In this document: in pieces, positions 1 to 64,000 of the stretch
How positions within the stretch are numbered: the first letter of the stretch is position 1
Layout: each line of letters opens with the position of its first letter
Source: Paracoccaceae bacterium
GTDB taxonomy: Bacteria > Pseudomonadota > Alphaproteobacteria > Rhodobacterales > Rhodobacteraceae
DNA length: 64,000 bases
NCBI GenBank assembly: GCA_002708925.1
Contig: PAPN01000001.1
Coordinates: 62,001 to 126,000 of the forward strand
Reading direction: 5' to 3'
The notes under the pieces: generated by a model
Databases searched by the model: none
The model's input: the letters and a program-made list of their open reading frames with translations, nothing else
What the model was told of the DNA's origin: nothing
Program-made: the position numbers and the translations under genes

Positions 1-1
1 C

Positions 2-199
2 GCAATCGAGCGGTTCGAGCCCCGGCTTCTACCCGGTAGCCTTGAGGTATCCCTGCGGGAAGACGGCGATGCGCGCGGGGCGCTTGTCTCTTTCGATATC
101 CGGGCCGAACTATGGGCGGAACCCGTGCCGCTTGATCTGTATCTGCGCACCCAGCTGGACGTGACCACCGGCCAGGTCACCGTACAAAAGCAGGGCTGA
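2..199 (+). CDS. tssE: T6SS baseplate protein TssE, C-terminal part (5' end outside window)
   Basis: The reading frame open from base 2 gives 65 residues ending in a stop five bases before tssF. The pattern IERFEPRL, then a beta strand with FDIRAELW, then a closing TGQVTV strand is that of gp25-like (lysozyme-wedge family) baseplate proteins. TssE forms the T6SS baseplate wedge together with TssF, TssG and TssK. Its position directly before tssF fits the usual E-F-G order. The N-terminal half is cut off by the window edge, so completeness cannot be judged. Confidence 0.85.
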   Translation, partial: AIERFEPRLLPGSLEVSLREDGDARGALVSFDIRAELWAEPVPLDLYLRTQLDVTTGQVTVQKQG

Positions 200-203
200 C
201 CCG

Positions 204-2078
204 ATGGATACGCGGCTTCTGAAACACTATGAGCAGGAACTTGGCTTCATCCGCGAGATGGGCGATGAATTCGCTGCGGCCTATCCTAAGATCGCCGGCC
301 GGCTTGGCATGGGCAGCCTGGAGGTCATGGACCCCTATGTCGAACGGCTGATGGAGGGGTTCGCCTTTATGGCCGCGCGAGTGCAGCTGGAATTATCCCT
401 GCAATATCCAAATCTTACCCAGAATATGCTGGAAATCGTCTATCCGCATTTTCTGGCCCCCGTTCCGTCCATGACAATCGCCCGGATGGAGCCCGACGCC
501 GGTCAGGGCAACCTTGCCGCCGGGGTGACCATCCCGCGTGGCACCCAGCTGCGCGGGCAGGTACGCGGGGGCGCGCAGACTGCCTGTATCTACACGACCG
601 GGCAGGATCTGACGCTCTGGCCGCTTCGCGTTACCGAGGCCGAATATATCGACGCGCGCGGCGATCTGGTTGCAGCGGGCATCGGCCGCCATTCCCCGGC
701 CAGGGCCGCGCTGCGGCTGCGCTTGCACCGCACCGACGGTGCCCCGATCTCCGAGCTGCCGCTGGACCGTCTGCGGCTCTTTCTGGGGGGCAGCGCGGCC
801 CTGCCCTGGCAGCTATACGAGGCGCTTCTGGGGCGCGGGATCGGGTTGGCCGGGCGCTCGACCGATCGGCGCGACGATTGGCTGGAATATCTGGGCGCAG
901 GCATCGAGCCCGTGGGCTTTGGCCCCGATGAGGCGCTTTTGCCGACGCCCGGTGCCTCGTTTGAGGGCTACCGGCTGTTGCAAGAATATTTCGCACTGCC
1001 GCAGCGGTTCTTTTTCGTCGATCTGCTGGGGCTTGGCCCCGCGCTTAGCCGGTGCAGCGGCCAGGATCTGGACCTCTATATCCTGATGGAAAGCGGAAAT
1101 CCCGCGCTTGCCGCCATCACCCCCGACCATTTCGAACTGCACGCAGTTCCGGCGATCAACCTGTTTCGCAAACGCTGCGACCGGGTGCATGTGAATGCCG
1201 CCGATGTCGAGCAGGCGGTGATCGTGGATCGAACCGCCCCGCTGGACTTCGAGATTTTCCAGATCGAAAGCGTCACCGGAATTGGTGCCGATGCCCGCGA
1301 TGATCAACCCATTCGGCCGTTTTTCAGCCCCAGTGATATCACGCCAATGGGCGACAGCCATGCGGCCTATTATAGCCAGCGGCGGCGCTTGCGCCAGCGA
1401 TCCGAGCGCCAGCAGCAGCGGGGAACGCGGACGTCCTATCTGGGCTCGGATGTGTTCCTGTCGCTGACCGACGCCCATCAGGCCCCGTTCCGTCAGGACA
1501 TCCGGCAACTGGCGGTCACTGCGCTGTGCACCAATCGGGATCTGCCGATGCTCACCCCGCTTGGGGGCGGAGACACGGATTTCACCCTGCCCGAAGGCGG
1601 CCCGGTGAACGCCATCCGCGCCATTGTGCCGCCCACCCGGCCCCGCACCGCGCTGGCCGAGGGGCAGCAGGCCTGGCAGCTGATCTCGCATCTGAGCCTC
1701 AATTACCTTTCCTTGGTCGATGCCGACCGCGGCAAAGGGGCGGCAGCCCTGCGCGAACTGGTCGGCCTGTATGCGCGACTGGGCGAACCGGCGCTGGCCA
1801 AACAGGTCGAGGGGCTGGCCTCGGTCACGTCCCGGCCGATTGTGCGGCGACTGTCCGATGGGGTGCTCAGCACCGCAGTGCGCGGCCTGGAAATCCGTGT
1901 CGGCTTTGACGAAAGCTATTTCGAAGGCACCGGCTGTTACCTGTTTGGGGCCGTGCTTGAATCGTTCTTTGCCCGCTATGTGGCGCTGAATTCCTTCACC
2001 GAAACCTCGATTCATTCGACCCAGCGCGGAGATATCGCCCGATGGAAGGCCAAAAGCGGCCGCAAGGTGCTGATCTGA
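204..2078 (+). CDS. tssF: T6SS baseplate subunit TssF
   Basis: The 624-residue protein opens with MDTRLLKHYEQELGFIREMG and continues with AAAYPKIAGRLGM and YVERLMEGFAFMAARV, the hallmark N-terminus of TssF (VasA/ImpG, DUF879). TssF makes the baseplate wedge with TssE and TssG; two copies of TssF pair with one TssG. Length is normal for the family. The 3' end overlaps tssG by 37 bases, so the two are probably translationally coupled. The gene follows tssE by four bases, inside the same plus-strand operon. Confidence 0.96.
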   Translation: MDTRLLKHYEQELGFIREMGDEFAAAYPKIAGRLGMGSLEVMDPYVERLMEGFAFMAARVQLELSLQYPNLTQNMLEIVYPHFLAPVPSMTIARMEPDAGQGNLAAGVTIPRGTQLRGQVRGGAQTACIYTTGQDLTLWPLRVTEAEYIDARGDLVAAGIGRHSPARAALRLRLHRTDGAPISELPLDRLRLFLGGSAALPWQLYEALLGRGIGLAGRSTDRRDDWLEYLGAGIEPVGFGPDEALLPTPGASFEGYRLLQEYFALPQRFFFVDLLGLGPALSRCSGQDLDLYILMESGNPALAAITPDHFELHAVPAINLFRKRCDRVHVNAADVEQAVIVDRTAPLDFEIFQIESVTGIGADARDDQPIRPFFSPSDITPMGDSHAAYYSQRRRLRQRSERQQQRGTRTSYLGSDVFLSLTDAHQAPFRQDIRQLAVTALCTNRDLPMLTPLGGGDTDFTLPEGGPVNAIRAIVPPTRPRTALAEGQQAWQLISHLSLNYLSLVDADRGKGAAALRELVGLYARLGEPALAKQVEGLASVTSRPIVRRLSDGVLSTAVRGLEIRVGFDESYFEGTGCYLFGAVLESFFARYVALNSFTETSIHSTQRGDIARWKAKSGRKVLI

Positions 2079-3061
2079 CCCGGCTGGAGCCGCTTGTTCA
2101 GACACCCCAGGCCTATCACATCTTTCAAGCCCTGCGCCTGATCGAGGCCGCGCATCCCCAAAGCCCCAAGCTGGGCCAGTCGCGCCGCCCGTCAGAAGAC
2201 CCGGTACGCCTGACACAAGCGGCCGATCTGGCCTTTCCCCCCGCCACGATCACCGGCTTCGCCCCGCAGGATCAGGACGGACCGGGGCAGCTAAGCCAGC
2301 AGATGTTCGGCCTGTTCGGACCCTCGGGCGCGCTCCCGCTGCACCTGACCGAATATGCCCGTGACCGGCAGCGTAATCACAATGACGCAACCTTTGTCGC
2401 TTTTGCCGACATGTTTCACCATCGGATGCTGTCGCTGCTGTATCGCGCCTGGGCCAGCGGCCAGCCCGCCGCCAGTTTTGACCGACCGGGCGAGGATGGG
2501 TTTGGGCAGATGATCTCGGCCTTTGCCGGTGTCGCCGGAGAGGCCTTTGAGGACCGTGACGCCATGCCGGACGTGGCCAAGCGCCATTACGCCGGGCTGC
2601 TGGCCGCCGCCCCGCGCAGCGAATCCGGGCTGTCGGCGATCCTGTCCGGCATGACCGGAGCCGAGGTTCAGATCGACAGTTTCGTTGGCTCCTGGCTGCA
2701 TCTGGAACCCCATGACCGGGGCCAGCTGGGCGCCGTGACACTGGGCCAGAATGCCAATCTGGGCGAAAGATTCTGGAGCCGCGCCTCTAAATTCCGGGTG
2801 CGCATCGGCCCGATGTCGCTGGCCGATTACAAAAGCCTTCTGCCCGGCACGAAAGGCTACAAACGGCTGGCCGCGATCATCCGCAATTATGCCGGCGACA
2901 CGCTGGAATGGGAGGCGAACCTGATCCTTCTGTCCAGCGAGGTGCCCCCGGCGATCCTCGGCCAGGCGGCGACGCTGGGCCGGACGGCCTGGATCGGTCA
3001 GCGCCCGCCCGGAAATGCCGACGATCTGTGCCTCAGCCCCCCACTCTCCCCTGTAATGTGA
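2042..3061 (+). CDS. tssG: T6SS baseplate subunit TssG
   Basis: The 339-residue protein has the TssG (VasB/ImpH, DUF1305) layout: an early AYHIFQALRLIEAAHP helix, VRLTQAADLAFPPATI, then LPLHLTEYARDRQRNHND, then AFADMFHHRMLSLLYRAW. TssG is the core of the baseplate wedge. The ATG chosen lies inside the end of tssF, giving a 37-base overlap; a downstream start would remove part of the N-terminal region. It ends nine bases before clpV. Length is typical. Confidence 0.95.
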   Translation: MEGQKRPQGADLTRLEPLVQTPQAYHIFQALRLIEAAHPQSPKLGQSRRPSEDPVRLTQAADLAFPPATITGFAPQDQDGPGQLSQQMFGLFGPSGALPLHLTEYARDRQRNHNDATFVAFADMFHHRMLSLLYRAWASGQPAASFDRPGEDGFGQMISAFAGVAGEAFEDRDAMPDVAKRHYAGLLAAAPRSESGLSAILSGMTGAEVQIDSFVGSWLHLEPHDRGQLGAVTLGQNANLGERFWSRASKFRVRIGPMSLADYKSLLPGTKGYKRLAAIIRNYAGDTLEWEANLILLSSEVPPAILGQAATLGRTAWIGQRPPGNADDLCLSPPLSPVM

Positions 3062-3069
3062 GATAAAAC

Positions 3070-5712
3070 ATGTCTGAAATCAACCGTATAGCCCTGTTTG
3101 GCAAGCTCAACTCCCGCGCGTTTCAATCCATCGAAAGCGCCACCGTCTTTTGTAAAATGCGCGGCAATCCCTATGTCGAGCTGGCCCATTACCTGCATCA
3201 GATTCTCAAGGATCAGGACAGCGATCTGCACCGGATCATCCGGTTTTTCGATCTGGACGCCGGGCGCATCGCCACCCAATTGCAACGCGCGCTGGATGCG
3301 TTGCCGCGCGGGGCGACGGCGATCTCGGACCTGTCGCCCCATCTGGAGGAATGCGTCGAGCGCGCCTGGATTCACGCCACGCTGGGCTTTGGGGTGTCTC
3401 AGGTCCGCACCGGGCATCTGCTCTTGGGGATGCTGACCAGCGCGGGCCTGTCGCGCGTGCTGCAAGGCATTTCGCCTGAGCTGGCCGGCATTGACTCGCG
3501 CGCGCTGACCCGCAACTTCGACGATGCAGTGGCCGGATCGCCAGAGACCGGGCTGACGGCGCAGGATGGCTCGCATCTGGGCGATCCGGGCACATCGGCG
3601 GCAGCCATGGCCCCGCAAGCCGAAAGCGGCGAGGCGCTGGCGACCTTCTGCACCGACATGACCGCGCGGGCCGAAGCCGGAGAGATCGACCCGATCGTGG
3701 GCCGCGATGATGAGATCCGCCAGGTCATCGACGTGCTGACCCGCCGCCGCCAAAATAACCCGATCCTGACGGGCGAGGCCGGGGTCGGCAAGACCGCGAT
3801 TGTCGAGGGTCTGGCCCTGCGGATCGCGCGCGGGGACGTGCCCCCGGCGCTGGCCCAGGCACGGCTTTTGTCGCTTGATGTGGGGCTTTTGCAGGCCGGG
3901 GCCTCGATGAAGGGCGAGTTTGAACAGCGGCTGCGGCAGGTGATCGAAGAGGTTCAGTCCAGCCCCCGCCCGATCCTGTTGTTTGTGGATGAAACACACA
4001 CTCTGGTGGGCGCTGGCGGGGCCGCGGGCACCGGGGACGCTGCCAACCTACTGAAACCCGCGCTGGCACGGGGCACCCTGCGCACCATCGGCGCAACCAC
4101 ATGGGCTGAATATAAAAAGCACATCGAGAAAGACCCCGCCCTGACGCGCCGTTTTCAGGTGGTGCAGGTGGATGAACCGGACGAGGCCAAGGCGCTTCTG
4201 ATGATGCGCGGCACGTCTAACATGCTGGAAAATCACCACAAAGTGCAGATCTTGGACGAGGCGCTCTTGGCCGCGATCCGCCTGTCTGCCCGCTATATCC
4301 CGGCGCGGCAGTTGCCCGACAAATCGGTCAGCGTGCTGGATACCGCCTGCGCCCGCGTCGGTATTTCGCTCCATGCGGTGCCCGCCCCCGTCGATGATTG
4401 CCGCCGCCGGATCGACGGGATCACCACGGAACTAGAGATCATCACCCGTGATGAGACCGCCGGGGCCGACATCGGCACCCGCCGCGACACCGCAACCCAA
4501 GCCCTGACCCAGGCCCAGACCGAGCTGACCCAACTGACCGAACGCTGGGAGGCCGAGAAAGCCCTGGTCGCCCGCCTGATGGACCTGCGCGCCCAGCTAC
4601 GCAGCGACGAAGAAGCCGAAAACCGCGCCGCCGCGCTGGCCGAGCTCAAAACCACCCAGGCCGAGCTGGAAACCCTGCAAGGGGAGACGCCGATGATGCT
4701 GCCCATTGTGGATGCCGCCGCTGTCGGCGCGGTTGTGGCGGATTGGACGGGCATTCCCGTCGGCCGGATGGTCAAGGACGAAATGCGCACCGTGCTGAAC
4801 CTGTCGGACCACCTGTCCAAGCGGGTGATCGGCCAGGATCACGCCATGGAGATGATCGCAAAACGGGTCAAATCCTCGCGCGCGGGGCTGGATAACCCCT
4901 CGAAACCCGTTGGGGTTTTCCTGCTGGCCGGCACATCCGGCGTGGGCAAAACGGAAACCGCGCTGGCCATTGCCGAAACCCTGTATGGCGGCGAGCAGAA
5001 CGTCATCACCATCAACATGTCCGAATACCAAGAGGCGCACACCGTCAGTTCGCTCAAAGGCGCGCCTCCGGGCTATGTCGGCTATGGCGAGGGCGGCGTC
5101 CTGACGGAAGCCGTGCGCCGCCGCCCCTATTCCGTGGTCCTGCTGGACGAGGTGGAAAAGGCGCACCCGGACGTGCACGAGATGTTCTTTCAGGTTTTCG
5201 ATAAGGGCATGATGGAAGATGGCGAAGGGCGGATGATTGATTTCCGCAACACGCTGATCCTGCTGACCTCGAATGTCGGATCAGAGGTCATCATGGACCT
5301 GTGCGCCGATCCCGATCTGATGCCCGATCCCGATGGCATGGCCAAGGCGCTGCGCGATCCTTTATTACAGGTTTTCCCGCCCGCGTTGTTGGGGCGGATG
5401 GTGACAATCCCCTATTATCCGCTCTCGCCCGATATGATCGGCCAGATCACCCGCCTGCAACTGGACCGGATCGTCCGCCGCGTGGACGAAGCCCACGGCG
5501 TGCCCTTCACCTATTCGGATGAGGTGGTGGATCTGATCGTCTCGCGCTGCCAAGAGGTCGAAAGCGGCGGGCGGATGATCGACGCGATTGTGACCAACAC
5601 GATGCTGCCCGCTCTCTCGACCGAGGTGCTGACCCGCCAGATCAGCGGCACGCCCCTTGGCCGCCTGGCCGTGGATGTGACCGGGGCCGAGTTCACCTAT
5701 GCCTTCGACTGA
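3070..5712 (+). CDS. tssH: T6SS sheath-disassembly ATPase TssH (ClpV)
   Basis: An 880-residue Clp/Hsp100 AAA+ protein. An N-domain spans about residues 1-150; the first AAA module has Walker [14 protein letters not shown] near residue 235 and Walker [10 protein letters not shown] near 300; a coiled-coil middle region rich in Ala/Glu/Leu lies around 440-540; the second AAA module has [11 protein letters not shown] near 620 and [11 protein letters not shown] near 690. ClpV recycles contracted sheath by extracting TssC. Its location between tssG and a sheath-like gene, rather than beside clpA or clpB partners, supports ClpV over ClpB. Start is nine bases after tssG. Confidence 0.96.
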
Positions 5713-5815
5713 CCTGCGGCGGCCCTGGCTGTGATTTTTGTCGGGCGGGGCGAACCATCTGCGCCCCGCCCGGCACTTACATCTCAAAGCCGTCTTTGCC
5801 GAGGAAGCCCAGCCC

Positions 5816-8326
5816 ATGTCAACCAGCGGTCAGAAATTCGTCGCCCGCAACCGCGCCCCCCGCGTCCAGATCGAATATGATGTGGAGCTGTACGGCGCTG
5901 AAAAGCAAATCCAGCTTCCCTTTGTCATGGGGGTGATGGCCGATCTGGCCGGTAAATCCGATCTGCCCGTCCCGGCCGTGGCTGACCGTAAGTTCCTTGA
6001 AATCGACGTCGATAATTTTGATGCAAGGATGCGGGCCATCCAGCCCCGAGCCACCTTTGCCGTGCCCAACACCCTGACCGGGCAGGGCAATCTGCCGGTC
6101 GATCTGAGCTTTAACAGCCTCGACGATTTTTCCCCCGCCGCCGTGGCCCGCAAAGTGCCCGCGCTGAAGACGCTGCTGGCGGCCCGAACCCGGCTTCAGC
6201 ATCTGACCACCTATATGGATGGCAAATCGGGCGCCGAAGAGCTGATCGCCCGGCTGATCGCCGATCCCGAGGCGCTCTGTGCTATGTGTGACAGCCTGCC
6301 CGCAGAAACGCCGGACCAGACAGATGCCATCCTGGCCGCGCTGAACGAAGACAAGAGCACGGCAGACAACCCGCAGGATGACCTCGATACTCTTGTTTCG
6401 CAAACTGCGGATGCAAGCGAAGATGATATGCTGGATCTTCTTGAGGAGGACAGTGACACGACCGACGCCGAGCTGGACGATTTTCCGGCAGATATGGACG
6501 CCGAGAGCGGGGACAAACCCGCCGAAGACTCCGATCCTTTCGGCATTCTGACCACGCCCCAACCCGAAGACCGCGATGCGCCGCAAAAGAAATTCCGCAT
6601 CGCCATTCTTGGCGATTTCACTGGCCGCGCCGCGCGGGGGGCGCTTGAAACCGGGGACGCTCTTGCCGCCCGTAAACCGATCAAATTCGATGTCGATACG
6701 ATTGACGATGTGATTGCCCGTTTCGCCACCACTCTGGTTTTGCCCATTGGCAGGGATGGCGCCGGGATCGAGGTGCCGCTACGGACGCTGGATGATCTGC
6801 ACCCGGATGAGCTCTATGAAAACGTGTCGCTTTTTGAAGAACTGGCCGCCCTGCGTCAGCGGGTGGCCAGGGGGGATGGCGCCCAGGCCATCGCCGAGCT
6901 GCAAGACTGGGCCGAGGCGTTCGGCGATCTTAACCTGACCCCGAAACCCCGCGCACGGGGGGCCACCGTGCCCGCCGACCGCAGGCTGTCCGACTTTGGC
7001 GCCCTGATCGGGGATATGACCGGCAACTTGCGCAGTGCCTCGCCCGCGCAGGCGCTGATCGGGCGCATTGTCGGCCCCTTCGTTCAGACCGCGCCGGACC
7101 CCGCGCAGCCGGCCATGCTGGCCGCTGTGGATGCCGCGATCTCGGGCGCGATGAGCGCAATCCTGCACCATCCGGATTTTCAGGCGCTGGAAAGCACCTG
7201 GCGCGCGCTTGACCTTATGGCGCGCCGGATTCCCACCGGGGCGGCGCTGGATATCGTGCTGTATGACGTCTCGGCCGAAGAATGGGCCGCCGATCTGTCA
7301 GCGCAGGAAGATCTGGGCGAATCCGGCCTGTTCCGGCTGCTGGCCGAAGAGCCCCGTCTTGACGCCGCGCAGGGGCCTCTTTCGGCGGTGTTCGGCCTGT
7401 ATACGCTGGAAGAAACCCCGCCCCATGCGCAGCTGATGGCCCGAATGGCCAAGATCTGCAACTGGATGAACGCTCCGTTCCTGGCGGCGATCTCGCCGAA
7501 ATTTCTGGAGGTGCCAAAGCACGAGCGCAACCCGCTGGTGGCCCAGGCCTGGGATGCGCTGCGCGCCCTGCCCGAGGCATCCTTTGTCGGCCTGGCCGCA
7601 CCCCGTTTCCTGCTGCGGCTGCCCTATGGGACCAAGACCGACCCGGTAGAGCCCTTCGATTACGAGGAATTCACCCTGCGCGAGGGGCTGAAAGGAATGC
7701 TATGGGCCAACCCGGTTGTGCTGAGCGCGATTCTGATGGCCGAAACGGCAACCCAAGGCGGCAAAGACATGCAGCTGGGCACAGTCATGAGCGCCGGCGA
7801 CATGCCCTTTCATTATATGACCGATCAATATGGCGATCAGATTGCCCTGCCCTGCACCGAGCGGCTGCTGACCACCCGGACGATGGCCGAGGTCGTGGCG
7901 CGGGGGTATATCCCGCTGCTCTCGATCAAGGGCCGTAACGAGGTGCGACAAGGCTCGTTTCAGGGGCTTGGGCCGGGGATGCTGGCCGGGCCCTGGGGGC
8001 AGGCCCAGAATGAAACCGCCCAGCCCCATACCACGGATGCCGCGATCGACGGGACACTCACCCCCACGGCCCCAAGCAGTGACACGGGGACGGACGATCC
8101 GGCAGACGACCCCGAAAACGAGGATCTGGACGGGTTCGGGGATCTGGACTTCGATCTGGACGATGATGACGGCGGTGACGCCCTTGGCCTCGATCCCGAG
8201 AGCGCCGAGGATGAAGATGACCTCGACGCGCTCTTGGCCGGATTTGGCGATGACGAGGATGGCACCGGCGACGACTTGGATGAAGACATGGACGAAGACC
8301 TGGCCGCACTGCTGGAGGGCCTGTGA
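5816..8326 (+). CDS. Sheath-like TssB-TssC fusion with acidic linker and tail
   Basis: 836 residues. The start is the ATG ten bases after a GAGGA ribosome site; an in-frame ATG 78 bases earlier would only add a non-conserved stretch. Residues ~10-150 are a TssB/VipA domain (PRVQIEYDVELYGAEK, LPFVMGVMADLAG, FNSLDDFSPAAV). An Asp/Glu-rich linker (~152-257) leads to FRIAILGDFTGR, an N-terminal motif of long TssC-like proteins, and a TssC/VipB core to about residue 725 (HPDFQALESTWRAL, IPLLSIKGRNEVRQGSF). The usual C-terminal VipB block after that point is absent; instead there is a ~100-residue, strongly acidic tail ending DLAALLEGL. Homology to sheath proteins is seen; an accessory or capping role rather than main sheath is inferred. 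Confidence 0.82.
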   Translation: MSTSGQKFVARNRAPRVQIEYDVELYGAEKQIQLPFVMGVMADLAGKSDLPVPAVADRKFLEIDVDNFDARMRAIQPRATFAVPNTLTGQGNLPVDLSFNSLDDFSPAAVARKVPALKTLLAARTRLQHLTTYMDGKSGAEELIARLIADPEALCAMCDSLPAETPDQTDAILAALNEDKSTADNPQDDLDTLVSQTADASEDDMLDLLEEDSDTTDAELDDFPADMDAESGDKPAEDSDPFGILTTPQPEDRDAPQKKFRIAILGDFTGRAARGALETGDALAARKPIKFDVDTIDDVIARFATTLVLPIGRDGAGIEVPLRTLDDLHPDELYENVSLFEELAALRQRVARGDGAQAIAELQDWAEAFGDLNLTPKPRARGATVPADRRLSDFGALIGDMTGNLRSASPAQALIGRIVGPFVQTAPDPAQPAMLAAVDAAISGAMSAILHHPDFQALESTWRALDLMARRIPTGAALDIVLYDVSAEEWAADLSAQEDLGESGLFRLLAEEPRLDAAQGPLSAVFGLYTLEETPPHAQLMARMAKICNWMNAPFLAAISPKFLEVPKHERNPLVAQAWDALRALPEASFVGLAAPRFLLRLPYGTKTDPVEPFDYEEFTLREGLKGMLWANPVVLSAILMAETATQGGKDMQLGTVMSAGDMPFHYMTDQYGDQIALPCTERLLTTRTMAEVVARGYIPLLSIKGRNEVRQGSFQGLGPGMLAGPWGQAQNETAQPHTTDAAIDGTLTPTAPSSDTGTDDPADDPENEDLDGFGDLDFDLDDDDGGDALGLDPESAEDEDDLDALLAGFGDDEDGTGDDLDEDMDEDLAALLEGL

Positions 8327-8610
8327 TGGACCGCATCGACACAGACACCATCGTGCTGGCGGCCTGCGCTGACCAAGGCGCCTGGCTGCTGGAGGGCGAG
8401 GATCACATCAACGCCCTGCTTCAAGGGCAGGGCGGCTATCCGGTGCCGGTCAGGCGTATCCGCTTTGCCGATGCCGAGGCGCTGGCCGAATATCTTCTGC
8501 CCCGCGGGCAGGACATCTCGGCGCTGTGGACAATCCACGGCAATGTCCTTGCCCGGCTGCAACAGGCCGGCGAATTGCACGATCTGACGCCGCCAGAAAC
8601 AAAGGCCTGA
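8326..8610 (+). CDS. Small T6SS-linked protein of unknown function before VgrG
   Basis: 94 residues starting at the ATG that overlaps the stop of the sheath-like gene (TGATG), so translation is probably coupled; a GTG one codon earlier is also possible. The stop lies two bases before vgrG. The protein is a compact alpha/beta candidate with no signal peptide or membrane segment (IVLAACADQGAWLLEGED near the start, VPVRRIRFADAEALAEYL in the middle). I do not recognise the family. Sandwiched between sheath-like and VgrG genes, it could be a VgrG-loading or assembly factor, but that is inference from position only. Confidence 0.7.
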   Translation: MDRIDTDTIVLAACADQGAWLLEGEDHINALLQGQGGYPVPVRRIRFADAEALAEYLLPRGQDISALWTIHGNVLARLQQAGELHDLTPPETKA

Positions 8611-8612
8611 CG

Positions 8613-10691
8613 ATGGCAAACGAAAACTTTCTGGAAAACCGCAACGCCAACCTTATATTACCAAACAAAATCAAAGGCTTCCTTGTCCGAGCGCGGATTG
8701 ACGAAGCGCTTAGCTCGATCCCTGAAACAATCGTCGAATTCGTCAGCTCGGATCTTGATCTGGACCTTGGCAAACTGGTGGGGGAACGTCTGCGAATCGA
8801 ACTGGATGCGCCCAAGAAGAAAACACGCTATTTCCAGGGGCGCTGCGTCTCGGCCGAATATCTGGACAGTTTTGACGGCCAGGCCTATTTCCGCGCGCAT
8901 CTGCGCCCATGGCTTTGGTTCCTGACCCAAACCAGCAACTGCCGAATTTTTCAGGATAAAACCGTCATCGACATCCTGCGCGACGTCTTTGGAGAACACG
9001 GGTTTTCCGACTGGCAGGACAAAACCAAGAAAAGCTTCGCCAAACGGCCCTATTGCGTTCAGTATCGCGAATCCGATTTCGATTTCGTCTCGCGGCTGAT
9101 GGAGGAAGAGGGGATTTACTATTTCCACAGCTGCGACAAAACCAAGGAAACCCTGATCCTTGCCGATGATGTCAGCAGCCACCGCCCCCTGACCGATCAG
9201 GCCGAGGTGGAATTCCATGGCAGGACCGAAAAATTTCGCTTTGAGGCGGATCATTTTTTCGAATGGCGCGGGATCGAGGCGATCCAGCCGGGCAAAGTCA
9301 CGCTGTCGGATTTCGATTTCGAAAAGCCCAAGACCGACCTGCAAACCGTCAAATCACTGCCCAAGGGGCGGCACCCCTATACCAAGCTTGAAATCTACGA
9401 TTATCCGGGCCGCCACACGGACGTGAAAACCGGCGAACACCACGCACGCGTCCGTATCGAAGCCCACGCCGCGCAGGCCACGCGGGCCCGTGCGGTGGGC
9501 AATCTGCGGCAGATGGTTGTCGGTGGGCGGTTCAAGCTGAAGGAACACCCCCGCAAGGCCGAAAACACCGATTACATCGTGGTCTCGGCCCGCCATGAAA
9601 TCCAATCGGACAGCAATAATGGGATCAACGAGGTGGTGTCCTCGATCCTGGGGCCGATGCTGGATTTCGACAGCGCCAGCAGCCCCGACATCTATCGCTG
9701 CATCGTCGAGGTACAGCCCGCCCGCGAACCATACCGCGCCCCGCACCGCACCCCGCGGCCCGAAAGCCCAGGAATGCAGACCGCGCTGGTGGTCGGCAAA
9801 AAGGGCGAGGAAGTCTGGACCGACAAACACGGCCGGGTGAAGATCCAGTTCCATTGGGACCGGGACGGCAAAAAGGATGAAACGGCCTCGTGCTGGGTGC
9901 GCTGTGCGGTGCCCTGGTCAGGCAAGGGCTGGGGCATGATGGCCGTGCCCCGGATCGGGCAGGAAGTCGTCGTTCAGTTCGAAGACGGCGATCCCGATCG
10001 CCCTTTGATCACCGGAATGCTGTATAATGGGGACACGAAATTCCCCTATGACCTGCCCAAGAACGCGACGCAATTCGCGCTGAAAACCAACAGCTCGAAA
10101 AAGGGCGGCGGCTTTTCCGAACTGGTGTTCGAAGACAAAAAAGACGCCGAGTTCGTCCGGTTGCAGTCGGAACGGGACTTCAGGCAGATCGTCAAGAACA
10201 ACGCCGAAATTGAGATCGGCCTTGGCCACAAGGACAAGGGTTTTTTCAAACAGACAATCCACGGCGACAAAACCGAAAAGATCGTCGAGGGCGACCACGC
10301 CTTTACCATCGCCAAGGGCAAAGAGACCTGGACCGTCGCCAAGGACCGCGACACCAAGATCGGCGGCAGCGACAGCCTGAAGGTGGACAAAAACGGCAAG
10401 ATCGACATCGGCGCCGCGCTGGAAATCTCGGCCAAGACCAAGATCACCCTGAAATGCGGCGCCTCCAAAATCGAGATGACACCCACCGGGATCACGCTGT
10501 CCTCGCCCAAGCTGGACATGTCGGCCACCGGCATGGCCAAGCTGAACGCCAAGGGCCAGCTTATGCTAGAGGGCAAGGGCATGGCCAAACTGAAGGGCGG
10601 CGGAATGCTGACCGTCGAGGGCGGCGGGATGACTCAGGTGAAATCCAAGGGCTTGCTGATCGTGAAGGGCAGCCTGACCATGATTAACTAA
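8613..10691 (+). CDS. tssI: T6SS spike protein VgrG (TssI)
   Basis: 692 residues from the ATG two bases after the preceding stop. It has the gp27-like first half (AHLRPWLWFLTQTSNCRIFQ, YCVQYRESDFDFVSRLMEEE), then the gp5 OB-fold region (DKHGRVKIQFHWDRDGKKD, CWVRCAVPWSGKGWGMMAVP, VVVQFEDGDPDRPLITGM), then a needle rich in charged and Gly-Met-Ala-Lys repeats ending LLIVKGSLTMIN. VgrG trimers form the tip of the T6SS tail and carry effectors. No extra C-terminal enzyme domain is present, so cargo must be delivered through PAAR or adaptors. Earlier in-frame starts lie inside the previous gene and have no ribosome site. Confidence 0.96.
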   Translation: MANENFLENRNANLILPNKIKGFLVRARIDEALSSIPETIVEFVSSDLDLDLGKLVGERLRIELDAPKKKTRYFQGRCVSAEYLDSFDGQAYFRAHLRPWLWFLTQTSNCRIFQDKTVIDILRDVFGEHGFSDWQDKTKKSFAKRPYCVQYRESDFDFVSRLMEEEGIYYFHSCDKTKETLILADDVSSHRPLTDQAEVEFHGRTEKFRFEADHFFEWRGIEAIQPGKVTLSDFDFEKPKTDLQTVKSLPKGRHPYTKLEIYDYPGRHTDVKTGEHHARVRIEAHAAQATRARAVGNLRQMVVGGRFKLKEHPRKAENTDYIVVSARHEIQSDSNNGINEVVSSILGPMLDFDSASSPDIYRCIVEVQPAREPYRAPHRTPRPESPGMQTALVVGKKGEEVWTDKHGRVKIQFHWDRDGKKDETASCWVRCAVPWSGKGWGMMAVPRIGQEVVVQFEDGDPDRPLITGMLYNGDTKFPYDLPKNATQFALKTNSSKKGGGFSELVFEDKKDAEFVRLQSERDFRQIVKNNAEIEIGLGHKDKGFFKQTIHGDKTEKIVEGDHAFTIAKGKETWTVAKDRDTKIGGSDSLKVDKNGKIDIGAALEISAKTKITLKCGASKIEMTPTGITLSSPKLDMSATGMAKLNAKGQLMLEGKGMAKLKGGGMLTVEGGGMTQVKSKGLLIVKGSLTMIN

Positions 10692-10701
10692 AGGCCGGCC
10701 C

Positions 10702-11286
10702 ATGCAAATCGACGCGCAGTTTAACGATCTTCGAAAGCTTCCCGATTACCCCGCCGCCCGGTTTCTGACCCAAGGCAAGGTCACGCTGCAAACACCGCCG
10801 GACCTGCCCGCCGGGGCCAGTGCCGCTGAGATGTTACAGGCGCTCTGGGACCAGAAGGCACTGATGGATATGCTTCAGGTTCTGGCTCATGCGCTCCCCC
10901 CGCGCGAGGCAACCTGGTGGGCGTGCCTGACAGCCCGCGATCTTGGGCAGGGCAACACCAGCGCCGTTCACGCCGCCGAGGCCTGGGTGCGTCAGCCGGG
11001 GCCACAGACCCGGAGCGCCGCCCGCGCGACCTATGATACCGCCCCCGATGACGATGACACGGTGTTTTGCGCCATGGCCGCCAGCTTTGCCGATGGCACC
11101 ATGGGGCCCGGTGAATATGACGATTACGACGCGCCCCCCGGCGCGGTGGGCGCAGCGGTTTTCGGTCTGCTGCTGATCACGCTCTTTGCCGAAGACAGCA
11201 CGCCCGAGGAACGCGGCCCGCTGCTTCTGGCGCGGGGGCTGGATATTGCACGGGGCGGAAATGGCCAAATCGCAACAGACGCATGA
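10702..11286 (+). CDS. DUF6931-like T6SS-associated protein
   Basis: 194 residues, starting ten bases after vgrG. The central stretch ALPPREATWWACLTARDL, then AVHAAEAWV and a later GAVGAAVFGLL segment, resembles a group of T6SS-linked proteins that I believe is filed as DUF6931; the name should be treated as tentative. There is no signal peptide; the C-terminal GAVGAAVFGLLLITLF stretch is hydrophobic but short. Position between vgrG and the PAAR gene suggests a chaperone or adaptor for spike assembly or effector loading. No catalytic motif was recognised. Confidence 0.7.
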   Translation: MQIDAQFNDLRKLPDYPAARFLTQGKVTLQTPPDLPAGASAAEMLQALWDQKALMDMLQVLAHALPPREATWWACLTARDLGQGNTSAVHAAEAWVRQPGPQTRSAARATYDTAPDDDDTVFCAMAASFADGTMGPGEYDDYDAPPGAVGAAVFGLLLITLFAEDSTPEERGPLLLARGLDIARGGNGQIATDA

Positions 11287-11365
11287 ACCCAAAACCGGCA
11301 AAGCGGCACTAACAGAAGAACCCGCCCGATAAAGGGCTCTGTTATCGCCACAAGAGAGGCCCGCC

Positions 11366-11656
11366 ATGCCCATGCCCGCCGCCCGCGTTGCAGACAATCA
11401 CGTCAGCCCGATGGTCGTGGGTGTGGTGCCCTGCGTGGGCGGGCCGGTGGTGACGCCAGTGCCCACGGTGCTGATCGGCAAAATGCCAGCCACCACAGCC
11501 ACGGCAATGGCCGTCTGCATCGGCCCGCCCGATGTGGTGGTAAAGGGCTCGATGACATGCCTGACGGGGCGCAAGCCGCAAGCCCGCGCACTGGATAGCT
11601 GCGCGCAGGGCGGGATGATCGTCATGGGATGCCCAACCGTTCTGGTCGGAGGATAA
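11366..11656 (+). CDS. PAAR-domain spike-tip protein
   Basis: 96 residues consisting of little more than a PAAR domain: PMPAARVADNHVSPM at the start, glycine- and proline-rich turns (PCVGGPVVTPVPTVLIG), then KGSMTCLTGRKPQARALD and a closing GMIVMGCPTVLVGG. PAAR proteins sharpen the VgrG trimer and bind zinc. There is no toxin extension, so it is a bare tip. It follows a 79-base gap after the DUF6931-like gene and ends five bases before the FHA gene, within the same operon. Confidence 0.93.
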   Translation: MPMPAARVADNHVSPMVVGVVPCVGGPVVTPVPTVLIGKMPATTATAMAVCIGPPDVVVKGSMTCLTGRKPQARALDSCAQGGMIVMGCPTVLVGG

Positions 11657-11661
11657 GCCCA

Positions 11662-12957
11662 ATGTCCCTGACCATTCTGGCCCGCAACCCGCTTGAGCCC
11701 CAAGCCGCCCCGATCCGCGCCACGATGCCGGGGGATCGGTTCGCTGTGGGGCGCGGTGCCGATTGCGATCTTGTTCTGCCCGACCCGGAAAAGTTCCTGT
11801 CCAAGCGGCACTGTATTTTAGAACGGCGCGGGGCCGATTACATCCTGACCGACACCAGCACCAACGGCACTTTTCTCAATTACGGCACCGAACCTCTGGG
11901 CGCGGGGCCGACGCCGCTGTCGCACGGGGATGTGATTCAGATCGGCCAATATGAGCTGGTGATCGACATCGCCCCCTCGGCCCTGCCTGCCGAACCCGAA
12001 TTGCCTGCGCTGGATGCCGGGCACAGCCCGTTTGTTTCCAGGCCCGCCGCCCGCCAGGACCTGCCAACCCTGGAGGAAGAGGACGAGGCAGGGGATTTTC
12101 TGAACGATCTTTTGGGTGAGCCCGCCTCGACCGATCCGCTAGGCCACCCCCAACAGCCCGGAGCCAGCGCCCCCGATCATGCCCCCGCCGCCAGTGCGCA
12201 TTTCGCGCCGCCGCAGGCCAGCGGGCCGATGATCCCCGATGATTGGGAGGACAGCCTGATCGCGCCGCAGCCCGAGCCCCCGGCCGAAGAACTGCCTCTT
12301 GAAACTGCCTCTGCGCGCCAGCCGCCCGTTCAGGCGCCTGTTTCGCCCGCAAACCCTCTGGCCCCTGAGACCCCGCAAGACGACGCCCTGCTGCGGGCCT
12401 TTCTGGCAGGGGTTGGTGCCCCTCATTTGCAGCTGTCCCCGCACGAGGCCAAAGAGATCATGGGCCGGGTTGGCCGCATCATGGCCACGACAATCGACGG
12501 GCTGCGCGACATTCTGATGACCCGCTCGGCGCTCAAAAGCGAAATGCGCGTCAACCGGACCATGATCCAGGCGCAGGCCAACAATCCGCTGAAATTCTCG
12601 GTCTCGAAGGAACAGGCGATCGAGGCCATGCTGAAACCCACCACCCCCGGTTACCAGGAACCCGAGGCAGCCGTGGCAGAGGCCCTGCGCGACATCAAGG
12701 CCCATGAGATCGCCACCATGACCGGCATGGAGGCCGCGCTGAAGGATCTTCTGGCCCAGCTTGGCCCCGACAATCTGGCCGCCCGGATCGAACAGAAATC
12801 CGGGCGCATCAGCCGGTTCGGTTCGAAAAAAGCACTCTATTGGGACGCCTACGCGGCCCATTACGCCGAAATCGCAAACGCCACCGAGACCGATTTTCAA
12901 TCCACCTTCGGCAAGGAATTTTCCCGCGCCTACGAAGAGCAGATCAACAAACTCTAG
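11662..12957 (+). CDS. tagH: T6SS FHA-domain protein (Fha/TagH)
   Basis: 431 residues from the ATG five bases after the PAAR stop. The N-terminal FHA domain (about residues 1-105) shows FAVGRGADCDLVLPD, LSKRHCILER and TDTSTNGTFLN, the phosphothreonine-binding loops. A Pro/Ala-rich linker leads to the conserved T6SS FHA C-terminal domain (LRAFLAGVGAPHLQLSP, NPLKFSVSKEQAIEAML, KEFSRAYEEQINKL). Such proteins act in the threonine-phosphorylation switch that activates secretion, opposed by PppA and TagF, both of which are encoded downstream. Confidence 0.92.
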   Translation: MSLTILARNPLEPQAAPIRATMPGDRFAVGRGADCDLVLPDPEKFLSKRHCILERRGADYILTDTSTNGTFLNYGTEPLGAGPTPLSHGDVIQIGQYELVIDIAPSALPAEPELPALDAGHSPFVSRPAARQDLPTLEEEDEAGDFLNDLLGEPASTDPLGHPQQPGASAPDHAPAASAHFAPPQASGPMIPDDWEDSLIAPQPEPPAEELPLETASARQPPVQAPVSPANPLAPETPQDDALLRAFLAGVGAPHLQLSPHEAKEIMGRVGRIMATTIDGLRDILMTRSALKSEMRVNRTMIQAQANNPLKFSVSKEQAIEAMLKPTTPGYQEPEAAVAEALRDIKAHEIATMTGMEAALKDLLAQLGPDNLAARIEQKSGRISRFGSKKALYWDAYAAHYAEIANATETDFQSTFGKEFSRAYEEQINKL

Positions 12958-12969
12958 GAGACCCCGCCC

Positions 12970-13407
12970 ATGCTGACCAAACGCGCCTTTCTTGGCCTTG
13001 CCGCCGCAGCCTTGCTGGCCGCCTGCGCGGGGCCGTCGGACACCAGCGTTCAACTGACCCTGACCGGCGCGGCGGACATGAATGGCGGCGCGCCGGCGCA
13101 GGCCAAGGTTTATTATCTGGCCGATAGCTCGGTCTTTGCCTCGGCGGATTTCTTTGCGGTCTTCAACGACCCGCAGGCCACGCTTGGCACGGACCTGATC
13201 GAGGTCAAAACCTATCAGCTTTCCCCCGGACGGACGATTGCCGACACGGCCTCGTTCCCTGCGGGCGCGCCTGCCCCCAAGGCCATCGGCATCGTCGGAG
13301 CCTTCCGGAACATCAACGGCCGCTTTCTGGCCGTCCGGCCGCTAAGCCCGAACGCATCCAACCCGGTACAGGCCAGCCTGTCCGGCAATTCTGTCACCCT
13401 GCGCTAA
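12970..13407 (+). CDS. tssJ: T6SS outer-membrane lipoprotein TssJ
   Basis: 145 residues with a lipoprotein signal: hydrophobic AFLGLAAAALLAAC, lipobox LAAC with Cys19, and Ala at +2, consistent with outer-membrane sorting. The mature part has the TssJ beta-sandwich pattern (VQLTLTGAADMNGG, AQAKVYYLADSSVFASADFF, LSPGRTI). TssJ anchors the TssJ-TssL-TssM membrane complex through its contact with TssM. It lies between the FHA gene and tssK, as in many T6SS loci. Confidence 0.93.
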   Translation: MLTKRAFLGLAAAALLAACAGPSDTSVQLTLTGAADMNGGAPAQAKVYYLADSSVFASADFFAVFNDPQATLGTDLIEVKTYQLSPGRTIADTASFPAGAPAPKAIGIVGAFRNINGRFLAVRPLSPNASNPVQASLSGNSVTLR

Positions 13408-13429
13408 CGCCGGCCGAAGGAAACCGCCC

Positions 13430-14764
13430 ATGTCCTGGGAAAGCAAAGTTGTCTGGCAAGAGGGGCTGTTCCTTCAGCCGCATCATTTCCAGCAGCAAGA
13501 CCGTTATCTGGAATCTCTGGTCTGTGGCCTGGCCGGTTCCGTGACGCCCTATGCCTGGGGCCTGCGCGAACTGACTCTGGACACGGAACTGCTGAAACTG
13601 GGCAAGCTGGCGGTGAAATCGGCCACAGGCCTGACCCCGGACGGGGCGATCTTTCGCATCCCGCAGGTGGACCCGCATCCGCCCGCGCTGGATGTGCCGC
13701 CCTCGGTGCGCAATTCGGTGGTCTATCTGACCGTCCCGACCCGGCGGCAGGGCGCCCCCGAGGTGGACCTGACCGGCGATCCCGGCGCAACGGCGCGTTA
13801 CCTTCCCTGCGAAGTCGAAGTGACAGATAGCATGGGCCCAGAACGGCGCGCGGTCGAGATGGCCGTGGGCCGGTTGCGCACCCGGCTGGCGCTGGACGTG
13901 GACGAGCTGACCGATCATCTGGTCATCCCCATCGCCCGGATCACCGAGGTGCGCGCCGATGGGGAAATCCTGCTCGACAAGGGGTTCATGCCCTCTTGTC
14001 TGGACACCCGCGCCGCGCCGCCGCTGCATGATTTCCTGCAAGAGCTTGAGGGGCTTTTGTCCCATCGTGCGCAGGCCCTTTCGGCACGGCTGAGCCAGAA
14101 TGGCGGGGCCAAGGGCGTGGCCGAGATTGCCGATTTCCTGCTGTTGATCGCGGTCAATGGCGCGCTGCCCCAGATCCGGCATCTGAGCGCGATCGAGAAC
14201 GCCCACCCGGCCGCAATCTATCAGGTGCTGACCGGGCTGGCCGGGCAACTGGCCAGCTTCATGGCTGCGGACAAAACCGCGCCCGAGTTTCCGCTCTATC
14301 GCCACGACGACCTGACCCACACGTTTCAGCCGGTGATCCAAAGCCTGCGCGAACATCTCTCGGCTGTGCTGGAACAGGGGGCGATCCCGATCCCCATCGA
14401 GGCGCGCAAATACGGGGTCTCGGTGGCGATGATCGCAGATAAATCGCTGCTCAGCTCGGCCAGTTTCGTGTTGGCCGCCAAGGCCGATGTCCCCCCCGAA
14501 AGCGTGCGCCGCCATTTCCCGGCCCAGGCCAAGCTGGGCCCCGTCGAGGAGATCCGCCAACTGGTCAACTCGGCCCTGCCCGGCGTCGATCTGCGCGCCC
14601 TGCCCGTCGCCCCCCGGCAGGTGCCCTACCATGCGGGCGTTGTCTATTTCGAACTCGACAGCGCCAGCCCCTATTGGAAGCAGATGACCTCCTCTGGCGG
14701 GCTGGCGATCCATGTTGCCGGGGATTTTCCGAACCTTGAAATGGAGCTGTGGGCGATCCGCTGA
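13430..14764 (+). CDS. tssK: T6SS baseplate-membrane linker TssK
   Basis: 444 residues with the diagnostic TssK start VVWQEGLFLQPHHFQQQDRY and later FELDSASPYWKQM, NLEMELWAIR at the C-terminus. TssK trimers connect the baseplate wedges to TssL/TssM. Length is normal for the family. A ribosome site (GAAGGAAA) precedes the ATG, 22 bases after tssJ. Confidence 0.96.
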   Translation: MSWESKVVWQEGLFLQPHHFQQQDRYLESLVCGLAGSVTPYAWGLRELTLDTELLKLGKLAVKSATGLTPDGAIFRIPQVDPHPPALDVPPSVRNSVVYLTVPTRRQGAPEVDLTGDPGATARYLPCEVEVTDSMGPERRAVEMAVGRLRTRLALDVDELTDHLVIPIARITEVRADGEILLDKGFMPSCLDTRAAPPLHDFLQELEGLLSHRAQALSARLSQNGGAKGVAEIADFLLLIAVNGALPQIRHLSAIENAHPAAIYQVLTGLAGQLASFMAADKTAPEFPLYRHDDLTHTFQPVIQSLREHLSAVLEQGAIPIPIEARKYGVSVAMIADKSLLSSASFVLAAKADVPPESVRRHFPAQAKLGPVEEIRQLVNSALPGVDLRALPVAPRQVPYHAGVVYFELDSASPYWKQMTSSGGLAIHVAGDFPNLEMELWAIR

Positions 14765-14785
14765 TCCCCCGCCAGAGGCCAAGAC

Positions 14786-16195
14786 ATGACAGACGACGAT
14801 CCTTTTGCCGAACCGACCGACACCGATAAAACGGTGATCCGGCTTAATCCCGGTGGTCGCAGGCTTGACGCCGCGCCGCCCCCACCAAGCGCCGCGCCAG
14901 CCGCGACGCCTGCCGGGCAGATGCCGCCCCCAGTGCCACCCTCTGCGTCATCCCCAGTACCAGAGGCCACATCCGCACCGCATGGGGCGGCATCACCCCG
15001 CATCGACAGCGCCGCCACTGGGCTCAACCCGCTGAATGCCGCCGCGACGCCGCTCTTTTTGCTGGTCGGGCGCATCCGCAACCGCGCCCAGCACAGCGAT
15101 CCGGCAGCATTGCGCGAAAGCGTGGTCGCGGAAATCCGCGCCTTTGAAACGCGCGCCGGGCAGGCCGGAATTCCCGCCCAGACCATCCGCGTGGCCCGCT
15201 ATGCGATTTGCGCGACAATCGACGACGTGGTGCTGAACACGCCCTGGGGCGGGCAAAGCCTGTGGGCCCGGCAAAGCATGGTCGGCACGTTTCACAAGGA
15301 AACCCACGGCGGCGATCGGTTCTATGATCTGCTCGACAAGCTCCAATCCAACCCGGCAGGCAATCGCGACCTGCTGGAGTTCCTCTATATGTGCCTGTCG
15401 CTTGGGTTCGAGGGACGGCTGCGGGTCGAGCCGCGCGGCAGCGAGCGGCATCTGGCCATTCGCGACGGGCTGGCCCGCGCGATCCGCACGCAGCGCGGGC
15501 AATCCGTGCCCGATCTGTCGCCGCACTGGCGCGGCGTGCACATCGCCCATCGGACGCTTTCGGCCTGGATGCCGATCTGGCTGTTTGCCGGGGTTACGGT
15601 TGCGCTGATCTCGGTGGTGTTTTTCGGCCTGTCCTTTGTGCTTAGCCTGGATACCGAAAGACTGCGCGGGCAGTTCCTGTCGCTTGATCTTTCCGGTCCG
15701 GTCGAGCTGGCCCGCCCCGCGCCGCCTCCACCTCCGCCCCCCGAGCCGGTGGTCGTGGTTCAACAGGTCAGTATCCGCGAATTCCTGGCCGCCGAAGTGG
15801 CCGAAGGTCTGGTGACAGTCGAAACCGATGCCAATACCGTGACCATCCGGATAAACGGAGCCGGCATGTTCGGCTCGGCCTCTGATGTGCTGGCCAAGGA
15901 TTTCGGCCCGATCATCGACCGCGTGGCCACCGCGCTGGAGAACGAGGCAGGCCGGATCATCGTGGCCGGTCATTCCGACAATATCCCGATCAATACCGCG
16001 CGGTTTCCGTCCAACACTTTCCTATCGCTCGCCCGTGCGCGGGCGGTGATGGCGCGGATGACGCCCTTGCTTTCGGACCCCACGCGCATCGTCGCCGAGG
16101 GCCGCGCCGACCGCGAGCCCATCGCCCCCAACGACACCGCCGCGGGGCGCGCGCTCAATCGCCGTATTGATGTCATTCTGGTCAAGTCAGGATAA
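14786..16195 (+). CDS. tssL: T6SS membrane-complex protein TssL with OmpA peptidoglycan-binding domain
   Basis: 469 residues. A Pro/Ala-rich cytoplasmic N-terminus (~1-85) precedes the DotU/TssL domain (FFLLVGRI-like stretch, YAICATIDDVVLNTPWGGQS, TFHKETHGGDRFYDLLDKL). One transmembrane helix lies at about 261-288 (IWLFAGVTVALISVVFFG). The periplasmic part has a poly-proline stretch and a C-terminal OmpA-like domain (GRIIVAGHSDNIPINTARFP, LSLARARAVMARM, NRRIDVILVKSG) that should bind peptidoglycan, doing the job of a separate TagL. It is followed four bases later by tssM. Confidence 0.95.
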   Translation: MTDDDPFAEPTDTDKTVIRLNPGGRRLDAAPPPPSAAPAATPAGQMPPPVPPSASSPVPEATSAPHGAASPRIDSAATGLNPLNAAATPLFLLVGRIRNRAQHSDPAALRESVVAEIRAFETRAGQAGIPAQTIRVARYAICATIDDVVLNTPWGGQSLWARQSMVGTFHKETHGGDRFYDLLDKLQSNPAGNRDLLEFLYMCLSLGFEGRLRVEPRGSERHLAIRDGLARAIRTQRGQSVPDLSPHWRGVHIAHRTLSAWMPIWLFAGVTVALISVVFFGLSFVLSLDTERLRGQFLSLDLSGPVELARPAPPPPPPPEPVVVVQQVSIREFLAAEVAEGLVTVETDANTVTIRINGAGMFGSASDVLAKDFGPIIDRVATALENEAGRIIVAGHSDNIPINTARFPSNTFLSLARARAVMARMTPLLSDPTRIVAEGRADREPIAPNDTAAGRALNRRIDVILVKSG

Positions 16196-16199
16196 ACCC

Positions 16200-19100
16200 A
16201 TGATCCGTAACGCATTTCGCGCCGTCTTTTTCACCCCTGTGGGGGTCTTGATCCTGTCCAGCCTGCTGTTGACCCTGGCCCTGTGGTATCTTGGACCACT
16301 GGTCGCGATCGGCCCTGTGCGCCCCTTCGATGGGTTTGCGGACCGGGTGCTTGCCACGTTATCGCTGGCGGCGGCCACGATCATCGCGGTGCTGACCATT
16401 TTGCTGACTCGCCGCGCCACCGACAGCCGCCTGACCGAGGAAATCACCCAAACCGAAGAGACCGCCCCCCAGGACGAGGCCGTCAAGGCCGAGCTGGCCG
16501 AGCTCGGCAGCCGTATGCGCGCAGCGCTCAAAACTCTGCGCGGCGCGCGGCTAAGCAGGTTTGGCAGCCGGCATCTGTATCAGTTGCCCTGGTATATCAT
16601 CATCGGCCCCCCCGGCGCGGGCAAGACCACCGCCATCGTCAATTCCGGGCTGAAATTCCCCCTGGCCGAGACCATGGGCACCCAGGCCGTGGGCGGTATC
16701 GGCGGGACGCGCAATTGCGATTGGTGGTTCACCAATGACGCGGTGCTGATCGACACGGCCGGGCGCTATACCACGCAAGACAGCGATGCCAGCGCCGATG
16801 CCAAGGCCTGGACCGGCTTTCTGACCATGCTCAAGAAATACCGCAAACGCCAGCCGATCAATGGCGCGCTGGTGGCGATCAGCCTTAGCGATCTGTCTAA
16901 TCTTGACGCCGCCGCCCGCGCCGAACATGCCCGCGCCATCCGTGTCCGCCTACAGGAATTGCGCGAAAAACTGGGCGTGCGATTCCCTGTCTATGTGCTG
17001 TTCACCAAGGCCGATCTGATCGCCGGGTTTCAGGAATTTTTCGACACGCTCTCCAGTAAAGAGGCCCAGCAGGTCTGGGGCCTGACCCTGCCGCTTGAGA
17101 CCACCAAAAAAGGCGCCCCGCCCCTGGCCCAGGCCGTTACCCGCGAATATGACGCGCTTCTGGCGCAGCTCTCCGAGCACTCCTTGGAACGGATTCAATC
17201 CGAGACCGATTTCCAGCGCCGCAGCCTGATCGCCGGATTTCCCGCCCAAATGGCGGCGCTGCGCGATGTGACCGAACGCTTTCTGGACGAGGTATTTCAG
17301 GAAAGCCGCTATGCCGATAACCAGCTTCTGCGCGGGGTCTATTTCACCTCGGGCACGCAGGAAGGTATGCCGATTGACCGGCTTATGGCGGGCATGGCGC
17401 AGACATTTGGCATCGGGCGGCAGGCCATCGGCGCCGGGCGCGGGCAGGGGCGCAGTTTCTTTCTGACGCAGCTGATGGGGGATGTGATCTTTCACGAGGC
17501 CGGCCTGGTCAGCGCCGATGACGCGGTCGAGCGGCGCTATCGCTGGACCGCGCGCGGGGCGATTGTCGCCGGGGTGGCATTGGTTGGGCTGGCTTTGGGC
17601 CTCTTGGGCAACAGCTTTGTCGGCAACCGCGCGCTGATCGCGGAAGCCGGCACCCAGATTTCGGCCTTCCGCACTGCCGCCGCAGCCCTGCCCCCCAGCC
17701 CGATCGAGGATCAGGACATCGCCGCCATTGTCCCCGCGCTGAACATCCTGCGCGACCTGCCCGGCAATCCGGCGGCCCTGGACCCCGAACCGCCACGGGC
17801 GCTGACCTATGGGCTGTATCAGGGCGATGTTTTGGGCACCGAAACCGGCCAGAATTATCGCGCCGCGCTGAACACGATCCTGCTGCCGCGCCTTCTGGTC
17901 CGGCTTGAGACGCAAATCCAGTCCAACCTGAACAATGGCGACTTCCTGTTCGAGGCGCTCAAGACCTATCTGATGCTGGGCCTTCAGGTGCCGATGGACG
18001 GCGAGCATGTGCGCCAATGGATGACCGAGGACTGGGAAAACCTGTTGCCGACCCAGCCGCAACTGCGGGCCGATCTTCTGGGGCACCTGACCGGGATGCT
18101 GAACCAGCCGATGCAGGAAATCGGCCTGAACGGGCCGATGATCGAGCAGGCGCGCGGGATTCTGGCCGAAACGCCGCTGTCTGAACGCGTCTATCTGTCC
18201 ATCGTGACGGCCCCTCAGGCGCAGGCGCTGCGCCCCTTCCGGATCACCGATGTGGGCGGCCCGGCCGCGGCGCGGGTGCTGGTGCGCCCCTCGGGGCGGC
18301 CGCTTAGCGCCGGCGTGGAAGGCGTCTATACCCATGCCGGGTTCTACGACTATGTGCTGCCGGAAATCCTGATCGCCGCCGAGCGTGTGCAAAGCGATGC
18401 CCAGATCCTTGGACCCGCTGCCGGGGATGGCAGCGCGGTGTCGCTGGCGCTTTTGTCGCGCGATGTGCTGGCGCTGTATGAAAACGATTACGTGACGCGC
18501 TATGACGATCTGCTGGCCGATATCGACATTCTGCCCATGGCCAGCCTGGCTCAGGCGACCGATGTCATCAACATCCTTTCGGGCCCCGTGTCGCCGCTGC
18601 GCAATATCCTTGAAGAGGTCAGCAAGCAAACCCGTCTGGCCCAGCCCCCCGCCGCCGACGTGGCGACCAATGCCACGGCCGACCGTGCACAGAAACTGGC
18701 CATCGATCAGGTGGTTTCGAATTTCGGCACCGATGTGGAAATCCTGTTCGGCACGTTTCAAGAGTCGCTGGCCCAGATCCCCGGTCAGGATCCGGTGCAG
18801 CCCGGCCAGTTCGTCGAAGCCCGGTTTCAGTCTCTCCACCGGCTGACCGACCGCAGCAGCGGCCAGTCCGAGCTGGACCGGGCGATCCTGCTGATGACCG
18901 ATGTCTATGACGAGCTGAACCGGCTCTCGCTTGGGCAGAACCTGTCATCTGCCGTGGTGGGCGGGGCGAATAATGCCTCGGCCCGGCTTCAGGCCGAGAT
19001 CGGGCGTATGCCCGCCCCGCTGGAACGCTGGGCAACACAGGTTGTCGCGGCCAGCGCCGGGGCCGCCGTGGGCGGGGTCCGCAATGAGCTGAACGCAAAA

Positions 19101-19781
19101 TGGAAATCCGAGGTCCTGCCCTTTTGTCAGCAGGCCATCGAGGGGCGCTATCCCTTTAACCGGCAGGCCCGCGCGGATGTCGCATTGCAGGATTTCGGAC
19201 GGCTTTTCGGGCCTTCTGGCCTGTTGCACAGCTTCTTTGAACAAAACCTTGCGCAGTTTGTCGATACCACCACCGATCCCTGGCAGGTGCGCCGGGTGAA
19301 TGGTGTGGATATCGGCATTTCTCAGGCCGTGGTGCGTCAGTTCCAAAACGCCGATGAAATCCGCAATGCGTTCTTTCTGGCCCCCGGTCTGCCCTCGGTC
19401 ACGTTTAACGTCACCCCGGCGGCGCTGGACCCCACGGTGGCCCAAGTCACGCTGGATGTGGATGGTCAGCAGGTCATCTATGCCCACGGTCCGCCTCAGG
19501 TCAGCGCCCTGCGATGGCCCGGCACTGGCGGCGCGCGCACGCGGATCGCGTTTTCCCCGCCCGCGCCCGGACGGCAGAATGACATCACGCATGACGGGCC
19601 CTGGTCGCTCTTTCGGATGCTCGATAGTGCCGAATTGCGCCGCACCAACGTGACCGATCGCAACCGCGTGGTGTTCAATGTCGGCGGGCGGATCGCCATC
19701 TTCGAGCTCCGGGCCGGGACCGCGCTGAATCCCTTCACGCTGGGGGCGCTTGCGGGATTTAGCTGCCCGACCTCGATGTAA
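16200..19781 (+). CDS. tssM: T6SS inner-membrane protein TssM (IcmF)
   Basis: 1193 residues from the ATG four bases after tssL. Two N-terminal transmembrane segments (FFTPVGVLILSSLLLTLAL; VLATLSLAAATIIAVLTILL) flank a short loop; a cytoplasmic GTPase-like domain has Walker A GPPGAGKTT near residue 136 and DTAGRY. A third membrane span (IVAGVALVGLALGLLG) lies near 455, followed by a long periplasmic region ending in the TssJ-contacting beta domain. The in-frame ATG 33 bases upstream lies inside tssL and is less likely. Walker A is intact, so nucleotide binding is possible. Confidence 0.96.
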   Translation: MIRNAFRAVFFTPVGVLILSSLLLTLALWYLGPLVAIGPVRPFDGFADRVLATLSLAAATIIAVLTILLTRRATDSRLTEEITQTEETAPQDEAVKAELAELGSRMRAALKTLRGARLSRFGSRHLYQLPWYIIIGPPGAGKTTAIVNSGLKFPLAETMGTQAVGGIGGTRNCDWWFTNDAVLIDTAGRYTTQDSDASADAKAWTGFLTMLKKYRKRQPINGALVAISLSDLSNLDAAARAEHARAIRVRLQELREKLGVRFPVYVLFTKADLIAGFQEFFDTLSSKEAQQVWGLTLPLETTKKGAPPLAQAVTREYDALLAQLSEHSLERIQSETDFQRRSLIAGFPAQMAALRDVTERFLDEVFQESRYADNQLLRGVYFTSGTQEGMPIDRLMAGMAQTFGIGRQAIGAGRGQGRSFFLTQLMGDVIFHEAGLVSADDAVERRYRWTARGAIVAGVALVGLALGLLGNSFVGNRALIAEAGTQISAFRTAAAALPPSPIEDQDIAAIVPALNILRDLPGNPAALDPEPPRALTYGLYQGDVLGTETGQNYRAALNTILLPRLLVRLETQIQSNLNNGDFLFEALKTYLMLGLQVPMDGEHVRQWMTEDWENLLPTQPQLRADLLGHLTGMLNQPMQEIGLNGPMIEQARGILAETPLSERVYLSIVTAPQAQALRPFRITDVGGPAAARVLVRPSGRPLSAGVEGVYTHAGFYDYVLPEILIAAERVQSDAQILGPAAGDGSAVSLALLSRDVLALYENDYVTRYDDLLADIDILPMASLAQATDVINILSGPVSPLRNILEEVSKQTRLAQPPAADVATNATADRAQKLAIDQVVSNFGTDVEILFGTFQESLAQIPGQDPVQPGQFVEARFQSLHRLTDRSSGQSELDRAILLMTDVYDELNRLSLGQNLSSAVVGGANNASARLQAEIGRMPAPLERWATQVVAASAGAAVGGVRNELNAKWKSEVLPFCQQAIEGRYPFNRQARADVALQDFGRLFGPSGLLHSFFEQNLAQFVDTTTDPWQVRRVNGVDIGISQAVVRQFQNADEIRNAFFLAPGLPSVTFNVTPAALDPTVAQVTLDVDGQQVIYAHGPPQVSALRWPGTGGARTRIAFSPPAPGRQNDITHDGPWSLFRMLDSAELRRTNVTDRNRVVFNVGGRIAIFELRAGTALNPFTLGALAGFSCPTSM

Positions 19782-19792
19782 GGGCCTCAGGG

Positions 19793-20404
19793 ATGCGCGA
19801 CATGATCACCTATGGGTATTACGGAAAACTGCCTTTTGCGGGGGATTTCCTGCGGCGCGGGCTAAGCCCTGGCTTTACCTCTGCCTGGGATCGCTGGCTC
19901 CAGGGCGTGATGATCGCCGCCCCCGCACAAATGGGGCCCGAGCAATGGGCCACAGCCTATTTCAGCGCCCCGATCTGGCGGTTTTCCGTTGCGCCACAGC
20001 TTCTGGGACCGCGGGGCGCGGTGGGGATCGTGATGCCCAGCCTCGACAAGGTCGGGCGGCAGTTTCCCTTTTGCATTGCTGCCGAAACCGATCTGTCCCC
20101 CATGGCCGCCAATCTGGCGCTGCAACCCGTGGCGGACCGGCTGGAAGCGCTGGCCCTAGAGATGCTCGAAGAGGGCGCCACGCTGGCCCGTCTGGATGCC
20201 GGGCTGACCGCGTTGCCGCCCCCGGCCATGGTGGACACGGCATACGGCCCGCAGGGCGGGTCGCTTTGGGTGGCGGCCGGAACCGATAAATCCCGTGTGC
20301 TATCCCTGCCCGGCCTGCCTTCGGACGGGGCCGAGGCCGCCGCGCTTTTCGACCTGGATGCGCTCTTTTGGGCAGGGCCGCCACAATCGCAGGGCGCACA
20401 ATGA
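19793..20404 (+). CDS. tagF: T6SS regulator TagF
   Basis: 203 residues with the TagF/ImpM signature near the N-terminus (YYGKLPFAGDFLRRGLSPGF, WDRWLQ) and GAVGIVMPSLDKVGRQFPF. TagF represses T6SS after translation by sequestering the FHA protein in systems studied so far. The start could also be the ATG three codons on (MITYGYYGK). Its last bases overlap the phosphatase gene by an ATGA, indicating coupling. Confidence 0.92.
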   Translation: MRDMITYGYYGKLPFAGDFLRRGLSPGFTSAWDRWLQGVMIAAPAQMGPEQWATAYFSAPIWRFSVAPQLLGPRGAVGIVMPSLDKVGRQFPFCIAAETDLSPMAANLALQPVADRLEALALEMLEEGATLARLDAGLTALPPPAMVDTAYGPQGGSLWVAAGTDKSRVLSLPGLPSDGAEAAALFDLDALFWAGPPQSQGAQ

Positions 20405-21126
20405 CCCGGACAATCCCCAAGCCCCCCCGTTTCAGCGCCCGGACTCATGTCGGGCTTGTCCGCAAAGTGAATGAGGATTCCATCGTCGCACGGCCCGATC
20501 TGGGGGTCTGGGCGGTGGCGGACGGGATGGGCGGGCATATGGGCGGCGACTTTGCCAGCCAGACCGTGATTGATGCGCTACTGGCCCTGCCTTCGGGTCT
20601 TGGTGCCGGCGATCTGGTCACGCACACACGGGCGGCGCTGCACGCGGCCCATACGGCCATCCGGGCTGAATCCCATCGTCACGACAACGCAATTATCGGC
20701 GCCACCGTCGTGCTGCTGGCCCTTGCTCAGGGCCATTTCCTGTGTCTTTGGGCCGGGGATAGCCGGCTGTACCAGTGGCACGACCAGCGGCTTATGATGA
20801 TCAGTTCCGATCATTCGGTGGTAGGCGAGATGGTCTGCGCAGGGCAACTGACCTGGGACGAGGCCGAGCGCCACCAATACGCTAACCAGATCACCCGCGC
20901 CGTCGGCGTGAATGAGACACTCGCCCTTGATAAACGCCGGGGCGCGGTCACGCCGGGGGATCGTTTTTTGCTGTGCTCGGATGGGCTGACCAAATACGCC
21001 GATCACGCCACGCTGGCCCGGATGATGGCCGAATGCCCGATCGAAGCCCTTGCGGATGATCTGTTGCGCGTCGCTCTTGAGGGCGGGGCTGCGGATAATG
21101 TTTCGATCATCGCCATAGAAACCTGA
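20401..21126 (+). CDS. pppA: PppA-type protein serine/threonine phosphatase (PP2C)
   Basis: 241 residues from the ATG overlapping the tagF stop. PP2C motifs are all present: HVGLVRKVNEDS, VADGMGGHMGGDFAS, CLWAGDSRLYQW, SSDHSVVGEMV, RAVGVNE, FLLCSDGLTKY and DNVSIIAIE, carrying the metal-binding aspartates. In T6SS loci this enzyme dephosphorylates the FHA protein and turns secretion off. Its partner kinase PpkA is not in the window. An in-frame ATG 33 bases upstream lies within tagF and is less likely. Confidence 0.93.
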   Translation: MTRTIPKPPRFSARTHVGLVRKVNEDSIVARPDLGVWAVADGMGGHMGGDFASQTVIDALLALPSGLGAGDLVTHTRAALHAAHTAIRAESHRHDNAIIGATVVLLALAQGHFLCLWAGDSRLYQWHDQRLMMISSDHSVVGEMVCAGQLTWDEAERHQYANQITRAVGVNETLALDKRRGAVTPGDRFLLCSDGLTKYADHATLARMMAECPIEALADDLLRVALEGGAADNVSIIAIET

Positions 21127-21137
21127 GGGAAAACACC

Positions 21138-22163
21138 ATGGTTTGTTTCTGTCAGACACCCTCGCAGCAAATTCCGCGGATTTTTCCGCCCGGCTTCAGC
21201 ATCGCGCTGCCAAAAGTGCCGATTCAGCTGATGATCGCGCCCGCGCTGTTTCCGATGGGGCGGCTTGATATTAAAATGAATGCAGCTCTTGAGGGGCTGA
21301 CACTCCCGCCGATGGGTTTTGCCGGTGGGAGCATTGGCGGGCTTCTGAGCATCGCACCCACCCTGTCCATGGTCATGGGCACCTTCGCGCTGGACGGCCT
21401 GCCGACGCTTCAGGCCAGCCTGGATCAGGCCGCCGCGACCATGACGCAGAACCTGTGGCCCATGGCCGGGTGGCTGGCTTCGCTGAAAATGGCGCCGCTT
21501 CTGAACTTTGCCCTGGCGGCGCGGCTGGTGCTGGATCTGCGGGCGCTGGGGATCGACCCCGTGACCCTGACCATGCCCGCCACGGCCCCGCCTGCCGCCA
21601 GCTTTTCCTTTGCTCTGACCACGCCAAAGCTGCAAATGGCACGGCTGATGATGGGCCTGCCCTCACTGGTCAGCATGACCGAGAGCCTGGAACTGCCCCC
21701 CCTGGGCGATCCCGGCGCGCCCGCGGCAATGAGCGGGCTGATGACGACGCTTGCCTCGATCCGGCCGCCCTCGGTGGGGATCAGCATTCCGATGCTGCAA
21801 AAGCTGGCGTTGACCCTGTCCTCGCTGGCGGTGATCAACCAGGCGTTCGGCGCTTCGGCCTTTACCCCCGGCGGGCTGGCGTCAATCAGCGCAATGCTGC
21901 ATGGGCTTTCGGGGCTGCCGATCCCCTTTCCCACCGCACCCGCGCTGGCGCTGATGCCGAAACTGGATGCCTTGCCCGATCTGCCCTCGGTCATGGCCGG
22001 AGCCGATCTGTTCACGCCCGGCATGTTCGCCCCGATGATGAGCTTTTCGATGCCGAAACTGGCCTTTATGCCCGTAGCAAGCCTGATGGTCGCGATTGGG
22101 GCCTCGATGCAGCTGGCGCTGGATATGCCGGCGTTCGATCTGTGCGCGGCCTGCCCATGTTAG
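21138..22163 (+). CDS. Methionine-rich T6SS-linked protein with terminal cysteine clusters, unknown function
   Basis: 341 residues behind a GAGGGA ribosome site, 11 bases after pppA, so it is the last operon gene. I counted 29 methionines. The sequence is built of hydrophobic stretches broken by Pro and Gly (PPMGFAGGSIGG, LPTLQASLDQAAATM, SLELPPLGDPG, LMPKLDALPDLPSVM, MSFSMPKLAFMPVASLM). Cysteine appears only at the ends: VCFC at residues 2-5 and CAACPC at the C-terminus. No signal peptide is evident. I do not recognise the family. Location suggests a T6SS cargo or spike-associated protein; a membrane-inserting effector or metal-binding structural part are both possible. Confidence 0.8.
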   Translation: MVCFCQTPSQQIPRIFPPGFSIALPKVPIQLMIAPALFPMGRLDIKMNAALEGLTLPPMGFAGGSIGGLLSIAPTLSMVMGTFALDGLPTLQASLDQAAATMTQNLWPMAGWLASLKMAPLLNFALAARLVLDLRALGIDPVTLTMPATAPPAASFSFALTTPKLQMARLMMGLPSLVSMTESLELPPLGDPGAPAAMSGLMTTLASIRPPSVGISIPMLQKLALTLSSLAVINQAFGASAFTPGGLASISAMLHGLSGLPIPFPTAPALALMPKLDALPDLPSVMAGADLFTPGMFAPMMSFSMPKLAFMPVASLMVAIGASMQLALDMPAFDLCAACPC

Positions 22164-22175
22164 CCGCTGCGCGGG

Positions 22176-22201
22176 AAAAGGGCCCGCAGATGCCCCCTTT
22201 T
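22176..22201 (+). terminator. Candidate Rho-independent terminator of the T6SS operon
   Basis: Twelve bases after the last T6SS stop codon, arms AAAAGGG and CCCTTTT frame a GC-rich loop, with inner GGGC/GCCC pairing possible. The T-run is part of the stem, as in bidirectional-looking terminators. The position at the end of a 22-kb unidirectional operon supports the call. Confidence 0.5.
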
Positions 22202-22450
22202 GGCTGTCTTTTCGCGCTTTGGCGAAAACCTCTCTGTTCAGCTTGGCCAAATCGCCCTATAGCTGTAAAAACCGGCAATGGCATGAAAACAGAAGGTCGC
22301 CACGCGGTTTCATATGGCAATCGTTTCTTGCAATCGGAAGATACAGGTATGGATTGCTCTATGCTCGACCATTCTGGCACCGGAAATTCAGAGCCCGGCT
22401 GACACAAGCTCAGCCCAGCCAACATCTCACCAAGGATCTGAGACAAAGAC

Positions 22451-24034
22451 GTGGCAGGCCACTTGAAGATTACCCTCATCGACGAAGTGTCGGTCAGCGT
22501 CGATGGGTCGGCGGTGCCGCTGGTATCCTCCCGAAAAACGCTGGCGCTGTTGGCTTATCTTCTGGTGTCAGGGCGCGAACAGCGCCGCGAATCCCTATGC
22601 GAGCTGTTCTTTTCCGGCACCAGTGACCCCCGCGCATCGCTGCGCTGGTCCCTGACCAAATTACGCAAGGTGCTGAACGCCGAAACCCAGGTTCTGCTGA
22701 CCACGCCCAGCAGCGTTCGCATCGATATGGCGCAGGTCGATCTTGATGTCAGCTTTGTCCGGAATGTTCACGACAATCCGGCCGCACGGCTGGACGATCT
22801 GAAGGAAGCGGCAACACTTCTTTCGATCACCCCCTTCGTAGGTATCGAGATCTCTCGGGCTCAGGATTACACATTCTGGCTGATGGGCGAATGCGAGCAA
22901 TTAAAAAGCCTGCGCGGCGGCATTTTCCGCCGGCTGGCCCAAACCCCCGGCCTTTCCAACCAAGAGGCGGTCAAATGGCTGCGCACATGGGCGCGGCTTG
23001 AACCCTATTCACATGACGCCCCGCGGCTTTTGTCGGGCAAACTGTCCGAGCTGGGCCTGATGGAAGAGGCCCGGCAAGTCGCAGATAGCTACCTGGATCT
23101 GATGGGCGATCAGGCGCAGCCCCTGGACCTGGCCGACCCAGGCAGGGCCGCTGCGGTGCCCGCCCCCGCCGACCCGGCCGCGCCCGACCGCCAGACCATC
23201 GGCTTTTGCAAGGCCGCCGACGGGGTCAGCATCGCCTATGCCAGCGTCGGCGATGGCCCGCCAATCGTGAAGGCCGCGAACTGGCTGAACCATCTGGAAC
23301 TTGACTGGGAAAGCCCGATTTGGGGCGACACGTTCCGTGAGCTGGCCACCGAAAACACGCTGATCCGGTATGACGAGCGCGGCAATGGCCTGTCGGACTG
23401 GGACGTGCCCGAGATCAGCTTTCGCGCTTTCGTGGAAGACCTTGAAACGGTGGTGGATCATCTGGGGCTTGAACGCTTTCCCCTGCTTGGCCTGTCGCAG
23501 GGCTGTGCGGTATCCATCGAATATGCAGTGAAATACCCCGAGAAAGTGACGGCGCTTATCCTGATCGGCGGCTATGCCTCGGGCTGGCGGATCGGGCTGC
23601 CCAAACACGAGCAGGAACAACGCGAAGCCGTGCTGACCCTGACGCGCCACGGCTGGGGAACGGCCAATCCCGCTTACCGGCACATCTTTTCACAGACGTT
23701 CATGCCTGACGCCGATCAAGAGCGCCTGGCCTGGTTTGACGAGTTTCAGCGCCAATGCACCTCAGCTGAAAATGCCGTGCGTTTTCAAGAGGCCTTTGGC
23801 CATATCGACGTGCGCCACCTGTTGCCGCGGGTCACAGTGCCCACACTGGTGTTGCATGCCCGCGATGACCTGCGCATTCCGCTGGATTGCGGGCGCGAGC
23901 TGGCGGCCGAGATTCCCAATGCCAAACTGGTAACGCTGGAAAGCAAAAGCCACATCATTCTGGGTGACGAACCGGCCTGGCAAAACTGCATGGACGAAAT
24001 CCGCCGCTTTCTGGCCAAGCACGGCGCCGGCTAG
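22451..24034 (+). CDS. SARP-like winged-helix regulator fused to an alpha/beta hydrolase
   Basis: 527 residues, GTG start; the conserved N-terminus begins at once (LKITLIDEVSVSVDGSAVPL), so a later start is unlikely. Residues ~1-90 are an OmpR/SARP-type winged helix (SSRKTLALLAYLLVS, ASLRWSLTKLRKVL), then a short BTAD-like helical region, a Pro/Ala linker (~225-245) and an alpha/beta hydrolase. The triad is complete: nucleophile elbow GLSQG with Ser349, acid in RDDLRIP (Asp472/473), His501 in SKSH. It may sense a small ester or lactone and control transcription; which genes is unknown, but the T6SS operon ends 287 bases upstream. Confidence 0.85.
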   Translation: MAGHLKITLIDEVSVSVDGSAVPLVSSRKTLALLAYLLVSGREQRRESLCELFFSGTSDPRASLRWSLTKLRKVLNAETQVLLTTPSSVRIDMAQVDLDVSFVRNVHDNPAARLDDLKEAATLLSITPFVGIEISRAQDYTFWLMGECEQLKSLRGGIFRRLAQTPGLSNQEAVKWLRTWARLEPYSHDAPRLLSGKLSELGLMEEARQVADSYLDLMGDQAQPLDLADPGRAAAVPAPADPAAPDRQTIGFCKAADGVSIAYASVGDGPPIVKAANWLNHLELDWESPIWGDTFRELATENTLIRYDERGNGLSDWDVPEISFRAFVEDLETVVDHLGLERFPLLGLSQGCAVSIEYAVKYPEKVTALILIGGYASGWRIGLPKHEQEQREAVLTLTRHGWGTANPAYRHIFSQTFMPDADQERLAWFDEFQRQCTSAENAVRFQEAFGHIDVRHLLPRVTVPTLVLHARDDLRIPLDCGRELAAEIPNAKLVTLESKSHIILGDEPAWQNCMDEIRRFLAKHGAG

Positions 24035-24065
24035 ACACCCGGCGCCGTATTACGGGTCTGACCGT

Positions 24066-24410
24066 TTATTTGACGACGATCTGACCAGTCATGCGGGGGT
24101 GAATCTCGCAATAGTATGCGTAGGTTCCGGCGCTGCCAAATTCCAGCGCCGACTGTTTGTTCCGGTTCAAACGCCCGGTGTCAAAGGTGCCGTCTTTGGC
24201 GGTGGCCGTGTGGGGCGCGCCATCCATGTTGGTAAAGACCACCGTATCCCCGGCCGAGATGGTCAGGACGGCAGGATCAAAGGCCATGCCCTTGATGGCC
24301 ACGTTGTGAACGACAGCCTCGTCCGCTGCGCCCGCAGCGCTGGCCGCGGCAACAGTTGCAAGCCCGCTCAGGGCAATCTTACCGAATTGGCGTCGGGAAA
24401 TATGGGTCAT
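24066..24410 (-). CDS. Tat-exported small cupredoxin (type 1 copper protein)
   Basis: 114 residues. The start is the ATG behind an AGGAG site; it gives a twin-arginine leader (SRRQFGKIALSGLATVAAA) cleaved after AAGAAD-type sequence. The mature domain is a plastocyanin/pseudoazurin-like cupredoxin: GDTVVFTNMDGAPHT with His67, then YYCEIHPRM with Cys101, His104 and Met107, the four type 1 copper ligands. It is probably a periplasmic electron carrier. It stands alone, convergent with the upstream hydrolase-regulator gene, so its redox partner is not evident here. Confidence 0.9.
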   Translation of the reverse strand: MTHISRRQFGKIALSGLATVAAASAAGAADEAVVHNVAIKGMAFDPAVLTISAGDTVVFTNMDGAPHTATAKDGTFDTGRLNRNKQSALEFGSAGTYAYYCEIHPRMTGQIVVK

Positions 24411-24633
24411 GAGAACTCCTCTCTCTACTGGGTTTTTCGTAAGTACCGCCGGGCCAGGAAAAGGTTCGGGCCGCAGGGGAATATGTGGGGAAATGCCTTG
24501 GGGACCGTATGGCCGATCTTCCCCCGTGATCTGAAACGGCCGGGCCATCCCGTCGTTTTGCGGCCTCATGGGCGCAGGTGTAGTGACGGGAACGGCCAAC
24601 AGATCAAGGGCGGCGCAAGGCCCCCATCGCGCA

Positions 24634-25293
24634 TTATCCGGTGATGAGATTACGCTTGGCCATTGCCTTGCGCATCATGGCGATGACAGTGGCGCCCTTG
24701 GCCTTTTTCTTGGTCTTGTTCTTCACCGCATCGGTTTCGGCAATCAGATCGGCAAGTTTGCGGGCCTCGGCCTCGTTGCCTGCCTCGACCGCGAAGGCCA
24801 GGCCGATGATGTCATCCACTTCGGCCTCAAGCTTCAGATCCTTTTTCAGGGCCTTGTCTTCTTTCTTGATCGCCTTGCGGATATAGGCCTTGTAGGGTTT
24901 GGACTTCAGGAATTCATCGCCCTTGGACAGGTCTTCGAACAGCTGTTCGGTCCGTTTCATCATCTCGTAAAAATGATTCTCAAGCCGCCGGTCTTTCATG
25001 ATCCGCTGGTGCAGCTCTCCGGCATTGAGCGTCTCGTTATTGGCCGCCGCCTCATTTTCGGCCCGCTTCTTGGCATTGGCCCAGGCCACCAGCATCACCT
25101 GGCTGAGTTTCCCAAGAAAAGCCCGCTCGGCCGCGTTGGTTTTTTCGGTAAAGAACGGCACCCCCTGTTCCGGAGTGCCCAGGGTCAGCACCGCCTTATA
25201 TAGATTGATGATCTTCTTGGATTTCAGATAGGCCAGGAATACTTTGTGCAGCTCCGCGTTTTTGCGGATTTTCGTCAGATGGGGCATCGGCAT
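24634..25293 (-). CDS. Lysine-rich hypothetical protein
   Basis: 219 residues, mostly helical by composition, rich in Lys, Glu and Ala (FLAYLKSKKIINLYKAVL, IRKAIKKEDKALKKDLKLE, KNKTKKKAKGATV). No signal peptide, membrane span or recognised motif. A ribosome site (AAGGTG) precedes the ATG. The gene is monocistronic, between the cupredoxin and a photolyase-like gene on the same strand. The basic C-terminus could bind nucleic acid, but nothing in the sequence proves it. Confidence 0.6.
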   Translation of the reverse strand: MPMPHLTKIRKNAELHKVFLAYLKSKKIINLYKAVLTLGTPEQGVPFFTEKTNAAERAFLGKLSQVMLVAWANAKKRAENEAAANNETLNAGELHQRIMKDRRLENHFYEMMKRTEQLFEDLSKGDEFLKSKPYKAYIRKAIKKEDKALKKDLKLEAEVDDIIGLAFAVEAGNEAEARKLADLIAETDAVKNKTKKKAKGATVIAMMRKAMAKRNLITG

Positions 25294-25432
25294 GTGAAAG
25301 CACCTTTCGCGTTGCGGGTTATCATGGCCAGTAAGTCACCCGTTGTTCGAAAAAGGTTCATTCTCAGACAGCAGAAACATTGCCCCAAACGCGCCCGGAG
25401 CCGGGATATTCAGGAACTCTCGGTTGGTCTGT

Positions 25433-26944
25433 TTATTCATCGAATTGCGCCAGAAACTTTTGGGCCACGGCCAAATGTCCGGCTTTAGTTTCCGTGGGCA
25501 TCCGCGCACCAGTGCGGCACATCATGGCCCAGCGAGGGTTACGGGAAAGGGCATCGGAATGTTTGAAAATAAACCGCCAATATAGCCCATCCCAGATATC
25601 CGCCCAAGGCCCTTTGCCCCAATGGCTCATCTTGCGAATATAATTCGAGCCAGAAAAATATGGCTTTGTGGTGATCAGCCCCCCATCCGCGTGCTGGCTC
25701 ATGGCATAGACGTTGGGCACCATCACCCAATCATAGCTGTCAACGAACATCTCCATGAACCAGCGGTAGATATCATCTGGGTCGATTTCACATAAAAACA
25801 TAAAGCCACCGATGACCATCAGCCGCTCGATATGGTGGCAATAGCCGGTTTTAAGGACACGGCGGATTGTATCGTCAAGCGGGTCAATGCCTGTTGTCCC
25901 ATCGTAAAACGCGGTGGGCATGGGGCGATGATGGTTCCAATGATTGGTGGTACGCATGGGGACACCAAGATCTTGGTAAGTGGCCCGCATAAATTCACGC
26001 CACCCGATGATCTGACGTATAAAACCCTCGACCGAATTGAGAGGGATAGCCCTACGCTCTGCGGTCTCTAGGGCAGCATCAAGAACCTGCCGGGGCGTCA
26101 GCAGGCCGATGTTCAGGGTTGGCGTTAACACCCCATGCCAGAGCCAGTTCTCACCCTCTACAATTGCGTCTTCATAGGTGCCAAACTGTTCGAAACGGCG
26201 TTCGAGAAATTGCTTTAGCCAGGCCGCCGCCGCGCTATGCGAGGTCGGGTAGTAAAGCGTTTCAAGCTCCCCAATCGCATGTGGAAAATCACGCAACACA
26301 CTTCTGCGCGCGGCTTCGTCGATATCATCCGATAACGGCCAATCAATCCAGGGCAGGCTTTTTAGCAGGGCTTTGGGTACCTTTTTGCGGTTGTCTTCGT
26401 CAAAGCTCCATTGCCCGCCGATGGGTTGATCGCCCTGCATCAAAACGTCCAAACGGCGGCGCTGGCTTTTGTAATACTCGGCCATGAACCATCGCTGCCG
26501 CCCGCGGGCCCATGCGTGATTGTCGGCCTGGGTGTTTAAAAAGCCTGGCGTTGGAAGGATATTTAGCCGGATACCAGCTTGGCCTGCGGCTTTGCGCAAG
26601 CGCCTTTCGGCAATGAAATCCACCGGGTCCGCCATGGCCACCCGCGTAATCCCCTCAGTGGCGAGACCTTGAAACAAGCGCAAGCAAGCATCGGCACGCC
26701 CGTCATATTGGAAGATCGTCGCTTTGAGACCACGGGCGATTAAATCCTGCTGATATCGCGCCATGCTGGCCCGGTGCAGCCACAGTTTTTGTTTGTGAAA
26801 CTTTGCCGGATATTGTGGATCCCCAAAAAACAGCGGGTCTTCGAAGAGAACCACCCTGGCCGGTGATCCCGCCAATCCGGGGTGCGCGGCAAAGAGTTGA
26901 TTGGGCAACAGAAGTGTCGCTGAGAGCAAGGTTTTATCTTTCAT
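25433..26944 (-). CDS. PhrB-like cryptochrome/photolyase, apparently without the iron-sulphur cysteines
   Basis: 503 residues with the layout of the bacterial PhrB/FeS-BCP family: N-terminal Rossmann domain (LLLPNQLFAAHP, VVLFEDPLFFG, KLWLHRASMARYQ) and C-terminal FAD domain (TGYCHHIERLMVIGGFMFL, WVMVPNVYAMSQHADGGL, TKPYFSGSNYIRKMSHW). In family members that bind a [4Fe-4S] cluster, three cysteines lie between the NYI..MS motif and the LYW motif; here residues 434-456 contain none. The family repairs (6-4) photoproducts or acts as light sensor. Another photolyase lies just upstream on the same strand. Confidence 0.88.
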   Translation of the reverse strand: MKDKTLLSATLLLPNQLFAAHPGLAGSPARVVLFEDPLFFGDPQYPAKFHKQKLWLHRASMARYQQDLIARGLKATIFQYDGRADACLRLFQGLATEGITRVAMADPVDFIAERRLRKAAGQAGIRLNILPTPGFLNTQADNHAWARGRQRWFMAEYYKSQRRRLDVLMQGDQPIGGQWSFDEDNRKKVPKALLKSLPWIDWPLSDDIDEAARRSVLRDFPHAIGELETLYYPTSHSAAAAWLKQFLERRFEQFGTYEDAIVEGENWLWHGVLTPTLNIGLLTPRQVLDAALETAERRAIPLNSVEGFIRQIIGWREFMRATYQDLGVPMRTTNHWNHHRPMPTAFYDGTTGIDPLDDTIRRVLKTGYCHHIERLMVIGGFMFLCEIDPDDIYRWFMEMFVDSYDWVMVPNVYAMSQHADGGLITTKPYFSGSNYIRKMSHWGKGPWADIWDGLYWRFIFKHSDALSRNPRWAMMCRTGARMPTETKAGHLAVAQKFLAQFDE

Positions 26945-27025
26945 CGGGGATCTGTGATCAGGCTGGCGGTTAGGTTCAGATCGCGCAGTTTGGTGGGGAT
27001 ATTTTCCTCAAGCCGAACCCATCAG

Positions 27026-27163
27026 TCATGCCGCGCCCCGGCAACGCTTCGAGCAATATTTCACCTCGTCCCAAACCTTTTCCCACTTCTTGCGCCATAT
27101 GAATGGCCGCTTACAAACAGGACATGTTTTAACGGGCAAGCCTGATTTCTTGCGCATCTTCAT
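27026..27163 (-). CDS. DUF2256 small zinc-finger-like protein
   Basis: 45 residues from the ATG overlapping the stop of the upstream photolyase gene (TAATG on the minus strand). The sequence [20 protein letters not shown] followed by CSKRC is the DUF2256 pattern, with four cysteines that should bind zinc. DUF2256 genes are often found next to photolyase/cryptochrome genes, as here; the role is unknown. The longer reading frame upstream lies inside the photolyase gene and is not conserved in character. Confidence 0.85.
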
Positions 27164-28701
27164 TATGGCTCTCCGAATGGTAGGCTGAGTTGCCGTGTGT
27201 TGGCTACTTTCGCGGTTTTTTTGCGGGCGCGTTGCGTGGATTTTCGGCTGGCATGTTTGGCCACAATGGCTTGGGCTTGCTCCCGAAACTGCCGGCCTTT
27301 CCGAATGCTCCATACCTTTTCGCGCGCGGCTTTGGCCGCCAGCATATGGTCAAACACGCGCGCGGGATACGTGGCGTCGATCACGCTGGCCGCGTTATCG
27401 GCCTTCCATGGTTCATGGATATAAGAGTCGGGGATCGCGGCCAGTTCAGGCAGCCATTTGCGAATAAAAACGCCTTTCGGATCCTGATCGTACCCTTGTT
27501 TAACCGGATTATAGATGCGCACCGCATTGATACCTGTGGTGCCAGACTGCATTTGCACCTGGCTCCAATGAATGCCTGGCTCATAATCGGTGAACATGCG
27601 CGCCAAATGCAGCCCCGGCGCCCGCCAATCGAGCCACAGATGATAAGACGCCGTCGCCATTACCATCGCTCGCATCCGAAAATTCAGCCAGCCGCTCATG
27701 CGCAAGGACCGCATACAGGCATCCAAAAACGGATACCCGGTTTCCCCCCGCGTCCACGCAGCCAACAATGTTGCATCGGGCGTTCGAGGGCGTAGACCAT
27801 CATAGAGGCGATGAAGGTTCTCAACCTCGATTCTTGGCTCATCTTCGAGCTTTTGAATGAAGTGGCAATGCCAGTGCAGGCGCCCAGAAAACGACCGCAG
27901 AGATTTGCGCCATGCCTTGGCTTCTGGCGGCAAGGCATGCCGTCTTGCCTCTGTGGCCTGCGCTACCTCGCGCATTGATAGCGCACCCCACGCCAAATAG
28001 GGCGATAGGCGCGAACAGGCCGTCGCGCCCTGAACCGGGCTGGACATGGCGCTTTGATAATATTCGCCGCGCGTGTTCAAAAAACTGTTCAGGCGCTCAA
28101 TCCCGGCGCGGCGGCCCCCTGCCTGCCGATCACGGCACGTATCATAAGCCAGACCAAGATCACCAGCGCAAGGAATGCCCCCAACGTCCAGGCCGAGCGG
28201 CGCCAGCCGGGGCGCGCTTGATACAGGTTGTTTCATGAGCGCGTCCCAGTGACCAGACCAGCCGTTTCGCGATTTTAGCCTGCGCCACACCCCATGGTTT
28301 TGCACCTCGTGCCACGGCACCCCCTGGCCCCTGCACCATGCGGCAACCTCAAGATCGCGCTGATATGTCCAGCCGTTTCCTGTTTCTTCATGTGACCAGA
28401 GCGCCGTGATACCAAACCGCTTCTTCAGGTCCGCAAGCACATCAATCACCGTGCCACTGCGCACCAATAGAGGCTGCCCTAGGCGGGCCAGATCTTCTCG
28501 AAGCTCGGACAGGGTTTCGGCGATAAATGCCCATTGGCGATAGGACGCATCTGGCTGACGCCAAAGCTCAGGCTCAACGATATAGAGCGGCAAAACGGGC
28601 CCCAGCTCGGCCGCCATTGCCAGAGCCTTGTGATCTTTCACCCGTAGGTCTCTTTTGAACCAAACGATCTGCACGCTCAACGAACCTTCTGGCATGAACA
28701 A
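27163..28701 (-). CDS. Deoxyribodipyrimidine photolyase / cryptochrome
   Basis: 512 residues. N-terminal antenna domain begins [18 protein letters not shown]; the FAD domain has [66 protein letters not shown] and [19 protein letters not shown], the flavin-binding and Trp/Asp motifs of the photolyase/cryptochrome superfamily. It probably repairs cyclobutane dimers with light or acts as a cryptochrome. The basic C-terminal extension ([12 protein letters not shown]) is lineage-specific. A start two codons later (MPEGSLSVQ) is equally possible. It is coupled to the DUF2256 gene. Confidence 0.92.
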
Positions 28702-28881
28702 TACATTAACCAGTACGTTAGAAACCCACGATTGGATTTCTCTTTACGGCCATCTTTTCGAGAATGTTCAGCCCGCCTTGCCGGCACCAAAGACGCGCGT
28801 GATTAACTAAGCAGACGCGCAGGTTTCCGCAGCAAGTGTTAGCTGTCGCGCGCTATCAAAACTCCGCACCGAACCGAAGCA

Positions 28882-29289
28882 TCATTCATCTTCCTGGGGC
28901 TTGAGACCCCCCATCAGGATCTTTTGAAATCTGGGGCATTCAAGGTGGGATGGCGCAGTGCACGCTGCGATATGATCCAGTAAATCCGCTGTTAGGTGCA
29001 GTTCTTTCGCTTGGTTTCGCAAAGTATCTGCTTGGTTGCGTAACTCGCCGCGACTGATTTCCAGCTTGCCGCCCTGTGGGCGAAACAGATTTCCAATCTC
29101 ATCAAGCGAATAACCAGCTCTACGGCCAAGTGCGATCAACGCAAGACGTGTGAGCACTCCGTCATCGTATTCACGGCGCAGCCCTCGCCGACCATCTGAC
29201 GCGATCAAGCCCCGCTTTTCGTAGTAACGCAAAGTCGAGGGGGGCAAACCGCTACGTTGAGCGACTTCCGCGATATCCAGCCGATACAT
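28882..29289 (-). CDS. MerR-family transcriptional regulator
   Basis: 135 residues: winged helix with EVAQRSGLPPSTLRYYEKRG at the N-terminus, LIALGRRAGYSLDEIGNLF, then a coiled coil and a C-terminal segment with two cysteines (ACTAPSHLECPRF). It is divergent from a DUF2938 membrane-protein gene, with only 64 bases between starts, and probably controls it together with itself. The inducer is unknown; the two cysteines could bind metal or sense redox state. Confidence 0.9.
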   Translation of the reverse strand: MYRLDIAEVAQRSGLPPSTLRYYEKRGLIASDGRRGLRREYDDGVLTRLALIALGRRAGYSLDEIGNLFRPQGGKLEISRGELRNQADTLRNQAKELHLTADLLDHIAACTAPSHLECPRFQKILMGGLKPQEDE

Positions 29290-29290
29290 A

Positions 29291-29325
29291 TTGACTTAAA
29301 CCTTGCTTCAAGTTGCAGAAAAGAT
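29291..29325. promoter_or_regulatory. Probable MerR operator/promoter between the divergent pair
   Basis: A TTGACT -35 candidate at 29291 is followed by the dyad AACCTTG-CTT-CAAGTT (roughly 29299-29314). A dyad lying in the spacer just downstream of the -35 element is typical of MerR-family targets. The -10 element is not clear. Confidence 0.45.
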
Positions 29326-29353
29326 GCGGGATTCGTTGAAGAAAGGAAAGCAC

Positions 29354-29845
29354 ATGAATGTCGCGGAGTTACTGTTTCTTGGAGCCGCAGCCGGGCTGGG
29401 CGCAACCGTTATTGCTGATCTTGTTGCAGTATTACGCCAAGGCTGGGCCATGACCCACGGGTTTTACTGTTTAGTCGGCCGTTGGGTTGGGTCACTCGCG
29501 TACAAGGGCTTTGTCCATGACGACATTCGAACGTCTGCGCCAGTTGGCCATGAAGCAGTGCTCGGATGGGGTGCCCATATCGCCCTCGGTGTGGTCTATG
29601 GGATCAGCTTCGCCGTCTTGGTTGGTCCAGCGTTCTTCGACATGCCTCAACTCTGGCAGGGTCTACTCTTTGGGCTTGCCACTGTTCTTGTGCCTTGGTT
29701 CATTTTTCAACCGTTGTTCGGATGGGGAGTTGCCATGTCAAAAGCGCCAGAGCCGTGGAAAATGCGTTTGAAAAGCGTGATCAATCATTCCGTTTTCGGG
29801 TTGGGAATGTGGCTAAGCGCGATGCTCTTAAATCCCATTCTCTGA
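29354..29845 (+). CDS. DUF2938 membrane protein
   Basis: 163 residues from the ATG behind a GAAAGGAAAG ribosome site; a longer frame starting 51 bases earlier would run into the operator. Four or so hydrophobic segments (LLFLGAAAGLGATVIADLVA, WGAHIALGVVYGISFAVLV, LLFGLATVLVPWFIFQPLFG, HSVFGLGMWLSAMLL) and the GHEAVLGWGAHI motif match DUF2938, an integral membrane family of unknown function. Divergent pairing with a MerR gene suggests a stress- or metal-linked role. Confidence 0.82.
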   Translation: MNVAELLFLGAAAGLGATVIADLVAVLRQGWAMTHGFYCLVGRWVGSLAYKGFVHDDIRTSAPVGHEAVLGWGAHIALGVVYGISFAVLVGPAFFDMPQLWQGLLFGLATVLVPWFIFQPLFGWGVAMSKAPEPWKMRLKSVINHSVFGLGMWLSAMLLNPIL

Positions 29846-30042
29846 CTTGCGCATGGTTCCGGAAAAGCCGCGGCCGCGCACCCAATTGGCAGGAGCAGAG
29901 AGTAGCCTAAATCCTGCCCAAAGGGGAATGGCTCGACGATCATTTGAGGCAGAGCCCCGCTCTTGATCATGGGAGTCGAGAAACTCCGGCGCGGACCCTG
30001 CCCAATTGCATCTAGTTTGCCCATCTGACCCGATGTAGCCGG

Positions 30043-30339
30043 TTATGATGCCGCCTTGGACAAAAAGGACAGCCGAGGATCGGTGCGGGCGGGCGCAACC
30101 TCTTGGATGTGGGGTGTGGCAATGCCTTCGGCCACAAACGGGTCTTCAGAAACGCGCTCTTCAATCGAAGTAATATCAGAACCACTTGCTAAAATGACCC
30201 CGCCTCCCTGAGGCTTGAGACCGCCAACCAGCAGAAATACCCCGTCCTCGAAACCTTGCGCAATCCATGCGTTATGCGCGGCCATATAGTCCGGCGCTTT
30301 CGATTTCAGTTCTGTGAGTGTCAACGTGATGATATACAT
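30043..30339 (-). CDS. YciI-like (YCII domain) small protein
   Basis: 98 residues: MYIITLTL at the start, then YMAAHNAWIAQGFEDGVFLL and GGGVILASG, SEDPFVAEGIA, the dimeric ferredoxin-like fold of YciI-related proteins with the conserved His. Some relatives are dehydrochlorinases or other small-molecule enzymes, but most have no assigned reaction. It is 11 bases downstream of the TetR gene on the same strand, so the two form an operon. Confidence 0.8.
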   Translation of the reverse strand: MYIITLTLTELKSKAPDYMAAHNAWIAQGFEDGVFLLVGGLKPQGGGVILASGSDITSIEERVSEDPFVAEGIATPHIQEVAPARTDPRLSFLSKAAS

Positions 30340-30350
30340 GTTCAGCCCTT

Positions 30351-30935
30351 TCAGCCTTTTTGAGTTTTCTGTTCAGCCACCGCATCGAGCCAGGCCACCA
30401 TCTGATCGACCTCGCTTTCAAGGAACGGCTCGTCCGGGTAGGCATTGGCCAACATGGCCACCCCCTGGCTGCGCGCCAGAATATGCATCGCAAGTGCGTC
30501 GGCATCCTGCACCCGTCCCATGTCCTCAAAACGACGGCGCAGCCAGATACGAAACAGATCAAAGAGCTCTCGTGCGCCGGATTCGCCTGGGTGATTCAAT
30601 TTTGCCAGTTCCGAAAACAATGTCCCGATAGGACACCCGAACGACCGTATTTTTTTATTGTTCATCAACAAGATACCAATGAAGCGCGCAACGCATTGCT
30701 TCGGTGTCTGGTCGGCCTCGACCCAACTACCTAGCATTTCGTGCCTTTCTTTAATGCGACGCTCGATAACCGCATCAAGGATCTGGTCCTTCGTCTTGAA
30801 ATGGTAATAGAAGTTGCCCCGCGATATTCCGACCGCTTCGGCGACATCCGCAAACGAAGTGGCTTCGAAACCGCGTTCATAGAACAACCTATCGGCTGAA
30901 ATGACGATCTTCTCTCGTGTTGCGGATGCTGCCAT
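30351..30935 (-). CDS. TetR-family transcriptional regulator
   Basis: 194 residues from the internal ATG (MAASATREKIVISADRLFYE); a start five codons earlier is possible. The N-terminal helix-turn-helix is standard (GFEATSFADVAEAVGISRGN, FYYHFKTKDQIL). The ligand domain contains SFGCPIGTLFSELAKL, similar to AcuR/YxaF-type TetR proteins that control small detoxification genes. It probably regulates itself and the YciI-like gene that follows it. Confidence 0.9.
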   Translation of the reverse strand: MAASATREKIVISADRLFYERGFEATSFADVAEAVGISRGNFYYHFKTKDQILDAVIERRIKERHEMLGSWVEADQTPKQCVARFIGILLMNNKKIRSFGCPIGTLFSELAKLNHPGESGARELFDLFRIWLRRRFEDMGRVQDADALAMHILARSQGVAMLANAYPDEPFLESEVDQMVAWLDAVAEQKTQKG

Positions 30936-31177
30936 TTTCAAACCTTTCAATATGGACGTTCAAACCTCGTCAACCAGGCGGACGAGAAGAGGCCGTGCCT
31001 CACTTTGATCTCCCAGATTCGATCATAGGTCGTTTGTCCTAATGTTGACTTCTGGGACACTTGTCCTAATTTGTCAACAAGGTTCTTCACAGCACGCGAG
31101 GTGTAGATCGGTGCGCAGATTCAGAATCTGGGTCAGGTTGAAAAACGCCAGGCCAAAGCGCCGTTTGATTACGGGCT

Positions 31178-31813
31178 CTAGGACGCAGCTTTGGCCTTTC
31201 GGTGCGCAGCAGCTTTCGCGCGGTTTCCACAGACCTTCATGCTGCACCAGCGCCGCTTGTGGTTCTTGCTGATATCCAGAAAATACAAGGTACAGGTCGG
31301 ACCCTCGCAATTTCTGACATAGGTGAAGTCAGCTTCGCAGATCAGCTTGGCACTGGCTTCGGCGATACGGGTCAGCAGGTCCCGCGGGCTGCCAAGCTCG
31401 AACTTTTTTCTCAGAACAAGCGCCGTTGTCTGACCATCCTCTGCCTGCGAGGTCTCGATCTGCGCGGTCATGTGCCCGCCGCGCAAAATCTCGTTGATTC
31501 TGGCAATCACCGGATGGGTGAGCGGCAATTCTTCCTGCCCAGCGGCAATCTGGATGAAGTCGCGCAAGGCGTCGCGGAAGTCATGTATTTCTTTCAGGGC
31601 CACTGCAAGTTCGCCAGCCCGAGCCCCCTTTTGAATGGTAACAAGTTCATCCGCTTCGCAAAGTCCAGAGCGTTCAAGCCATTCCAAGAGATCCGCTTCG
31701 GTCTGCAGCCAGTCAATAAGCGTCCCCTTTGGCGCGGCAACCGAGTTCAGGAAATCGAGAGCCAGGTGTTCACCAACGAACATCGCGCCCATTCGGTCAT
31801 TCGCAGTGGTCAT
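31178..31813 (-). CDS. CGNR zinc-finger (ABATE domain) regulator
   Basis: 211 residues. The N-terminal stress-induced ABATE domain is seen (GEHLALDFLNSVAAPKG, then DLLEWLERSGL) and the C-terminal CGNR finger (CEGPTCTLYFLDISKNHKRR, WCSMKVCGNRAKAAAHR). The four cysteines should bind zinc and the domain bind DNA. It is divergent from the dehalogenase-like hydrolase gene across a 191-base gap that contains repeated GTAAC boxes, and is a candidate regulator of that gene. Confidence 0.9.
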   Translation of the reverse strand: MTTANDRMGAMFVGEHLALDFLNSVAAPKGTLIDWLQTEADLLEWLERSGLCEADELVTIQKGARAGELAVALKEIHDFRDALRDFIQIAAGQEELPLTHPVIARINEILRGGHMTAQIETSQAEDGQTTALVLRKKFELGSPRDLLTRIAEASAKLICEADFTYVRNCEGPTCTLYFLDISKNHKRRWCSMKVCGNRAKAAAHRKAKAAS

Positions 31814-31918
31814 ATCGGCCTCATTGGCAAGGGATCAGTCGGACAGCCTCTCAATATAACCGGACACACCCCATTTAGAAAGTTATTTCCAGCCAACGCG
31901 ATCTCACTCCCAATCACG

Positions 31919-31991
31919 TAAAAGTAACTTTTAAATTTGCCTTTGTACAGCTACCCAAAAGTAACCGTCTATTTTATTTTCATAGGTTACC
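31919..31991. promoter_or_regulatory. Repeated GTAAC operator boxes upstream of the dehalogenase-like gene
   Basis: A perfect 15-bp palindrome TAAAAGT-A-ACTTTTA occupies 31919-31933. The half-site AAAAGTAAC recurs at 31957-31965, and a GGTTACC palindrome lies at 31985-31991, 14 bases before the ATG at 32005. The AT-rich stretch between them may hold the promoter. The pattern suggests cooperative binding of a dimeric regulator such as an HxlR or CGNR protein; the binder is inferred only. Confidence 0.5.
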
Positions 31992-32004
31992 AAAGGAACT
32001 GCAC

Positions 32005-32940
32005 ATGACACGCCCCTTAAAAACTGCAATCCCCCTCGCCGCATTCCTGCTCGGCTCAGGCACATGGGCAGAGGCAATGAATTCGGACAGACCCAGCTAC
32101 AACCGCGCCGAGATTGGCGAAGTGTCGATTTTCTATCGCGAAGCGGGCCCAAAGAACGCACCAACGATCCTGCTGCTCCACGGATTTCCATCTTCGTCAC
32201 ACATGTTTCGGGATCTGATCCCAAAGCTTGCCCAAGAATACCATGTCGTCGCACCGGACTATCCCGGCTTTGGGCAATCCTCTGCGCCAGATGCCGAAGG
32301 CTATGACTACGACTTCGCGACACTTGCGGAAACGATCGACGCGTTTACCCAAGGCCTCGGGATTGAAAGCTACACCCTGTATATGCAGGATTTTGGCGGC
32401 CCTGTCGGCCTGCGCCTGGCACAAAAACACCCTGAACGCGTCGAGGGGCTCATCATCCAGAACGCCACCTTCCATGCCGAGGGGTGGAACCCGGACATCG
32501 TCGCACAGTTTGCGCCCTTCTGGGCGGAGCGCACAGCCGAGACCGAGCAACCATTGCGTGCGTTCTTCAAACCCGAGACCACCCAATGGCAATACACCCA
32601 TGGCTCCGGCCGAAGCGATCAGGTCAGCCCCGACGCCTGGGTCAGTGATCAGGCTGGGCTGAATCGGCCCGGCAATTCCGAGATCCAGCTGGAGTATCTA
32701 TGGAACTATCAAGACAACATCGCACGCTATCCGTCATGGCATGAGTATCTGAAGCAGGCGCAGCCTGACACTCTGGTTGTCTGGGGTCGCAATGACCCGT
32801 TTTTCACCCAAGCCGGGGTCACAGCACTTCAGGGCATCTTACCAGAGGCTCAGGTGAACCTCTACGACGCCGGCCATTTCGCCCTGGAAACTCATGTATC
32901 TGAAATCTCCGATGAAATTCTTCGGTTTATGGCGCGCTAA
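32005..32940 (+). CDS. Exported alpha/beta hydrolase, haloalkane dehalogenase/epoxide hydrolase-like
   Basis: 311 residues with a signal peptide (LKTAIPLAAFLLGSGTWAEA). The fold motifs are LLLHGFPSSSHMFRDL, the nucleophile elbow MQDFGGPVGLR with Asp instead of Ser, VVWGRNDPFF for the acid, and DAGHFALETH for the base His. An Asp nucleophile indicates dehalogenase or epoxide-hydrolase chemistry rather than esterase. It is followed 46 bases later by an azoreductase gene, suggesting a xenobiotic or quinone stress operon controlled by the GTAAC boxes. Confidence 0.88.
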   Translation: MTRPLKTAIPLAAFLLGSGTWAEAMNSDRPSYNRAEIGEVSIFYREAGPKNAPTILLLHGFPSSSHMFRDLIPKLAQEYHVVAPDYPGFGQSSAPDAEGYDYDFATLAETIDAFTQGLGIESYTLYMQDFGGPVGLRLAQKHPERVEGLIIQNATFHAEGWNPDIVAQFAPFWAERTAETEQPLRAFFKPETTQWQYTHGSGRSDQVSPDAWVSDQAGLNRPGNSEIQLEYLWNYQDNIARYPSWHEYLKQAQPDTLVVWGRNDPFFTQAGVTALQGILPEAQVNLYDAGHFALETHVSEISDEILRFMAR

Positions 32941-32986
32941 GCCCGCCGACCGTCATCAAACCAAACCCAGCAAAGGAAAGAAAACC

Positions 32987-33607
32987 ATGACCAAGATTCT
33001 GCATATCATGGCCTCGCCGCGCGGCGACGCCTCGCAATCCACCAAACTTGCTAATGCCTATCTTGCAGCCCAAAAAGCGCGGCACCCTGACGTCGAAATT
33101 GACCTTCTGGACTTGTGGCAAGCGGATCTGCCAGAGTTTGACGGCGACAAGGCCGCGGCCAAAATGACATTCTTCGGCGTGGGCGAGATGGACAGCTCCA
33201 GCCAGACGGCCTGGGACCAGATCGTCGCCATCACCGAGCGCTTTACCTCTGCCGACGAGTATGTCCTTTCGGTGCCGATGTGGAATGGCGGCGTTCCCTA
33301 TAAGCTCAAGCAATATATCGACATCATCACCCAGCCGGGTCTGTTGTTCGGATTTGATCCGGAGGACGGGTATAGCGGTCTGTTGGAAAACAAAGTCGCG
33401 CGCGTATTTTACAGTGCGGGAGTTTACGCACCGGGCGCCCCGGCCAAATACGGGGCGGACTTCCACTCGACCTATCTGTCCTGGTGGCTCGACTTCGTTG
33501 GCATTACCCAGGTTAAGGACGTGCGCTTCCAACCCTCGCTTCTGACCGCGGATCCCGCGGGCAACCAGAAAGCCGCCGTACAGAAGTCTGCCGAGTTGGC
33601 GGACTGA
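32987..33607 (+). CDS. azoR: FMN-dependent NADH:quinone oxidoreductase / azoreductase
   Basis: 206 residues from the ATG following AAAGGAAAG. A flavodoxin-like fold is evident: ILHIMASPRGDASQSTKLAN binds FMN phosphate, VLSVPMWNGGVPYKLKQYID is the AzoR signature, and YSAGVYAPG follows. AzoR reduces quinones and azo compounds with NADH. It follows the dehalogenase-like gene by 46 bases and is probably co-transcribed with it. Confidence 0.9.
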   Translation: MTKILHIMASPRGDASQSTKLANAYLAAQKARHPDVEIDLLDLWQADLPEFDGDKAAAKMTFFGVGEMDSSSQTAWDQIVAITERFTSADEYVLSVPMWNGGVPYKLKQYIDIITQPGLLFGFDPEDGYSGLLENKVARVFYSAGVYAPGAPAKYGADFHSTYLSWWLDFVGITQVKDVRFQPSLLTADPAGNQKAAVQKSAELAD

Positions 33608-33708
33608 CCCCAATCGCGACCGCCACCGCACCCCCCTGCCCCTGCTCGTTGAAAACTACTGCCTCGCTATTGCAGCAGGTTTTGACGGGCAGGTTGGTTG
33701 GAAAAAGC

Positions 33709-34266
33709 TCACGCAATTTCAACATTCGGGAGCGCCCGCGCGGGAAAGCGGTCGTCATCAAGCCAGATCTCAAGGTGATCAGCCCCGGGTTTGAGGGCGT
33801 AAATTCGCGGCGCGAAGCTGTCAGTGGCCAGAATGGTGCCATCTGGCAATAACGCAATGTCGTTACAGAACGCTCCGCCTTCGGGCAGCGGATACCGGCC
33901 AGATGGCATAGCGGTCGCGACATCAAACGCCACCAGGGCCGGCGCCGAAGTGCCTGTCAGGGCACTGATCCCCGGATCGGATGAACAGACAAACAAGCGG
34001 TCCTTTTCTACATGCAGACCAACGACAGTGACCATGCCGTTCGCGCCCGCAACGGCAAAATCTGTGACCTCGTGGGTGTAGGCGGCAATCTCAATCAACC
34101 GGCCTTGTGTAAGGCTGCCAACATACAAGTTTCCATCTGCATCTCTGGAAATACCTTCCGGCGCGAATTTTACATCGGGCAAGATCACCGGCTCTGCACC
34201 GGCGAAAGCAGGTAAAGCAGCGGCGAATACTCCGGCAAGCCAGATGGTAGGGAGGGAGGGTTTCAT
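33709..34266 (-). pseudogene. Truncated SMP-30/gluconolactonase-like beta-propeller
   Basis: 185 residues with a signal peptide (PTIWLAGVFAAALPAFAGAE) and propeller motifs FAPEGISRDADGNLYVGSL, GGAFCNDIALLPDGTILATD. Family members usually run to 300 residues or more; this one stops after ALPNVEIA, at about three to four blades. I found no continuation of the propeller in other frames downstream; the DNA beyond leads straight into the azoreductase end. It is therefore probably a 3'-deleted gene, though a short functional form cannot be excluded. Confidence 0.6.
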
Positions 34267-34354
34267 GACATTCCTTTCTATGTTGATGAGAAAGAAATGC
34301 GATACGTCACAAGGTTTTACGCTCTGCACACGGCCAAGCCTGCGCCCTAAACGG

Positions 34355-35278
34355 TCAATGTTGCCAGCGGTGGTGATCGAGCGAGACGATCACGGCTTCC
34401 GGCCGATCTTGGGTCGCGCGGAGTTCCGTCGGACTCATGGAAAAGCGCAACCGAAACCGTTGCGCAAATCGCGATTGCGATTGGTATCCACATTCGAATG
34501 CAATCTGGCCGATAGGCATATCTGACGCGATAACCCACTCGACTCCCCGGTTCAGACGCGTGTCTTCCAAAAGTGCACGAAAGCCCGCATTTTCGGCCTG
34601 AAGCTTCCGGCGCAAGGTGCGCTCACTCATCGCGAGGGTTGCTGCCACGTCTTTGATCGCCCAATCTCGCGACAGATCGGTTGCAAATTGCTGCGTTACG
34701 CGATCTGTCACCGTGTCAGCCCGCGCGCGCAGCAGGTTACCCGCCATGCCCAGCTGGACCAGAATAAGCAGGATTTCGACCAACCGATGACGGACCTGAA
34801 GGGCGTTCGCGGGATAGTTCTGATCGTGGGCAACCCAGTCAGAAATCAGCGAATAGACCTCACTTGTACCCTTTGCTTTCCATTTAGACGTTTGCGACAA
34901 AGACGGAAGCTGATCCGCATAGACCTTGCGAAACAAATCTACCGTGCCTGCGTCAAAAATCAGCGAGGCGCCCAAGAACCGCTGCTGGTCAAACTCTGGC
35001 GTGTTTGTCACATCACAGCGTGCTCCTTTGGGAAGGATAAGCAGCTCTCCTGGTTCTGCGCTATAGGTCTGTTGCCCAGACGTGACGTGTTTCAACCCGA
35101 CGATCGGAAAGATCAGCACTGCGGATGGCATATCCATCCTCGTAAGGGTCTGGGCTTGGTGACAGCCATTGATCCACACACTACGAGAGGCCTGCCCAAA
35201 CTGAACTGCCCGGCTCAGGACCGTATCTAGCCGTGAAAGAATTGATGGATCAATCATCTCTGATCTCCGCTTCAGCAT
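34355..35278 (-). CDS. AraC-family transcriptional regulator
   Basis: 307 residues (a start at the internal MIDPSIL is also possible). The N-terminal half resembles the AraC_N ligand domain (AVLIFPIVGLKHVTSGQQTY, GELLILPKGARCDV). The C-terminal double helix-turn-helix is clear: VAATLAMSERTLRRKLQAEN and IGQIAFECGYQSQSRFAQRF. It lies 88 bases upstream of the truncated propeller gene on the same strand; its target is unclear. Confidence 0.9.
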   Translation of the reverse strand: MLKRRSEMIDPSILSRLDTVLSRAVQFGQASRSVWINGCHQAQTLTRMDMPSAVLIFPIVGLKHVTSGQQTYSAEPGELLILPKGARCDVTNTPEFDQQRFLGASLIFDAGTVDLFRKVYADQLPSLSQTSKWKAKGTSEVYSLISDWVAHDQNYPANALQVRHRLVEILLILVQLGMAGNLLRARADTVTDRVTQQFATDLSRDWAIKDVAATLAMSERTLRRKLQAENAGFRALLEDTRLNRGVEWVIASDMPIGQIAFECGYQSQSRFAQRFRLRFSMSPTELRATQDRPEAVIVSLDHHRWQH

Positions 35279-35569
35279 CGCACTTAGTATAGGGACGCAC
35301 CGCCCGTCAAAAGAGGGTCAGGCCTGATTTTGGCCGTTTGCGGCGCAAATCTGGCTGTTGCAGGCCGGTCCAGAAAAGCGATCGCTCAAACACAGAAATC
35401 ACATATCTGTGGTAAGCGGCGGAGGGAGCCACCGCTGACAATCGAATCCGCTGTAATTTGCGGCTATCGCAATTGGCCACGCGCGGCGCTTTCTCGGTCG
35501 CGCATCCCATGACAAACGATCTCGTCGCGCCCATGTTGCAATATGCTGCAGCGCAGCTAAGGTACCGAC

Positions 35570-36052
35570 ATGATTGTCCTACCCAAAACGAATATCCGTG
35601 TATTGCAGCCCCAGGCCGAGCTTTATTACTTTGATCGGCAAGACACTCGTTTGCCATCGAAAATAACGCCTCTGGCTGCATGGAATAAGATCATGAGCGA
35701 CCCTCAGCCGCTTCTCAAAATTGCATTTCGGATACGTGATGCGGTCTCATCCGTTTTTGGTGTGAAACGAATTGGTGGCTTCACGGGTGAACGGGTGGAA
35801 ACTGTGTGCGTCGGCGACAAACTGGACTTTTTTCTGGTCGAGTATGTTGATGACGGGTGTTTGGTGCTCACGGAACGGGACAAGCATCTCGACGTTATGA
35901 CCTGCATATCCACCCAAGGTGACACCCTTTCAGTCACATCATCCGTCTGCGTACATAATTTATTTGGCCGCGCCTATATGGTCCCCGTTGGCTTTGCTCA
36001 CCGGTGGATCGTACGCAGCATGTTTGGGCGTTTGCAGCGACAGATGGTGTAA
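35570..36052 (+). CDS. DUF2867 family protein
   Basis: 160 residues with the DUF2867 pattern: ITPLAAWNKIMSDPQPLLKI, VFGVKRIGGF, VGDKLDFFLVEYVDDGCLVL and FGRAYMVPVGFAHRWIVR. The family adopts a steroid-binding-like (START-type) fold in related proteins and has no assigned reaction. It is monocistronic, 68 bases before a GNAT gene on the same strand. Confidence 0.8.
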   Translation: MIVLPKTNIRVLQPQAELYYFDRQDTRLPSKITPLAAWNKIMSDPQPLLKIAFRIRDAVSSVFGVKRIGGFTGERVETVCVGDKLDFFLVEYVDDGCLVLTERDKHLDVMTCISTQGDTLSVTSSVCVHNLFGRAYMVPVGFAHRWIVRSMFGRLQRQMV

Positions 36053-36120
36053 AGCTACATCCGCCTATGACTTTCACCTAGGCGCTGAACCCAAAATTTC
36101 CTGACCAAAAGCGGCACAAA

Positions 36121-36675
36121 ATGAAACTCGTTAAACCAAGCATTGAACATCTGCCCGCATACGAGGTGGCCTTGAAACGAGGCTGGTCACCCGACAACCT
36201 GCGGCCTGAATTCGCGCAGGAACAGATCGAAGAAATTTCGAAAGACGCTGTGTCGTTCGTGTCCAAGCTCGATGATCCTGGCGGGGAAGCGGGCCCGTTG
36301 ACGTTGCCTGACGGCTCGAAGGTCAAGCGTTTGCCAAGCATCAAAAGGTGGATCTTTGACGATGGGTTTTGCGGTCACATTGGTTTGCGCTGGCAACCCG
36401 GGACCGAGGAGCTGCCGGTGTTTTGCTCGGGTCATATCGGCTATGGTATCGTCGCTTGGCGCCGGGGCGAAGGGTTGGCCACGTCTGCGCTCAAAGCTTT
36501 TCTGCCTGAGGCTAAAGCGCTGGGGTTGAGATTTGTGGAAATTACAACGAGACCGGACAATCCCGCATCGGTGCGCGTCATCGAGAAGGCTGGCGGACAA
36601 CTTATAGAAAGTTCCGCCGCACATACTGCGATTGGCGGGCATGATATCCTAAAATTCAATGTCCCGTTGGGCTAG
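36121..36675 (+). CDS. GNAT-family N-acetyltransferase
   Basis: 184 residues. The acetyl-CoA-binding region is GHIGYGIVAWRRGEGLATSA followed by TRPDNPASVRVIEKAGGQLI, as in RimJ/RimL-type GNAT enzymes. The ATG starts right after a AAAGCGGCACAAA stretch. The substrate is not predictable. Confidence 0.88.
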   Translation: MKLVKPSIEHLPAYEVALKRGWSPDNLRPEFAQEQIEEISKDAVSFVSKLDDPGGEAGPLTLPDGSKVKRLPSIKRWIFDDGFCGHIGLRWQPGTEELPVFCSGHIGYGIVAWRRGEGLATSALKAFLPEAKALGLRFVEITTRPDNPASVRVIEKAGGQLIESSAAHTAIGGHDILKFNVPLG

Positions 36676-36753
36676 CTGCGGTTTGCAAACAGCATCCCGG
36701 CACACAAAAGCCAAGCGGCTCTGCCAGAAAGCCGCCTTTGCACGTCCTGAAGC

Positions 36754-37131
36754 CTAAATCGTTTGTTGAAGTTGAATGATGTTACCCTCTGGGTCGACAA
36801 CATCCTGGATGCGGTTGCCACGGAATTCCCACGTGCTTGAACCCGGCAGGGTTACTCCCCCGTTGACGGAGATCGCGCTCAAGCAATCGCTCAACGATGA
36901 AACGCTAAAGACAGGCTTCAAAGGGTTCATCGCGCGTGGTGCCGGTGGTTGTTCGACAACGTTCTGAGAGGCGATCCGATCAGGAGACTGAACAATAGAC
37001 AATTCACCGTCTTCATATCCTATGATCCCATATTCCCCGGGCCTCTGGTCTATGATTTGGCCGCCAAGACCAACATAGAACGCCACAAGATCTTCTAGAT
37101 TTTTCGCGTAAAGCACTGCGCCTTTAAGCAT
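36754..37131 (-). CDS. VOC-family (glyoxalase/bleomycin-resistance fold) protein
   Basis: 125 residues starting MLKGAVLYAKNLEDLVAFYV and ending IQDVVDPEGNIIQLQQTI, the paired beta-alpha-beta-beta-beta modules of the vicinal oxygen chelate superfamily. The terminal PEGNIIQL carries a likely metal-ligand position. Substrate unknown. It is one of two VOC genes within 1.3 kb on this strand. Confidence 0.85.
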   Translation of the reverse strand: MLKGAVLYAKNLEDLVAFYVGLGGQIIDQRPGEYGIIGYEDGELSIVQSPDRIASQNVVEQPPAPRAMNPLKPVFSVSSLSDCLSAISVNGGVTLPGSSTWEFRGNRIQDVVDPEGNIIQLQQTI

Positions 37132-37231
37132 AATTTCCTACCTTCTTTTCCAAACAGACAGCCGACCCTGAAGCTTCCAAAGCCCACGCGTTTTCTCCCA
37201 CTGTGGCCACGCAGATCACAGCAACCAAAAC

Positions 37232-37654
37232 CTACCCGATCAGCTTCTTTCTGAGAAAATGCTGAGCGTGCGGTCCGACATAGTTTTGCAAAACGCCATA
37301 CTCTTCGTACCCTCGATCAAGATAGAAACTAACACCTTGAAAACTCAGCGTTTCAAGATGCGCATGGCGGCACTTTCTTCTGATCGCTTCGTCTTCAGCT
37401 GCGGCCAGGATTTGCGAGCCAAAGGACTGGTTGCGCCATTCCTCGGCGACCCAGAACTGCCAGATGTGCAGCCAGGTGTCGCCAGTGTTCCCAAGCAATC
37501 CTCCGATCAGGGTGCCATCACGGCTTCGACACTGAACTTGTAACGGAACAAGAGTTTCAGCCTGCACATTGAGTTGTTTCCCATGGGCGTCGAGACCGGC
37601 GTCAATGGCCTTTTCAACCAGCACATCAGGGGTTTCCGTAACGAAGATATCCAT
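37232..37654 (-). CDS. GNAT-family N-acetyltransferase
   Basis: 140 residues from the ATG giving MDIFVTETPD; a longer frame reaches into the preceding gene. The core motif is IWQFWVAEEWRNQSFGSQIL (Q/R-x-x-x-G acetyl-CoA loop), then ATLETLSFQGVSFYLDRGYE-type sequence, typical of small GNAT proteins. It lies 16 bases after the VOC gene at 37671, so they are likely co-transcribed. Confidence 0.85.
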   Translation of the reverse strand: MDIFVTETPDVLVEKAIDAGLDAHGKQLNVQAETLVPLQVQCRSRDGTLIGGLLGNTGDTWLHIWQFWVAEEWRNQSFGSQILAAAEDEAIRRKCRHAHLETLSFQGVSFYLDRGYEEYGVLQNYVGPHAQHFLRKKLIG

Positions 37655-37670
37655 TGGGTCCTTATTTTGA

Positions 37671-38063
37671 TTAACTCTCTGATACGTTGCTAAAAAACGC
37701 GATGACGTTTCCATCAGGGTCTTTTGTCAGAAACCACCGGGTTCCCCAATGCGTGTTTTCTGGCGGGCCGAGAGGTATCAGGCGCGATGAAAGGTCTTCA
37801 TATGCCGCATCCGCGTCCGGAACTTCCATATGCAAGGTCGGCGTTTGCGTACTGGCTGGCCCTTCCCACGAGCTATCGCTTGCGTCGTGGGCTTCGGCCA
37901 TAACCAGTTGAAAGCTGCCTTGTTGAAGAACAACGCCTCGCGGCGTTGTCTCATCACCCCAAGACGCCACTTCTGACCAGCCAAGGCCGTGCTGGTAAAA
38001 TGTGCAGGATGCATCGAAATCGCTGGGAGCAAGGAAAATATGGTCAAATTTTTGATCCGTCAT
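37671..38063 (-). CDS. VOC-family protein
   Basis: 130 residues from the ATG giving MTDQKFDHIFLAPSDFDASC. It has YQHGLGWSEVASWGDE, TLHMEVPDADAAYEDLSSR and TRWFLTKDPDGNVIAFFSN, the VOC double module. The longer upstream frame overlaps the next gene and lacks family features. Substrate unknown. Confidence 0.85.
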   Translation of the reverse strand: MTDQKFDHIFLAPSDFDASCTFYQHGLGWSEVASWGDETTPRGVVLQQGSFQLVMAEAHDASDSSWEGPASTQTPTLHMEVPDADAAYEDLSSRLIPLGPPENTHWGTRWFLTKDPDGNVIAFFSNVSES

Positions 38064-38146
38064 GGACAAACCTGCCTCCCTCTCAAATGTTGTTGTGCCA
38101 GTCGACCCAGGGCGGTCCAAAAAAGGACCGCCAGATACGGGGAATA

Positions 38147-38527
38147 TCAGCTTCCCGCGTACAAAAGCCCCGAGCACAGGAACCAAATCACCCAATGGGG
38201 CAAGCGCAGCAAAGTCGCAGAAGGTCGCCGGAGCCAAAGCACCTGAACAACCCAAACCAGTCCCCATAGCAAGAAAAGCAGGCTCAGAAGCCTTAGTATG
38301 ACCGGCTCTGCTGGCCCCAAATCCCAGATCAGCACCGCACCAAGCAAAAGGGCGACGGCGAGCAAATCAACCGCAAGCATTTGAAACGCGCACATCGCCT
38401 GAACCCACGAGGCGGTGAGCTCGTCCTTCTCTGGAGAGATGTCAGCGGTCTGGCGCGTGCCGCCAATAACATGGGCGACCACCGCAAGCGCCATAATAAT
38501 CGCCACGATCAGGACGGGGATATTCAT
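38147..38527 (-). CDS. Small four-helix membrane protein, unknown function
   Basis: 126 residues from the ATG at MNIPVLIVAIIMALAVVAHV, preceded by an AAAGGCAC ribosome site. Four hydrophobic segments are seen, including LAVDLLAVALLLGAVLIWDL, LLSLLFLLWGLVWVVQVLWL and LPHWVIWFLCSGLLYAG. No family was recognised. It heads the minus-strand run VOC-GNAT-VOC, separated by 83 bases from the next gene. Confidence 0.75.
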   Translation of the reverse strand: MNIPVLIVAIIMALAVVAHVIGGTRQTADISPEKDELTASWVQAMCAFQMLAVDLLAVALLLGAVLIWDLGPAEPVILRLLSLLFLLWGLVWVVQVLWLRRPSATLLRLPHWVIWFLCSGLLYAGS

Positions 38528-38909
38528 GTGCCTTTCTCCAACAAACCTAACAAATCTGTGGCAAGGCTGGCGTTTCGTTTGCGGGCGGCGCGCAGAGATG
38601 AGCCTTGAGAAAACCATGGCCGTTCTACAAGCTCAAGCCTTATCTTGGTCTGGAACCTGATCGGGCACAGGGTCAAGCATCCTTCAGCGAGGCATGCCCG
38701 CCCAAACACATTCACCGCCGCATCAGAACGTCACAGCAAGATTGGTCTACCAAACAACACATCCCGCTTTGTGAGCGGAGTAATGAAGAGATTAGGTAGG
38801 CCTTGTTCGTCACCGCCCTGTCTGGCCAGCGGATGCGTAACTGCTGCTAACGATAACCGAGGATTTTCGTTACTGTTGCCGCAAGCCTCAAAGCCCAGTT
38901 TCTTTGCCC
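38528..38909. other. 382-base intergenic stretch, nothing recognised
   Basis: Both strands contain only short overlapping frames of low credibility. The left end must hold the promoter of the membrane-protein operon; no terminator, repeat or RNA gene was identified. Confidence 0.5.
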
Positions 38910-39695
38910 CTATTGGGCAAGTTTTTTGAGGTGTTCGTCGTAGGTCGAAAACGATCGATAGCCCTTCGCTTTGTTCAATTTAGCTAGCCGCGTTTTCGCA
39001 ATACGGGCAATGAGGTAGTCAACTGCTTGATCGAATTTGCACGTTTTCGCTAACCGCCACTGGCAGCCAAGTTCTGCTTCCAGGTTTTTTGAGATCGCGC
39101 CATAACTGAATGCACGCGTCCTTGACTTTTCCTTGCTCGCGAACTCGTTGTAACGTTTGATGAGGTATGCAATGTAGGATGTCATGTCAGAGTTTGCTCC
39201 GATAGAATCGGATGGAGGCGCGACCATGACACGACCACCGCTCTGACGAATGTTGACCACTTGTCCCTGTGTCACGCCATTGCTGTTGATCGCAACATTT
39301 CCGGAATTTTTGGATACGTTGATCGCCGCTTCCGCTCGGTTGAGCAGAAGCCTACAGAACAAATCCGAATTCGTTTCCATGCTAGGTGGCGCCGAATTTA
39401 CATGAGACTGTTTGATGCTCTGGAGAGTGCTTACATCATAGGCAGCGGGATCGTCATCAATGATCTTGTGGTGTACAGCGCAAAGCAGAATTAAGTTCTC
39501 TTCTCCGTGTAGTTCATCGGCCTTTATGTCATAGTCAAATCGTGGGCCACCAGTAGACTTTGCCTTTATGTGGCAAATCTCGCCCAAGACGGTCCCAGAA
39601 CTATCGATAATGGGAGTTTGACAACCGGGAAACGCGCATTGATTTCTACTGTTAGCAAACAATACCTTGATCGTTTTGTCCTTAATGTGACCCAT
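38910..39695 (-). CDS. HNH endonuclease-domain protein
   Basis: 261 residues from the ATG at MGHIKDKTIKVLFANSRNQC; frames extending farther lie over the divergent gene and are spurious. The HNH nuclease is at the N-terminus: CAFPGCQTP, GEICHIKAKSTGG, DELHGEENLILLCAVHHKII, a zinc-supported HNH with CxxxxC and HxI plus NLxxLCxxHH. A short Gly/Asn-rich beta stretch (NSGNVAINSNGVTQGQVV) links to a helical C-terminal domain with many basic residues. It faces a divergent gene 105 bases away and is probably a defence or mobile-element nuclease. Confidence 0.85.
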   Translation of the reverse strand: MGHIKDKTIKVLFANSRNQCAFPGCQTPIIDSSGTVLGEICHIKAKSTGGPRFDYDIKADELHGEENLILLCAVHHKIIDDDPAAYDVSTLQSIKQSHVNSAPPSMETNSDLFCRLLLNRAEAAINVSKNSGNVAINSNGVTQGQVVNIRQSGGRVMVAPPSDSIGANSDMTSYIAYLIKRYNEFASKEKSRTRAFSYGAISKNLEAELGCQWRLAKTCKFDQAVDYLIARIAKTRLAKLNKAKGYRSFSTYDEHLKKLAQ

Positions 39696-39799
39696 AATGG
39701 CATGTCCATAAGTGCTGTATTGTGCAGTCGTCTTAACCAAACTTTCCAAGTGAGACCGCGACGGGTGCAAGACAATAATTATACACGAGAGTTGGAAAT

Positions 39800-40420
39800 T
39801 TGAACCATCGAAACTTGTCCATAAAAATCGCACTCGTAGCGAACCGGGAATTGCAGAATCGGTTTCCTGAGAACGCAGGTCAGCGCTGCATGTATGGCGC
39901 TTTCGCGCTGGCCCATCTGTTGCGGGAACGTGGCTTTGAGGCCACGGTGGTTGGTGGAGATTTTGCAATCTTTGCACCGACACGTGACGGTAGATCCGCT
40001 GCCTTCCATGGATTTCGAGGCTCTTCTGAGCCGGGAACAGCCTCCCACTACTGGGTCGAGTCCGCTGATCGTGTCGTGGATGCAAGTACACTTCTTCTGC
40101 ACAAGACGACGGATCAAAACATTGTCCGCTTGCCGGTTGTCTACTGGCCTTTAGCAGAGGCATTCCCACGATACATTCGATATATGGAAAGAATGCGCGT
40201 TCGTAAGGATGCAGAATTCAGTACTGTGTTGGAACAAAGAGAAATGGCCGCAACCGTTGTTGATGCCTGCCGGCGACGGCTCTCAAAGGCAAGTATGCTT
40301 TCCAAGCCAGCGATCCTCGACGGTCCTGGTTACGTATTTGGTGCGAAAGCGAAAGACTCTTGGGCGAATTCTGCCGCAGAATTTGAAGCCGACTTGAATT
40401 ACGGCGCACCTCCATTCTAG
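39800..40420 (+). CDS. Transglutaminase-like/cysteine-peptidase-like hypothetical
   Basis: 206 residues; the first start is a TTG, with ATG only at residue 31 or later, so the exact N-terminus is uncertain. The arrangement RCMYGAFALAHLLRERG (Cys at a helix start), then ATVVGGDFAIF, SHYWVES (His) and DRVVDASTLLL (Asp) follows the Cys-His-Asp order of transglutaminase-fold enzymes. Length after the triad is unusual and ends in NYGAPPF. Divergent from the HNH gene across 104 bases. The fold is inferred from pattern only; no exact family was recognised. Confidence 0.55.
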   Translation: MNHRNLSIKIALVANRELQNRFPENAGQRCMYGAFALAHLLRERGFEATVVGGDFAIFAPTRDGRSAAFHGFRGSSEPGTASHYWVESADRVVDASTLLLHKTTDQNIVRLPVVYWPLAEAFPRYIRYMERMRVRKDAEFSTVLEQREMAATVVDACRRRLSKASMLSKPAILDGPGYVFGAKAKDSWANSAAEFEADLNYGAPPF

Positions 40421-40914
40421 AGCGAGGTCAAAGCACATGTGAATTGCTTACAGCTGCCTACATCTCAGCATTGGCAATTAGGCCAGAGATCGTTGTTCGC
40501 CGAAAACCAAAACCTGCCGTCGGGTGAGATCGCCTGATGGCTTGTATCGGGTCAATGACCACGCGACGGCTGGCCGGGCTGGCTCCGGAGGAGGCGTCAC
40601 TGCCAGCGGCACGTCGCAGCGAATGGCAGCTTTTCAGGTCGTGGACGGCAGCTGCGCGCATCCGGTCGATTAGGGCTCGGTCCTGGACAAGGGGCAGGAG
40701 GCGCCAAAATCATGGAAACCTAAACGTTCCACATCACAAAAAACCTAAGCACCGCTCGAAAAGCACCGCTTTTCGCGTCAGAGGCGAGATCCACAGGACA
40801 TCCGGTTTGACGTGCTTCGTTTAAAGAGGCGCTTCTTGACGATCGGAAATCATGACCAACTGGGTTTACACGGCTGGTCGACATAAGCGGCCCAGAATGG
40901 TCACTACTGAATGT
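40421..40914. other. 494-base gap in the degraded island
   Basis: A 95-codon plus-strand frame and a 67-codon minus-strand frame exist here, but neither has a convincing ribosome site or recognisable motif; they are probably noncoding. The stretch lies between the transglutaminase-like gene and the chimeric patatin/helicase scar and may be further eroded DNA. Confidence 0.45.
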
Positions 40915-41469
40915 TCAGCATTGCTGCGCAGCTTCCTGAAAGGTCCCGTCGGCCGCAGCCATCACGACCTCGTCTTCGGCCATCCATTTGTTGGAGATCA
41001 GAAACCTGCGGACCGCGTCGGGGGCCTCGGAATAGAGCACAAGCGCGAGGCTCTCTTCAGCCCGCGTGCAGGTAACGTATAGCAAACGGCGGGTGCGCTC
41101 GATCGTGGTTTCTTCGCCCTGAGGCCAGGCCGGGATCAGCAACCGTGTCTCCGCTTCGCCGATGAGCTTGTCACCGATGACGGCGCGGAGCTCGTCCCGA
41201 AGCGTGGATGCCTCGTGCTTGGGCTTGACCAGGTGACGCAACGACGCGCGCGCATTCCGGGCTTTTCGTCCGAGCCAACTCCTGTCCGCCGCTTGCCCGA
41301 AGATCGTCGGCCCGCGATCCTCGTAGAGTTCGAGGAGGGTTTTGGCCGGGATGCCAAGGGCGAGGCCGATCGCGAGAATGCCCCCGGTTGACGTTCCCGC
41401 AATCAGGTCGAAGTAGCGGCCAATCGGTTCATCAAGGTCTTCTTCCAAACCCGCCAGAAAGGCCGCGGG
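40915..41469 (-). pseudogene. Chimeric remnant: patatin fragment fused to UvrD-type helicase C-terminus
   Basis: Read on the minus strand from 41469 (just after a TAA at 41470-41472), the frame gives PAAFLAGLEEDLDEPIG, RYFDLIAGTSTGGILAIGLA and up to AETRLLIPA, a patatin phospholipase (CapV-like) with the GxSxG serine but lacking the N-terminal DGGGxRG oxyanion loop and the catalytic Asp region. At about 41128 it changes abruptly to ERTRRLLYVTCTRAEESLAL, motif VI and tail of a UvrD/Rep helicase. The only available start is a TTG at 41448. Neither parent domain can work alone, so this is a deletion scar between two former genes. Confidence 0.75.
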
Positions 41470-42607
41470 TTAGCTGCAGCCATGCACCATCTTCGGACGC
41501 ATCGGCATCGACGACGTTTTCAGGGCCGGCAAAGAGCACGACATTGGCAGCCGTAGACCCCAAAGCCGAAACGTAGCGGATGCCGTGGGGGCTTCCTACA
41601 GAGAATGACCAGTCTCTGAAGAACTCGGTGACGATCTGGGTCGGGATGTATTCGACATTCACACGATTGTCCTGCTCGACCGGCTCCGCCATCTCGCGAG
41701 TCAGTTGGTGCAGAAACGACAGGCCCTGACGAACCCGCCGAGGCGCACTCGAAAAGAACCCCGGAATCCGTGGAAGCTCGGCAAGGTCGACCAGGATGAT
41801 CGGCATCTCGGTTTGGAAGCGCGCCAATACAGGCTCCTTCGCGCGAGCCTCGGCGATTGCAGAGGGACCATCTTCAGCCCCGTAGAACATTGGGATCCCC
41901 GGCGGGTTCATTCGGTTTGACTGCAGACAGATGCGGGCGGGTGGCGGGCCAAGGGCGGCAGCCGTAGGTTCGAATGGCGGCACGGTTTGGTTCCGCACGC
42001 GATAGTAGGATTGCCCAACAGGCACCGAGCGCACCAATCCGAGTTCATCGATGAGCTCTGCGAGTTCGACAAGAAACATTCCAGCAGAGCGTTCATCCGG
42101 GTGCGACACATCGCTTGCGCCGACAGAGTGAAAAAAGAACCTTCTCTCCGACATCGTGATGCGCCGAAAATCGCGCCAGCTATACGTCATGCTGTCGTCG
42201 AATTCGAGGGAAAGCCAGTCGTACTCGCACCAGACATCGTCATCGATCTCGCCGAGCAGATCGTCCATCAGCCGGTCATGATCTCGAGCTTCGATAGCCA
42301 GACCAATCTCTTCGAAAAGCAGTTCTTGCGTATCCCAATGCGACCCCAGGTACCCGCCTTCACAGGAATTGTAGGGCAGCTGGTCGACCGCGGTACCGTA
42401 GAATGTTCCCATCCGACCCGCGACGAACTCCGCGATCTCTTCGAGGGGCAAAATCTTCCGGCGACGTGCGCGGCAATAGCTGCACCTGCCGGGGCCGCCA
42501 CCATGCCGGATCACGTCCTTGAGATCTTCGTCGCCAAAGCACTCTGTGCAGACGTATCTGTCGGAGATGCTGTCTTGTAGGAAGTTTGCAGGGTCGACGC
42601 GGCTCAT
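41432..42607 (-). CDS. HEPN/RES N-terminal domain plus RES-domain protein
   Basis: 391 residues. The N-terminus has paired CxxC motifs (VCTECFGD, RCSYCRAR), a zinc-ribbon start typical of HEPN/RES N-terminal domains, then a helical region. The C-terminal half is a RES domain: QSYYRVRNQTV, RMNPPGIPMFYGAEDGPSAI, AEARAKEP and ILVDLAELPRIPGFF. RES proteins degrade NAD and act as toxins or in phage defence. Its last dozen residues (RGLSGGFGRRP) read DNA that encodes patatin sequence in another frame, so the native 3' end has been replaced by a deletion junction at about 41470. Confidence 0.85.
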   Translation of the reverse strand: MSRVDPANFLQDSISDRYVCTECFGDEDLKDVIRHGGGPGRCSYCRARRRKILPLEEIAEFVAGRMGTFYGTAVDQLPYNSCEGGYLGSHWDTQELLFEEIGLAIEARDHDRLMDDLLGEIDDDVWCEYDWLSLEFDDSMTYSWRDFRRITMSERRFFFHSVGASDVSHPDERSAGMFLVELAELIDELGLVRSVPVGQSYYRVRNQTVPPFEPTAAALGPPPARICLQSNRMNPPGIPMFYGAEDGPSAIAEARAKEPVLARFQTEMPIILVDLAELPRIPGFFSSAPRRVRQGLSFLHQLTREMAEPVEQDNRVNVEYIPTQIVTEFFRDWSFSVGSPHGIRYVSALGSTAANVVLFAGPENVVDADASEDGAWLQLTRGLSGGFGRRP

Positions 42608-42667
42608 GTTGCAAGGGTATCAAAGGATTGGGGGATCGATAGACTCGGGCAGAAGGTATCTGTCTCG

Positions 42668-43408
42668 CTAGATGGGTTCGATAACATCCGGAAGCTGGAA
42701 TGTTAGATAGAGTTGCTCCAGAATCCGGGCAGCCAGAGCCTCAGTCGCCGCCCAGCCTGGTGTAAAGCTATCCGGCGTCAGGCAAAGTGTAAGAACTCCG
42801 ATCGTGCCGCGATCCATCGCATCCTTGAGGCCTGAAGCGACGGCGTCAATGTACTCATCGGAGACCATCTTGCGAATGTCAGACTCAAACTGGCAGTAGA
42901 AATAATCCAGGTCGATGTTGACGATCCATGGCGCTTCCCGCTCGGCAAGCCAATACGAGAGATTCTCGGGTAGTTCCCATGGCGAACTGTACATCGGATG
43001 GCCGAAGTTCAGTGAGTCCCCATCTTCATGGGTCAGGCAACGGAAGGTCGTGAGGCTGTCGCCGAACTCCCGCAGGTAGATGGAGAGATAGTTGTCCCAG
43101 CGGATGACAGGACAATCGAAGTCGTCGCTACGGTAGGTCTGTCCGAGATAAGCATCGATCCCAGCCGTCCAACTTGGCAAATGCTTAAGCCACTCGTCCA
43201 AACGGCTCTGAAGCGCGTCGGGATGACGGTCGATGTGTATGAGGGAGTGGGGCGCAGTGAGATCGAGTTCCTGCAGCCAGCACCAGAGGGCTGCACGATG
43301 ATTGTCCATCACGTAGACATTGCCCGCTCTGCAGAGAAAGTTCTGTTCGATGGAACCTGAATGGTTTCGTCCCTTGAAGGGTACGATCCACTCCCATTCG
43401 GTTGTCAT
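42668..43408 (-). CDS. UPF0489 family protein (arginase-like fold)
   Basis: 246 residues from the ATG at MTTEWEWIVPFKG, preceded by AAAGGCG; a start nine codons earlier has no such site. The pattern YVMDNHRAALWCWLQELDL, LIHIDRHPDALQ and later WIVNIDLDYFYCQFES is the UPF0489 signature; the HxDxHxD and DxD sets resemble the manganese site of ureohydrolases. Some family members are peptide arginases acting on ribosomal peptides, to my knowledge. No precursor peptide or radical-SAM gene is nearby, so the substrate is open. Confidence 0.75.
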   Translation of the reverse strand: MTTEWEWIVPFKGRNHSGSIEQNFLCRAGNVYVMDNHRAALWCWLQELDLTAPHSLIHIDRHPDALQSRLDEWLKHLPSWTAGIDAYLGQTYRSDDFDCPVIRWDNYLSIYLREFGDSLTTFRCLTHEDGDSLNFGHPMYSSPWELPENLSYWLAEREAPWIVNIDLDYFYCQFESDIRKMVSDEYIDAVASGLKDAMDRGTIGVLTLCLTPDSFTPGWAATEALAARILEQLYLTFQLPDVIEPI

Positions 43409-43431
43409 TCGTGTTCGCCTTTCAATGCTAC

Positions 43432-44037
43432 TCAACCCTCATTTCTTTGGAGTTCCAGCTCCGGCAGATCCCGCAGGCTCTGCAGATCGAAGGTCACCAG
43501 GAAGGTCTCGGTCGTCACGAAGGTATGCGGTGCCCCGGGCCGCGGAGACCTGGGCCCGCTTGCGATCAGGTCCTTGTAGCGCAACCGGGACAACAGATCA
43601 CGACTGACCTCCTTGCCGAAGATGTCGGCTAGCCCCGCCCGGTCGATCGGCTGATGATAGGCGATGGCGCAGAGCACGCCCATTTCCATTTCAGTGAAGG
43701 CCAACGACTGCTCGCCAAGATCGGCCGCCACCTTGATCGCATCGGCAAACTGCGGTCGCGTGCGGAACATCCAGCCGCCGGCCACTTGGGCCAGCTCGTA
43801 GGGGCGTCCGTTCAACTCGGCCTGGATGTCGTCGATCAGCATCTCGACCGAGACCCCCTGCCCTACCAGACGCGCTAGGTCGTCGCGACCAACCGGCGAA
43901 GCACTCGCAAAGAGCACCGCCTCGATCCGCCCCATCCATTCGCGCCAGCGCAGTTCCTGTGGCAGATCGTCAAGCTCACGATCGAAGACGGCGCCGCCCT
44001 CCTCCGCCGGTTTCCGTTTCCTTGTCGCGGTCGTCAT
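43432..44037 (-). CDS. scpB: ScpB-like segregation/condensation protein
   Basis: 201 residues with the ScpB winged-helix pair: RIEAVLFASASPVGRDDLAR, DDIQAELNGRPYELAQVAGG, WMFRTRP, then AIAYHQPIDRAGLADIFG and LRYKDLIASGPRSPRPGAP. Chromosomal ScpB works with ScpA and SMC; here no ScpA is seen. The gene starts inside the stop of the DUF1403 gene (4-base overlap), so the two are one operon, close to repABC. A role in plasmid maintenance or in the nearby recombinase system is inferred. Confidence 0.85.
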   Translation of the reverse strand: MTTATRKRKPAEEGGAVFDRELDDLPQELRWREWMGRIEAVLFASASPVGRDDLARLVGQGVSVEMLIDDIQAELNGRPYELAQVAGGWMFRTRPQFADAIKVAADLGEQSLAFTEMEMGVLCAIAYHQPIDRAGLADIFGKEVSRDLLSRLRYKDLIASGPRSPRPGAPHTFVTTETFLVTFDLQSLRDLPELELQRNEG

Positions 44038-44987
44038 GGTGCGATTCCATAGAGCCGGAACGTCGACCGCCCGGTCAGTTCCCGTGCCACGCCCAATTCA
44101 ACAAGCCGGTCGCAAAACCGCCGCGCGGCGCGATCGGTCATCGGGATCGTTGTTCCGCGGATGCGCGGCGACAGCATCGACGCCGGGGCTACGGCATCCT
44201 CGGTCAGGAACAGATCGACGGCCGCGCCCGACCCTTTCGCCCGCAACTTTGGCGCGATGGCGCGAAGCGCTTCCGCCCGACGGGCCAGATCCCGCGCCAA
44301 CCGGATCGTCCCTTCGATCGACTCGAGGATCTGCGCCTGAGCGGCCATCTCGGCTCGCTGCCCGTACGCGGTCAGGTCGCGCAGCGCTGTCTTGGTCAGG
44401 TACCGCGCCGAAACCGGCAGTACCACCTTCCAATTCAGCGCCCGTGCCAGGACAATGTCCGAGAGCAGGCAGGCGACCCGTTCCGCCCGGTCGTCGGTCT
44501 CGAGCACGTCACGAAGGACGGCGGCGCAGCCCGCCAGCGGCCCATGGGTTCGGGTACGTTCTTGCCCCACATCGAGCCAAGCGCCCACCTCGCCCGCGAA
44601 GTCCGCACCAACGAAGTCGGCGATCTCGCCCGTCCGGCCTGCCCGAAGCCGGGCGCCTTCGTGCCAGAACGCCAACAGATCGCCATCGGGGCCCCGCGCC
44701 TCGCCCGGCGGCGTCAGGTGGTAGGCGTCGCGGATATCCGCCTCCCTTGCTAGCCGCCCTTCCAGTCTTGAGCTGGCGGTAGCCGCGCTCAGTGCCAGCC
44801 GGTTGGCGAGCAGTCTCAGGGGCACGCCATGCCTGGGATCGCTGACCAGCTGATCGAGCACCGTGAGCGCGGCTCCCGACCGAAAGGCCACAGTTTCAAG
44901 GGTTTCCGCACGCCCGGAGGTGACCCAACCCGGCAGCTGCGGTAGGATGTTCAGGTCGTCGGAGATCGTGGCAGGCTGGTATGTCAT
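44034..44987 (-). CDS. DUF1403 family protein
   Basis: 317 residues, matching the DUF1403 family of plasmids and genomic islands in alphaproteobacteria: an Ala/Arg/Leu-rich, helical protein with GAALTVLDQLVSDPRHGVPL, RLLANRLALSAATASSRLEG and a C-terminal winged-helix-like segment (MTDRAARRFCDRLVELGVAR). Function is unknown; the C-terminus may bind DNA. It is the first gene of the pair with scpB, divergent from the recombinase gene. Confidence 0.85.
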   Translation of the reverse strand: MTYQPATISDDLNILPQLPGWVTSGRAETLETVAFRSGAALTVLDQLVSDPRHGVPLRLLANRLALSAATASSRLEGRLAREADIRDAYHLTPPGEARGPDGDLLAFWHEGARLRAGRTGEIADFVGADFAGEVGAWLDVGQERTRTHGPLAGCAAVLRDVLETDDRAERVACLLSDIVLARALNWKVVLPVSARYLTKTALRDLTAYGQRAEMAAQAQILESIEGTIRLARDLARRAEALRAIAPKLRAKGSGAAVDLFLTEDAVAPASMLSPRIRGTTIPMTDRAARRFCDRLVELGVARELTGRSTFRLYGIAP

Positions 44988-45063
44988 GCCACAACACTAG
45001 CCTCTCGCGGCGCTTTCGTCTACAATACGATGTCCAAACCGCCCCACTCTGCCGCCCTCAGCA

Positions 45064-45092
45064 ATGTCCAATAAGTTTGCATTATCGGACAT
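45064..45092. promoter_or_regulatory. 11-7-11 inverted repeat between DUF1403 and recombinase genes
   Basis: Arms ATGTCCAATAA (45064-45074) and TTATCGGACAT (45082-45092) match in 10 of 11 positions and flank the 7-base spacer GTTTGCA. It ends eight bases before the recombinase start. The geometry equals that of a tyrosine-recombinase core site, but a repressor operator with the same symmetry is equally possible. An extra ATGTCCAA half-site lies at about 45029. Confidence 0.55.
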
Positions 45093-45100
45093 AAAGAGAT

Positions 45101-46237
45101 ATGCTGCGGGGGCAGTTCAATTTCATCGCCGGATTCACTGGAAAGATGCCCTCAGAGACCGAGAAATCGATGTCAGCCCCCTCTGGTGAGCTGGATGATG
45201 CTCGCGTCGACGAGAGAGATCGAGAGGAAAGCGACAGTATCGCCCTGCCCACCCACGTGGCTGGCTCCGGCACGCTCGATCAACTGGTCGACACCGCCCG
45301 CGACTATGCGCGTGCTGCGGCCTCGGACAACACACTGAAGGCTTATGCGAAGGATTGGGCGCATTTTACCCGCTGGTGCCGGATGAAGGGTGCCGAGCCA
45401 GGGCCACCGTCACCCGAGATGATCGGGCTTTATCTCGCCGACCTGGCATCAGGCCCCTCCCCTGCTCTATCGGTCAGCACCATAGACCGTCGCCTGTCCG
45501 GTCTGGCATGGAACTATGCGCAGCGTGGCTTCACCCTCGATCGCAAGAACCGGCACATCGCGACGGTGCTGGCCGGGATCAAGCGGAAACATGCCCAGCC
45601 ACCAATGCAGAAGGAAGCGATCCTTGCCGAAGACATCCTTGCGATGGTCGCCACCCTGCCCTTTGATCTGCGCGGGCTGCGGGATCGGGCGATCCTGCTG
45701 TTGGGGTATGCTGGCGGTCTGCGCCGGTCCGAGATTGTCTGCCTGGACGTGGGCAAGGATGACACGCCGGACGCCGGCGGCTGGATCGAGTTTTTCGAAA
45801 ACGGGGCCCTCCTGACGCTCAATGCCAAAACCGGCTGGCGCGAGGTTGAGATCGGTCGCGGCTCCAAGGATCAGACTTGTCCCGTTCATGCACTGGAACA
45901 ATGGCTGCATTTCGCCAAGATCGACTTCGGCCCTGTCTTTGTCGGAACCTCGCGCGATGGCAAACGCGCGTCCGATAAGCGGCTGAATGACAGGCATGTC
46001 GCGCGGCTGATCAAGCGCACCGTCCTGGACGCTGGCATTCGCGCTGACCTGCCCGAGAAAGAGCGCCTGGCGCTGTTTTCCGGTCACAGCCTGCGCGCGG
46101 GTCTTGCCAGTTCGGCTGAGGTTGACGAACGCTATGTCCAGAAGCAGCTGGGGCACACCTCGGCCGAGATGACCCGCCGCTACCAGCGCCGACGCGACCG
46201 GTTCCGCGTGAACCTGACCAAGGCCGCCGGGCTCTGA
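45101..46237 (+). CDS. Tyrosine recombinase/integrase
   Basis: 378 residues; a start at the internal MSAPSGEL is possible. A SAM-like N-terminal domain (ARDYARAAASDNTLKAYAKD) precedes the catalytic domain with Arg208 (AGGLRRSEI), His329 and Arg332 (GHSLRAG), His352 (LGHTS) and Tyr361 (RRYQRR). All active-site residues are present, so it should be active. Located between the scpB/DUF1403 operon and repC, with an inverted repeat just upstream, it may resolve plasmid multimers or mobilise this module. Confidence 0.9.
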   Translation: MLRGQFNFIAGFTGKMPSETEKSMSAPSGELDDARVDERDREESDSIALPTHVAGSGTLDQLVDTARDYARAAASDNTLKAYAKDWAHFTRWCRMKGAEPGPPSPEMIGLYLADLASGPSPALSVSTIDRRLSGLAWNYAQRGFTLDRKNRHIATVLAGIKRKHAQPPMQKEAILAEDILAMVATLPFDLRGLRDRAILLLGYAGGLRRSEIVCLDVGKDDTPDAGGWIEFFENGALLTLNAKTGWREVEIGRGSKDQTCPVHALEQWLHFAKIDFGPVFVGTSRDGKRASDKRLNDRHVARLIKRTVLDAGIRADLPEKERLALFSGHSLRAGLASSAEVDERYVQKQLGHTSAEMTRRYQRRRDRFRVNLTKAAGL

Positions 46238-46249
46238 CCCCCTGCTCCA

Positions 46250-47608
46250 TCACGCTGCCTGCCCGCTGAGCCTGCCGTAGAAGCTGCGCTCGAGATGCAG
46301 CTCCCCTGCCCCGGCCTTCTCGACCATGCCGCGCAGATAGCCGCCCGGCGAGGACACTTCGCCCGCGCAATGTTTCTCAAAGACAAGCGCCAGCGCTGCT
46401 GTTGCCACCTGTTTGCCCAGCCGGTCCTGCGCCACGTTCCAGGCGTGTTCAGACACTCCGATCATCGGCCTGAGTTGACCGGCAACCCGATGAAGATCGC
46501 CCCAATCCTTCAGGAACCCGCCCATGTTGCGGGCCCAGGATGCGAATTCTGGACAGGCTTGCATCACAGTCGGCAAATCCAGTGCCGCGCGCTTCTTGCG
46601 CACCTCGGCAACCCACTCTTCCAGATCCCTATCAACTTGATCTTCGGGCTGAACATTGGGCACCACGGCCGCGATTTCCTCATTTTCTGAGGAATTACGA
46701 GTTACAGGATTAAGTTGGTTTGTAATTAGTATATGAGGGTCAAAAATGACCTCCGTGGGGTTCATTTCTTGAGTCTTCTCACTGGATTGTTCAATAGATT
46801 CAGCAGTGTTTTCCACAGGCTCTATGATCTCGGTCGCTTTGAGATAGGCAGCTTTGACACGTTCCTGAAGTTCCCTGAACCAGCCCAGCAGCAGGGCAAG
46901 CTGTTCGGATGCCTCGTGGCGGCGCGGCAGCCGGTCCAGAAGCTCCTCGAAAAGGCTCGTGAACTGCGTCCAGGGACCCCGCAACGCGCTGCTGACGGCG
47001 GCCTCGATCCGCGCGCGGATCATGCGGCGTGCCACGGTGATCTGACGCTTCAGGCGCTGGCAGAGCTCGCGTTCAGCCTGCAATTCGGCGTGCAGTTCCT
47101 CGAACTCCTCGGCGCGTGCGGACAGCGGCGACAGATCAAAGCCATAGGCCTCGACGATGCGCCCCTCGGCGTCCCTGCGGCCCCACCGCTTGCCGTTCGG
47201 GCTGTCCTGGAAGGAGATCACGCCGATCTCGGCCAAGCGCCGGGCGTGGCGTTTCAGCGCCGAGAGCGAAAACCCCGTCTGCTCCATCAGATAGGCGTTC
47301 GATGCCCAGACGATCGGGCGCTGCCCCTGCTCCCAGTCCTGCGCCTGCGTAAACGCCCCAAGCGTATCGAGGAGCAGCATATCCCCGGCCTTGAGGCCAA
47401 TGTATGCCCCCACCCGCTTTACCGCCACAAAGGCCCGCGGCTTGGGGATTGCTGCGCGCTCACCATCCAGCGCATATCGCTCGGCAACAGCGAGCCCTGC
47501 CGTCGCCTTCCGCCAACCTGCGGAATGATTAAAATTAGACATAGCATACCCGTTCTGAGCCATGTCTGCCTCAGTTGCCCCATGCGGAGCGCCACCATGT
47601 TTTTCCAT
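46250..47608 (-). CDS. repC: Plasmid replication initiator RepC
   Basis: 452 residues (starts at MAQNGYAM or MSNFNHSAGWRK are also possible). RepC motifs are evident: SAGWRKATAGLA, FTQAQDWEQGQRPIVWASNA, ALKRHARRLAEIGVISFQDS, PNGKRWGRRDAEGRIVEAYG and FDLSPLSAR, then coiled coil and a C-terminal domain with SPGGYLRGMVEKA. RepC initiates repABC replication, usually at an origin inside its own AT-rich middle. It is the last gene of the minus-strand repABC operon, 174 bases after repB. Confidence 0.95.
   Translation of the reverse strand: MEKHGGAPHGATEADMAQNGYAMSNFNHSAGWRKATAGLAVAERYALDGERAAIPKPRAFVAVKRVGAYIGLKAGDMLLLDTLGAFTQAQDWEQGQRPIVWASNAYLMEQTGFSLSALKRHARRLAEIGVISFQDSPNGKRWGRRDAEGRIVEAYGFDLSPLSARAEEFEELHAELQAERELCQRLKRQITVARRMIRARIEAAVSSALRGPWTQFTSLFEELLDRLPRRHEASEQLALLLGWFRELQERVKAAYLKATEIIEPVENTAESIEQSSEKTQEMNPTEVIFDPHILITNQLNPVTRNSSENEEIAAVVPNVQPEDQVDRDLEEWVAEVRKKRAALDLPTVMQACPEFASWARNMGGFLKDWGDLHRVAGQLRPMIGVSEHAWNVAQDRLGKQVATAALALVFEKHCAGEVSSPGGYLRGMVEKAGAGELHLERSFYGRLSGQAA
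46676..46815. other. AT-rich stretch in repC, candidate oriV
   Basis: The repC coding region is generally GC-rich but turns AT-rich here (runs such as TTGGTTTGTAATTAGTATAT, TTCAATAGATTCAGCAG). In repABC plasmids studied so far the origin lies inside repC in such a patch, so this is the best candidate, though not proven. Confidence 0.5.
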
Positions 47609-47782
47609 TCTATGTCAGCAGACAAAGAAATCCCGTTCGCTCAGGAGCGTTTTCTCTTGTGTGGCGATTCGCTGGCTGCTAGATTCTAGGTGTCTAATCT
47701 AAGAATTGCGCTTTGCGCAGCAGCCCTCGAAGCTTCGGTTTCGGGGGTTTCTTTGTTTACCTTTCCTCCTTTCTGCTCGTCC
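47609..47782 (+). ncRNA. repB-repC gap, expected site of the counter-transcribed RNA
   Basis: repABC modules carry a small antisense RNA between repB and repC that limits RepC. This 174-base gap holds several hairpins: TGCGC-TTT-GCGCA (47707-47719) and CCCTCGAA...TTCGGGGG (47724-47747) followed by a T-rich run on the plus strand, which would suit the end of a plus-strand RNA. No promoter was pinned down; identification rests on position and structure. Confidence 0.4.
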
Positions 47783-48754
47783 TCAGTTGTCATCCCCCGA
47801 ATTTACATCTGTAAACTCGGCGTAGGATTTCTTGATGATTTCGGCCAGATTGCCTTCGAGCCAGTGCGCGAAATCGGCATTCACGCCGGATTTCTTGACG
47901 CACAAAGACAGGCTCCCGCGCCCCGCTTTGATGACAACGCCCTCCATCGGCGTGATCTCTTGGGCGCTATTGGGCATTTTCGTTCCACGCTTAGAGGCCT
48001 CTTTGATCAGGGCCTCCAGACGTTCATCCGATGTCAATGAGCCGCTGATCTTGGACAGCAGGTCCAGCGCGGATTTCTCGGTAAGCTTCCGATCTGCGAA
48101 CAGCGAGGCCAGATCGGTCCACCTGGGGCGGCCGGACCTGGGCGCGGCTCCGATCCGATCGCCAACGCTGGGCGGCACATTCTGTGTCACCTTTGTCAGA
48201 TGAGAATGCCCCGAGGCAGACAGGTTCAGAACCTGCCGTACCGTCGCGCTTTCGTGGCCCGCAGCCCGGATTGCCTCGGCAAAGCGAGCCTTTTCATAGA
48301 AGGACAGATTGCGCCGCGCTGCGTTCTCCAGCCCCTTGGCCAACAGCGCCGTGGCGTCATCGACATCCTGCACATTTGCGCGTACTTTAATGCCAAGCTC
48401 GCGACAGGCCTTCAGCCTGCGACGCCCGTAAATCGCCTCAAACCGGCCATCCGCGGATTTGGACCGGCGCACAAGGATCGGGACTTGCTGGCCGCCCTCG
48501 CGGATACTGTTCTTAAGCGCCTCGAACCCCTCGCTGTCATCCTCGGGGTTTACAGCTGTAAACTCATCCAGCCGGTCCTTGGGGCCCCAGTCGTCGATCA
48601 AGTTGGGGTCCAGCTCTCGGATCGACGCCAAAGAGCCCTGCAACGCGCCCAACGCGGGGGCGCTTGTCTTGGGGTTTCTTTCAGTCGCCGAATTGCCAGA
48701 ACGCGCGATTGTGCTGGCGATACCTGACATATCGCGAAGGGATTTTCTGGCCAT
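47783..48754 (-). CDS. repB: Plasmid partition protein RepB (ParB family)
   Basis: 323 residues: ParB-type nuclease/CTP domain with DSEGFEALKNSIREGGQQVP, ILVRRSKSADGRFEAIYGRR and RLKACRELGIKVRANV, then helix-turn-helix NLSFYEKARFAEAIRAAGHE, and a C-terminal dimerisation part. RepB binds parS sites and works with RepA in plasmid segregation. Start overlaps the repA stop (TAATG on the minus strand). A perfect parS palindrome lies inside the gene and a degenerate one near its end. Confidence 0.95.
   Translation of the reverse strand: MARKSLRDMSGIASTIARSGNSATERNPKTSAPALGALQGSLASIRELDPNLIDDWGPKDRLDEFTAVNPEDDSEGFEALKNSIREGGQQVPILVRRSKSADGRFEAIYGRRRLKACRELGIKVRANVQDVDDATALLAKGLENAARRNLSFYEKARFAEAIRAAGHESATVRQVLNLSASGHSHLTKVTQNVPPSVGDRIGAAPRSGRPRWTDLASLFADRKLTEKSALDLLSKISGSLTSDERLEALIKEASKRGTKMPNSAQEITPMEGVVIKAGRGSLSLCVKKSGVNADFAHWLEGNLAEIIKKSYAEFTDVNSGDDN
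47801..47816. promoter_or_regulatory. Degenerate parS-like site at repB 3' end
   Basis: ATTTACATCTGTAAAC differs at two positions from the perfect palindrome GTTTACAGCTGTAAAC found twice elsewhere in this module. It lies in the last codons of repB. Confidence 0.5.
48548..48563. promoter_or_regulatory. parS site inside repB
   Basis: Perfect 16-bp palindrome GTTTACAGCTGTAAAC, fitting the repABC parS pattern GTT...GC...AAC, within the repB coding sequence. An identical copy lies upstream of repA. Confidence 0.8.
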
Positions 48755-49938
48755 TATTCACGTCCCCACGATTGATGAACCATCGTCTCGACCTCGTGCC
48801 CGACAGCGTCCATCGCGCCCTTTGCACGATCATAGGTCGCGCGTGTCATCTCGGCGCGGACCACCTCATAGATTGACTGTTTAAGCATCGTCGCGTCACT
48901 GATCGCCGTGCTTCTCAAAGCCGTCGCAGACATGACCCGATCCTGAAAAAGCGCGCGCATGAACGAGGTCAGCTGCTGCGAGGGCACATCCGTAGGCTCA
49001 TCGCGGGTGATCAGAAATTTGAAGTGATCGTATTGCAGCGTCGCGCCGGCTTCCTCGATCACGCCCATATAGGCACCGGCCAGTTCCAGAAACTGCGCGG
49101 TCGAGGAAACATCCAGCATCGAGGGCGTCAGCGGAACGATCAGCGAGCTTGCCGCCGCCATCCCCGCGATGGTCAGAAAACCAAGCTGCGGAGGGCTATC
49201 CATAAGCACCAGGTCAAAATCGTCCTCGACCTGGGCCAGAGCGTTGCGAATCCGCGTGAAGAATGGCTGGTCCGGATTTGAATGCACGGCCGACTCGGTT
49301 TCGAACTCGGACAGCATCAGCCGCGAAGGCGCGATCGAAAGCCCCGGAAAATAGGTGGGAACCACGACATCCGCCATGTTGACGGGATCGTCGTAGCGGA
49401 TCGCATCATAGACCGTCAGCCCGTCAAATTCGATCTCAGGGCTGATGCCGCACATCGAAGTCAGCGAGCCCTGCGGATCCAGATCAACGACCAGCACGCG
49501 GTAGCCGCGCAACGCGAAATAATGCGCAAGATGGATGCTTGTGGTGCTCTTGCTAGAGCCCCCCTTGAAGTTCATCAGCTGCCAGACTTGCAACTTTTCA
49601 TCGCCAGTCCGGCGCGGCAGATAACGTCCTTTCTTGCGCGATGATTTTTCAAGGATTTCACGCGCGTTCCAGAGCTCCTGCGCAGTGTAGAAACGCCGCC
49701 CACCCCGGACATCTGCGGGCTCGGGGATTGTCCCTTCAGCGTGCAGCTTGCGCATGAACTGGCCGGAAACGCCCAGCAGGTCGGCCGCCTCGGGCGCGGA
49801 AAAAGGACGGAGCGTTTTCGTGCTATCGGGGGCAAATGCAGACAGAAGGTGCTCGCGGATGGCAGCGTTCAACCGCTCGGAAATATCAGTCGCAAGAGCC
49901 GAGGGCTTCTCATTTGCAAGTGGTGTCACAGGAATCAT
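48754..49938 (-). CDS. repA: Plasmid partition ATPase/repressor RepA (ParA family)
   Basis: 394 residues. An N-terminal helix-turn-helix of MerR type (FSAPEAADLLGVSGQFMRKL) precedes the ParA ATPase domain: deviant Walker A MNFKGGSSKSTTSIHLAHYF, LVVDLDPQGSLTSMCG and DLVLMDSPPQLGFLT. RepA segregates the plasmid with RepB and represses its own operon. It is the first gene of the minus-strand repABC operon; the region upstream is full of palindromes. Confidence 0.96.
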   Translation of the reverse strand: MIPVTPLANEKPSALATDISERLNAAIREHLLSAFAPDSTKTLRPFSAPEAADLLGVSGQFMRKLHAEGTIPEPADVRGGRRFYTAQELWNAREILEKSSRKKGRYLPRRTGDEKLQVWQLMNFKGGSSKSTTSIHLAHYFALRGYRVLVVDLDPQGSLTSMCGISPEIEFDGLTVYDAIRYDDPVNMADVVVPTYFPGLSIAPSRLMLSEFETESAVHSNPDQPFFTRIRNALAQVEDDFDLVLMDSPPQLGFLTIAGMAAASSLIVPLTPSMLDVSSTAQFLELAGAYMGVIEEAGATLQYDHFKFLITRDEPTDVPSQQLTSFMRALFQDRVMSATALRSTAISDATMLKQSIYEVVRAEMTRATYDRAKGAMDAVGHEVETMVHQSWGRE

Positions 49939-49945
49939 CTAGTTG

Positions 49946-50062
49946 CCCCAAATTCGAAAATGTGGCCTTTTTCGCGCCACTTGGGGATAAGAGCCGTGAT
50001 TCACGGCGCTAAGTCAAGATTTTTCCACGATATAGTGTCTGTTAACGCAAGTAGAGACTATA
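49946..50062 (-). promoter_or_regulatory. repA promoter/operator region with stacked inverted repeats
   Basis: Just upstream of the repA ATG are CCCCAA (49946-49951) paired with TTGGGG (49981-49986), with GTGGC/GCCAC nested inside; a perfect GCCGTGA-T-TCACGGC dyad (49993-50007); and arms TATAGTGTCT (50031-50040) and AGAGACTATA (50053-50062). One or more are probably RepA operators for autorepression; the exact promoter is not resolved. Confidence 0.55.
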
Positions 50063-50085
50063 TGCACCATGCTCCTGATTGTCAT

Positions 50086-50101
50086 GTTTACAGCTGTAAA
50101 C
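50086..50101. promoter_or_regulatory. parS site upstream of repA
   Basis: Perfect palindrome GTTTACAGCTGTAAAC, identical to that in repB, 147 bases upstream of the repA start. It is the probable centromere core bound by RepB. Confidence 0.8.
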
Positions 50102-50127
50102 GACCCGACACAGGGGCCGGGGCCGAC

Positions 50128-51144
50128 TTAATCCCCAGTATCACCGGGCAAGCGGCGGCGTTCAACAACATCTGCAAGCTTCGCAAGCGCCTCGGTCGAG
50201 GACTGTTTCAAACTGTCGTAGGCGTGGAAATTATGCGGCATATCCGGCCACAGATCACAGGCAATCGCCGCGCCCATCGTTTTCTGAACCTCAACGAATT
50301 CTAGGATCATATCCCGCAAGACTTCCCGTCCCCCCAGTTGAATATAGATCGGCGCAAGCCCTGAGAAATCGTGACTGATCGGGGACAGCTGCGCGCGCCC
50401 ATAAACACCCCCCGGATCGAGCCACTCTCCGAATTTCAGCGCCATCCACCCCTGGACCAGATCGTAACGATCATTGCTGTGCAGGCTATCGCCGCGATCT
50501 GCGATGTCGGTCCAGGGGCAAAGCCCAACGCATAATGCGGGCTGCGCCTCTGCTTGCGCTTTGAGCGACTGAAGCAGCATCAGCGCCATATGCCCGCCGG
50601 CGCTGTCTCCGGTCACGACGATCTGTTCGGCGGGCACCCGAGATAAAACATGGTGCCACGCCGTCAGGGCATCTTCGGCCTGAGCGGGGTGGGGGTGCTC
50701 GGGGGTCAGCCGGTAATCAGGCGCAAAAACCGGAACCCCCAGACGATGCGCGAGCATCGCCACATGCCTGCGGCTAATCCCCCCGTAAAACGCATAACCG
50801 CCACCGTGGAAATGCAGAACCGTCGTATCCCCCCGTCGATGACGCGGCAGATACCAGGTGCCTTTCGGCTCAGAAATTTCCTGAATGAGGACATCGTAGA
50901 GGTCATCGGTTTCGGTCTGAAGACTGTCAAATATCTTGCGCCCGTCTTCCAGCCGCAGAGCAGTCATCGCCGCTGTGAACTGGTGACGCCAGAACCTCAC
51001 GCCGATCTCAAAACCGATGTCCCAATCTGGCATGATCGGACGTCCTGTCAGCCGCCTGAAAACCGTTTGCAGTGTGACGCGCTGCAACGCCAAGAGACTG
51101 CGCAGGCGGTATCGGACCGGACCGGAGAAAACGAGCTTTGCCAT
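50128..51144 (-). CDS. HSL-type alpha/beta hydrolase (esterase)
   Basis: 338 residues with the hormone-sensitive-lipase signature: oxyanion motif LHFHGGGYAFYGG, nucleophile VVTGDSAGGHMALML, acid in LGGREVLRDM and base in WPDMPHNFHAY. It probably hydrolyses short- to medium-chain esters in the cytoplasm. It is divergent from an AraC regulator gene 70 bases away, which may control it. Confidence 0.9.
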   Translation of the reverse strand: MAKLVFSGPVRYRLRSLLALQRVTLQTVFRRLTGRPIMPDWDIGFEIGVRFWRHQFTAAMTALRLEDGRKIFDSLQTETDDLYDVLIQEISEPKGTWYLPRHRRGDTTVLHFHGGGYAFYGGISRRHVAMLAHRLGVPVFAPDYRLTPEHPHPAQAEDALTAWHHVLSRVPAEQIVVTGDSAGGHMALMLLQSLKAQAEAQPALCVGLCPWTDIADRGDSLHSNDRYDLVQGWMALKFGEWLDPGGVYGRAQLSPISHDFSGLAPIYIQLGGREVLRDMILEFVEVQKTMGAAIACDLWPDMPHNFHAYDSLKQSSTEALAKLADVVERRRLPGDTGD

Positions 51145-51214
51145 GGATCACCTCTGTTGTCGGGGTCTTCTTTCATTGCCGGGGCAGGGGGGAAGGATAT
51201 AGAACGAGTGCGAC

Positions 51215-52057
51215 ATGTCTGAGACCCCTGTGCCGCTTCCGATCTCGAAACTTCTGCTGCCGCCGGACGCTCTGGCGGCGTGTCTGTTCGCCGGGATCTA
51301 CCGCGACACGCGCGGCGTGCCTCTGTCAGATGCAGACCGGATCAACCACTTTCCGGCGTCTCCTCTGGTCTCGGTCAGCTATGTGATTCATGGGGCATTG
51401 CGGGACATCTCAGCCGTAAAGCGCCCGCCAGGCATGACCATGGGCACAGCATTCCCGCGGTGTTTTGCAATGGGGCCGTCCGACGCCCCTGTATCCAGCT
51501 GGTCCCCCCAAGAGGTTACCGCAATTACGATCGGGATTTACCACGACGCCTGGCTGCGCATCGGAGGAGACCCGGATTTTCAGGCGGTGCCCGGATGGAT
51601 CGAAACCGCGCTAGCACGTTTCGGCACCGCGCCCGAGCCCAGGCAAGGATGGGAAACCCTGTGTGCGGCATTCGAGCAAATCTGGCGTGACGCCCGGCCT
51701 GCGGGCTGGCGAAAACTGGGCGGTATCGCCGATTGGGCTCAGGCCGCGACGACGCGCGCCGCACTGAGCGGGGCAGGGCGCAGCCTGCGGAGCATCGAGC
51801 GCCGCCTGAAGCAGACGAGCGGCCAAAATCAGCGGGCTCTCAACTTCTATGCGGCTTTCGAAAACCTGCACCACACGGTCCAGCGGCACCCCGAAAGCAC
51901 GCTGGCTGAAATCGCCCTTGAGGCAGGATATTCCGACCAGTCGCACATGGGGCGGGCTGTTCGGCGGGCAACCGGGTTCTCTCCGGCGCGGTTGAACAAA
52001 GCGATCCAGACAGACGAAGCGTTTTGGTGTTACCGGCTGCTGGGCGAGCGTCTCTGA
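51215..52057 (+). CDS. AraC-family transcriptional regulator
   Basis: 280 residues. The C-terminal HTH is seen at HPESTLAEIALEAGYSDQSH, followed by MGRAVRRATGFSPARLN. The N-terminal half lacks the usual cupin and resembles the DUF6597-like domain of a subgroup of AraC proteins (PPDALAACLFAGIYRDTRGV). It is divergent from the HSL esterase. Confidence 0.85.
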   Translation: MSETPVPLPISKLLLPPDALAACLFAGIYRDTRGVPLSDADRINHFPASPLVSVSYVIHGALRDISAVKRPPGMTMGTAFPRCFAMGPSDAPVSSWSPQEVTAITIGIYHDAWLRIGGDPDFQAVPGWIETALARFGTAPEPRQGWETLCAAFEQIWRDARPAGWRKLGGIADWAQAATTRAALSGAGRSLRSIERRLKQTSGQNQRALNFYAAFENLHHTVQRHPESTLAEIALEAGYSDQSHMGRAVRRATGFSPARLNKAIQTDEAFWCYRLLGERL

Positions 52058-52122
52058 TCCTCGGCTGGTTTCAATTAACCCACGGAGAATCCGCATTCGG
52101 GGAATAGGGCAGGGGGCCTGGC

Positions 52123-52566
52123 TCAGATTGAGGACAACAGGATGCTTGTTTCACTGTTGCGCACGCCATCGACCAGCCGCACTTCACGTAGCAGACGGTC
52201 GAACTCGTTCAGGTTTTCGACGATAATTTCCGCCACCAAGTCCCATTTGCCGCTTGTCGTATGCAAGACCTGAAGTTCGGGCAAGCCGCGCAGCCGCGAA
52301 ATCACATGGGACGTCGTGCGCCCCTCGACTTCGATCATCATGATCGCCCGCACCGCCGTTTCGTCATAATCCTTCCGGACCCGCGCTGTGAACCCCAGCA
52401 ACGCCCCCGACGCCAGCAGCCGATCCAGCCGCGTCTGCACAGTCCCGCGCGCGACCCCCATGATCTCGGCCAGCTTCGACACCGGCGCGCGGCCGTCCTT
52501 GCGCAGCAGCGCGATCAATTCGCGATCCAGATCGTCAAAAATGTGTTTTCCACCAGGTTCGGCCAT
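52123..52566 (-). CDS. Lrp/AsnC-family regulator
   Basis: 147 residues from the ATG at MAEPGGKHIFDDLDRELIAL. Winged helix (GRAPVSKLAEIMGVARGTVQ, TRLDRLLASGAL) and RAM ligand domain (VLHTTSGKWDLVAEIIVENL) are both present. Divergent from the ocd-ctlX operon, it probably senses an amino acid such as arginine, ornithine or citrulline and controls that operon. Confidence 0.92.
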   Translation of the reverse strand: MAEPGGKHIFDDLDRELIALLRKDGRAPVSKLAEIMGVARGTVQTRLDRLLASGALLGFTARVRKDYDETAVRAIMMIEVEGRTTSHVISRLRGLPELQVLHTTSGKWDLVAEIIVENLNEFDRLLREVRLVDGVRNSETSILLSSI

Positions 52567-52596
52567 GGGTCTCTCAATATGCACAAAGGTATAGAT

Positions 52597-52654
52597 CAAA
52601 TTGTATAGTCAGAGGTTAAAAATAGTACAAGTTCACTATTTTCTATACAAATTG
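52597..52654. promoter_or_regulatory. Lrp-type operator arms between regulator and ocd
   Basis: CAAATTGTATAG at 52597-52608 and CTATACAAATTG at 52643-52654 form an interrupted inverted repeat across an AT-rich spacer. The distance allows looping by an Lrp octamer or dimer pair. The ocd start is 45 bases farther right. Confidence 0.5.
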
Positions 52655-52698
52655 CTCTGTCCGATAGTCATCCCTGACCCCCAGAAAAGGACTTTGAA

Positions 52699-53760
52699 AT
52701 GTCTGTGATTCCGCCTTCTGATCTTGCTTTTGTCCCCTTTGTCAGTGTTGAGAACATGATGCGTCTGGTGCATCGTATCGGCCTGCCCGAGATGCTGAGC
52801 GGGCTGGCCGCCTATATCGAAGACGATTTCAAACGCTGGGAAAGCTTTGACAAAACGCCACGGGTTGCCGCGCATTCCAAGGACGGCGTGATTGAGCTGA
52901 TGCCCACATCGGACGGCGTGTCCTATGGTTTCAAATATGTCAACGGTCACCCCAAAAACACGCGCGAAGGGCGCCAGACTGTCACCGCGTTCGGCCTGCT
53001 GGCCGATGTGGGAAATGGGTATCCGGTACTGTTGACCGAAATGACGGTGCTGACCGCATTGCGCACGGCAGCGACTTCGGCTCTGGTGGCGAAATATCTT
53101 GCCCCCAGGGACGCTGACACCATGGCGATGATCGGCAATGGCGCGCAATCGGAGTTTCAGGCTCTGGCGATGAAGGCCTTGTGCGGGATCACCAAGCTGC
53201 GGCTATATGACATTGACCCCCGCGCCACAGACAAGGCGATGCGCAACCTGAGCGATCAGGGCTTTGAGCTGACCGCCTGCAAATCCGCGCAAGAGGCCAT
53301 TGAGGGCGCGCAAATCATCACCACCTGCACCGCAGACAAGCAATATGCCACGATCCTAAGCGACAACATGGTCGGCGCGGGGGTGCATATCAACGCCATT
53401 GGCGGCGATTGCCCCGGCAAGACCGAATTGCACAAAGACATCCTGAATCGCGCCGATGTCTTTGTCGAATACCCGCCGCAAACCCGCATCGAAGGCGAGA
53501 TTCAGCAGATGCCCGAGGATTTCCCGGTAACCGAGATGTGGCAGGTGATCACCGGGGCCACGCCGGGCCGCCGTGACGCGCGTCAGATCACCCTGTTCGA
53601 CGGCGTGGGATTTGCAACCGAGGATTTCTCGGCCCTGCGCTATATCCGTGATCAGATTGCGGACACCGACCTGTATGAACAGCTTGATCTTCTGGCAGAC
53701 CCGGACGATCCCCGCGATCTTTTCGGGATGGTACAGCGCGCCAACGGCGGTGCCGCATGA
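52699..53760 (+). CDS. ocd: Ornithine cyclodeaminase
   Basis: 353 residues of the ornithine cyclodeaminase/mu-crystallin family: FVSVENMMRLVHRIGLPEML, VTVLTALRTAATSALVAKYL, then the NAD-binding MIGNGAQSEFQALAMKALCG, and AGVHINAIGGDCPGKTEL. The enzyme turns ornithine into proline and ammonia. The final ATGA overlaps ctlX, so they are co-translated. Confidence 0.93.
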   Translation: MSVIPPSDLAFVPFVSVENMMRLVHRIGLPEMLSGLAAYIEDDFKRWESFDKTPRVAAHSKDGVIELMPTSDGVSYGFKYVNGHPKNTREGRQTVTAFGLLADVGNGYPVLLTEMTVLTALRTAATSALVAKYLAPRDADTMAMIGNGAQSEFQALAMKALCGITKLRLYDIDPRATDKAMRNLSDQGFELTACKSAQEAIEGAQIITTCTADKQYATILSDNMVGAGVHINAIGGDCPGKTELHKDILNRADVFVEYPPQTRIEGEIQQMPEDFPVTEMWQVITGATPGRRDARQITLFDGVGFATEDFSALRYIRDQIADTDLYEQLDLLADPDDPRDLFGMVQRANGGAA

Positions 53761-54686
53761 CCCGCGCCTCGGCTCAGGCGCCGGCGGCCGTGGTCATGGT
53801 GCGGCCGCATCATTTCACGGTGAACACGGAAACGGCCCATGACAATGCGTTTCAGTCGAACGAAAACGCCGCGGACAGTGCCGCATTGTCGCGCCAGGCC
53901 TATGCGGAACATAGCAAAGCGGTGGCCGCGCTCAAAAGCCACGGCGTCCGGGTGCATGTCTTTGAGGGCAGGGACCCCGCCACCCCCGATTGCGTGTTTC
54001 CGAACAATTGGTTCTCGACTCATATCGGCGGGCATGTGGCCATCTACCCGATGAAAGCCCCAAGCCGCCGACTGGAACGCCGCGCCGATATTATCGAGAT
54101 GCTCAAGGCCCGGTATCGGGTGCAGGATGTCATCGACTATTCCGGGCTTGAACCGGACGGGCTGTTTCTTGAAGGCACCGGGGCAATGGTGCTGGATCAT
54201 ATCAACCGTGTCGCTTATGCGGTGGCCTCGGATCGGACGAACCCCATCGCCCTAGAGCGTTTCTGCACCCATTTCAATTTCGAACCGATGGTATTTCCGG
54301 CGGCAGACACGCGCGGGGTGCCGATCTATCACACCAATGTTCTGATGTGTATCGGGACGGAATTCGTGCTGATCGGAGCAGACATGATCACCGATACCGC
54401 CCGGCGCCACGAGGTTCTGGAACGGCTTGCGGAAAGCGGGCGTTTTATTGTCCAGCTGAGCGAAGCGCAGATCGCCGCTTTTGCCGGGAATGCGATCGAG
54501 CTTCAGGGCAGGGGTGGCCGTCTTCTGGCGCTGTCGCAAACCGCATTCGACGCCCTGACCGCAGACCAGCGCGCCACATTGGGTCAGAACATGCGTCTGG
54601 TGCCGCTGGATATTCCGACGCTTGAAAAAGCCGGCGGTTCAGTACGCTGTACCATCGCAGGCATCCATCTGACGGAAAGACGCTGA
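53757..54686 (+). CDS. ctlX: CtlX-type citrulline/arginine-deiminase-fold hydrolase
   Basis: 309 residues of the amidinotransferase/deiminase fold: VMVRPHHFTVNTETAHDNAF, PDCVFPNNWFSTHIGGHVAI, FLEGTGAMVLDHINRVAYA, HTNVLMCIGTEFVLI and GGSVRCTIAGIHL with the terminal nucleophilic Cys. CtlX proteins cleave citrulline to ornithine, which the upstream ocd gene product would then convert to proline. Confidence 0.9.
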   Translation: MTRASAQAPAAVVMVRPHHFTVNTETAHDNAFQSNENAADSAALSRQAYAEHSKAVAALKSHGVRVHVFEGRDPATPDCVFPNNWFSTHIGGHVAIYPMKAPSRRLERRADIIEMLKARYRVQDVIDYSGLEPDGLFLEGTGAMVLDHINRVAYAVASDRTNPIALERFCTHFNFEPMVFPAADTRGVPIYHTNVLMCIGTEFVLIGADMITDTARRHEVLERLAESGRFIVQLSEAQIAAFAGNAIELQGRGGRLLALSQTAFDALTADQRATLGQNMRLVPLDIPTLEKAGGSVRCTIAGIHLTERR

Positions 54687-54758
54687 GCCTGGTAAACAGC
54701 GCCCTGGGAATGTCCTGTCTACCAGACAAAAGACAAGGCCCGGATACGCCATCCCGCC

Positions 54759-55580
54759 TCAGGTTTTTCCCTTCGGCCCGGTGGCAACAACGCGCTTGGC
54801 CTTTGTCAAAGCCTCGGCGGCACGCCGCGCGGCCGGAACCTTCGAGACCCGGTGCAACTGAGGCACCTCGACGCTTAGCACGATATCATCCGGCAGCGCA
54901 TCCAGAAGCGCACCGAAATCAAAATCCCCGTCGCCCGGCATCTGTCGGTTTTCGCGCGCTGTCGCGATCAAGGCTTCGTCTCTGGTGTCAAAAACGCCCG
55001 GCGCATCGCAAAGCTGCGCATAGTGAACCCAGCCGGGCTGCAACGCCGCAATGGCGGAAAAGGGGCTGTTGGACCGCTGCACATGCAACGCATCCACCAA
55101 AACACCGGCAGACGGGTGACCCACCGCAGCAACGATTGCCCCGGCCACGCCAACATCCGTCACGCTGGTCCATGGCATGAATTCAAGATCCGCCGTCATG
55201 CCATAGCTCTGCGCCAAACCGCAAAACGCTGCATAATTGTCGATCATGCGATTCGTATCGGGATCATATCCCGCAGTGAGAATGTGCCTGGCCCCCAGCG
55301 CCGCGCCCGTTTCCAGAAACCGCCGCGTATGTTGGATATTGAACTCGGGCGTGATTTTTATGATCTCAATGTCGGCCAGGGTTACGCCGGTATCACGCAT
55401 TGCCGCGCGGGTCTCTTGTTGCAATGCGACATCGGTCAGAAGCGGGTAGGGCCCATCCATACCCGAAGGCAGCAGACGCAACCCAACATAGTCAAATCCT
55501 GCGTCTGCTGCGGCCTCCACCGCCTGAGGCGGTGAAAGCTCGGATACTGTCAGAAAAGCAAGCGAATAGCGATAACCCAT
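54759..55580 (-). CDS. TIM-barrel sugar isomerase/epimerase-like protein (AP endonuclease 2 fold)
   Basis: 273 residues, xylose-isomerase-like TIM barrel: AVEAAADAGFDYVGLRLLPS, ILTAGYDPDTNR, then metal-ligand candidates LEFMPW, GVLVDALHVQRS and VLSVEVPQLHR. The fold covers sugar epimerases, inosose and 3-dehydroshikimate dehydratases, among others. Located at the end of an operon with FAD dehydrogenase and NIPSNAP genes and near a shikimate-dehydrogenase homologue, a dehydroshikimate dehydratase-type reaction is one candidate. Confidence 0.8.
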   Translation of the reverse strand: MGYRYSLAFLTVSELSPPQAVEAAADAGFDYVGLRLLPSGMDGPYPLLTDVALQQETRAAMRDTGVTLADIEIIKITPEFNIQHTRRFLETGAALGARHILTAGYDPDTNRMIDNYAAFCGLAQSYGMTADLEFMPWTSVTDVGVAGAIVAAVGHPSAGVLVDALHVQRSNSPFSAIAALQPGWVHYAQLCDAPGVFDTRDEALIATARENRQMPGDGDFDFGALLDALPDDIVLSVEVPQLHRVSKVPAARRAAEALTKAKRVVATGPKGKT

Positions 55581-55583
55581 CGG

Positions 55584-56201
55584 TTACTTCAGCGGCGAAA
55601 AGGGAAGCGGAACGGCAAGGGTGGAAACCATGTCAGCCGAAAGCCAGGCCGGGCCACCCTTGGGCGGCCAGACACCTTCGGCCACGGCCTGGGCACGCAG
55701 TTCGGCCCGGTGGTTTGCGCTCTCATAGGGCCAGATTTGGGTAAAGCGGGTTGGCCCGTCCAACGAGTACATCGCAACAGAGCAGGGCGAATATTCCTGA
55801 CGAGAGGGCAGGGCCTCTGCCCATTTTTCAATCGTAGGGGCCATGCCGTTCAGCTTGGGCTGGTATGTGCGGATTTCATAGACCTTACCATAGTCACCGG
55901 GCGTCACGGGCAGGGTGAACTCCAGCGGGATATAGCTGTCTGCGGTCCAGCCGCGCAGATGTTCCATGCAACCGAAGGGATTGTCCGACAGACGGGTGCG
56001 GGTGCGCTCGGCGATCATTTCCTCGGCATCGTCGTATTGGCGCAGCAAAAGAATATCGTTCAGCGTGCCGACATCCGGCGCCCAAGCGCCCAAAAGCGTG
56101 CCTTTGGCCTCGGGGGCGTCCAGCCATGCCTGCAATGCCGGCACGATTGCCGGGGTTGCGAAAAGCTGAGTGTTAAGCGTGGTAATATCAAGCAGTGGCA
56201 T
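55584..56201 (-). CDS. NIPSNAP-family protein
   Basis: 205 residues made of two similar halves with the dimeric alpha/beta-barrel pattern: the second is clearer (YEIRTYQPKLNGMAPTIEKW, CSVAMYSLDGPTRFTQIWPY). NIPSNAP proteins have no settled biochemical role, but often accompany oxidative catabolic genes. The ATG overlaps the stop of the FAD flavoprotein gene by 14 bases; the TIM-barrel gene starts three bases after its end. Confidence 0.88.
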   Translation of the reverse strand: MPLLDITTLNTQLFATPAIVPALQAWLDAPEAKGTLLGAWAPDVGTLNDILLLRQYDDAEEMIAERTRTRLSDNPFGCMEHLRGWTADSYIPLEFTLPVTPGDYGKVYEIRTYQPKLNGMAPTIEKWAEALPSRQEYSPCSVAMYSLDGPTRFTQIWPYESANHRAELRAQAVAEGVWPPKGGPAWLSADMVSTLAVPLPFSPLK

Positions 56202-57948
56202 AAAAGCCTCCTTCCGTGTTCAGGGATGTTTCGTCAGGGCCCATGCGTCCCGCAGCGGTGTGTGCGGCGATGTAGCCAAAGGTCATAGCCGGACCGAGCG
56301 TGATCCCCCCGCTGGGGTAATGCCCCGCAAAGATCGAGCTTAGATCGTTCCCGGCAGCAAAGAGTCCGGGTATCGGCGCGCGCCCGGCGTCCAGCACACG
56401 GGCATATTCATCTGCGGCAAGGCCAGCAAAGGTGCCCAGACTGCCCGGAACGATCTTCACCGCGTGAAACGGGGCCGATACAAGAGACCCAAGGGCCGGA
56501 TTAGGCCTGTGATCCGGATCGCCTTGCACCTGGTTGTAGCGCGACGCACCACGCCCGAAATCGGGATCTTCGCCTTTGGCGGCATGGGTATTGAAGCGAC
56601 GGACTGTCTTTTCCAGAGTGGCCGCATCCAAGCCGCATTGCGCCGCTAGCCCCGCAAGACTGCGCGCGGATTTCAGATAGCCCTTGCGCCGATAGGGCCC
56701 AAGCGGGAACGGAAACGGACGTGACCACCCCAGCCCCCATCGCCGCTGCGCCCTATGATCGGCGATCAGCCAGCAGTGAATGTCCGAAACATCCGGCGCG
56801 GCATCAAACAGATTGCGCATAAAGGCGTGGTAGCTGTCTGCCTCGTTGGTAAAGCGTTCTCCGCGCCCCGTAACGGCGATGATCCCCGGCTTTGCGCGCT
56901 CGATCAGATGCGGGAAATTCGCGAATGCACCATTGCTGAGCGGGACTCTGGACACCGGCGCCCATGCGGCAGCATCGGCGAGATCAGTCTCAATCCCGGC
57001 CCCTGCGGCCTTTGCGATCTTCAGACCGTCGCCAGTATTGCCCGCTGGGGCCGCCGAATGGTGCCTCTTGCCGGTTTCGGTGCCGAACAGCTTCTCTTGT
57101 AGCGCTGCATTATGAGGAAACCCTCCGGTTGCCAGAACCACACCGGCCTTGGCCCTCAGCTTTGTACCCGTTTGCAGGACAACCCCGGCCACCCGGCCAT
57201 TTTCAACGGTCACCTGGCGCACCGGGCTGTCGGCAAACAAGGCCACATCGCGATCAAGCGCCGCGCGCACCAGCCTGGCCACAAGAGCATTACCGTTGAC
57301 CAGCTGCATCCCGCGCCGATAGCGGATCAGATCCCATACATGTTTGCCCAGGCGCTTCAGAACATACAGCCCCGAAGACACCTTGCGCGTCGCATTAAAG
57401 AAGTGGCGCAGATCAGCGCCCGAAGCGATCCCCATCCCCGCAAGAGAGATGACACCAAGAGGCGGCCGAAGCTTCGTCACCCAGCGGCCAAGCCCACGAG
57501 CATCATACGGGGCCGCACAGACAGATCGCCCGCCACCAGCCGCACCGGGAAGATCGACAAAATCCGGCACGGCGTTCCCGTCAATCCAGTCCAGCGCGGT
57601 TTCATCGCGGAAAAAGCGCACCATCTCGGGCCCTGTTTCAAGGAACATGTCTATTCGCGGGTCTTTCGCCCGATTGCCCATGATGCTTTCGAGATATTGC
57701 AACGGGGCGTCCGGCGGCTCTTGGATTCCGGCCTCTGTGGCCAGCGGGTTACGCGGGATCCAAAGCCACCCACCGGACCATGCGGATGTCCCGCCCAGCA
57801 CGGGCTCTTTTTCCAGAACCGCAACGCGCAACCCCAGATATGCCGCAGTGACAGCCGCCGACAGACCGCCCGCGCCAGAGCCGACCACGATCAAGTCATA
57901 GCTGTCGCCGTCCTGCGGAACAGCATCCGGCTCGATTGGGTGAGTCAC
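56188..57948 (-). CDS. FAD-dependent dehydrogenase (3-oxosteroid dehydrogenase/fumarate reductase-like)
   Basis: 586 residues from the GTG overlapping the iclR stop by four bases (GTGA), behind GGAAAG; the longer frame lies in iclR. Dinucleotide fold YDLIVVGSGAGGLSAAVTAA, VLEKEPVLGGTSAWSGGWLW, and C-terminal GLFAAGNDLSSIFAGHYPSG plus GITLGPAMTFGYIAAH mark the fumarate reductase/KstD class of flavoproteins. These desaturate C-C bonds next to carbonyls. A second, divergently transcribed member lies at 58902. Confidence 0.9.
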   Translation of the reverse strand: MTHPIEPDAVPQDGDSYDLIVVGSGAGGLSAAVTAAYLGLRVAVLEKEPVLGGTSAWSGGWLWIPRNPLATEAGIQEPPDAPLQYLESIMGNRAKDPRIDMFLETGPEMVRFFRDETALDWIDGNAVPDFVDLPGAAGGGRSVCAAPYDARGLGRWVTKLRPPLGVISLAGMGIASGADLRHFFNATRKVSSGLYVLKRLGKHVWDLIRYRRGMQLVNGNALVARLVRAALDRDVALFADSPVRQVTVENGRVAGVVLQTGTKLRAKAGVVLATGGFPHNAALQEKLFGTETGKRHHSAAPAGNTGDGLKIAKAAGAGIETDLADAAAWAPVSRVPLSNGAFANFPHLIERAKPGIIAVTGRGERFTNEADSYHAFMRNLFDAAPDVSDIHCWLIADHRAQRRWGLGWSRPFPFPLGPYRRKGYLKSARSLAGLAAQCGLDAATLEKTVRRFNTHAAKGEDPDFGRGASRYNQVQGDPDHRPNPALGSLVSAPFHAVKIVPGSLGTFAGLAADEYARVLDAGRAPIPGLFAAGNDLSSIFAGHYPSGGITLGPAMTFGYIAAHTAAGRMGPDETSLNTEGGFYATA

Positions 57949-58766
57949 GCTTCTTTCCGTCCTTCGTGAAGATCGGCGTACCAGGCATTGAAACTGCGCC
58001 CGGCATGGCTGGCCCTGGACAATTCCAGCGCCGCCTCCTGTAGATCGGGCAGGCACTCCAGCAGCCGCTCTGGCGTTGCCCGCGCCGAGGGGCCCGCAAT
58101 CGAAACCGTTCCGATCGGATCATCCGTGTCCGGGTGCCGGATCACGACCGCAATCGCCGCCATGCCCAGCATGAAACTGTTGGCATTCATCGCATAGCCC
58201 TTCTGGCGCACATCGCCGATCACCGAGAGCAGCTCAGTAATCGTTTGCGGCGCAGACACACCCGCCCCGTCGGCCTTTTCCAGCCCCTGTTTCACAACAG
58301 CCTCGACGGCATCATTGTCGGTCATGGCAGCCAGCCACGCCTGGCCGCCCGAAGCCGAAGCAAGATGTACAATCTGGCCTTGCTCGGCGCCGGGGTCATA
58401 TCGCAGGCCCGCAGTCGCGCCCTGCGCCACCCCGACCCAGACAAGCTGCTGCCCGTCGGACAGCGCCATCCGGACAAGCTCGCCCGATTTAACAGCAAGC
58501 TTATCAAGAATCGGCTGGCTCAGATCGGGAATGCCGGTGCGCGCCAGAAAGCTCAGGCCCGCAGTCGCCAGCTTCAGGGTCAGCCGATAGTCGCCGTGGT
58601 CACGCGTTTGCTGTGCATAGCCAAGGTTTTCCAGCTCTTTGAGCAAACGGTGAACGCCAGACACCGGCAGATCCAGATTGCGCGCAATGTCCGAAATCTG
58701 AGCCCCTTCGGGAAATTTCGAAAGGTACGAAACAACTGACAAGCCTTTTTCCAATGCACTGCTCAT
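57945..58766 (-). CDS. IclR-family transcriptional regulator
   Basis: 273 residues: winged helix (LEKGLSVVSYLSKFPEGAQI, VSGVHRLLKELENLGYAQQT) and effector domain (YAMNANSFMLGMAAIAVVIR). It is the first gene of the minus-strand catabolic operon and divergent from the second FAD dehydrogenase operon; both are probably its targets. Effector unknown, possibly the imported acid. Confidence 0.93.
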   Translation of the reverse strand: MSSALEKGLSVVSYLSKFPEGAQISDIARNLDLPVSGVHRLLKELENLGYAQQTRDHGDYRLTLKLATAGLSFLARTGIPDLSQPILDKLAVKSGELVRMALSDGQQLVWVGVAQGATAGLRYDPGAEQGQIVHLASASGGQAWLAAMTDNDAVEAVVKQGLEKADGAGVSAPQTITELLSVIGDVRQKGYAMNANSFMLGMAAIAVVIRHPDTDDPIGTVSIAGPSARATPERLLECLPDLQEAALELSRASHAGRSFNAWYADLHEGRKEA

Positions 58767-58814
58767 TCTGTGCCCTCCTCAATGTCTTGTCGAAACTATA
58801 GGGTGAACAGATAA

Positions 58815-58855
58815 AAAATGAAAGAGATTTAAAAACTGGAAAAGTTTTTCATTTT
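58815..58855. promoter_or_regulatory. Nested palindrome, probable IclR operator
   Basis: AAAATGAAA (58815-58823) and TTTCATTTT (58847-58855) are perfect inverted arms, and inside them AAAAACT (58831-58837) and AGTTTTT (58843-58849) form a second dyad. It sits in the 135-base gap between divergent starts, the usual place for an IclR site. Confidence 0.6.
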
Positions 58856-58901
58856 GTGAAAAGTTGGGTGCCAACGTGATTCGATGCTGTGGGAGGACAC
58901 T

Positions 58902-60620
58902 TTGAGCGTTGTGGCTTTTGAACAGGTGTCAGAGCACTATGACGTAATCGTCATGGGGGCTGGTGCCGCCGGCCTGTCGGCTGCCGTCTTCGGAGCCCTG
59001 TCCGGCGCGAAAGTCTTGCTGGTAGAGCGAACCGCATATGTCGGCGGCACGTCAGCGCTGTCAGGCGGGACGGTCTGGGCCCCCGGAACTGCGATTGGCA
59101 AGACCGTCAATACACAAGACACCCGCGCGGCCGTTTCTGAATTCCTTGACAGCGCCGTCGGCCGCCATGGCGATACAGCCTTACGGGAAACATTTCTCGA
59201 TGCCGCTCCTGAGGTGATCTCAACCCTGTCAGAAAGGACCCAGGTTGCGTTCCGCCCATATCCAAAACATCCCGATTATGAATGGGATCACCCGCATCCG
59301 ACGCTCAATGGCCGCGCGATCGAGCCCGTCCCCTTCGATACGCGCGCGATGGGCAGGCTGCGCAATGTGATCCGTGCCCCGATCCCCGAATTTACCGTTC
59401 TGGGCGGCATGAATATTGATCGCATCGACATCGGTCATTTGCTGAACCGCTACAAATCCGTCGGATCGTTTGCGCATGTTGCAAAGATCGTTTTGCGCTA
59501 CGCCTGCGACAAGGCGCTTTATGGTCGTCACACACGACTTGTCATGGGCGCGGCCCTTATCGGGCGGCTGCTGGCCTCGGCGAATGATCTTGGCGTCGAA
59601 ATCGTGTTAGAGACCTCAGCGACGGGCATGGATCTGGACGGGGCAGGGGACGCGCATCTGGCTCTTGTCAGCAGAGACGCCCGAAAAACCGTGCGCGCCA
59701 GCGGCGGAGTCATTCTGGCGTCAGGCGGGTTTGGGCGCTCGGCTGAACGCCGCAGGAAATATCTGCCAGAGACCTTGCCCTCTGACAGTCCCTCTGCGCC
59801 GGGCCACACGGCCAGAATGCACGACCTGGCCGAAACGCTGGGTGCGGTTTACGGCCAGGGTAACGACCAGAACGCATTCTGGGCACCGTGTTCAATTCGC
59901 ACGCGTCCCGATGGCAGTCGCGCGGTCTTTCCGCATTTTGTGCTGGATCGTTCAAAGCCCGGATCGGTCTGCGTTGACCGCCATGGTGCGCGTTTCGTCA
60001 ACGAAACCCGATCGTATCACGCCTTCGGCAAAGCGATGCTGCAAGGCGGCGCGGCCACACAGCACGCGTGGATCATCATGGATGCCAAGGGGATCGCGAA
60101 ATACGGGCTGGGCATGGTACGTCCGGGCGGCGACGATCTGCGCCCTTATCTCAAGGACGGCTACCTGATCGAAGCGCGCTCGATTGCTGAGCTGGCCGCC
60201 AAAACCGGCACTGATGAAACCACCCTGACCGCCAGCATTGATGACATCAACCAGGCCGCAGACGCGGGCCGTGACGACAGATTTGGGCGAGGCGAGTCTC
60301 CGTATCAGCGTCACAATGGCGACGCGACAGTCGCGCCGAACCCGACGCTTGGGGTGCTCTGTCAGGCACCCTATTATGCCGTCAAGTTGCAGCCTGCGGA
60401 CATCGGCACGGCAAAAGGTTTTGCCGCAACACCCAACGCCGAGCTTCTGCGTGCCGACGGCACAGTTATCACGGGCGTCTACGCGGCGGGCAACGATCTT
60501 CATTCGATCATGGGCGGCACCTATCCCGGACCGGGCATCACCTTGGGGCCCGGCCTGGTATTCGGTGCCATTGCAGCGCGTCACGCGGCGGCCCGTGCAA
60601 AAGATAAAAAAGGAAAATAA
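58902..60620 (+). CDS. FAD-dependent dehydrogenase (KstD/fumarate reductase-like), second copy
   Basis: 572 residues taking the TTG five bases after GGGAGGA; an ATG 18 bases earlier has no good ribosome site. FAD motif YDVIVMGAGAAGLSAAVFGA, LLVERTAYVGGTSALSGGTV, and C-terminal GVYAAGNDLHSIMGGTYPGP and GITLGPGLVFGAIAARHAA. It resembles the flavoprotein at 56188 and may act on the same pathway at a different step. First gene of the plus-strand operon ending in tctA. Confidence 0.9.
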   Translation: MSVVAFEQVSEHYDVIVMGAGAAGLSAAVFGALSGAKVLLVERTAYVGGTSALSGGTVWAPGTAIGKTVNTQDTRAAVSEFLDSAVGRHGDTALRETFLDAAPEVISTLSERTQVAFRPYPKHPDYEWDHPHPTLNGRAIEPVPFDTRAMGRLRNVIRAPIPEFTVLGGMNIDRIDIGHLLNRYKSVGSFAHVAKIVLRYACDKALYGRHTRLVMGAALIGRLLASANDLGVEIVLETSATGMDLDGAGDAHLALVSRDARKTVRASGGVILASGGFGRSAERRRKYLPETLPSDSPSAPGHTARMHDLAETLGAVYGQGNDQNAFWAPCSIRTRPDGSRAVFPHFVLDRSKPGSVCVDRHGARFVNETRSYHAFGKAMLQGGAATQHAWIIMDAKGIAKYGLGMVRPGGDDLRPYLKDGYLIEARSIAELAAKTGTDETTLTASIDDINQAADAGRDDRFGRGESPYQRHNGDATVAPNPTLGVLCQAPYYAVKLQPADIGTAKGFAATPNAELLRADGTVITGVYAAGNDLHSIMGGTYPGPGITLGPGLVFGAIAARHAAARAKDKKGK

Positions 60621-60621
60621 C

Positions 60622-61425
60622 GTGCAGCTTAGCGGTGAAACCAAACTCTATCCCATCATCGGGCATCCAATCGCACAGGTCCGTTCGCCCCGATTTCTGA
60701 CCCAGATCTTCGAGCGCCGCGGCATCAATGCCATCGTGCCCCCGCTGAACGTGCTGCCGGAAAACATCCGGCCGGTGCTGGACACGCTGCGCAAAATAGA
60801 GAACGTCGGCGGGATTGTCGTGACGCTGCCGCACAAAATCGACGCTCTGGCGGCCTGCGATGTGGTCTCTGAGCGGGCGAAATTCGCCGGGTCGATCAAC
60901 GTGATCCACAAGGATGCCCAGGGGCGCTACATCGCCGATAACGTCGATGGTATTGGCTATATGGATGGGGTTCGGGCGCTGGGTTTTGACATTGCCGGCA
61001 AACGGGCCCTGCTAATCGGTGTCGGCGGGGCGGGCAGCGCCGTCGCCTATGAGATCCTCGCGCGCGGTGCGGCACATCTGAAAATCGCCGAGCTGAACAC
61101 CACCCGCCGCGACACAACGATTGCCGCGCTTGAAACGCAATTTCCAGGCAGGGTGGGGGTCGGCAGCGACGATCCGACGGGGGTCGATTTTGTGGCGAAT
61201 GTAACGCCATGCGGAATGCGCGAAAACGATCCCTTTCCAGCCGATCCAGCAAAAATGAATGCAAACCAGTTCGTCGCGGACTCGATTACCAAACCGGCCG
61301 TGACGCCGATGCTTCGGGCTGCGCGCAATCTGGGATGCGACACCATGACCGGGGCGGGAATGTTCGATGCCGAGGCCGAAAGGCTGGTCGATTTTTTGCT
61401 GGGTGAGGGCTTGCCCGCACAGTGA
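60622..61425 (+). CDS. Shikimate/quinate dehydrogenase family protein
   Basis: 267 residues from the GTG behind AAGGA, one base after the previous stop. GIVVTLPHKIDAL carries the catalytic Lys; DNVDGIGYMDGV is a variant of NTDxxG; NADP-binding loop is ALLIGVGGAGSAVAYEIL; ending GAGMFDAEAERLVDFLL. In true shikimate dehydrogenases the N-terminal substrate loop reads PI.HSLSP; here it is GHPIAQVRSP, losing one of two serines. The substrate is probably a related hydroaromatic acid. Confidence 0.85.
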   Translation: MQLSGETKLYPIIGHPIAQVRSPRFLTQIFERRGINAIVPPLNVLPENIRPVLDTLRKIENVGGIVVTLPHKIDALAACDVVSERAKFAGSINVIHKDAQGRYIADNVDGIGYMDGVRALGFDIAGKRALLIGVGGAGSAVAYEILARGAAHLKIAELNTTRRDTTIAALETQFPGRVGVGSDDPTGVDFVANVTPCGMRENDPFPADPAKMNANQFVADSITKPAVTPMLRAARNLGCDTMTGAGMFDAEAERLVDFLLGEGLPAQ

Positions 61426-61430
61426 AACCC

Positions 61431-61469
61431 GAAGCGGCGATCCGCTTCACAGAACCGGAGGAAACTCCG
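61431..61469 (+). promoter_or_regulatory. Two hairpins in the leader of tctC
   Basis: GAAGCGG-CGAT-CCGCTTC (61431-61448) and CGGAG-GAAA-CTCCG (61456-61469), the latter with a GNRA tetraloop, precede tctC; neither has a following T-run. They may block nucleases or mark an RNA processing site, raising tctC mRNA. The tctC ribosome site GGGAGGA lies at 61483-61489. Confidence 0.5.
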
Positions 61470-61494
61470 AAATCTTAAAATTGGGAGGAAAAAC

Positions 61495-62493
61495 ATGAAG
61501 AAAGCACTTAGCGCACTGGCGCTTATCGCCACCGGCGCGGCCACGCAGGCCTTTGCCGAATTTCCCGAAAAGGAAATTCAGGGCATCATTCAATGGGGGG
61601 CCGGCGGGTCAACCGACACCGTGATGCGCTCGGTTACTCCGCACGCCGAAACCGCCCTGGGCAGCAAGATCGTCTTGCAAAACATGACCGGCGCCGTGGG
61701 GGCGATTGCGCTCAATCACGTGGCCGGATCGGATGCCGACGGCTATACCCTGCTGATGGGGGCGGAAAACCCGCAAATGTACAAGGTGCTGGGTCTGGGC
61801 GAAACCGACTATAACGACATGGTGCCCGTACGTGTTCTGGCGCGCGGCGTGCCCGTCTTCGTTGCCGGAGCAAACGCACCTTACAACACAATGGAGGAAT
61901 TCGTCGCCTTTGCCGAGGCCAATCCCGGCGATGTGCGCGTCGGCTCGACCGGGCCCGGAGGGCTGACCTCGATCGTGCTGGCGATGCTGACCAGCCAGGT
62001 CAAGCTAGATCTTACCCGTGTCCCCTATGATGGCGATGGCCCCGCGCTGACCGCGCTACAGGGCGGTGCAATCGACGTGATGCCCGTTGCACTTGGCGCG
62101 GCTTTTGAAGGTGTGCGCGCGGGCCGTATGAAGGTGATCGGCCTTGTGGATGTCGTCGAGAACGATCTGGTTCCCGGCGTGCCTCCGATTACCCAGGCCT
62201 ATCCCGGTTTTTCGAACTATCTGCCGTGGGGGCCGTTCTTCGGAGTGTTCGCGCCCGCTGGAACGCCCGATAACGTCGTGGCCAAACTTTCGGCGGCTTT
62301 CGAAACAGGGGCGCAGAACCCCGAGTTCGTCGCGCTGATGGAAGGCCGTGGTTTCTCGATCTCCAATATCGGCGGTGCCGAAGCTGTCCAGTTCCTGACC
62401 AACTATCGGTCAGTGTCAAGCTGGCTGGTGCATGATGCCGGGTTCGCGAAGAAATCACCCGAAGAGTTCGGCATCGCACGTCCGGGCGAATAG
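61495..62493 (+). CDS. tctC: TctC: solute-binding protein of a tripartite tricarboxylate transporter
   Basis: 332 residues with signal peptide (KKALSALALIATGAATQAFA) and Bug/TctC pattern: IIQWGAGGSTDTVMRSV, VLQNMTGAVGAIALNHVAG, DGYTLLMG, VRVGSTGPGGLTSIVLAM and PGVPPITQAYPGF. It binds a carboxylate in the periplasm and hands it to TctAB. It is preceded by two hairpins and followed by a strong stem-loop, which should make it the most abundant product. Confidence 0.93.
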   Translation: MKKALSALALIATGAATQAFAEFPEKEIQGIIQWGAGGSTDTVMRSVTPHAETALGSKIVLQNMTGAVGAIALNHVAGSDADGYTLLMGAENPQMYKVLGLGETDYNDMVPVRVLARGVPVFVAGANAPYNTMEEFVAFAEANPGDVRVGSTGPGGLTSIVLAMLTSQVKLDLTRVPYDGDGPALTALQGGAIDVMPVALGAAFEGVRAGRMKVIGLVDVVENDLVPGVPPITQAYPGFSNYLPWGPFFGVFAPAGTPDNVVAKLSAAFETGAQNPEFVALMEGRGFSISNIGGAEAVQFLTNYRSVSSWLVHDAGFAKKSPEEFGIARPGE

Positions 62494-62520
62494 GCTGCCT
62501 CTGTTTTGTGAAAACATGGT

Positions 62521-62552
62521 CGCCAGGCGCGGGTGCGCTCTGGCGGCTTTTT
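62521..62552 (+). terminator. Stem-loop with T-run between tctC and tctB (attenuating terminator)
   Basis: CGCCAGGCGC, loop GGGT, GCGC-T-CTGGCG, then GCTTTTT: a ten-pair stem with one bulged T followed by five Ts. Its position 28 bases after tctC and 31 before tctB suggests partial termination that lowers the membrane subunits relative to the binding protein. Confidence 0.65.
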
Positions 62553-62582
62553 CCCCAAGATGCGGGCTCAGCGGAGGGCGCG

Positions 62583-63158
62583 ATGAAACATATAGACCCG
62601 GAACATCATGACGGCACGTCGGATGCGACGCCTGGGGGCGAATTAGACAAGCGGCGTCCGGGCGAGGCCGCATTCGCAGCGGTTTTGCTGGGGGGCAGCG
62701 TGGTTCTCGTCTGGAATGCCTACGGGATCGACAATCCTTTCGGTTCGAACGGGCTGTCATCGCCGCGCTCGATACCGCTGGCAACGACCGCCGTGATGCT
62801 GGTGTGCGCCGCCCTGATCCTGGTGAAAACCCTGCGCCTGCCGCTTGACCGGGCCGAGACCATTGCGCGGGACATCCTGCCGCCGGTCGTGCTGATCTTT
62901 GCGCTCTTTCTTGTGGCTTACGGGATTGTGCTGCGCCCGCTTGGGTTCTTGCCGGCCTCGGCCCTGTTCCTGATTGCCGCGATCAAGATCCTGGCGAAAC
63001 GGAGCTGGCCCTGGACACTCAGCGTGTCGCTGGGCAGCCTTGCCGTGATCTGGCTGATTTTCCGCATTGTGTTCAGCGTATTGATGCCCGCTGGCATCGT
63101 CCCCGAAGCCGAACTGATCCAGTTTTTCCGCAGTCTCGCTTGGGGAGGGCCGGCATGA
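62583..63158 (+). CDS. tctB: TctB: small membrane subunit of the tripartite tricarboxylate transporter
   Basis: 191 residues from the ATG behind GGAGGG. Four membrane segments are visible (AAFAAVLLGGSVVLVWNAYG, ATTAVMLVCAALILVKTL, LPPVVLIFALFLVAYGIVL, LGSLAVIWLIFRIVFSVL) as in TctB. The 3' end overlaps tctA by ATGA. Confidence 0.9.
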   Translation: MKHIDPEHHDGTSDATPGGELDKRRPGEAAFAAVLLGGSVVLVWNAYGIDNPFGSNGLSSPRSIPLATTAVMLVCAALILVKTLRLPLDRAETIARDILPPVVLIFALFLVAYGIVLRPLGFLPASALFLIAAIKILAKRSWPWTLSVSLGSLAVIWLIFRIVFSVLMPAGIVPEAELIQFFRSLAWGGPA

Positions 63159-64000
63159 GCATCTTGATGGATTTCCTTACCGTTTTTCTGCAACCGCAGC
63201 TGCTTTTGCTGGTCGGGCTGGGCACATTCGCCGGCGTCTATGTGGGGGCTATTCCCGGTTTGTCGGTTACGATGGCCGTATCGATCCTGATCTCTTTTAC
63301 CTTTTCATGGGACGTCTATCCGGCGATTTCACTGATGATCGGGATTTACATGGGGGGCGTTTATGGCGGGTCGCGCACGGCGATTTTGTTGAATATCCCC
63401 GGTGCGCCCTCGGCCATTGCCACCGCGCTGGACGGCTATCCGCTGGCCCAACGCGGCGAGGCGGGCACAGCCATCGGAGTGACCACCGTCATGTCCTTCA
63501 TCGGCGGGTTCGTCGGCATTGGCGTGCTGGCGCTGGCGGCGCCTCTGGTCTCGGATTTCGCACTTGGATTTCAACCACGAGACTACATGCTGCTTGCGGT
63601 TCTCGGTATTCTGCTGGTGGGCTCGCTCAGTCAGGGATCGCTGCTCAAGGGCATCTTCGCCGGAGCGCTCGGGCTGGCAATTGGGGCCGTAGGGCGCGAC
63701 CCGCTGACCTTTGCCGAGCGTTTCACCTTTGACATCCAGCTGCTTGAGGGCGGGATTTCCTTCATCGCGGTGATGATCGGGATGTTCGGCGTCTCAGAGG
63801 CGCTGTTGCAGCTGCATCATGTCGATAAAGATGCCGTGCGTCAGAAAATCCGCCGCATCGTGCCTTCGCTTACCACCGTCCGCAAACACCTGCCACTGAG
63901 CCTGCAAACGTCATCCATCGGAGTGATCATCGGCGCGCTGCCCGGCACAGGAGGCGACATCGCCGCGCTTATGGCCTATGACCATGCAAAACGCGTTACC
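63155..64000 (+). CDS. tctA: TctA: large membrane subunit of the tripartite tricarboxylate transporter (3' end outside window)
   Basis: The frame stays open from the ATG at 63155 through the window edge (282 codons). The sequence has TctA features: GTFAGVYVGAIPGLSVTMAV, GIYMGGVYGGSRTAILLNIP, GAPSAIATALDGYPLAQRGE, all early, and IIGALPGTGGDIAALMAYDH near the edge. Normal members are about 500 residues, so the last two fifths are missing. It transports the ligand with TctB. Confidence 0.92.
   Translation, partial: MSILMDFLTVFLQPQLLLLVGLGTFAGVYVGAIPGLSVTMAVSILISFTFSWDVYPAISLMIGIYMGGVYGGSRTAILLNIPGAPSAIATALDGYPLAQRGEAGTAIGVTTVMSFIGGFVGIGVLALAAPLVSDFALGFQPRDYMLLAVLGILLVGSLSQGSLLKGIFAGALGLAIGAVGRDPLTFAERFTFDIQLLEGGISFIAVMIGMFGVSEALLQLHHVDKDAVRQKIRRIVPSLTTVRKHLPLSLQTSSIGVIIGALPGTGGDIAALMAYDHAKRVT

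What the first reader, a model, noticed from the sequence alone, without database searches (positions are those of the whole stretch)
5816..8326. Fused TssB-TssC-like sheath protein with missing C-terminal block and acidic tail
One protein joins a complete VipA domain, an acidic linker and a VipB core, but the conserved C-terminal segment of TssC, after the stretch IPLLSIKGRNEVRQGSF, is replaced by ~100 residues dominated by Asp/Glu with LDALLAGF- and LAALLEGL-type motifs. A protein of this build cannot pack in the sheath in the normal way. It could cap the sheath, chaperone ClpV, or recruit a partner via the repeated D-L-x-x-L-L motif. The comparison with TssC is from memory of the family.
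Basis: partly seen in the sequence, partly recalled or inferred. Interest (0 to 1): 0.7.

Follow-up and report, generated by a model that had tools for sequence, protein, structure and literature searches.

The report
Sheath protein stripped of its couplers
A bacterial spear-gun (type VI secretion system) carries, next to its normal sheath genes, an extra sheath-like protein whose core has lost the parts by which sheath units hook together and which has acidic arms with repeated short motifs; related forms occur in several bacterial groups, and what they do is not yet known.

Summary
Canonical tssA, tssB, tssC, hcp, tagJ and tssE lie just left of the window, so this is an extra sheath-like protein in a complete T6SS operon. 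The fusion itself is in print as roseobacter 'TssCL' (PMC9515649, 2022).

New here: the core is a covalent TssB'-TssC' pseudo-protomer without the TssB N-terminal arm and the TssC C-terminal domain. Forms without the VipA domain occur in its own family (7 of 27), in Burkholderiales and in Planctomycetota; some distant forms also lack the tail. 27 of 58 family genomes with a TssC-like match carry it, each beside a canonical-type TssC. Linkers and tails hold 318 DLDALL-type motifs in 40 proteins (16 expected).

Best reading: here the VipA domain enters the sheath in place of TssB, and the non-polymerising core with its acidic arms works as a sheath-bound adaptor recruiting a partner in several copies. 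The partner is unknown. A cap/terminator role is the main rival.

The parts
5816..8326 (+). Whole CDS, 836 aa: VipA - acidic linker - TssB' - TssC' - acidic tail (a TssCL)
5825..6310 (+). Complete VipA/TssB domain, residues 4-165, with the N-terminal arm; 72% identical to own TssB by BLAST
   Evidence: 10-158, profile 2-151 of 155, 182.8 bits; 4-165 to TssB 5-166, 71.6%
6311..6538 (+). Acidic disordered linker, residues 166-241
   Evidence: 36% Asp+Glu; pLDDT under 50 at 159-173 and 175-237
6593..6865 (+). Second, degenerate TssB segment (TssB'), residues about 260-350, without the N-terminal arm
   Evidence: E 3.7e-7, profile 28-120 of 155; profile 33-125 of 161; 10-residue pLDDT means 82-93
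7112..7996 (+). TssC N-terminal domain (TssC'), residues 433-727, ending at a conserved G-P-W; the C-terminal VipB_2 domain is absent
   Evidence: VipB 434-709; 427-729 on P. aeruginosa TssC1 63-401, Z 27.0, rmsd 4.0, 303 aligned; no VipB_2
7997..8323 (+). Acidic disordered tail, residues 728-836
   Evidence: 39% Asp+Glu, counted from residue 731; pLDDT under 50 at 730-803 and 806-824
8219..8245 (+). Motif 1, DLDALLAGF, residues 802-810
   Evidence: L803, L807 invariant, D804, F810 nearly invariant; helix 803-808
8297..8323 (+). Motif 2, C-terminal DLAALLEGL, residues 828-836
   Evidence: L829, A831, L832, L836 (and D826) invariant; 36 of 37 complete tails; helix 827-835
3070..5712 (+). clpV (tssH), the gene upstream
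   Evidence: clpV upstream on the same strand in 38 of 41 related loci, in most with an ion-channel gene between
8610..10691 (+). vgrG (tssI), the gene downstream
   Evidence: next recognised conserved gene downstream in 36 of 41 related loci, leaving aside a small gene, Qhyp94
204..2078 (+). tssF
2042..3061 (+). tssG
10702..11286 (+). DUF6931 gene of the operon
   Evidence: homologues in 31 of 41 related loci (28 + 3)
11629..12957 (+). FHA (tagH)
12970..19781 (+). tssJ, tssK, tssL, tssM
19793..20404 (+). tagF

Best explanation
It is a TssCL, an accessory sheath-like protein of a complete T6SS that also has TagJ. Shown by sequence and model: residues 242-727 are a single-chain TssB'-TssC' pseudo-protomer that lacks the TssB N-terminal arm and the TssC C-terminal (VipB_2) domain; this member also carries an intact second TssB domain at its N-terminus and acidic disordered regions with conserved amphipathic DLDALL motifs. 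Inferred: the lost parts are those that make the handshake coupling sheath units, so the core cannot polymerise; the VipA domain pairs with ordinary TssC and is built into the sheath in place of some TssB, so that the pseudo-protomer and the arms hang from the sheath; and the motifs (2 here, up to 20 in relatives) recruit a T6SS partner in several copies. The partner is not identified.
For: Intact VipA domain (182.8 bits; own TssB 192.6). The window's clade of fused VipA domains branches with TssBs of its own lineage (100/97), apart from the roseobacter fused domains; supported branches force at least 2 changes. The second TssB segment starts at TssB-profile position 25-34 of 161 in 39 of 40 family ORFs. 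No VipB_2 here or at E<=0.001 in 10 distant relatives. The core aligns as one chain to single-chain sheath proteins from after their N-terminal arm to before their last ~90 residues: pyocin R2 3j9q_A 24-291 of 385, Z 15.3, rmsd 3.9, 236 aligned. The handshake elements are named in PMC5807055 (passages). It sits beside a canonical-type TssC in 27 of 27 family genomes, and 13 of 13 genomes with distant or Planctomycetota forms have a VipB_2. Motifs: 318 against a shuffled mean of 16.2 (maximum 27) in 40 proteins; C-terminal motif 36 of 37; repeated in Planctomycetota tails L148 and L146. Conserved order clpV - core - vgrG.
Against: The VipA domain is optional: 7 of the 27 family genomes have a core with no VipA found upstream, and on the larger tree its presence changes at least 5 times, so sheath entry through VipA cannot be the function of the class. 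Tail-less cores exist, so the motifs are not essential to the class either. No partner is shown: the best motif look-alikes in the operon are TssM 327, the TssA N-terminus and FHA 157, and TssC's N-terminal helix ranks 18 of 7179. VipA incorporation is inferred from identity, not from a complex model. In 7 genomes compared, the fused VipA is clearly closest to its own genome's TssB only in L039 (86% against 75-79% fused-to-other values of 76-79%); the window's is 74% to its own and 72-75% to the others. The mapping of the handshake strands to VipB_2 is my inference.
Confidence: 0.36

Rival explanations
1. Sheath cap or length terminator: a unit with the sheath's stacking faces but no receiving handshake domain adds to the distal end and stops or seals growth.
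For: The core lacks both the receiving domain and the donor arms; it was found only beside canonical-type sheath genes; forms without VipA show that the core has a role of its own.
Against: The lost domain is the inner, coupling layer, so stable end binding is not obvious; in the VipA-fused form incorporation with ordinary TssC would not end growth; the operon has its own TssA, and TssA Nt1 domains are modelled to dock at the distal end in P. aeruginosa (PMC11106082, passages).
Confidence: 0.26
2. ClpV partner: the core imitates a sheath protomer and the motifs imitate the ClpV-binding TssC helix, so that it stores, recruits or restrains the disassembly ATPase.
For: clpV lies upstream in 38 of 41 related loci and in 7 of 7 further VipA-less loci, and next to the tail-less core in L149; TssC N-terminal helices (DFADLLQKEF) share the L-x-x-L-L spacing.
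Against: TssC's helix ranks 18 of 7179 in the motif scan; in the TagJ class, P. aeruginosa ClpV1 does not need that helix (PMC4239648, passages) and this operon has TagJ; an ion-channel gene lies between clpV and the core in most loci; no ClpV was found on the Eleftheria plasmid that carries a tailed form (chromosome not searched).
Confidence: 0.15
3. Assembly chaperone: the pseudo-protomer binds free TssB or TssC, or the baseplate, and prevents or seeds polymerisation.
For: Covalent TssB'-TssC' without coupling elements; co-occurrence with canonical sheath genes.
Against: No such core in 31 of the 58 family genomes with a TssC-like match (some are incomplete), so not generally needed; no interaction data.
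Confidence: 0.12
4. Ordinary sheath subunit variant, or a decaying gene fusion without function.
For: It is made of sheath-type domains and annotated as TssC in relatives.
Against: Coupling elements absent; core kept at 46-74% identity in long open frames of many genera; invariant motif residues across phyla.
Confidence: 0.05

Closest known systems
TssCL of roseobacter T6SS1 (Leisingera sp. ANG-M7; PMC9515649, 2022)
   Same: Two VipA hits and one VipB hit in one protein, separate tssB and tssC kept in the cluster, Rhodobacterales; low identity of the VipB part to TssC (about 30%).
   Different: Its main text does not hold the words acidic, linker, repeat, disordered or VipB_2. It reports TssCL only in Alphaproteobacteria and proposes a recent fusion of sheath genes; here cores without VipA occur also in Planctomycetota and Burkholderiales. 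This member is half as long (836 against 1684 aa).
Canonical TssB/VipA and TssC/VipB sheath pair
   Same: Fold of TssB and of the TssC N-terminal domain.
   Different: Single chain; core without the TssB arm and the TssC C-terminal domain; added acidic regions.
Second TssC of Agrobacterium (TssC40/ImpD, Atu4340; PMC3702570)
   Same: A second, non-redundant TssC-like protein beside TssB and TssC.
Single-chain sheath proteins of R-pyocins, AFP/PVC and contractile phages
   Same: The core, about 255-732, aligns to them as one chain (e.g. PlPVC1 Z 16.3, R2 pyocin Z 15.3-15.6).
   Different: They have an N-terminal arm and a C-terminal part that the alignment to the core leaves out.

Membership tests
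TssCL (PMC9515649) | Two PF05591 hits and one PF05943 hit in one protein | tested here: met
TssCL (PMC9515649) | Separate tssB and tssC in the same cluster | tested here: met
TssCL (PMC9515649) | Sequence similarity to roseobacter TssCL | tested here: met
   53-54% over residues 242-727 to Leisingera proteins; core trees
Functional sheath large subunit TssC (TIGR03355) | Score over the curated cut-off of 271.5 bits | tested here: not met
   146.2 bits
Functional sheath large subunit TssC | C-terminal VipB_2 (gpW/gp25-like) domain | tested here: not met
Sheath small subunit TssB (PF05591 / TIGR03358) | Full-length domain over cut-off | tested here: met
   for the N-terminal domain only: PF05591 182.8 bits, cut-off 24, profile 2-151 of 155; TIGR03358 193.3 bits for the whole protein, cut-off 97.25
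Second TssC of TssC40/ImpD type | Has VipB_2, as the two ImpD-like proteins examined do | tested here: not met
   the Agrobacterium sequence itself was not compared
ClpV-binding protein | Binding of the tail motif to the ClpV N-domain | not testable with these tools
   no complex prediction of separate chains was possible

The most novel reading that the evidence does not exclude
There is an unrecognised class of T6SS component spread over at least Pseudomonadota and Planctomycetota: sheath pseudo-protomers, made of covalently joined TssB' and TssC', stripped of the coupling elements and kept beside a working sheath. It has been upgraded in steps, with an acidic multivalent motif tail and, again and again, with a captured TssB domain that plugs it into the sheath. 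It sets where a partner gathers on the sheath, or when the sheath stops growing.
Probability: 0.35. Interest if true: 0.75.

Novelty: new member of a known kind. Interest (0 to 1): 0.55.

Why it matters
How T6SS sheath length, end sealing and recycling are controlled is not settled. A natural sheath unit that keeps the fold but has lost the coupling parts, kept in about half of the T6SS-type genomes of one family and in distant phyla, points to a role that can be tested directly by deletion and imaging. The motif arrays give a concrete handle for finding the partner. It also recasts the published TssCL: the deepest forms and 7 of 27 family forms carry no extra TssB domain, so the VipA fusion looks like a module that comes and goes rather than the origin of the protein.

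Tried and rejected
ClpV-helix mimicry as a specific explanation: the motif PSSM ranks TssC's N-terminal helix 18 of 7179 windows of the window's own operon, behind TssM 327, the TssA N-terminus and FHA 157 among others; kept only as a rival. TssA N-terminus as model of the motif: 20 of 55 TssA hits match a loose pattern near their start (the 55 include repeats of one genome and truncated hits), too weak to claim. FHA: 27 of 30 FHA ORFs of family loci hold an [FL]L..LL stretch, mostly DFLDDLL, but I did not compare T6SSs lacking TssCL. A resemblance to the FliM 'EIDALL' CheY-binding motif is recalled from memory and was not tested. ImpD/TssC40 as the same protein: the two second TssCs found keep VipB_2 and are distant. 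A PDB search with the last 44 residues found nothing at E<=10. No promoter or terminator signal clearly above chance around the gene. A hidden VipA near the forms without VipA: none by tblastn at E under 0.05 in L041, L066, L083 or at E under 0.1 in the seven short family forms L157-L163 (L158 is the same locus as L066). My first reading of the core tree, one gain of VipA and one loss (5 of 40 rows without VipA), did not survive a fuller sample: 14 of 49 rows, at least 5 changes; the odds of the best explanation were lowered from 0.40 to 0.36 for that reason. An early claim that the fused VipA scores above own TssB was wrong (it counted both stretches) and is mended.

Limits: trees are midpoint-rooted and their deep rows are long branches. 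Genome searches with the profile scored only 3 to 5 candidates per genome in the large draws, so counts are lower bounds. Searches for print. Of the papers listed, only PMC9515649 is seen to describe the fusion; most others were not opened. I found no paper on a TssBC form lacking the handshake domain, in that library only.

Full report
What is there. The ORF at 5816-8326 is open and 836 aa long. Pfam gives T6SS_VipA (two stretches, best 10-158) and VipB at 434-709 (142 bits), with no VipB_2. Scanned apart, the N-terminal domain scores 182.8 bits and the second VipA stretch 28.5 bits (cut-off 24) at profile 28-120 of 155 (E 3.7e-7). The order is therefore VipA, acidic linker, degenerate TssB (TssB'), TssC N-terminal domain (TssC'), acidic tail.

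Setting. The gene is in a complete T6SS operon. Left of the window lie a Ser/Thr kinase gene, tssA, tssB, tssC with VipB and VipB_2, hcp, an ImpE/TagJ gene and tssE. The window continues with tssF, tssG, clpV, this gene, vgrG, DUF6931, FHA, tssJ, K, L, M and tagF. Apart from this gene, the draft genome has one VipB, one VipA and one VipB_2 match, all in the canonical tssB and tssC.

Already in print. [quoted passage not shown] The window protein meets that description. The terms acidic, linker, repeat, disordered and VipB_2 do not occur in its main text. It is the only paper in the library with the word TssCL together with 'type VI secretion'.

The family. A core search over fetched loci gave 40 open frames (the window's own included) that match within residues 242-730 at 46-74% to others, 601 to 1940 codons long, some cut by contig ends. 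Invariant residues run through TssB', TssC' and the two tail motifs. In 248 genomes of the window's family (drawn evenly), 58 have a match to the core-and-tail profile at E<=1e-15. 27 of them hold a core scoring 734-966 bits, and no other match exceeds 174 bits. All 27 also show a second, canonical-type TssC match of 151-171 bits. 7 of the 27 have open frames of only 588-746 codons; all seven were fetched, and none has a VipA match (best E 0.18) although clpV lies upstream and vgrG downstream in 7 of 7. At E<=1e-60, a draw of the class gave 2 of 385 genomes, the window's own being one; the family of G184 gave 4 of 17; and the phylum of the genome with the Planctomycetaceae locus 9 of 294, that genome included. 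Thirteen of these genomes were given to (all's and one search's hits), and 13 of 13 have VipB_2.

What the core lacks. In P. aeruginosa the handshake is made by two TssC strands (beta 11, 12), a donor strand from a neighbouring TssC (beta 13, C-terminal) and a donor strand from the N-terminus of a neighbouring TssB (beta 1) (PMC5807055, passages); that the TssC strands lie in VipB_2 is my inference. A TssB profile made here from 55 TssBs matches the core's TssB' in 39 of 40 family ORFs and begins at position 25-34 of 161 (L065 gave no match), so the arm is missing. TssC similarity stops at residue 358 of 497 by BLAST. In ten distant relatives Pfam finds VipA and VipB, both over cut-off, and no VipB_2 at E<=0.001; VipA starts at profile position 24-28 in nine, but at 9 in L149, which may keep part of the arm. 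AlphaFold2 (29-row alignment) folds residues 240-730 mostly at pLDDT 80-95 with weaker stretches near 370-405 and 600-625; most of the N-terminal VipA domain, the linker and the tail come out with low confidence, with short helices at 803-808 and 827-835 on the two motifs, themselves near pLDDT 50. VIA-align fits 427-729 to TssC1 63-401 (Z 27.0, rmsd 4.0, 303 aligned), and 259-729 as one chain to the R2 pyocin sheath 24-291 of 385 (Z 15.3, rmsd 3.9, 236 aligned). That is a sheath subunit from after its arm to before its last part.

Evolution. In a first core tree 5 of 40 rows lacked VipA, four of them basal. With the six further VipA-less family forms and three distant forms added, 14 of 49 rows lack it: the deepest rows still do (tail-less L149 and L127, L148, Eleftheria terrae L117, Planctomycetaceae L063, then L161 and the two Limibaculum), but VipA-less rows are also nested among fused ones, one of them (L157) sister to the window's clade, and supported branches force at least 5 changes (midpoint root, long branches at the base). 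So the VipA domain comes and goes. The fused VipA domains of the window's clade branch with TssBs of that clade, apart from the roseobacter fused domains (at least 2 changes forced; rows include identical copies), which fits more than one capture of TssB, or exchange between the two genes. Some distant cores end right after a conserved Gly-x-Trp with no tail (L127, L149-L156 except that L148 and L146 have motif-bearing tails). L149, L152 and L154 lie among T6SS genes. In L127, L150, L151, L153, L155 and L156 my BLAST queries, taken from Alphaproteobacteria, found no T6SS gene in the fetched stretch; those genomes have VipB_2 elsewhere.

The motifs. Linkers and tails of the 40 proteins hold 318 matches to a DLDALL-type pattern, against a mean of 16.2 (maximum 27 of 200) in composition shuffles; 36 of 37 complete tails end in the motif, and the 37th (L039) has Ala for its leading acidic residue. 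The number per protein runs from 1 to 20. Among other operon genes of these loci a similar pattern is seen in TssK (20 of 29), TssC (6 of 18), TssM (6 of 26) and singly in TssF, ClpV, FHA, the ion channel and PAAR. A PSSM scan of the window's own operon ranks TssM 327, TssA 3 and FHA 157 highest, TssC's N-terminal helix 18th of 7179.

Reading. The intact VipA domain is most simply explained by pairing with TssC inside the sheath. Fusions of msfGFP to VipA assemble into sheaths (PMC5797969, passages), so a load on the small subunit is tolerated. The core cannot be coupled and so is probably carried rather than built in. The conserved motifs in disordered acidic regions look like recruitment sites. 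Each of these steps is inference. A cap or terminator built on the missing receiving domain is the strongest rival, because core forms without VipA must work without that anchor.

Noticed in passing
L118:14118-14999 and neighbours of 33 of 41 related loci: An ion-channel gene (Pfam Ion_trans) sits between clpV and the core gene in most of these T6SS operons; it is absent from the window operon and from L039, L040, L067 and L069.
   Followed up: partly
window 10702-11286: A DUF6931 gene follows vgrG here and has homologues in 31 of 41 related loci (28 + 3 by two queries); unknown function, part of the operon.
   Followed up: no
L127, L150, L151, L153, L155, L156: Core proteins with no T6SS gene found in the fetched stretch; their genomes have a VipB_2 match elsewhere. 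L153 has an extra N-terminal part.
   Followed up: partly
L117 and L126 (Eleftheria terrae plasmid NZ_CP106952.1): A T6SS cluster with four hcp genes and no ClpV match on the plasmid; tssL and tssM are not among the annotated genes of the stretches seen (the gene table is incomplete); RebB R-body genes lie nearby.
   Followed up: partly
FHA proteins of related loci, and window 11629-12957: 27 of 30 FHA ORFs hold an [FL]L..LL stretch, mostly DFLDDLL; the window's FHA has FLNDLLGEP, a possible cousin of the tail motif.
   Followed up: partly
L007:8773-13140 (left of the window): A subtilase, a peptidoglycan-binding protein, a HAMP-domain protein and a Ser/Thr kinase gene run directly upstream of tssA.
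   Followed up: no
L152:2198-5128 (G561): A 977-codon open frame (start codon not assigned) with about 500 codons before the TssB' segment that match no Pfam family.
   Followed up: no
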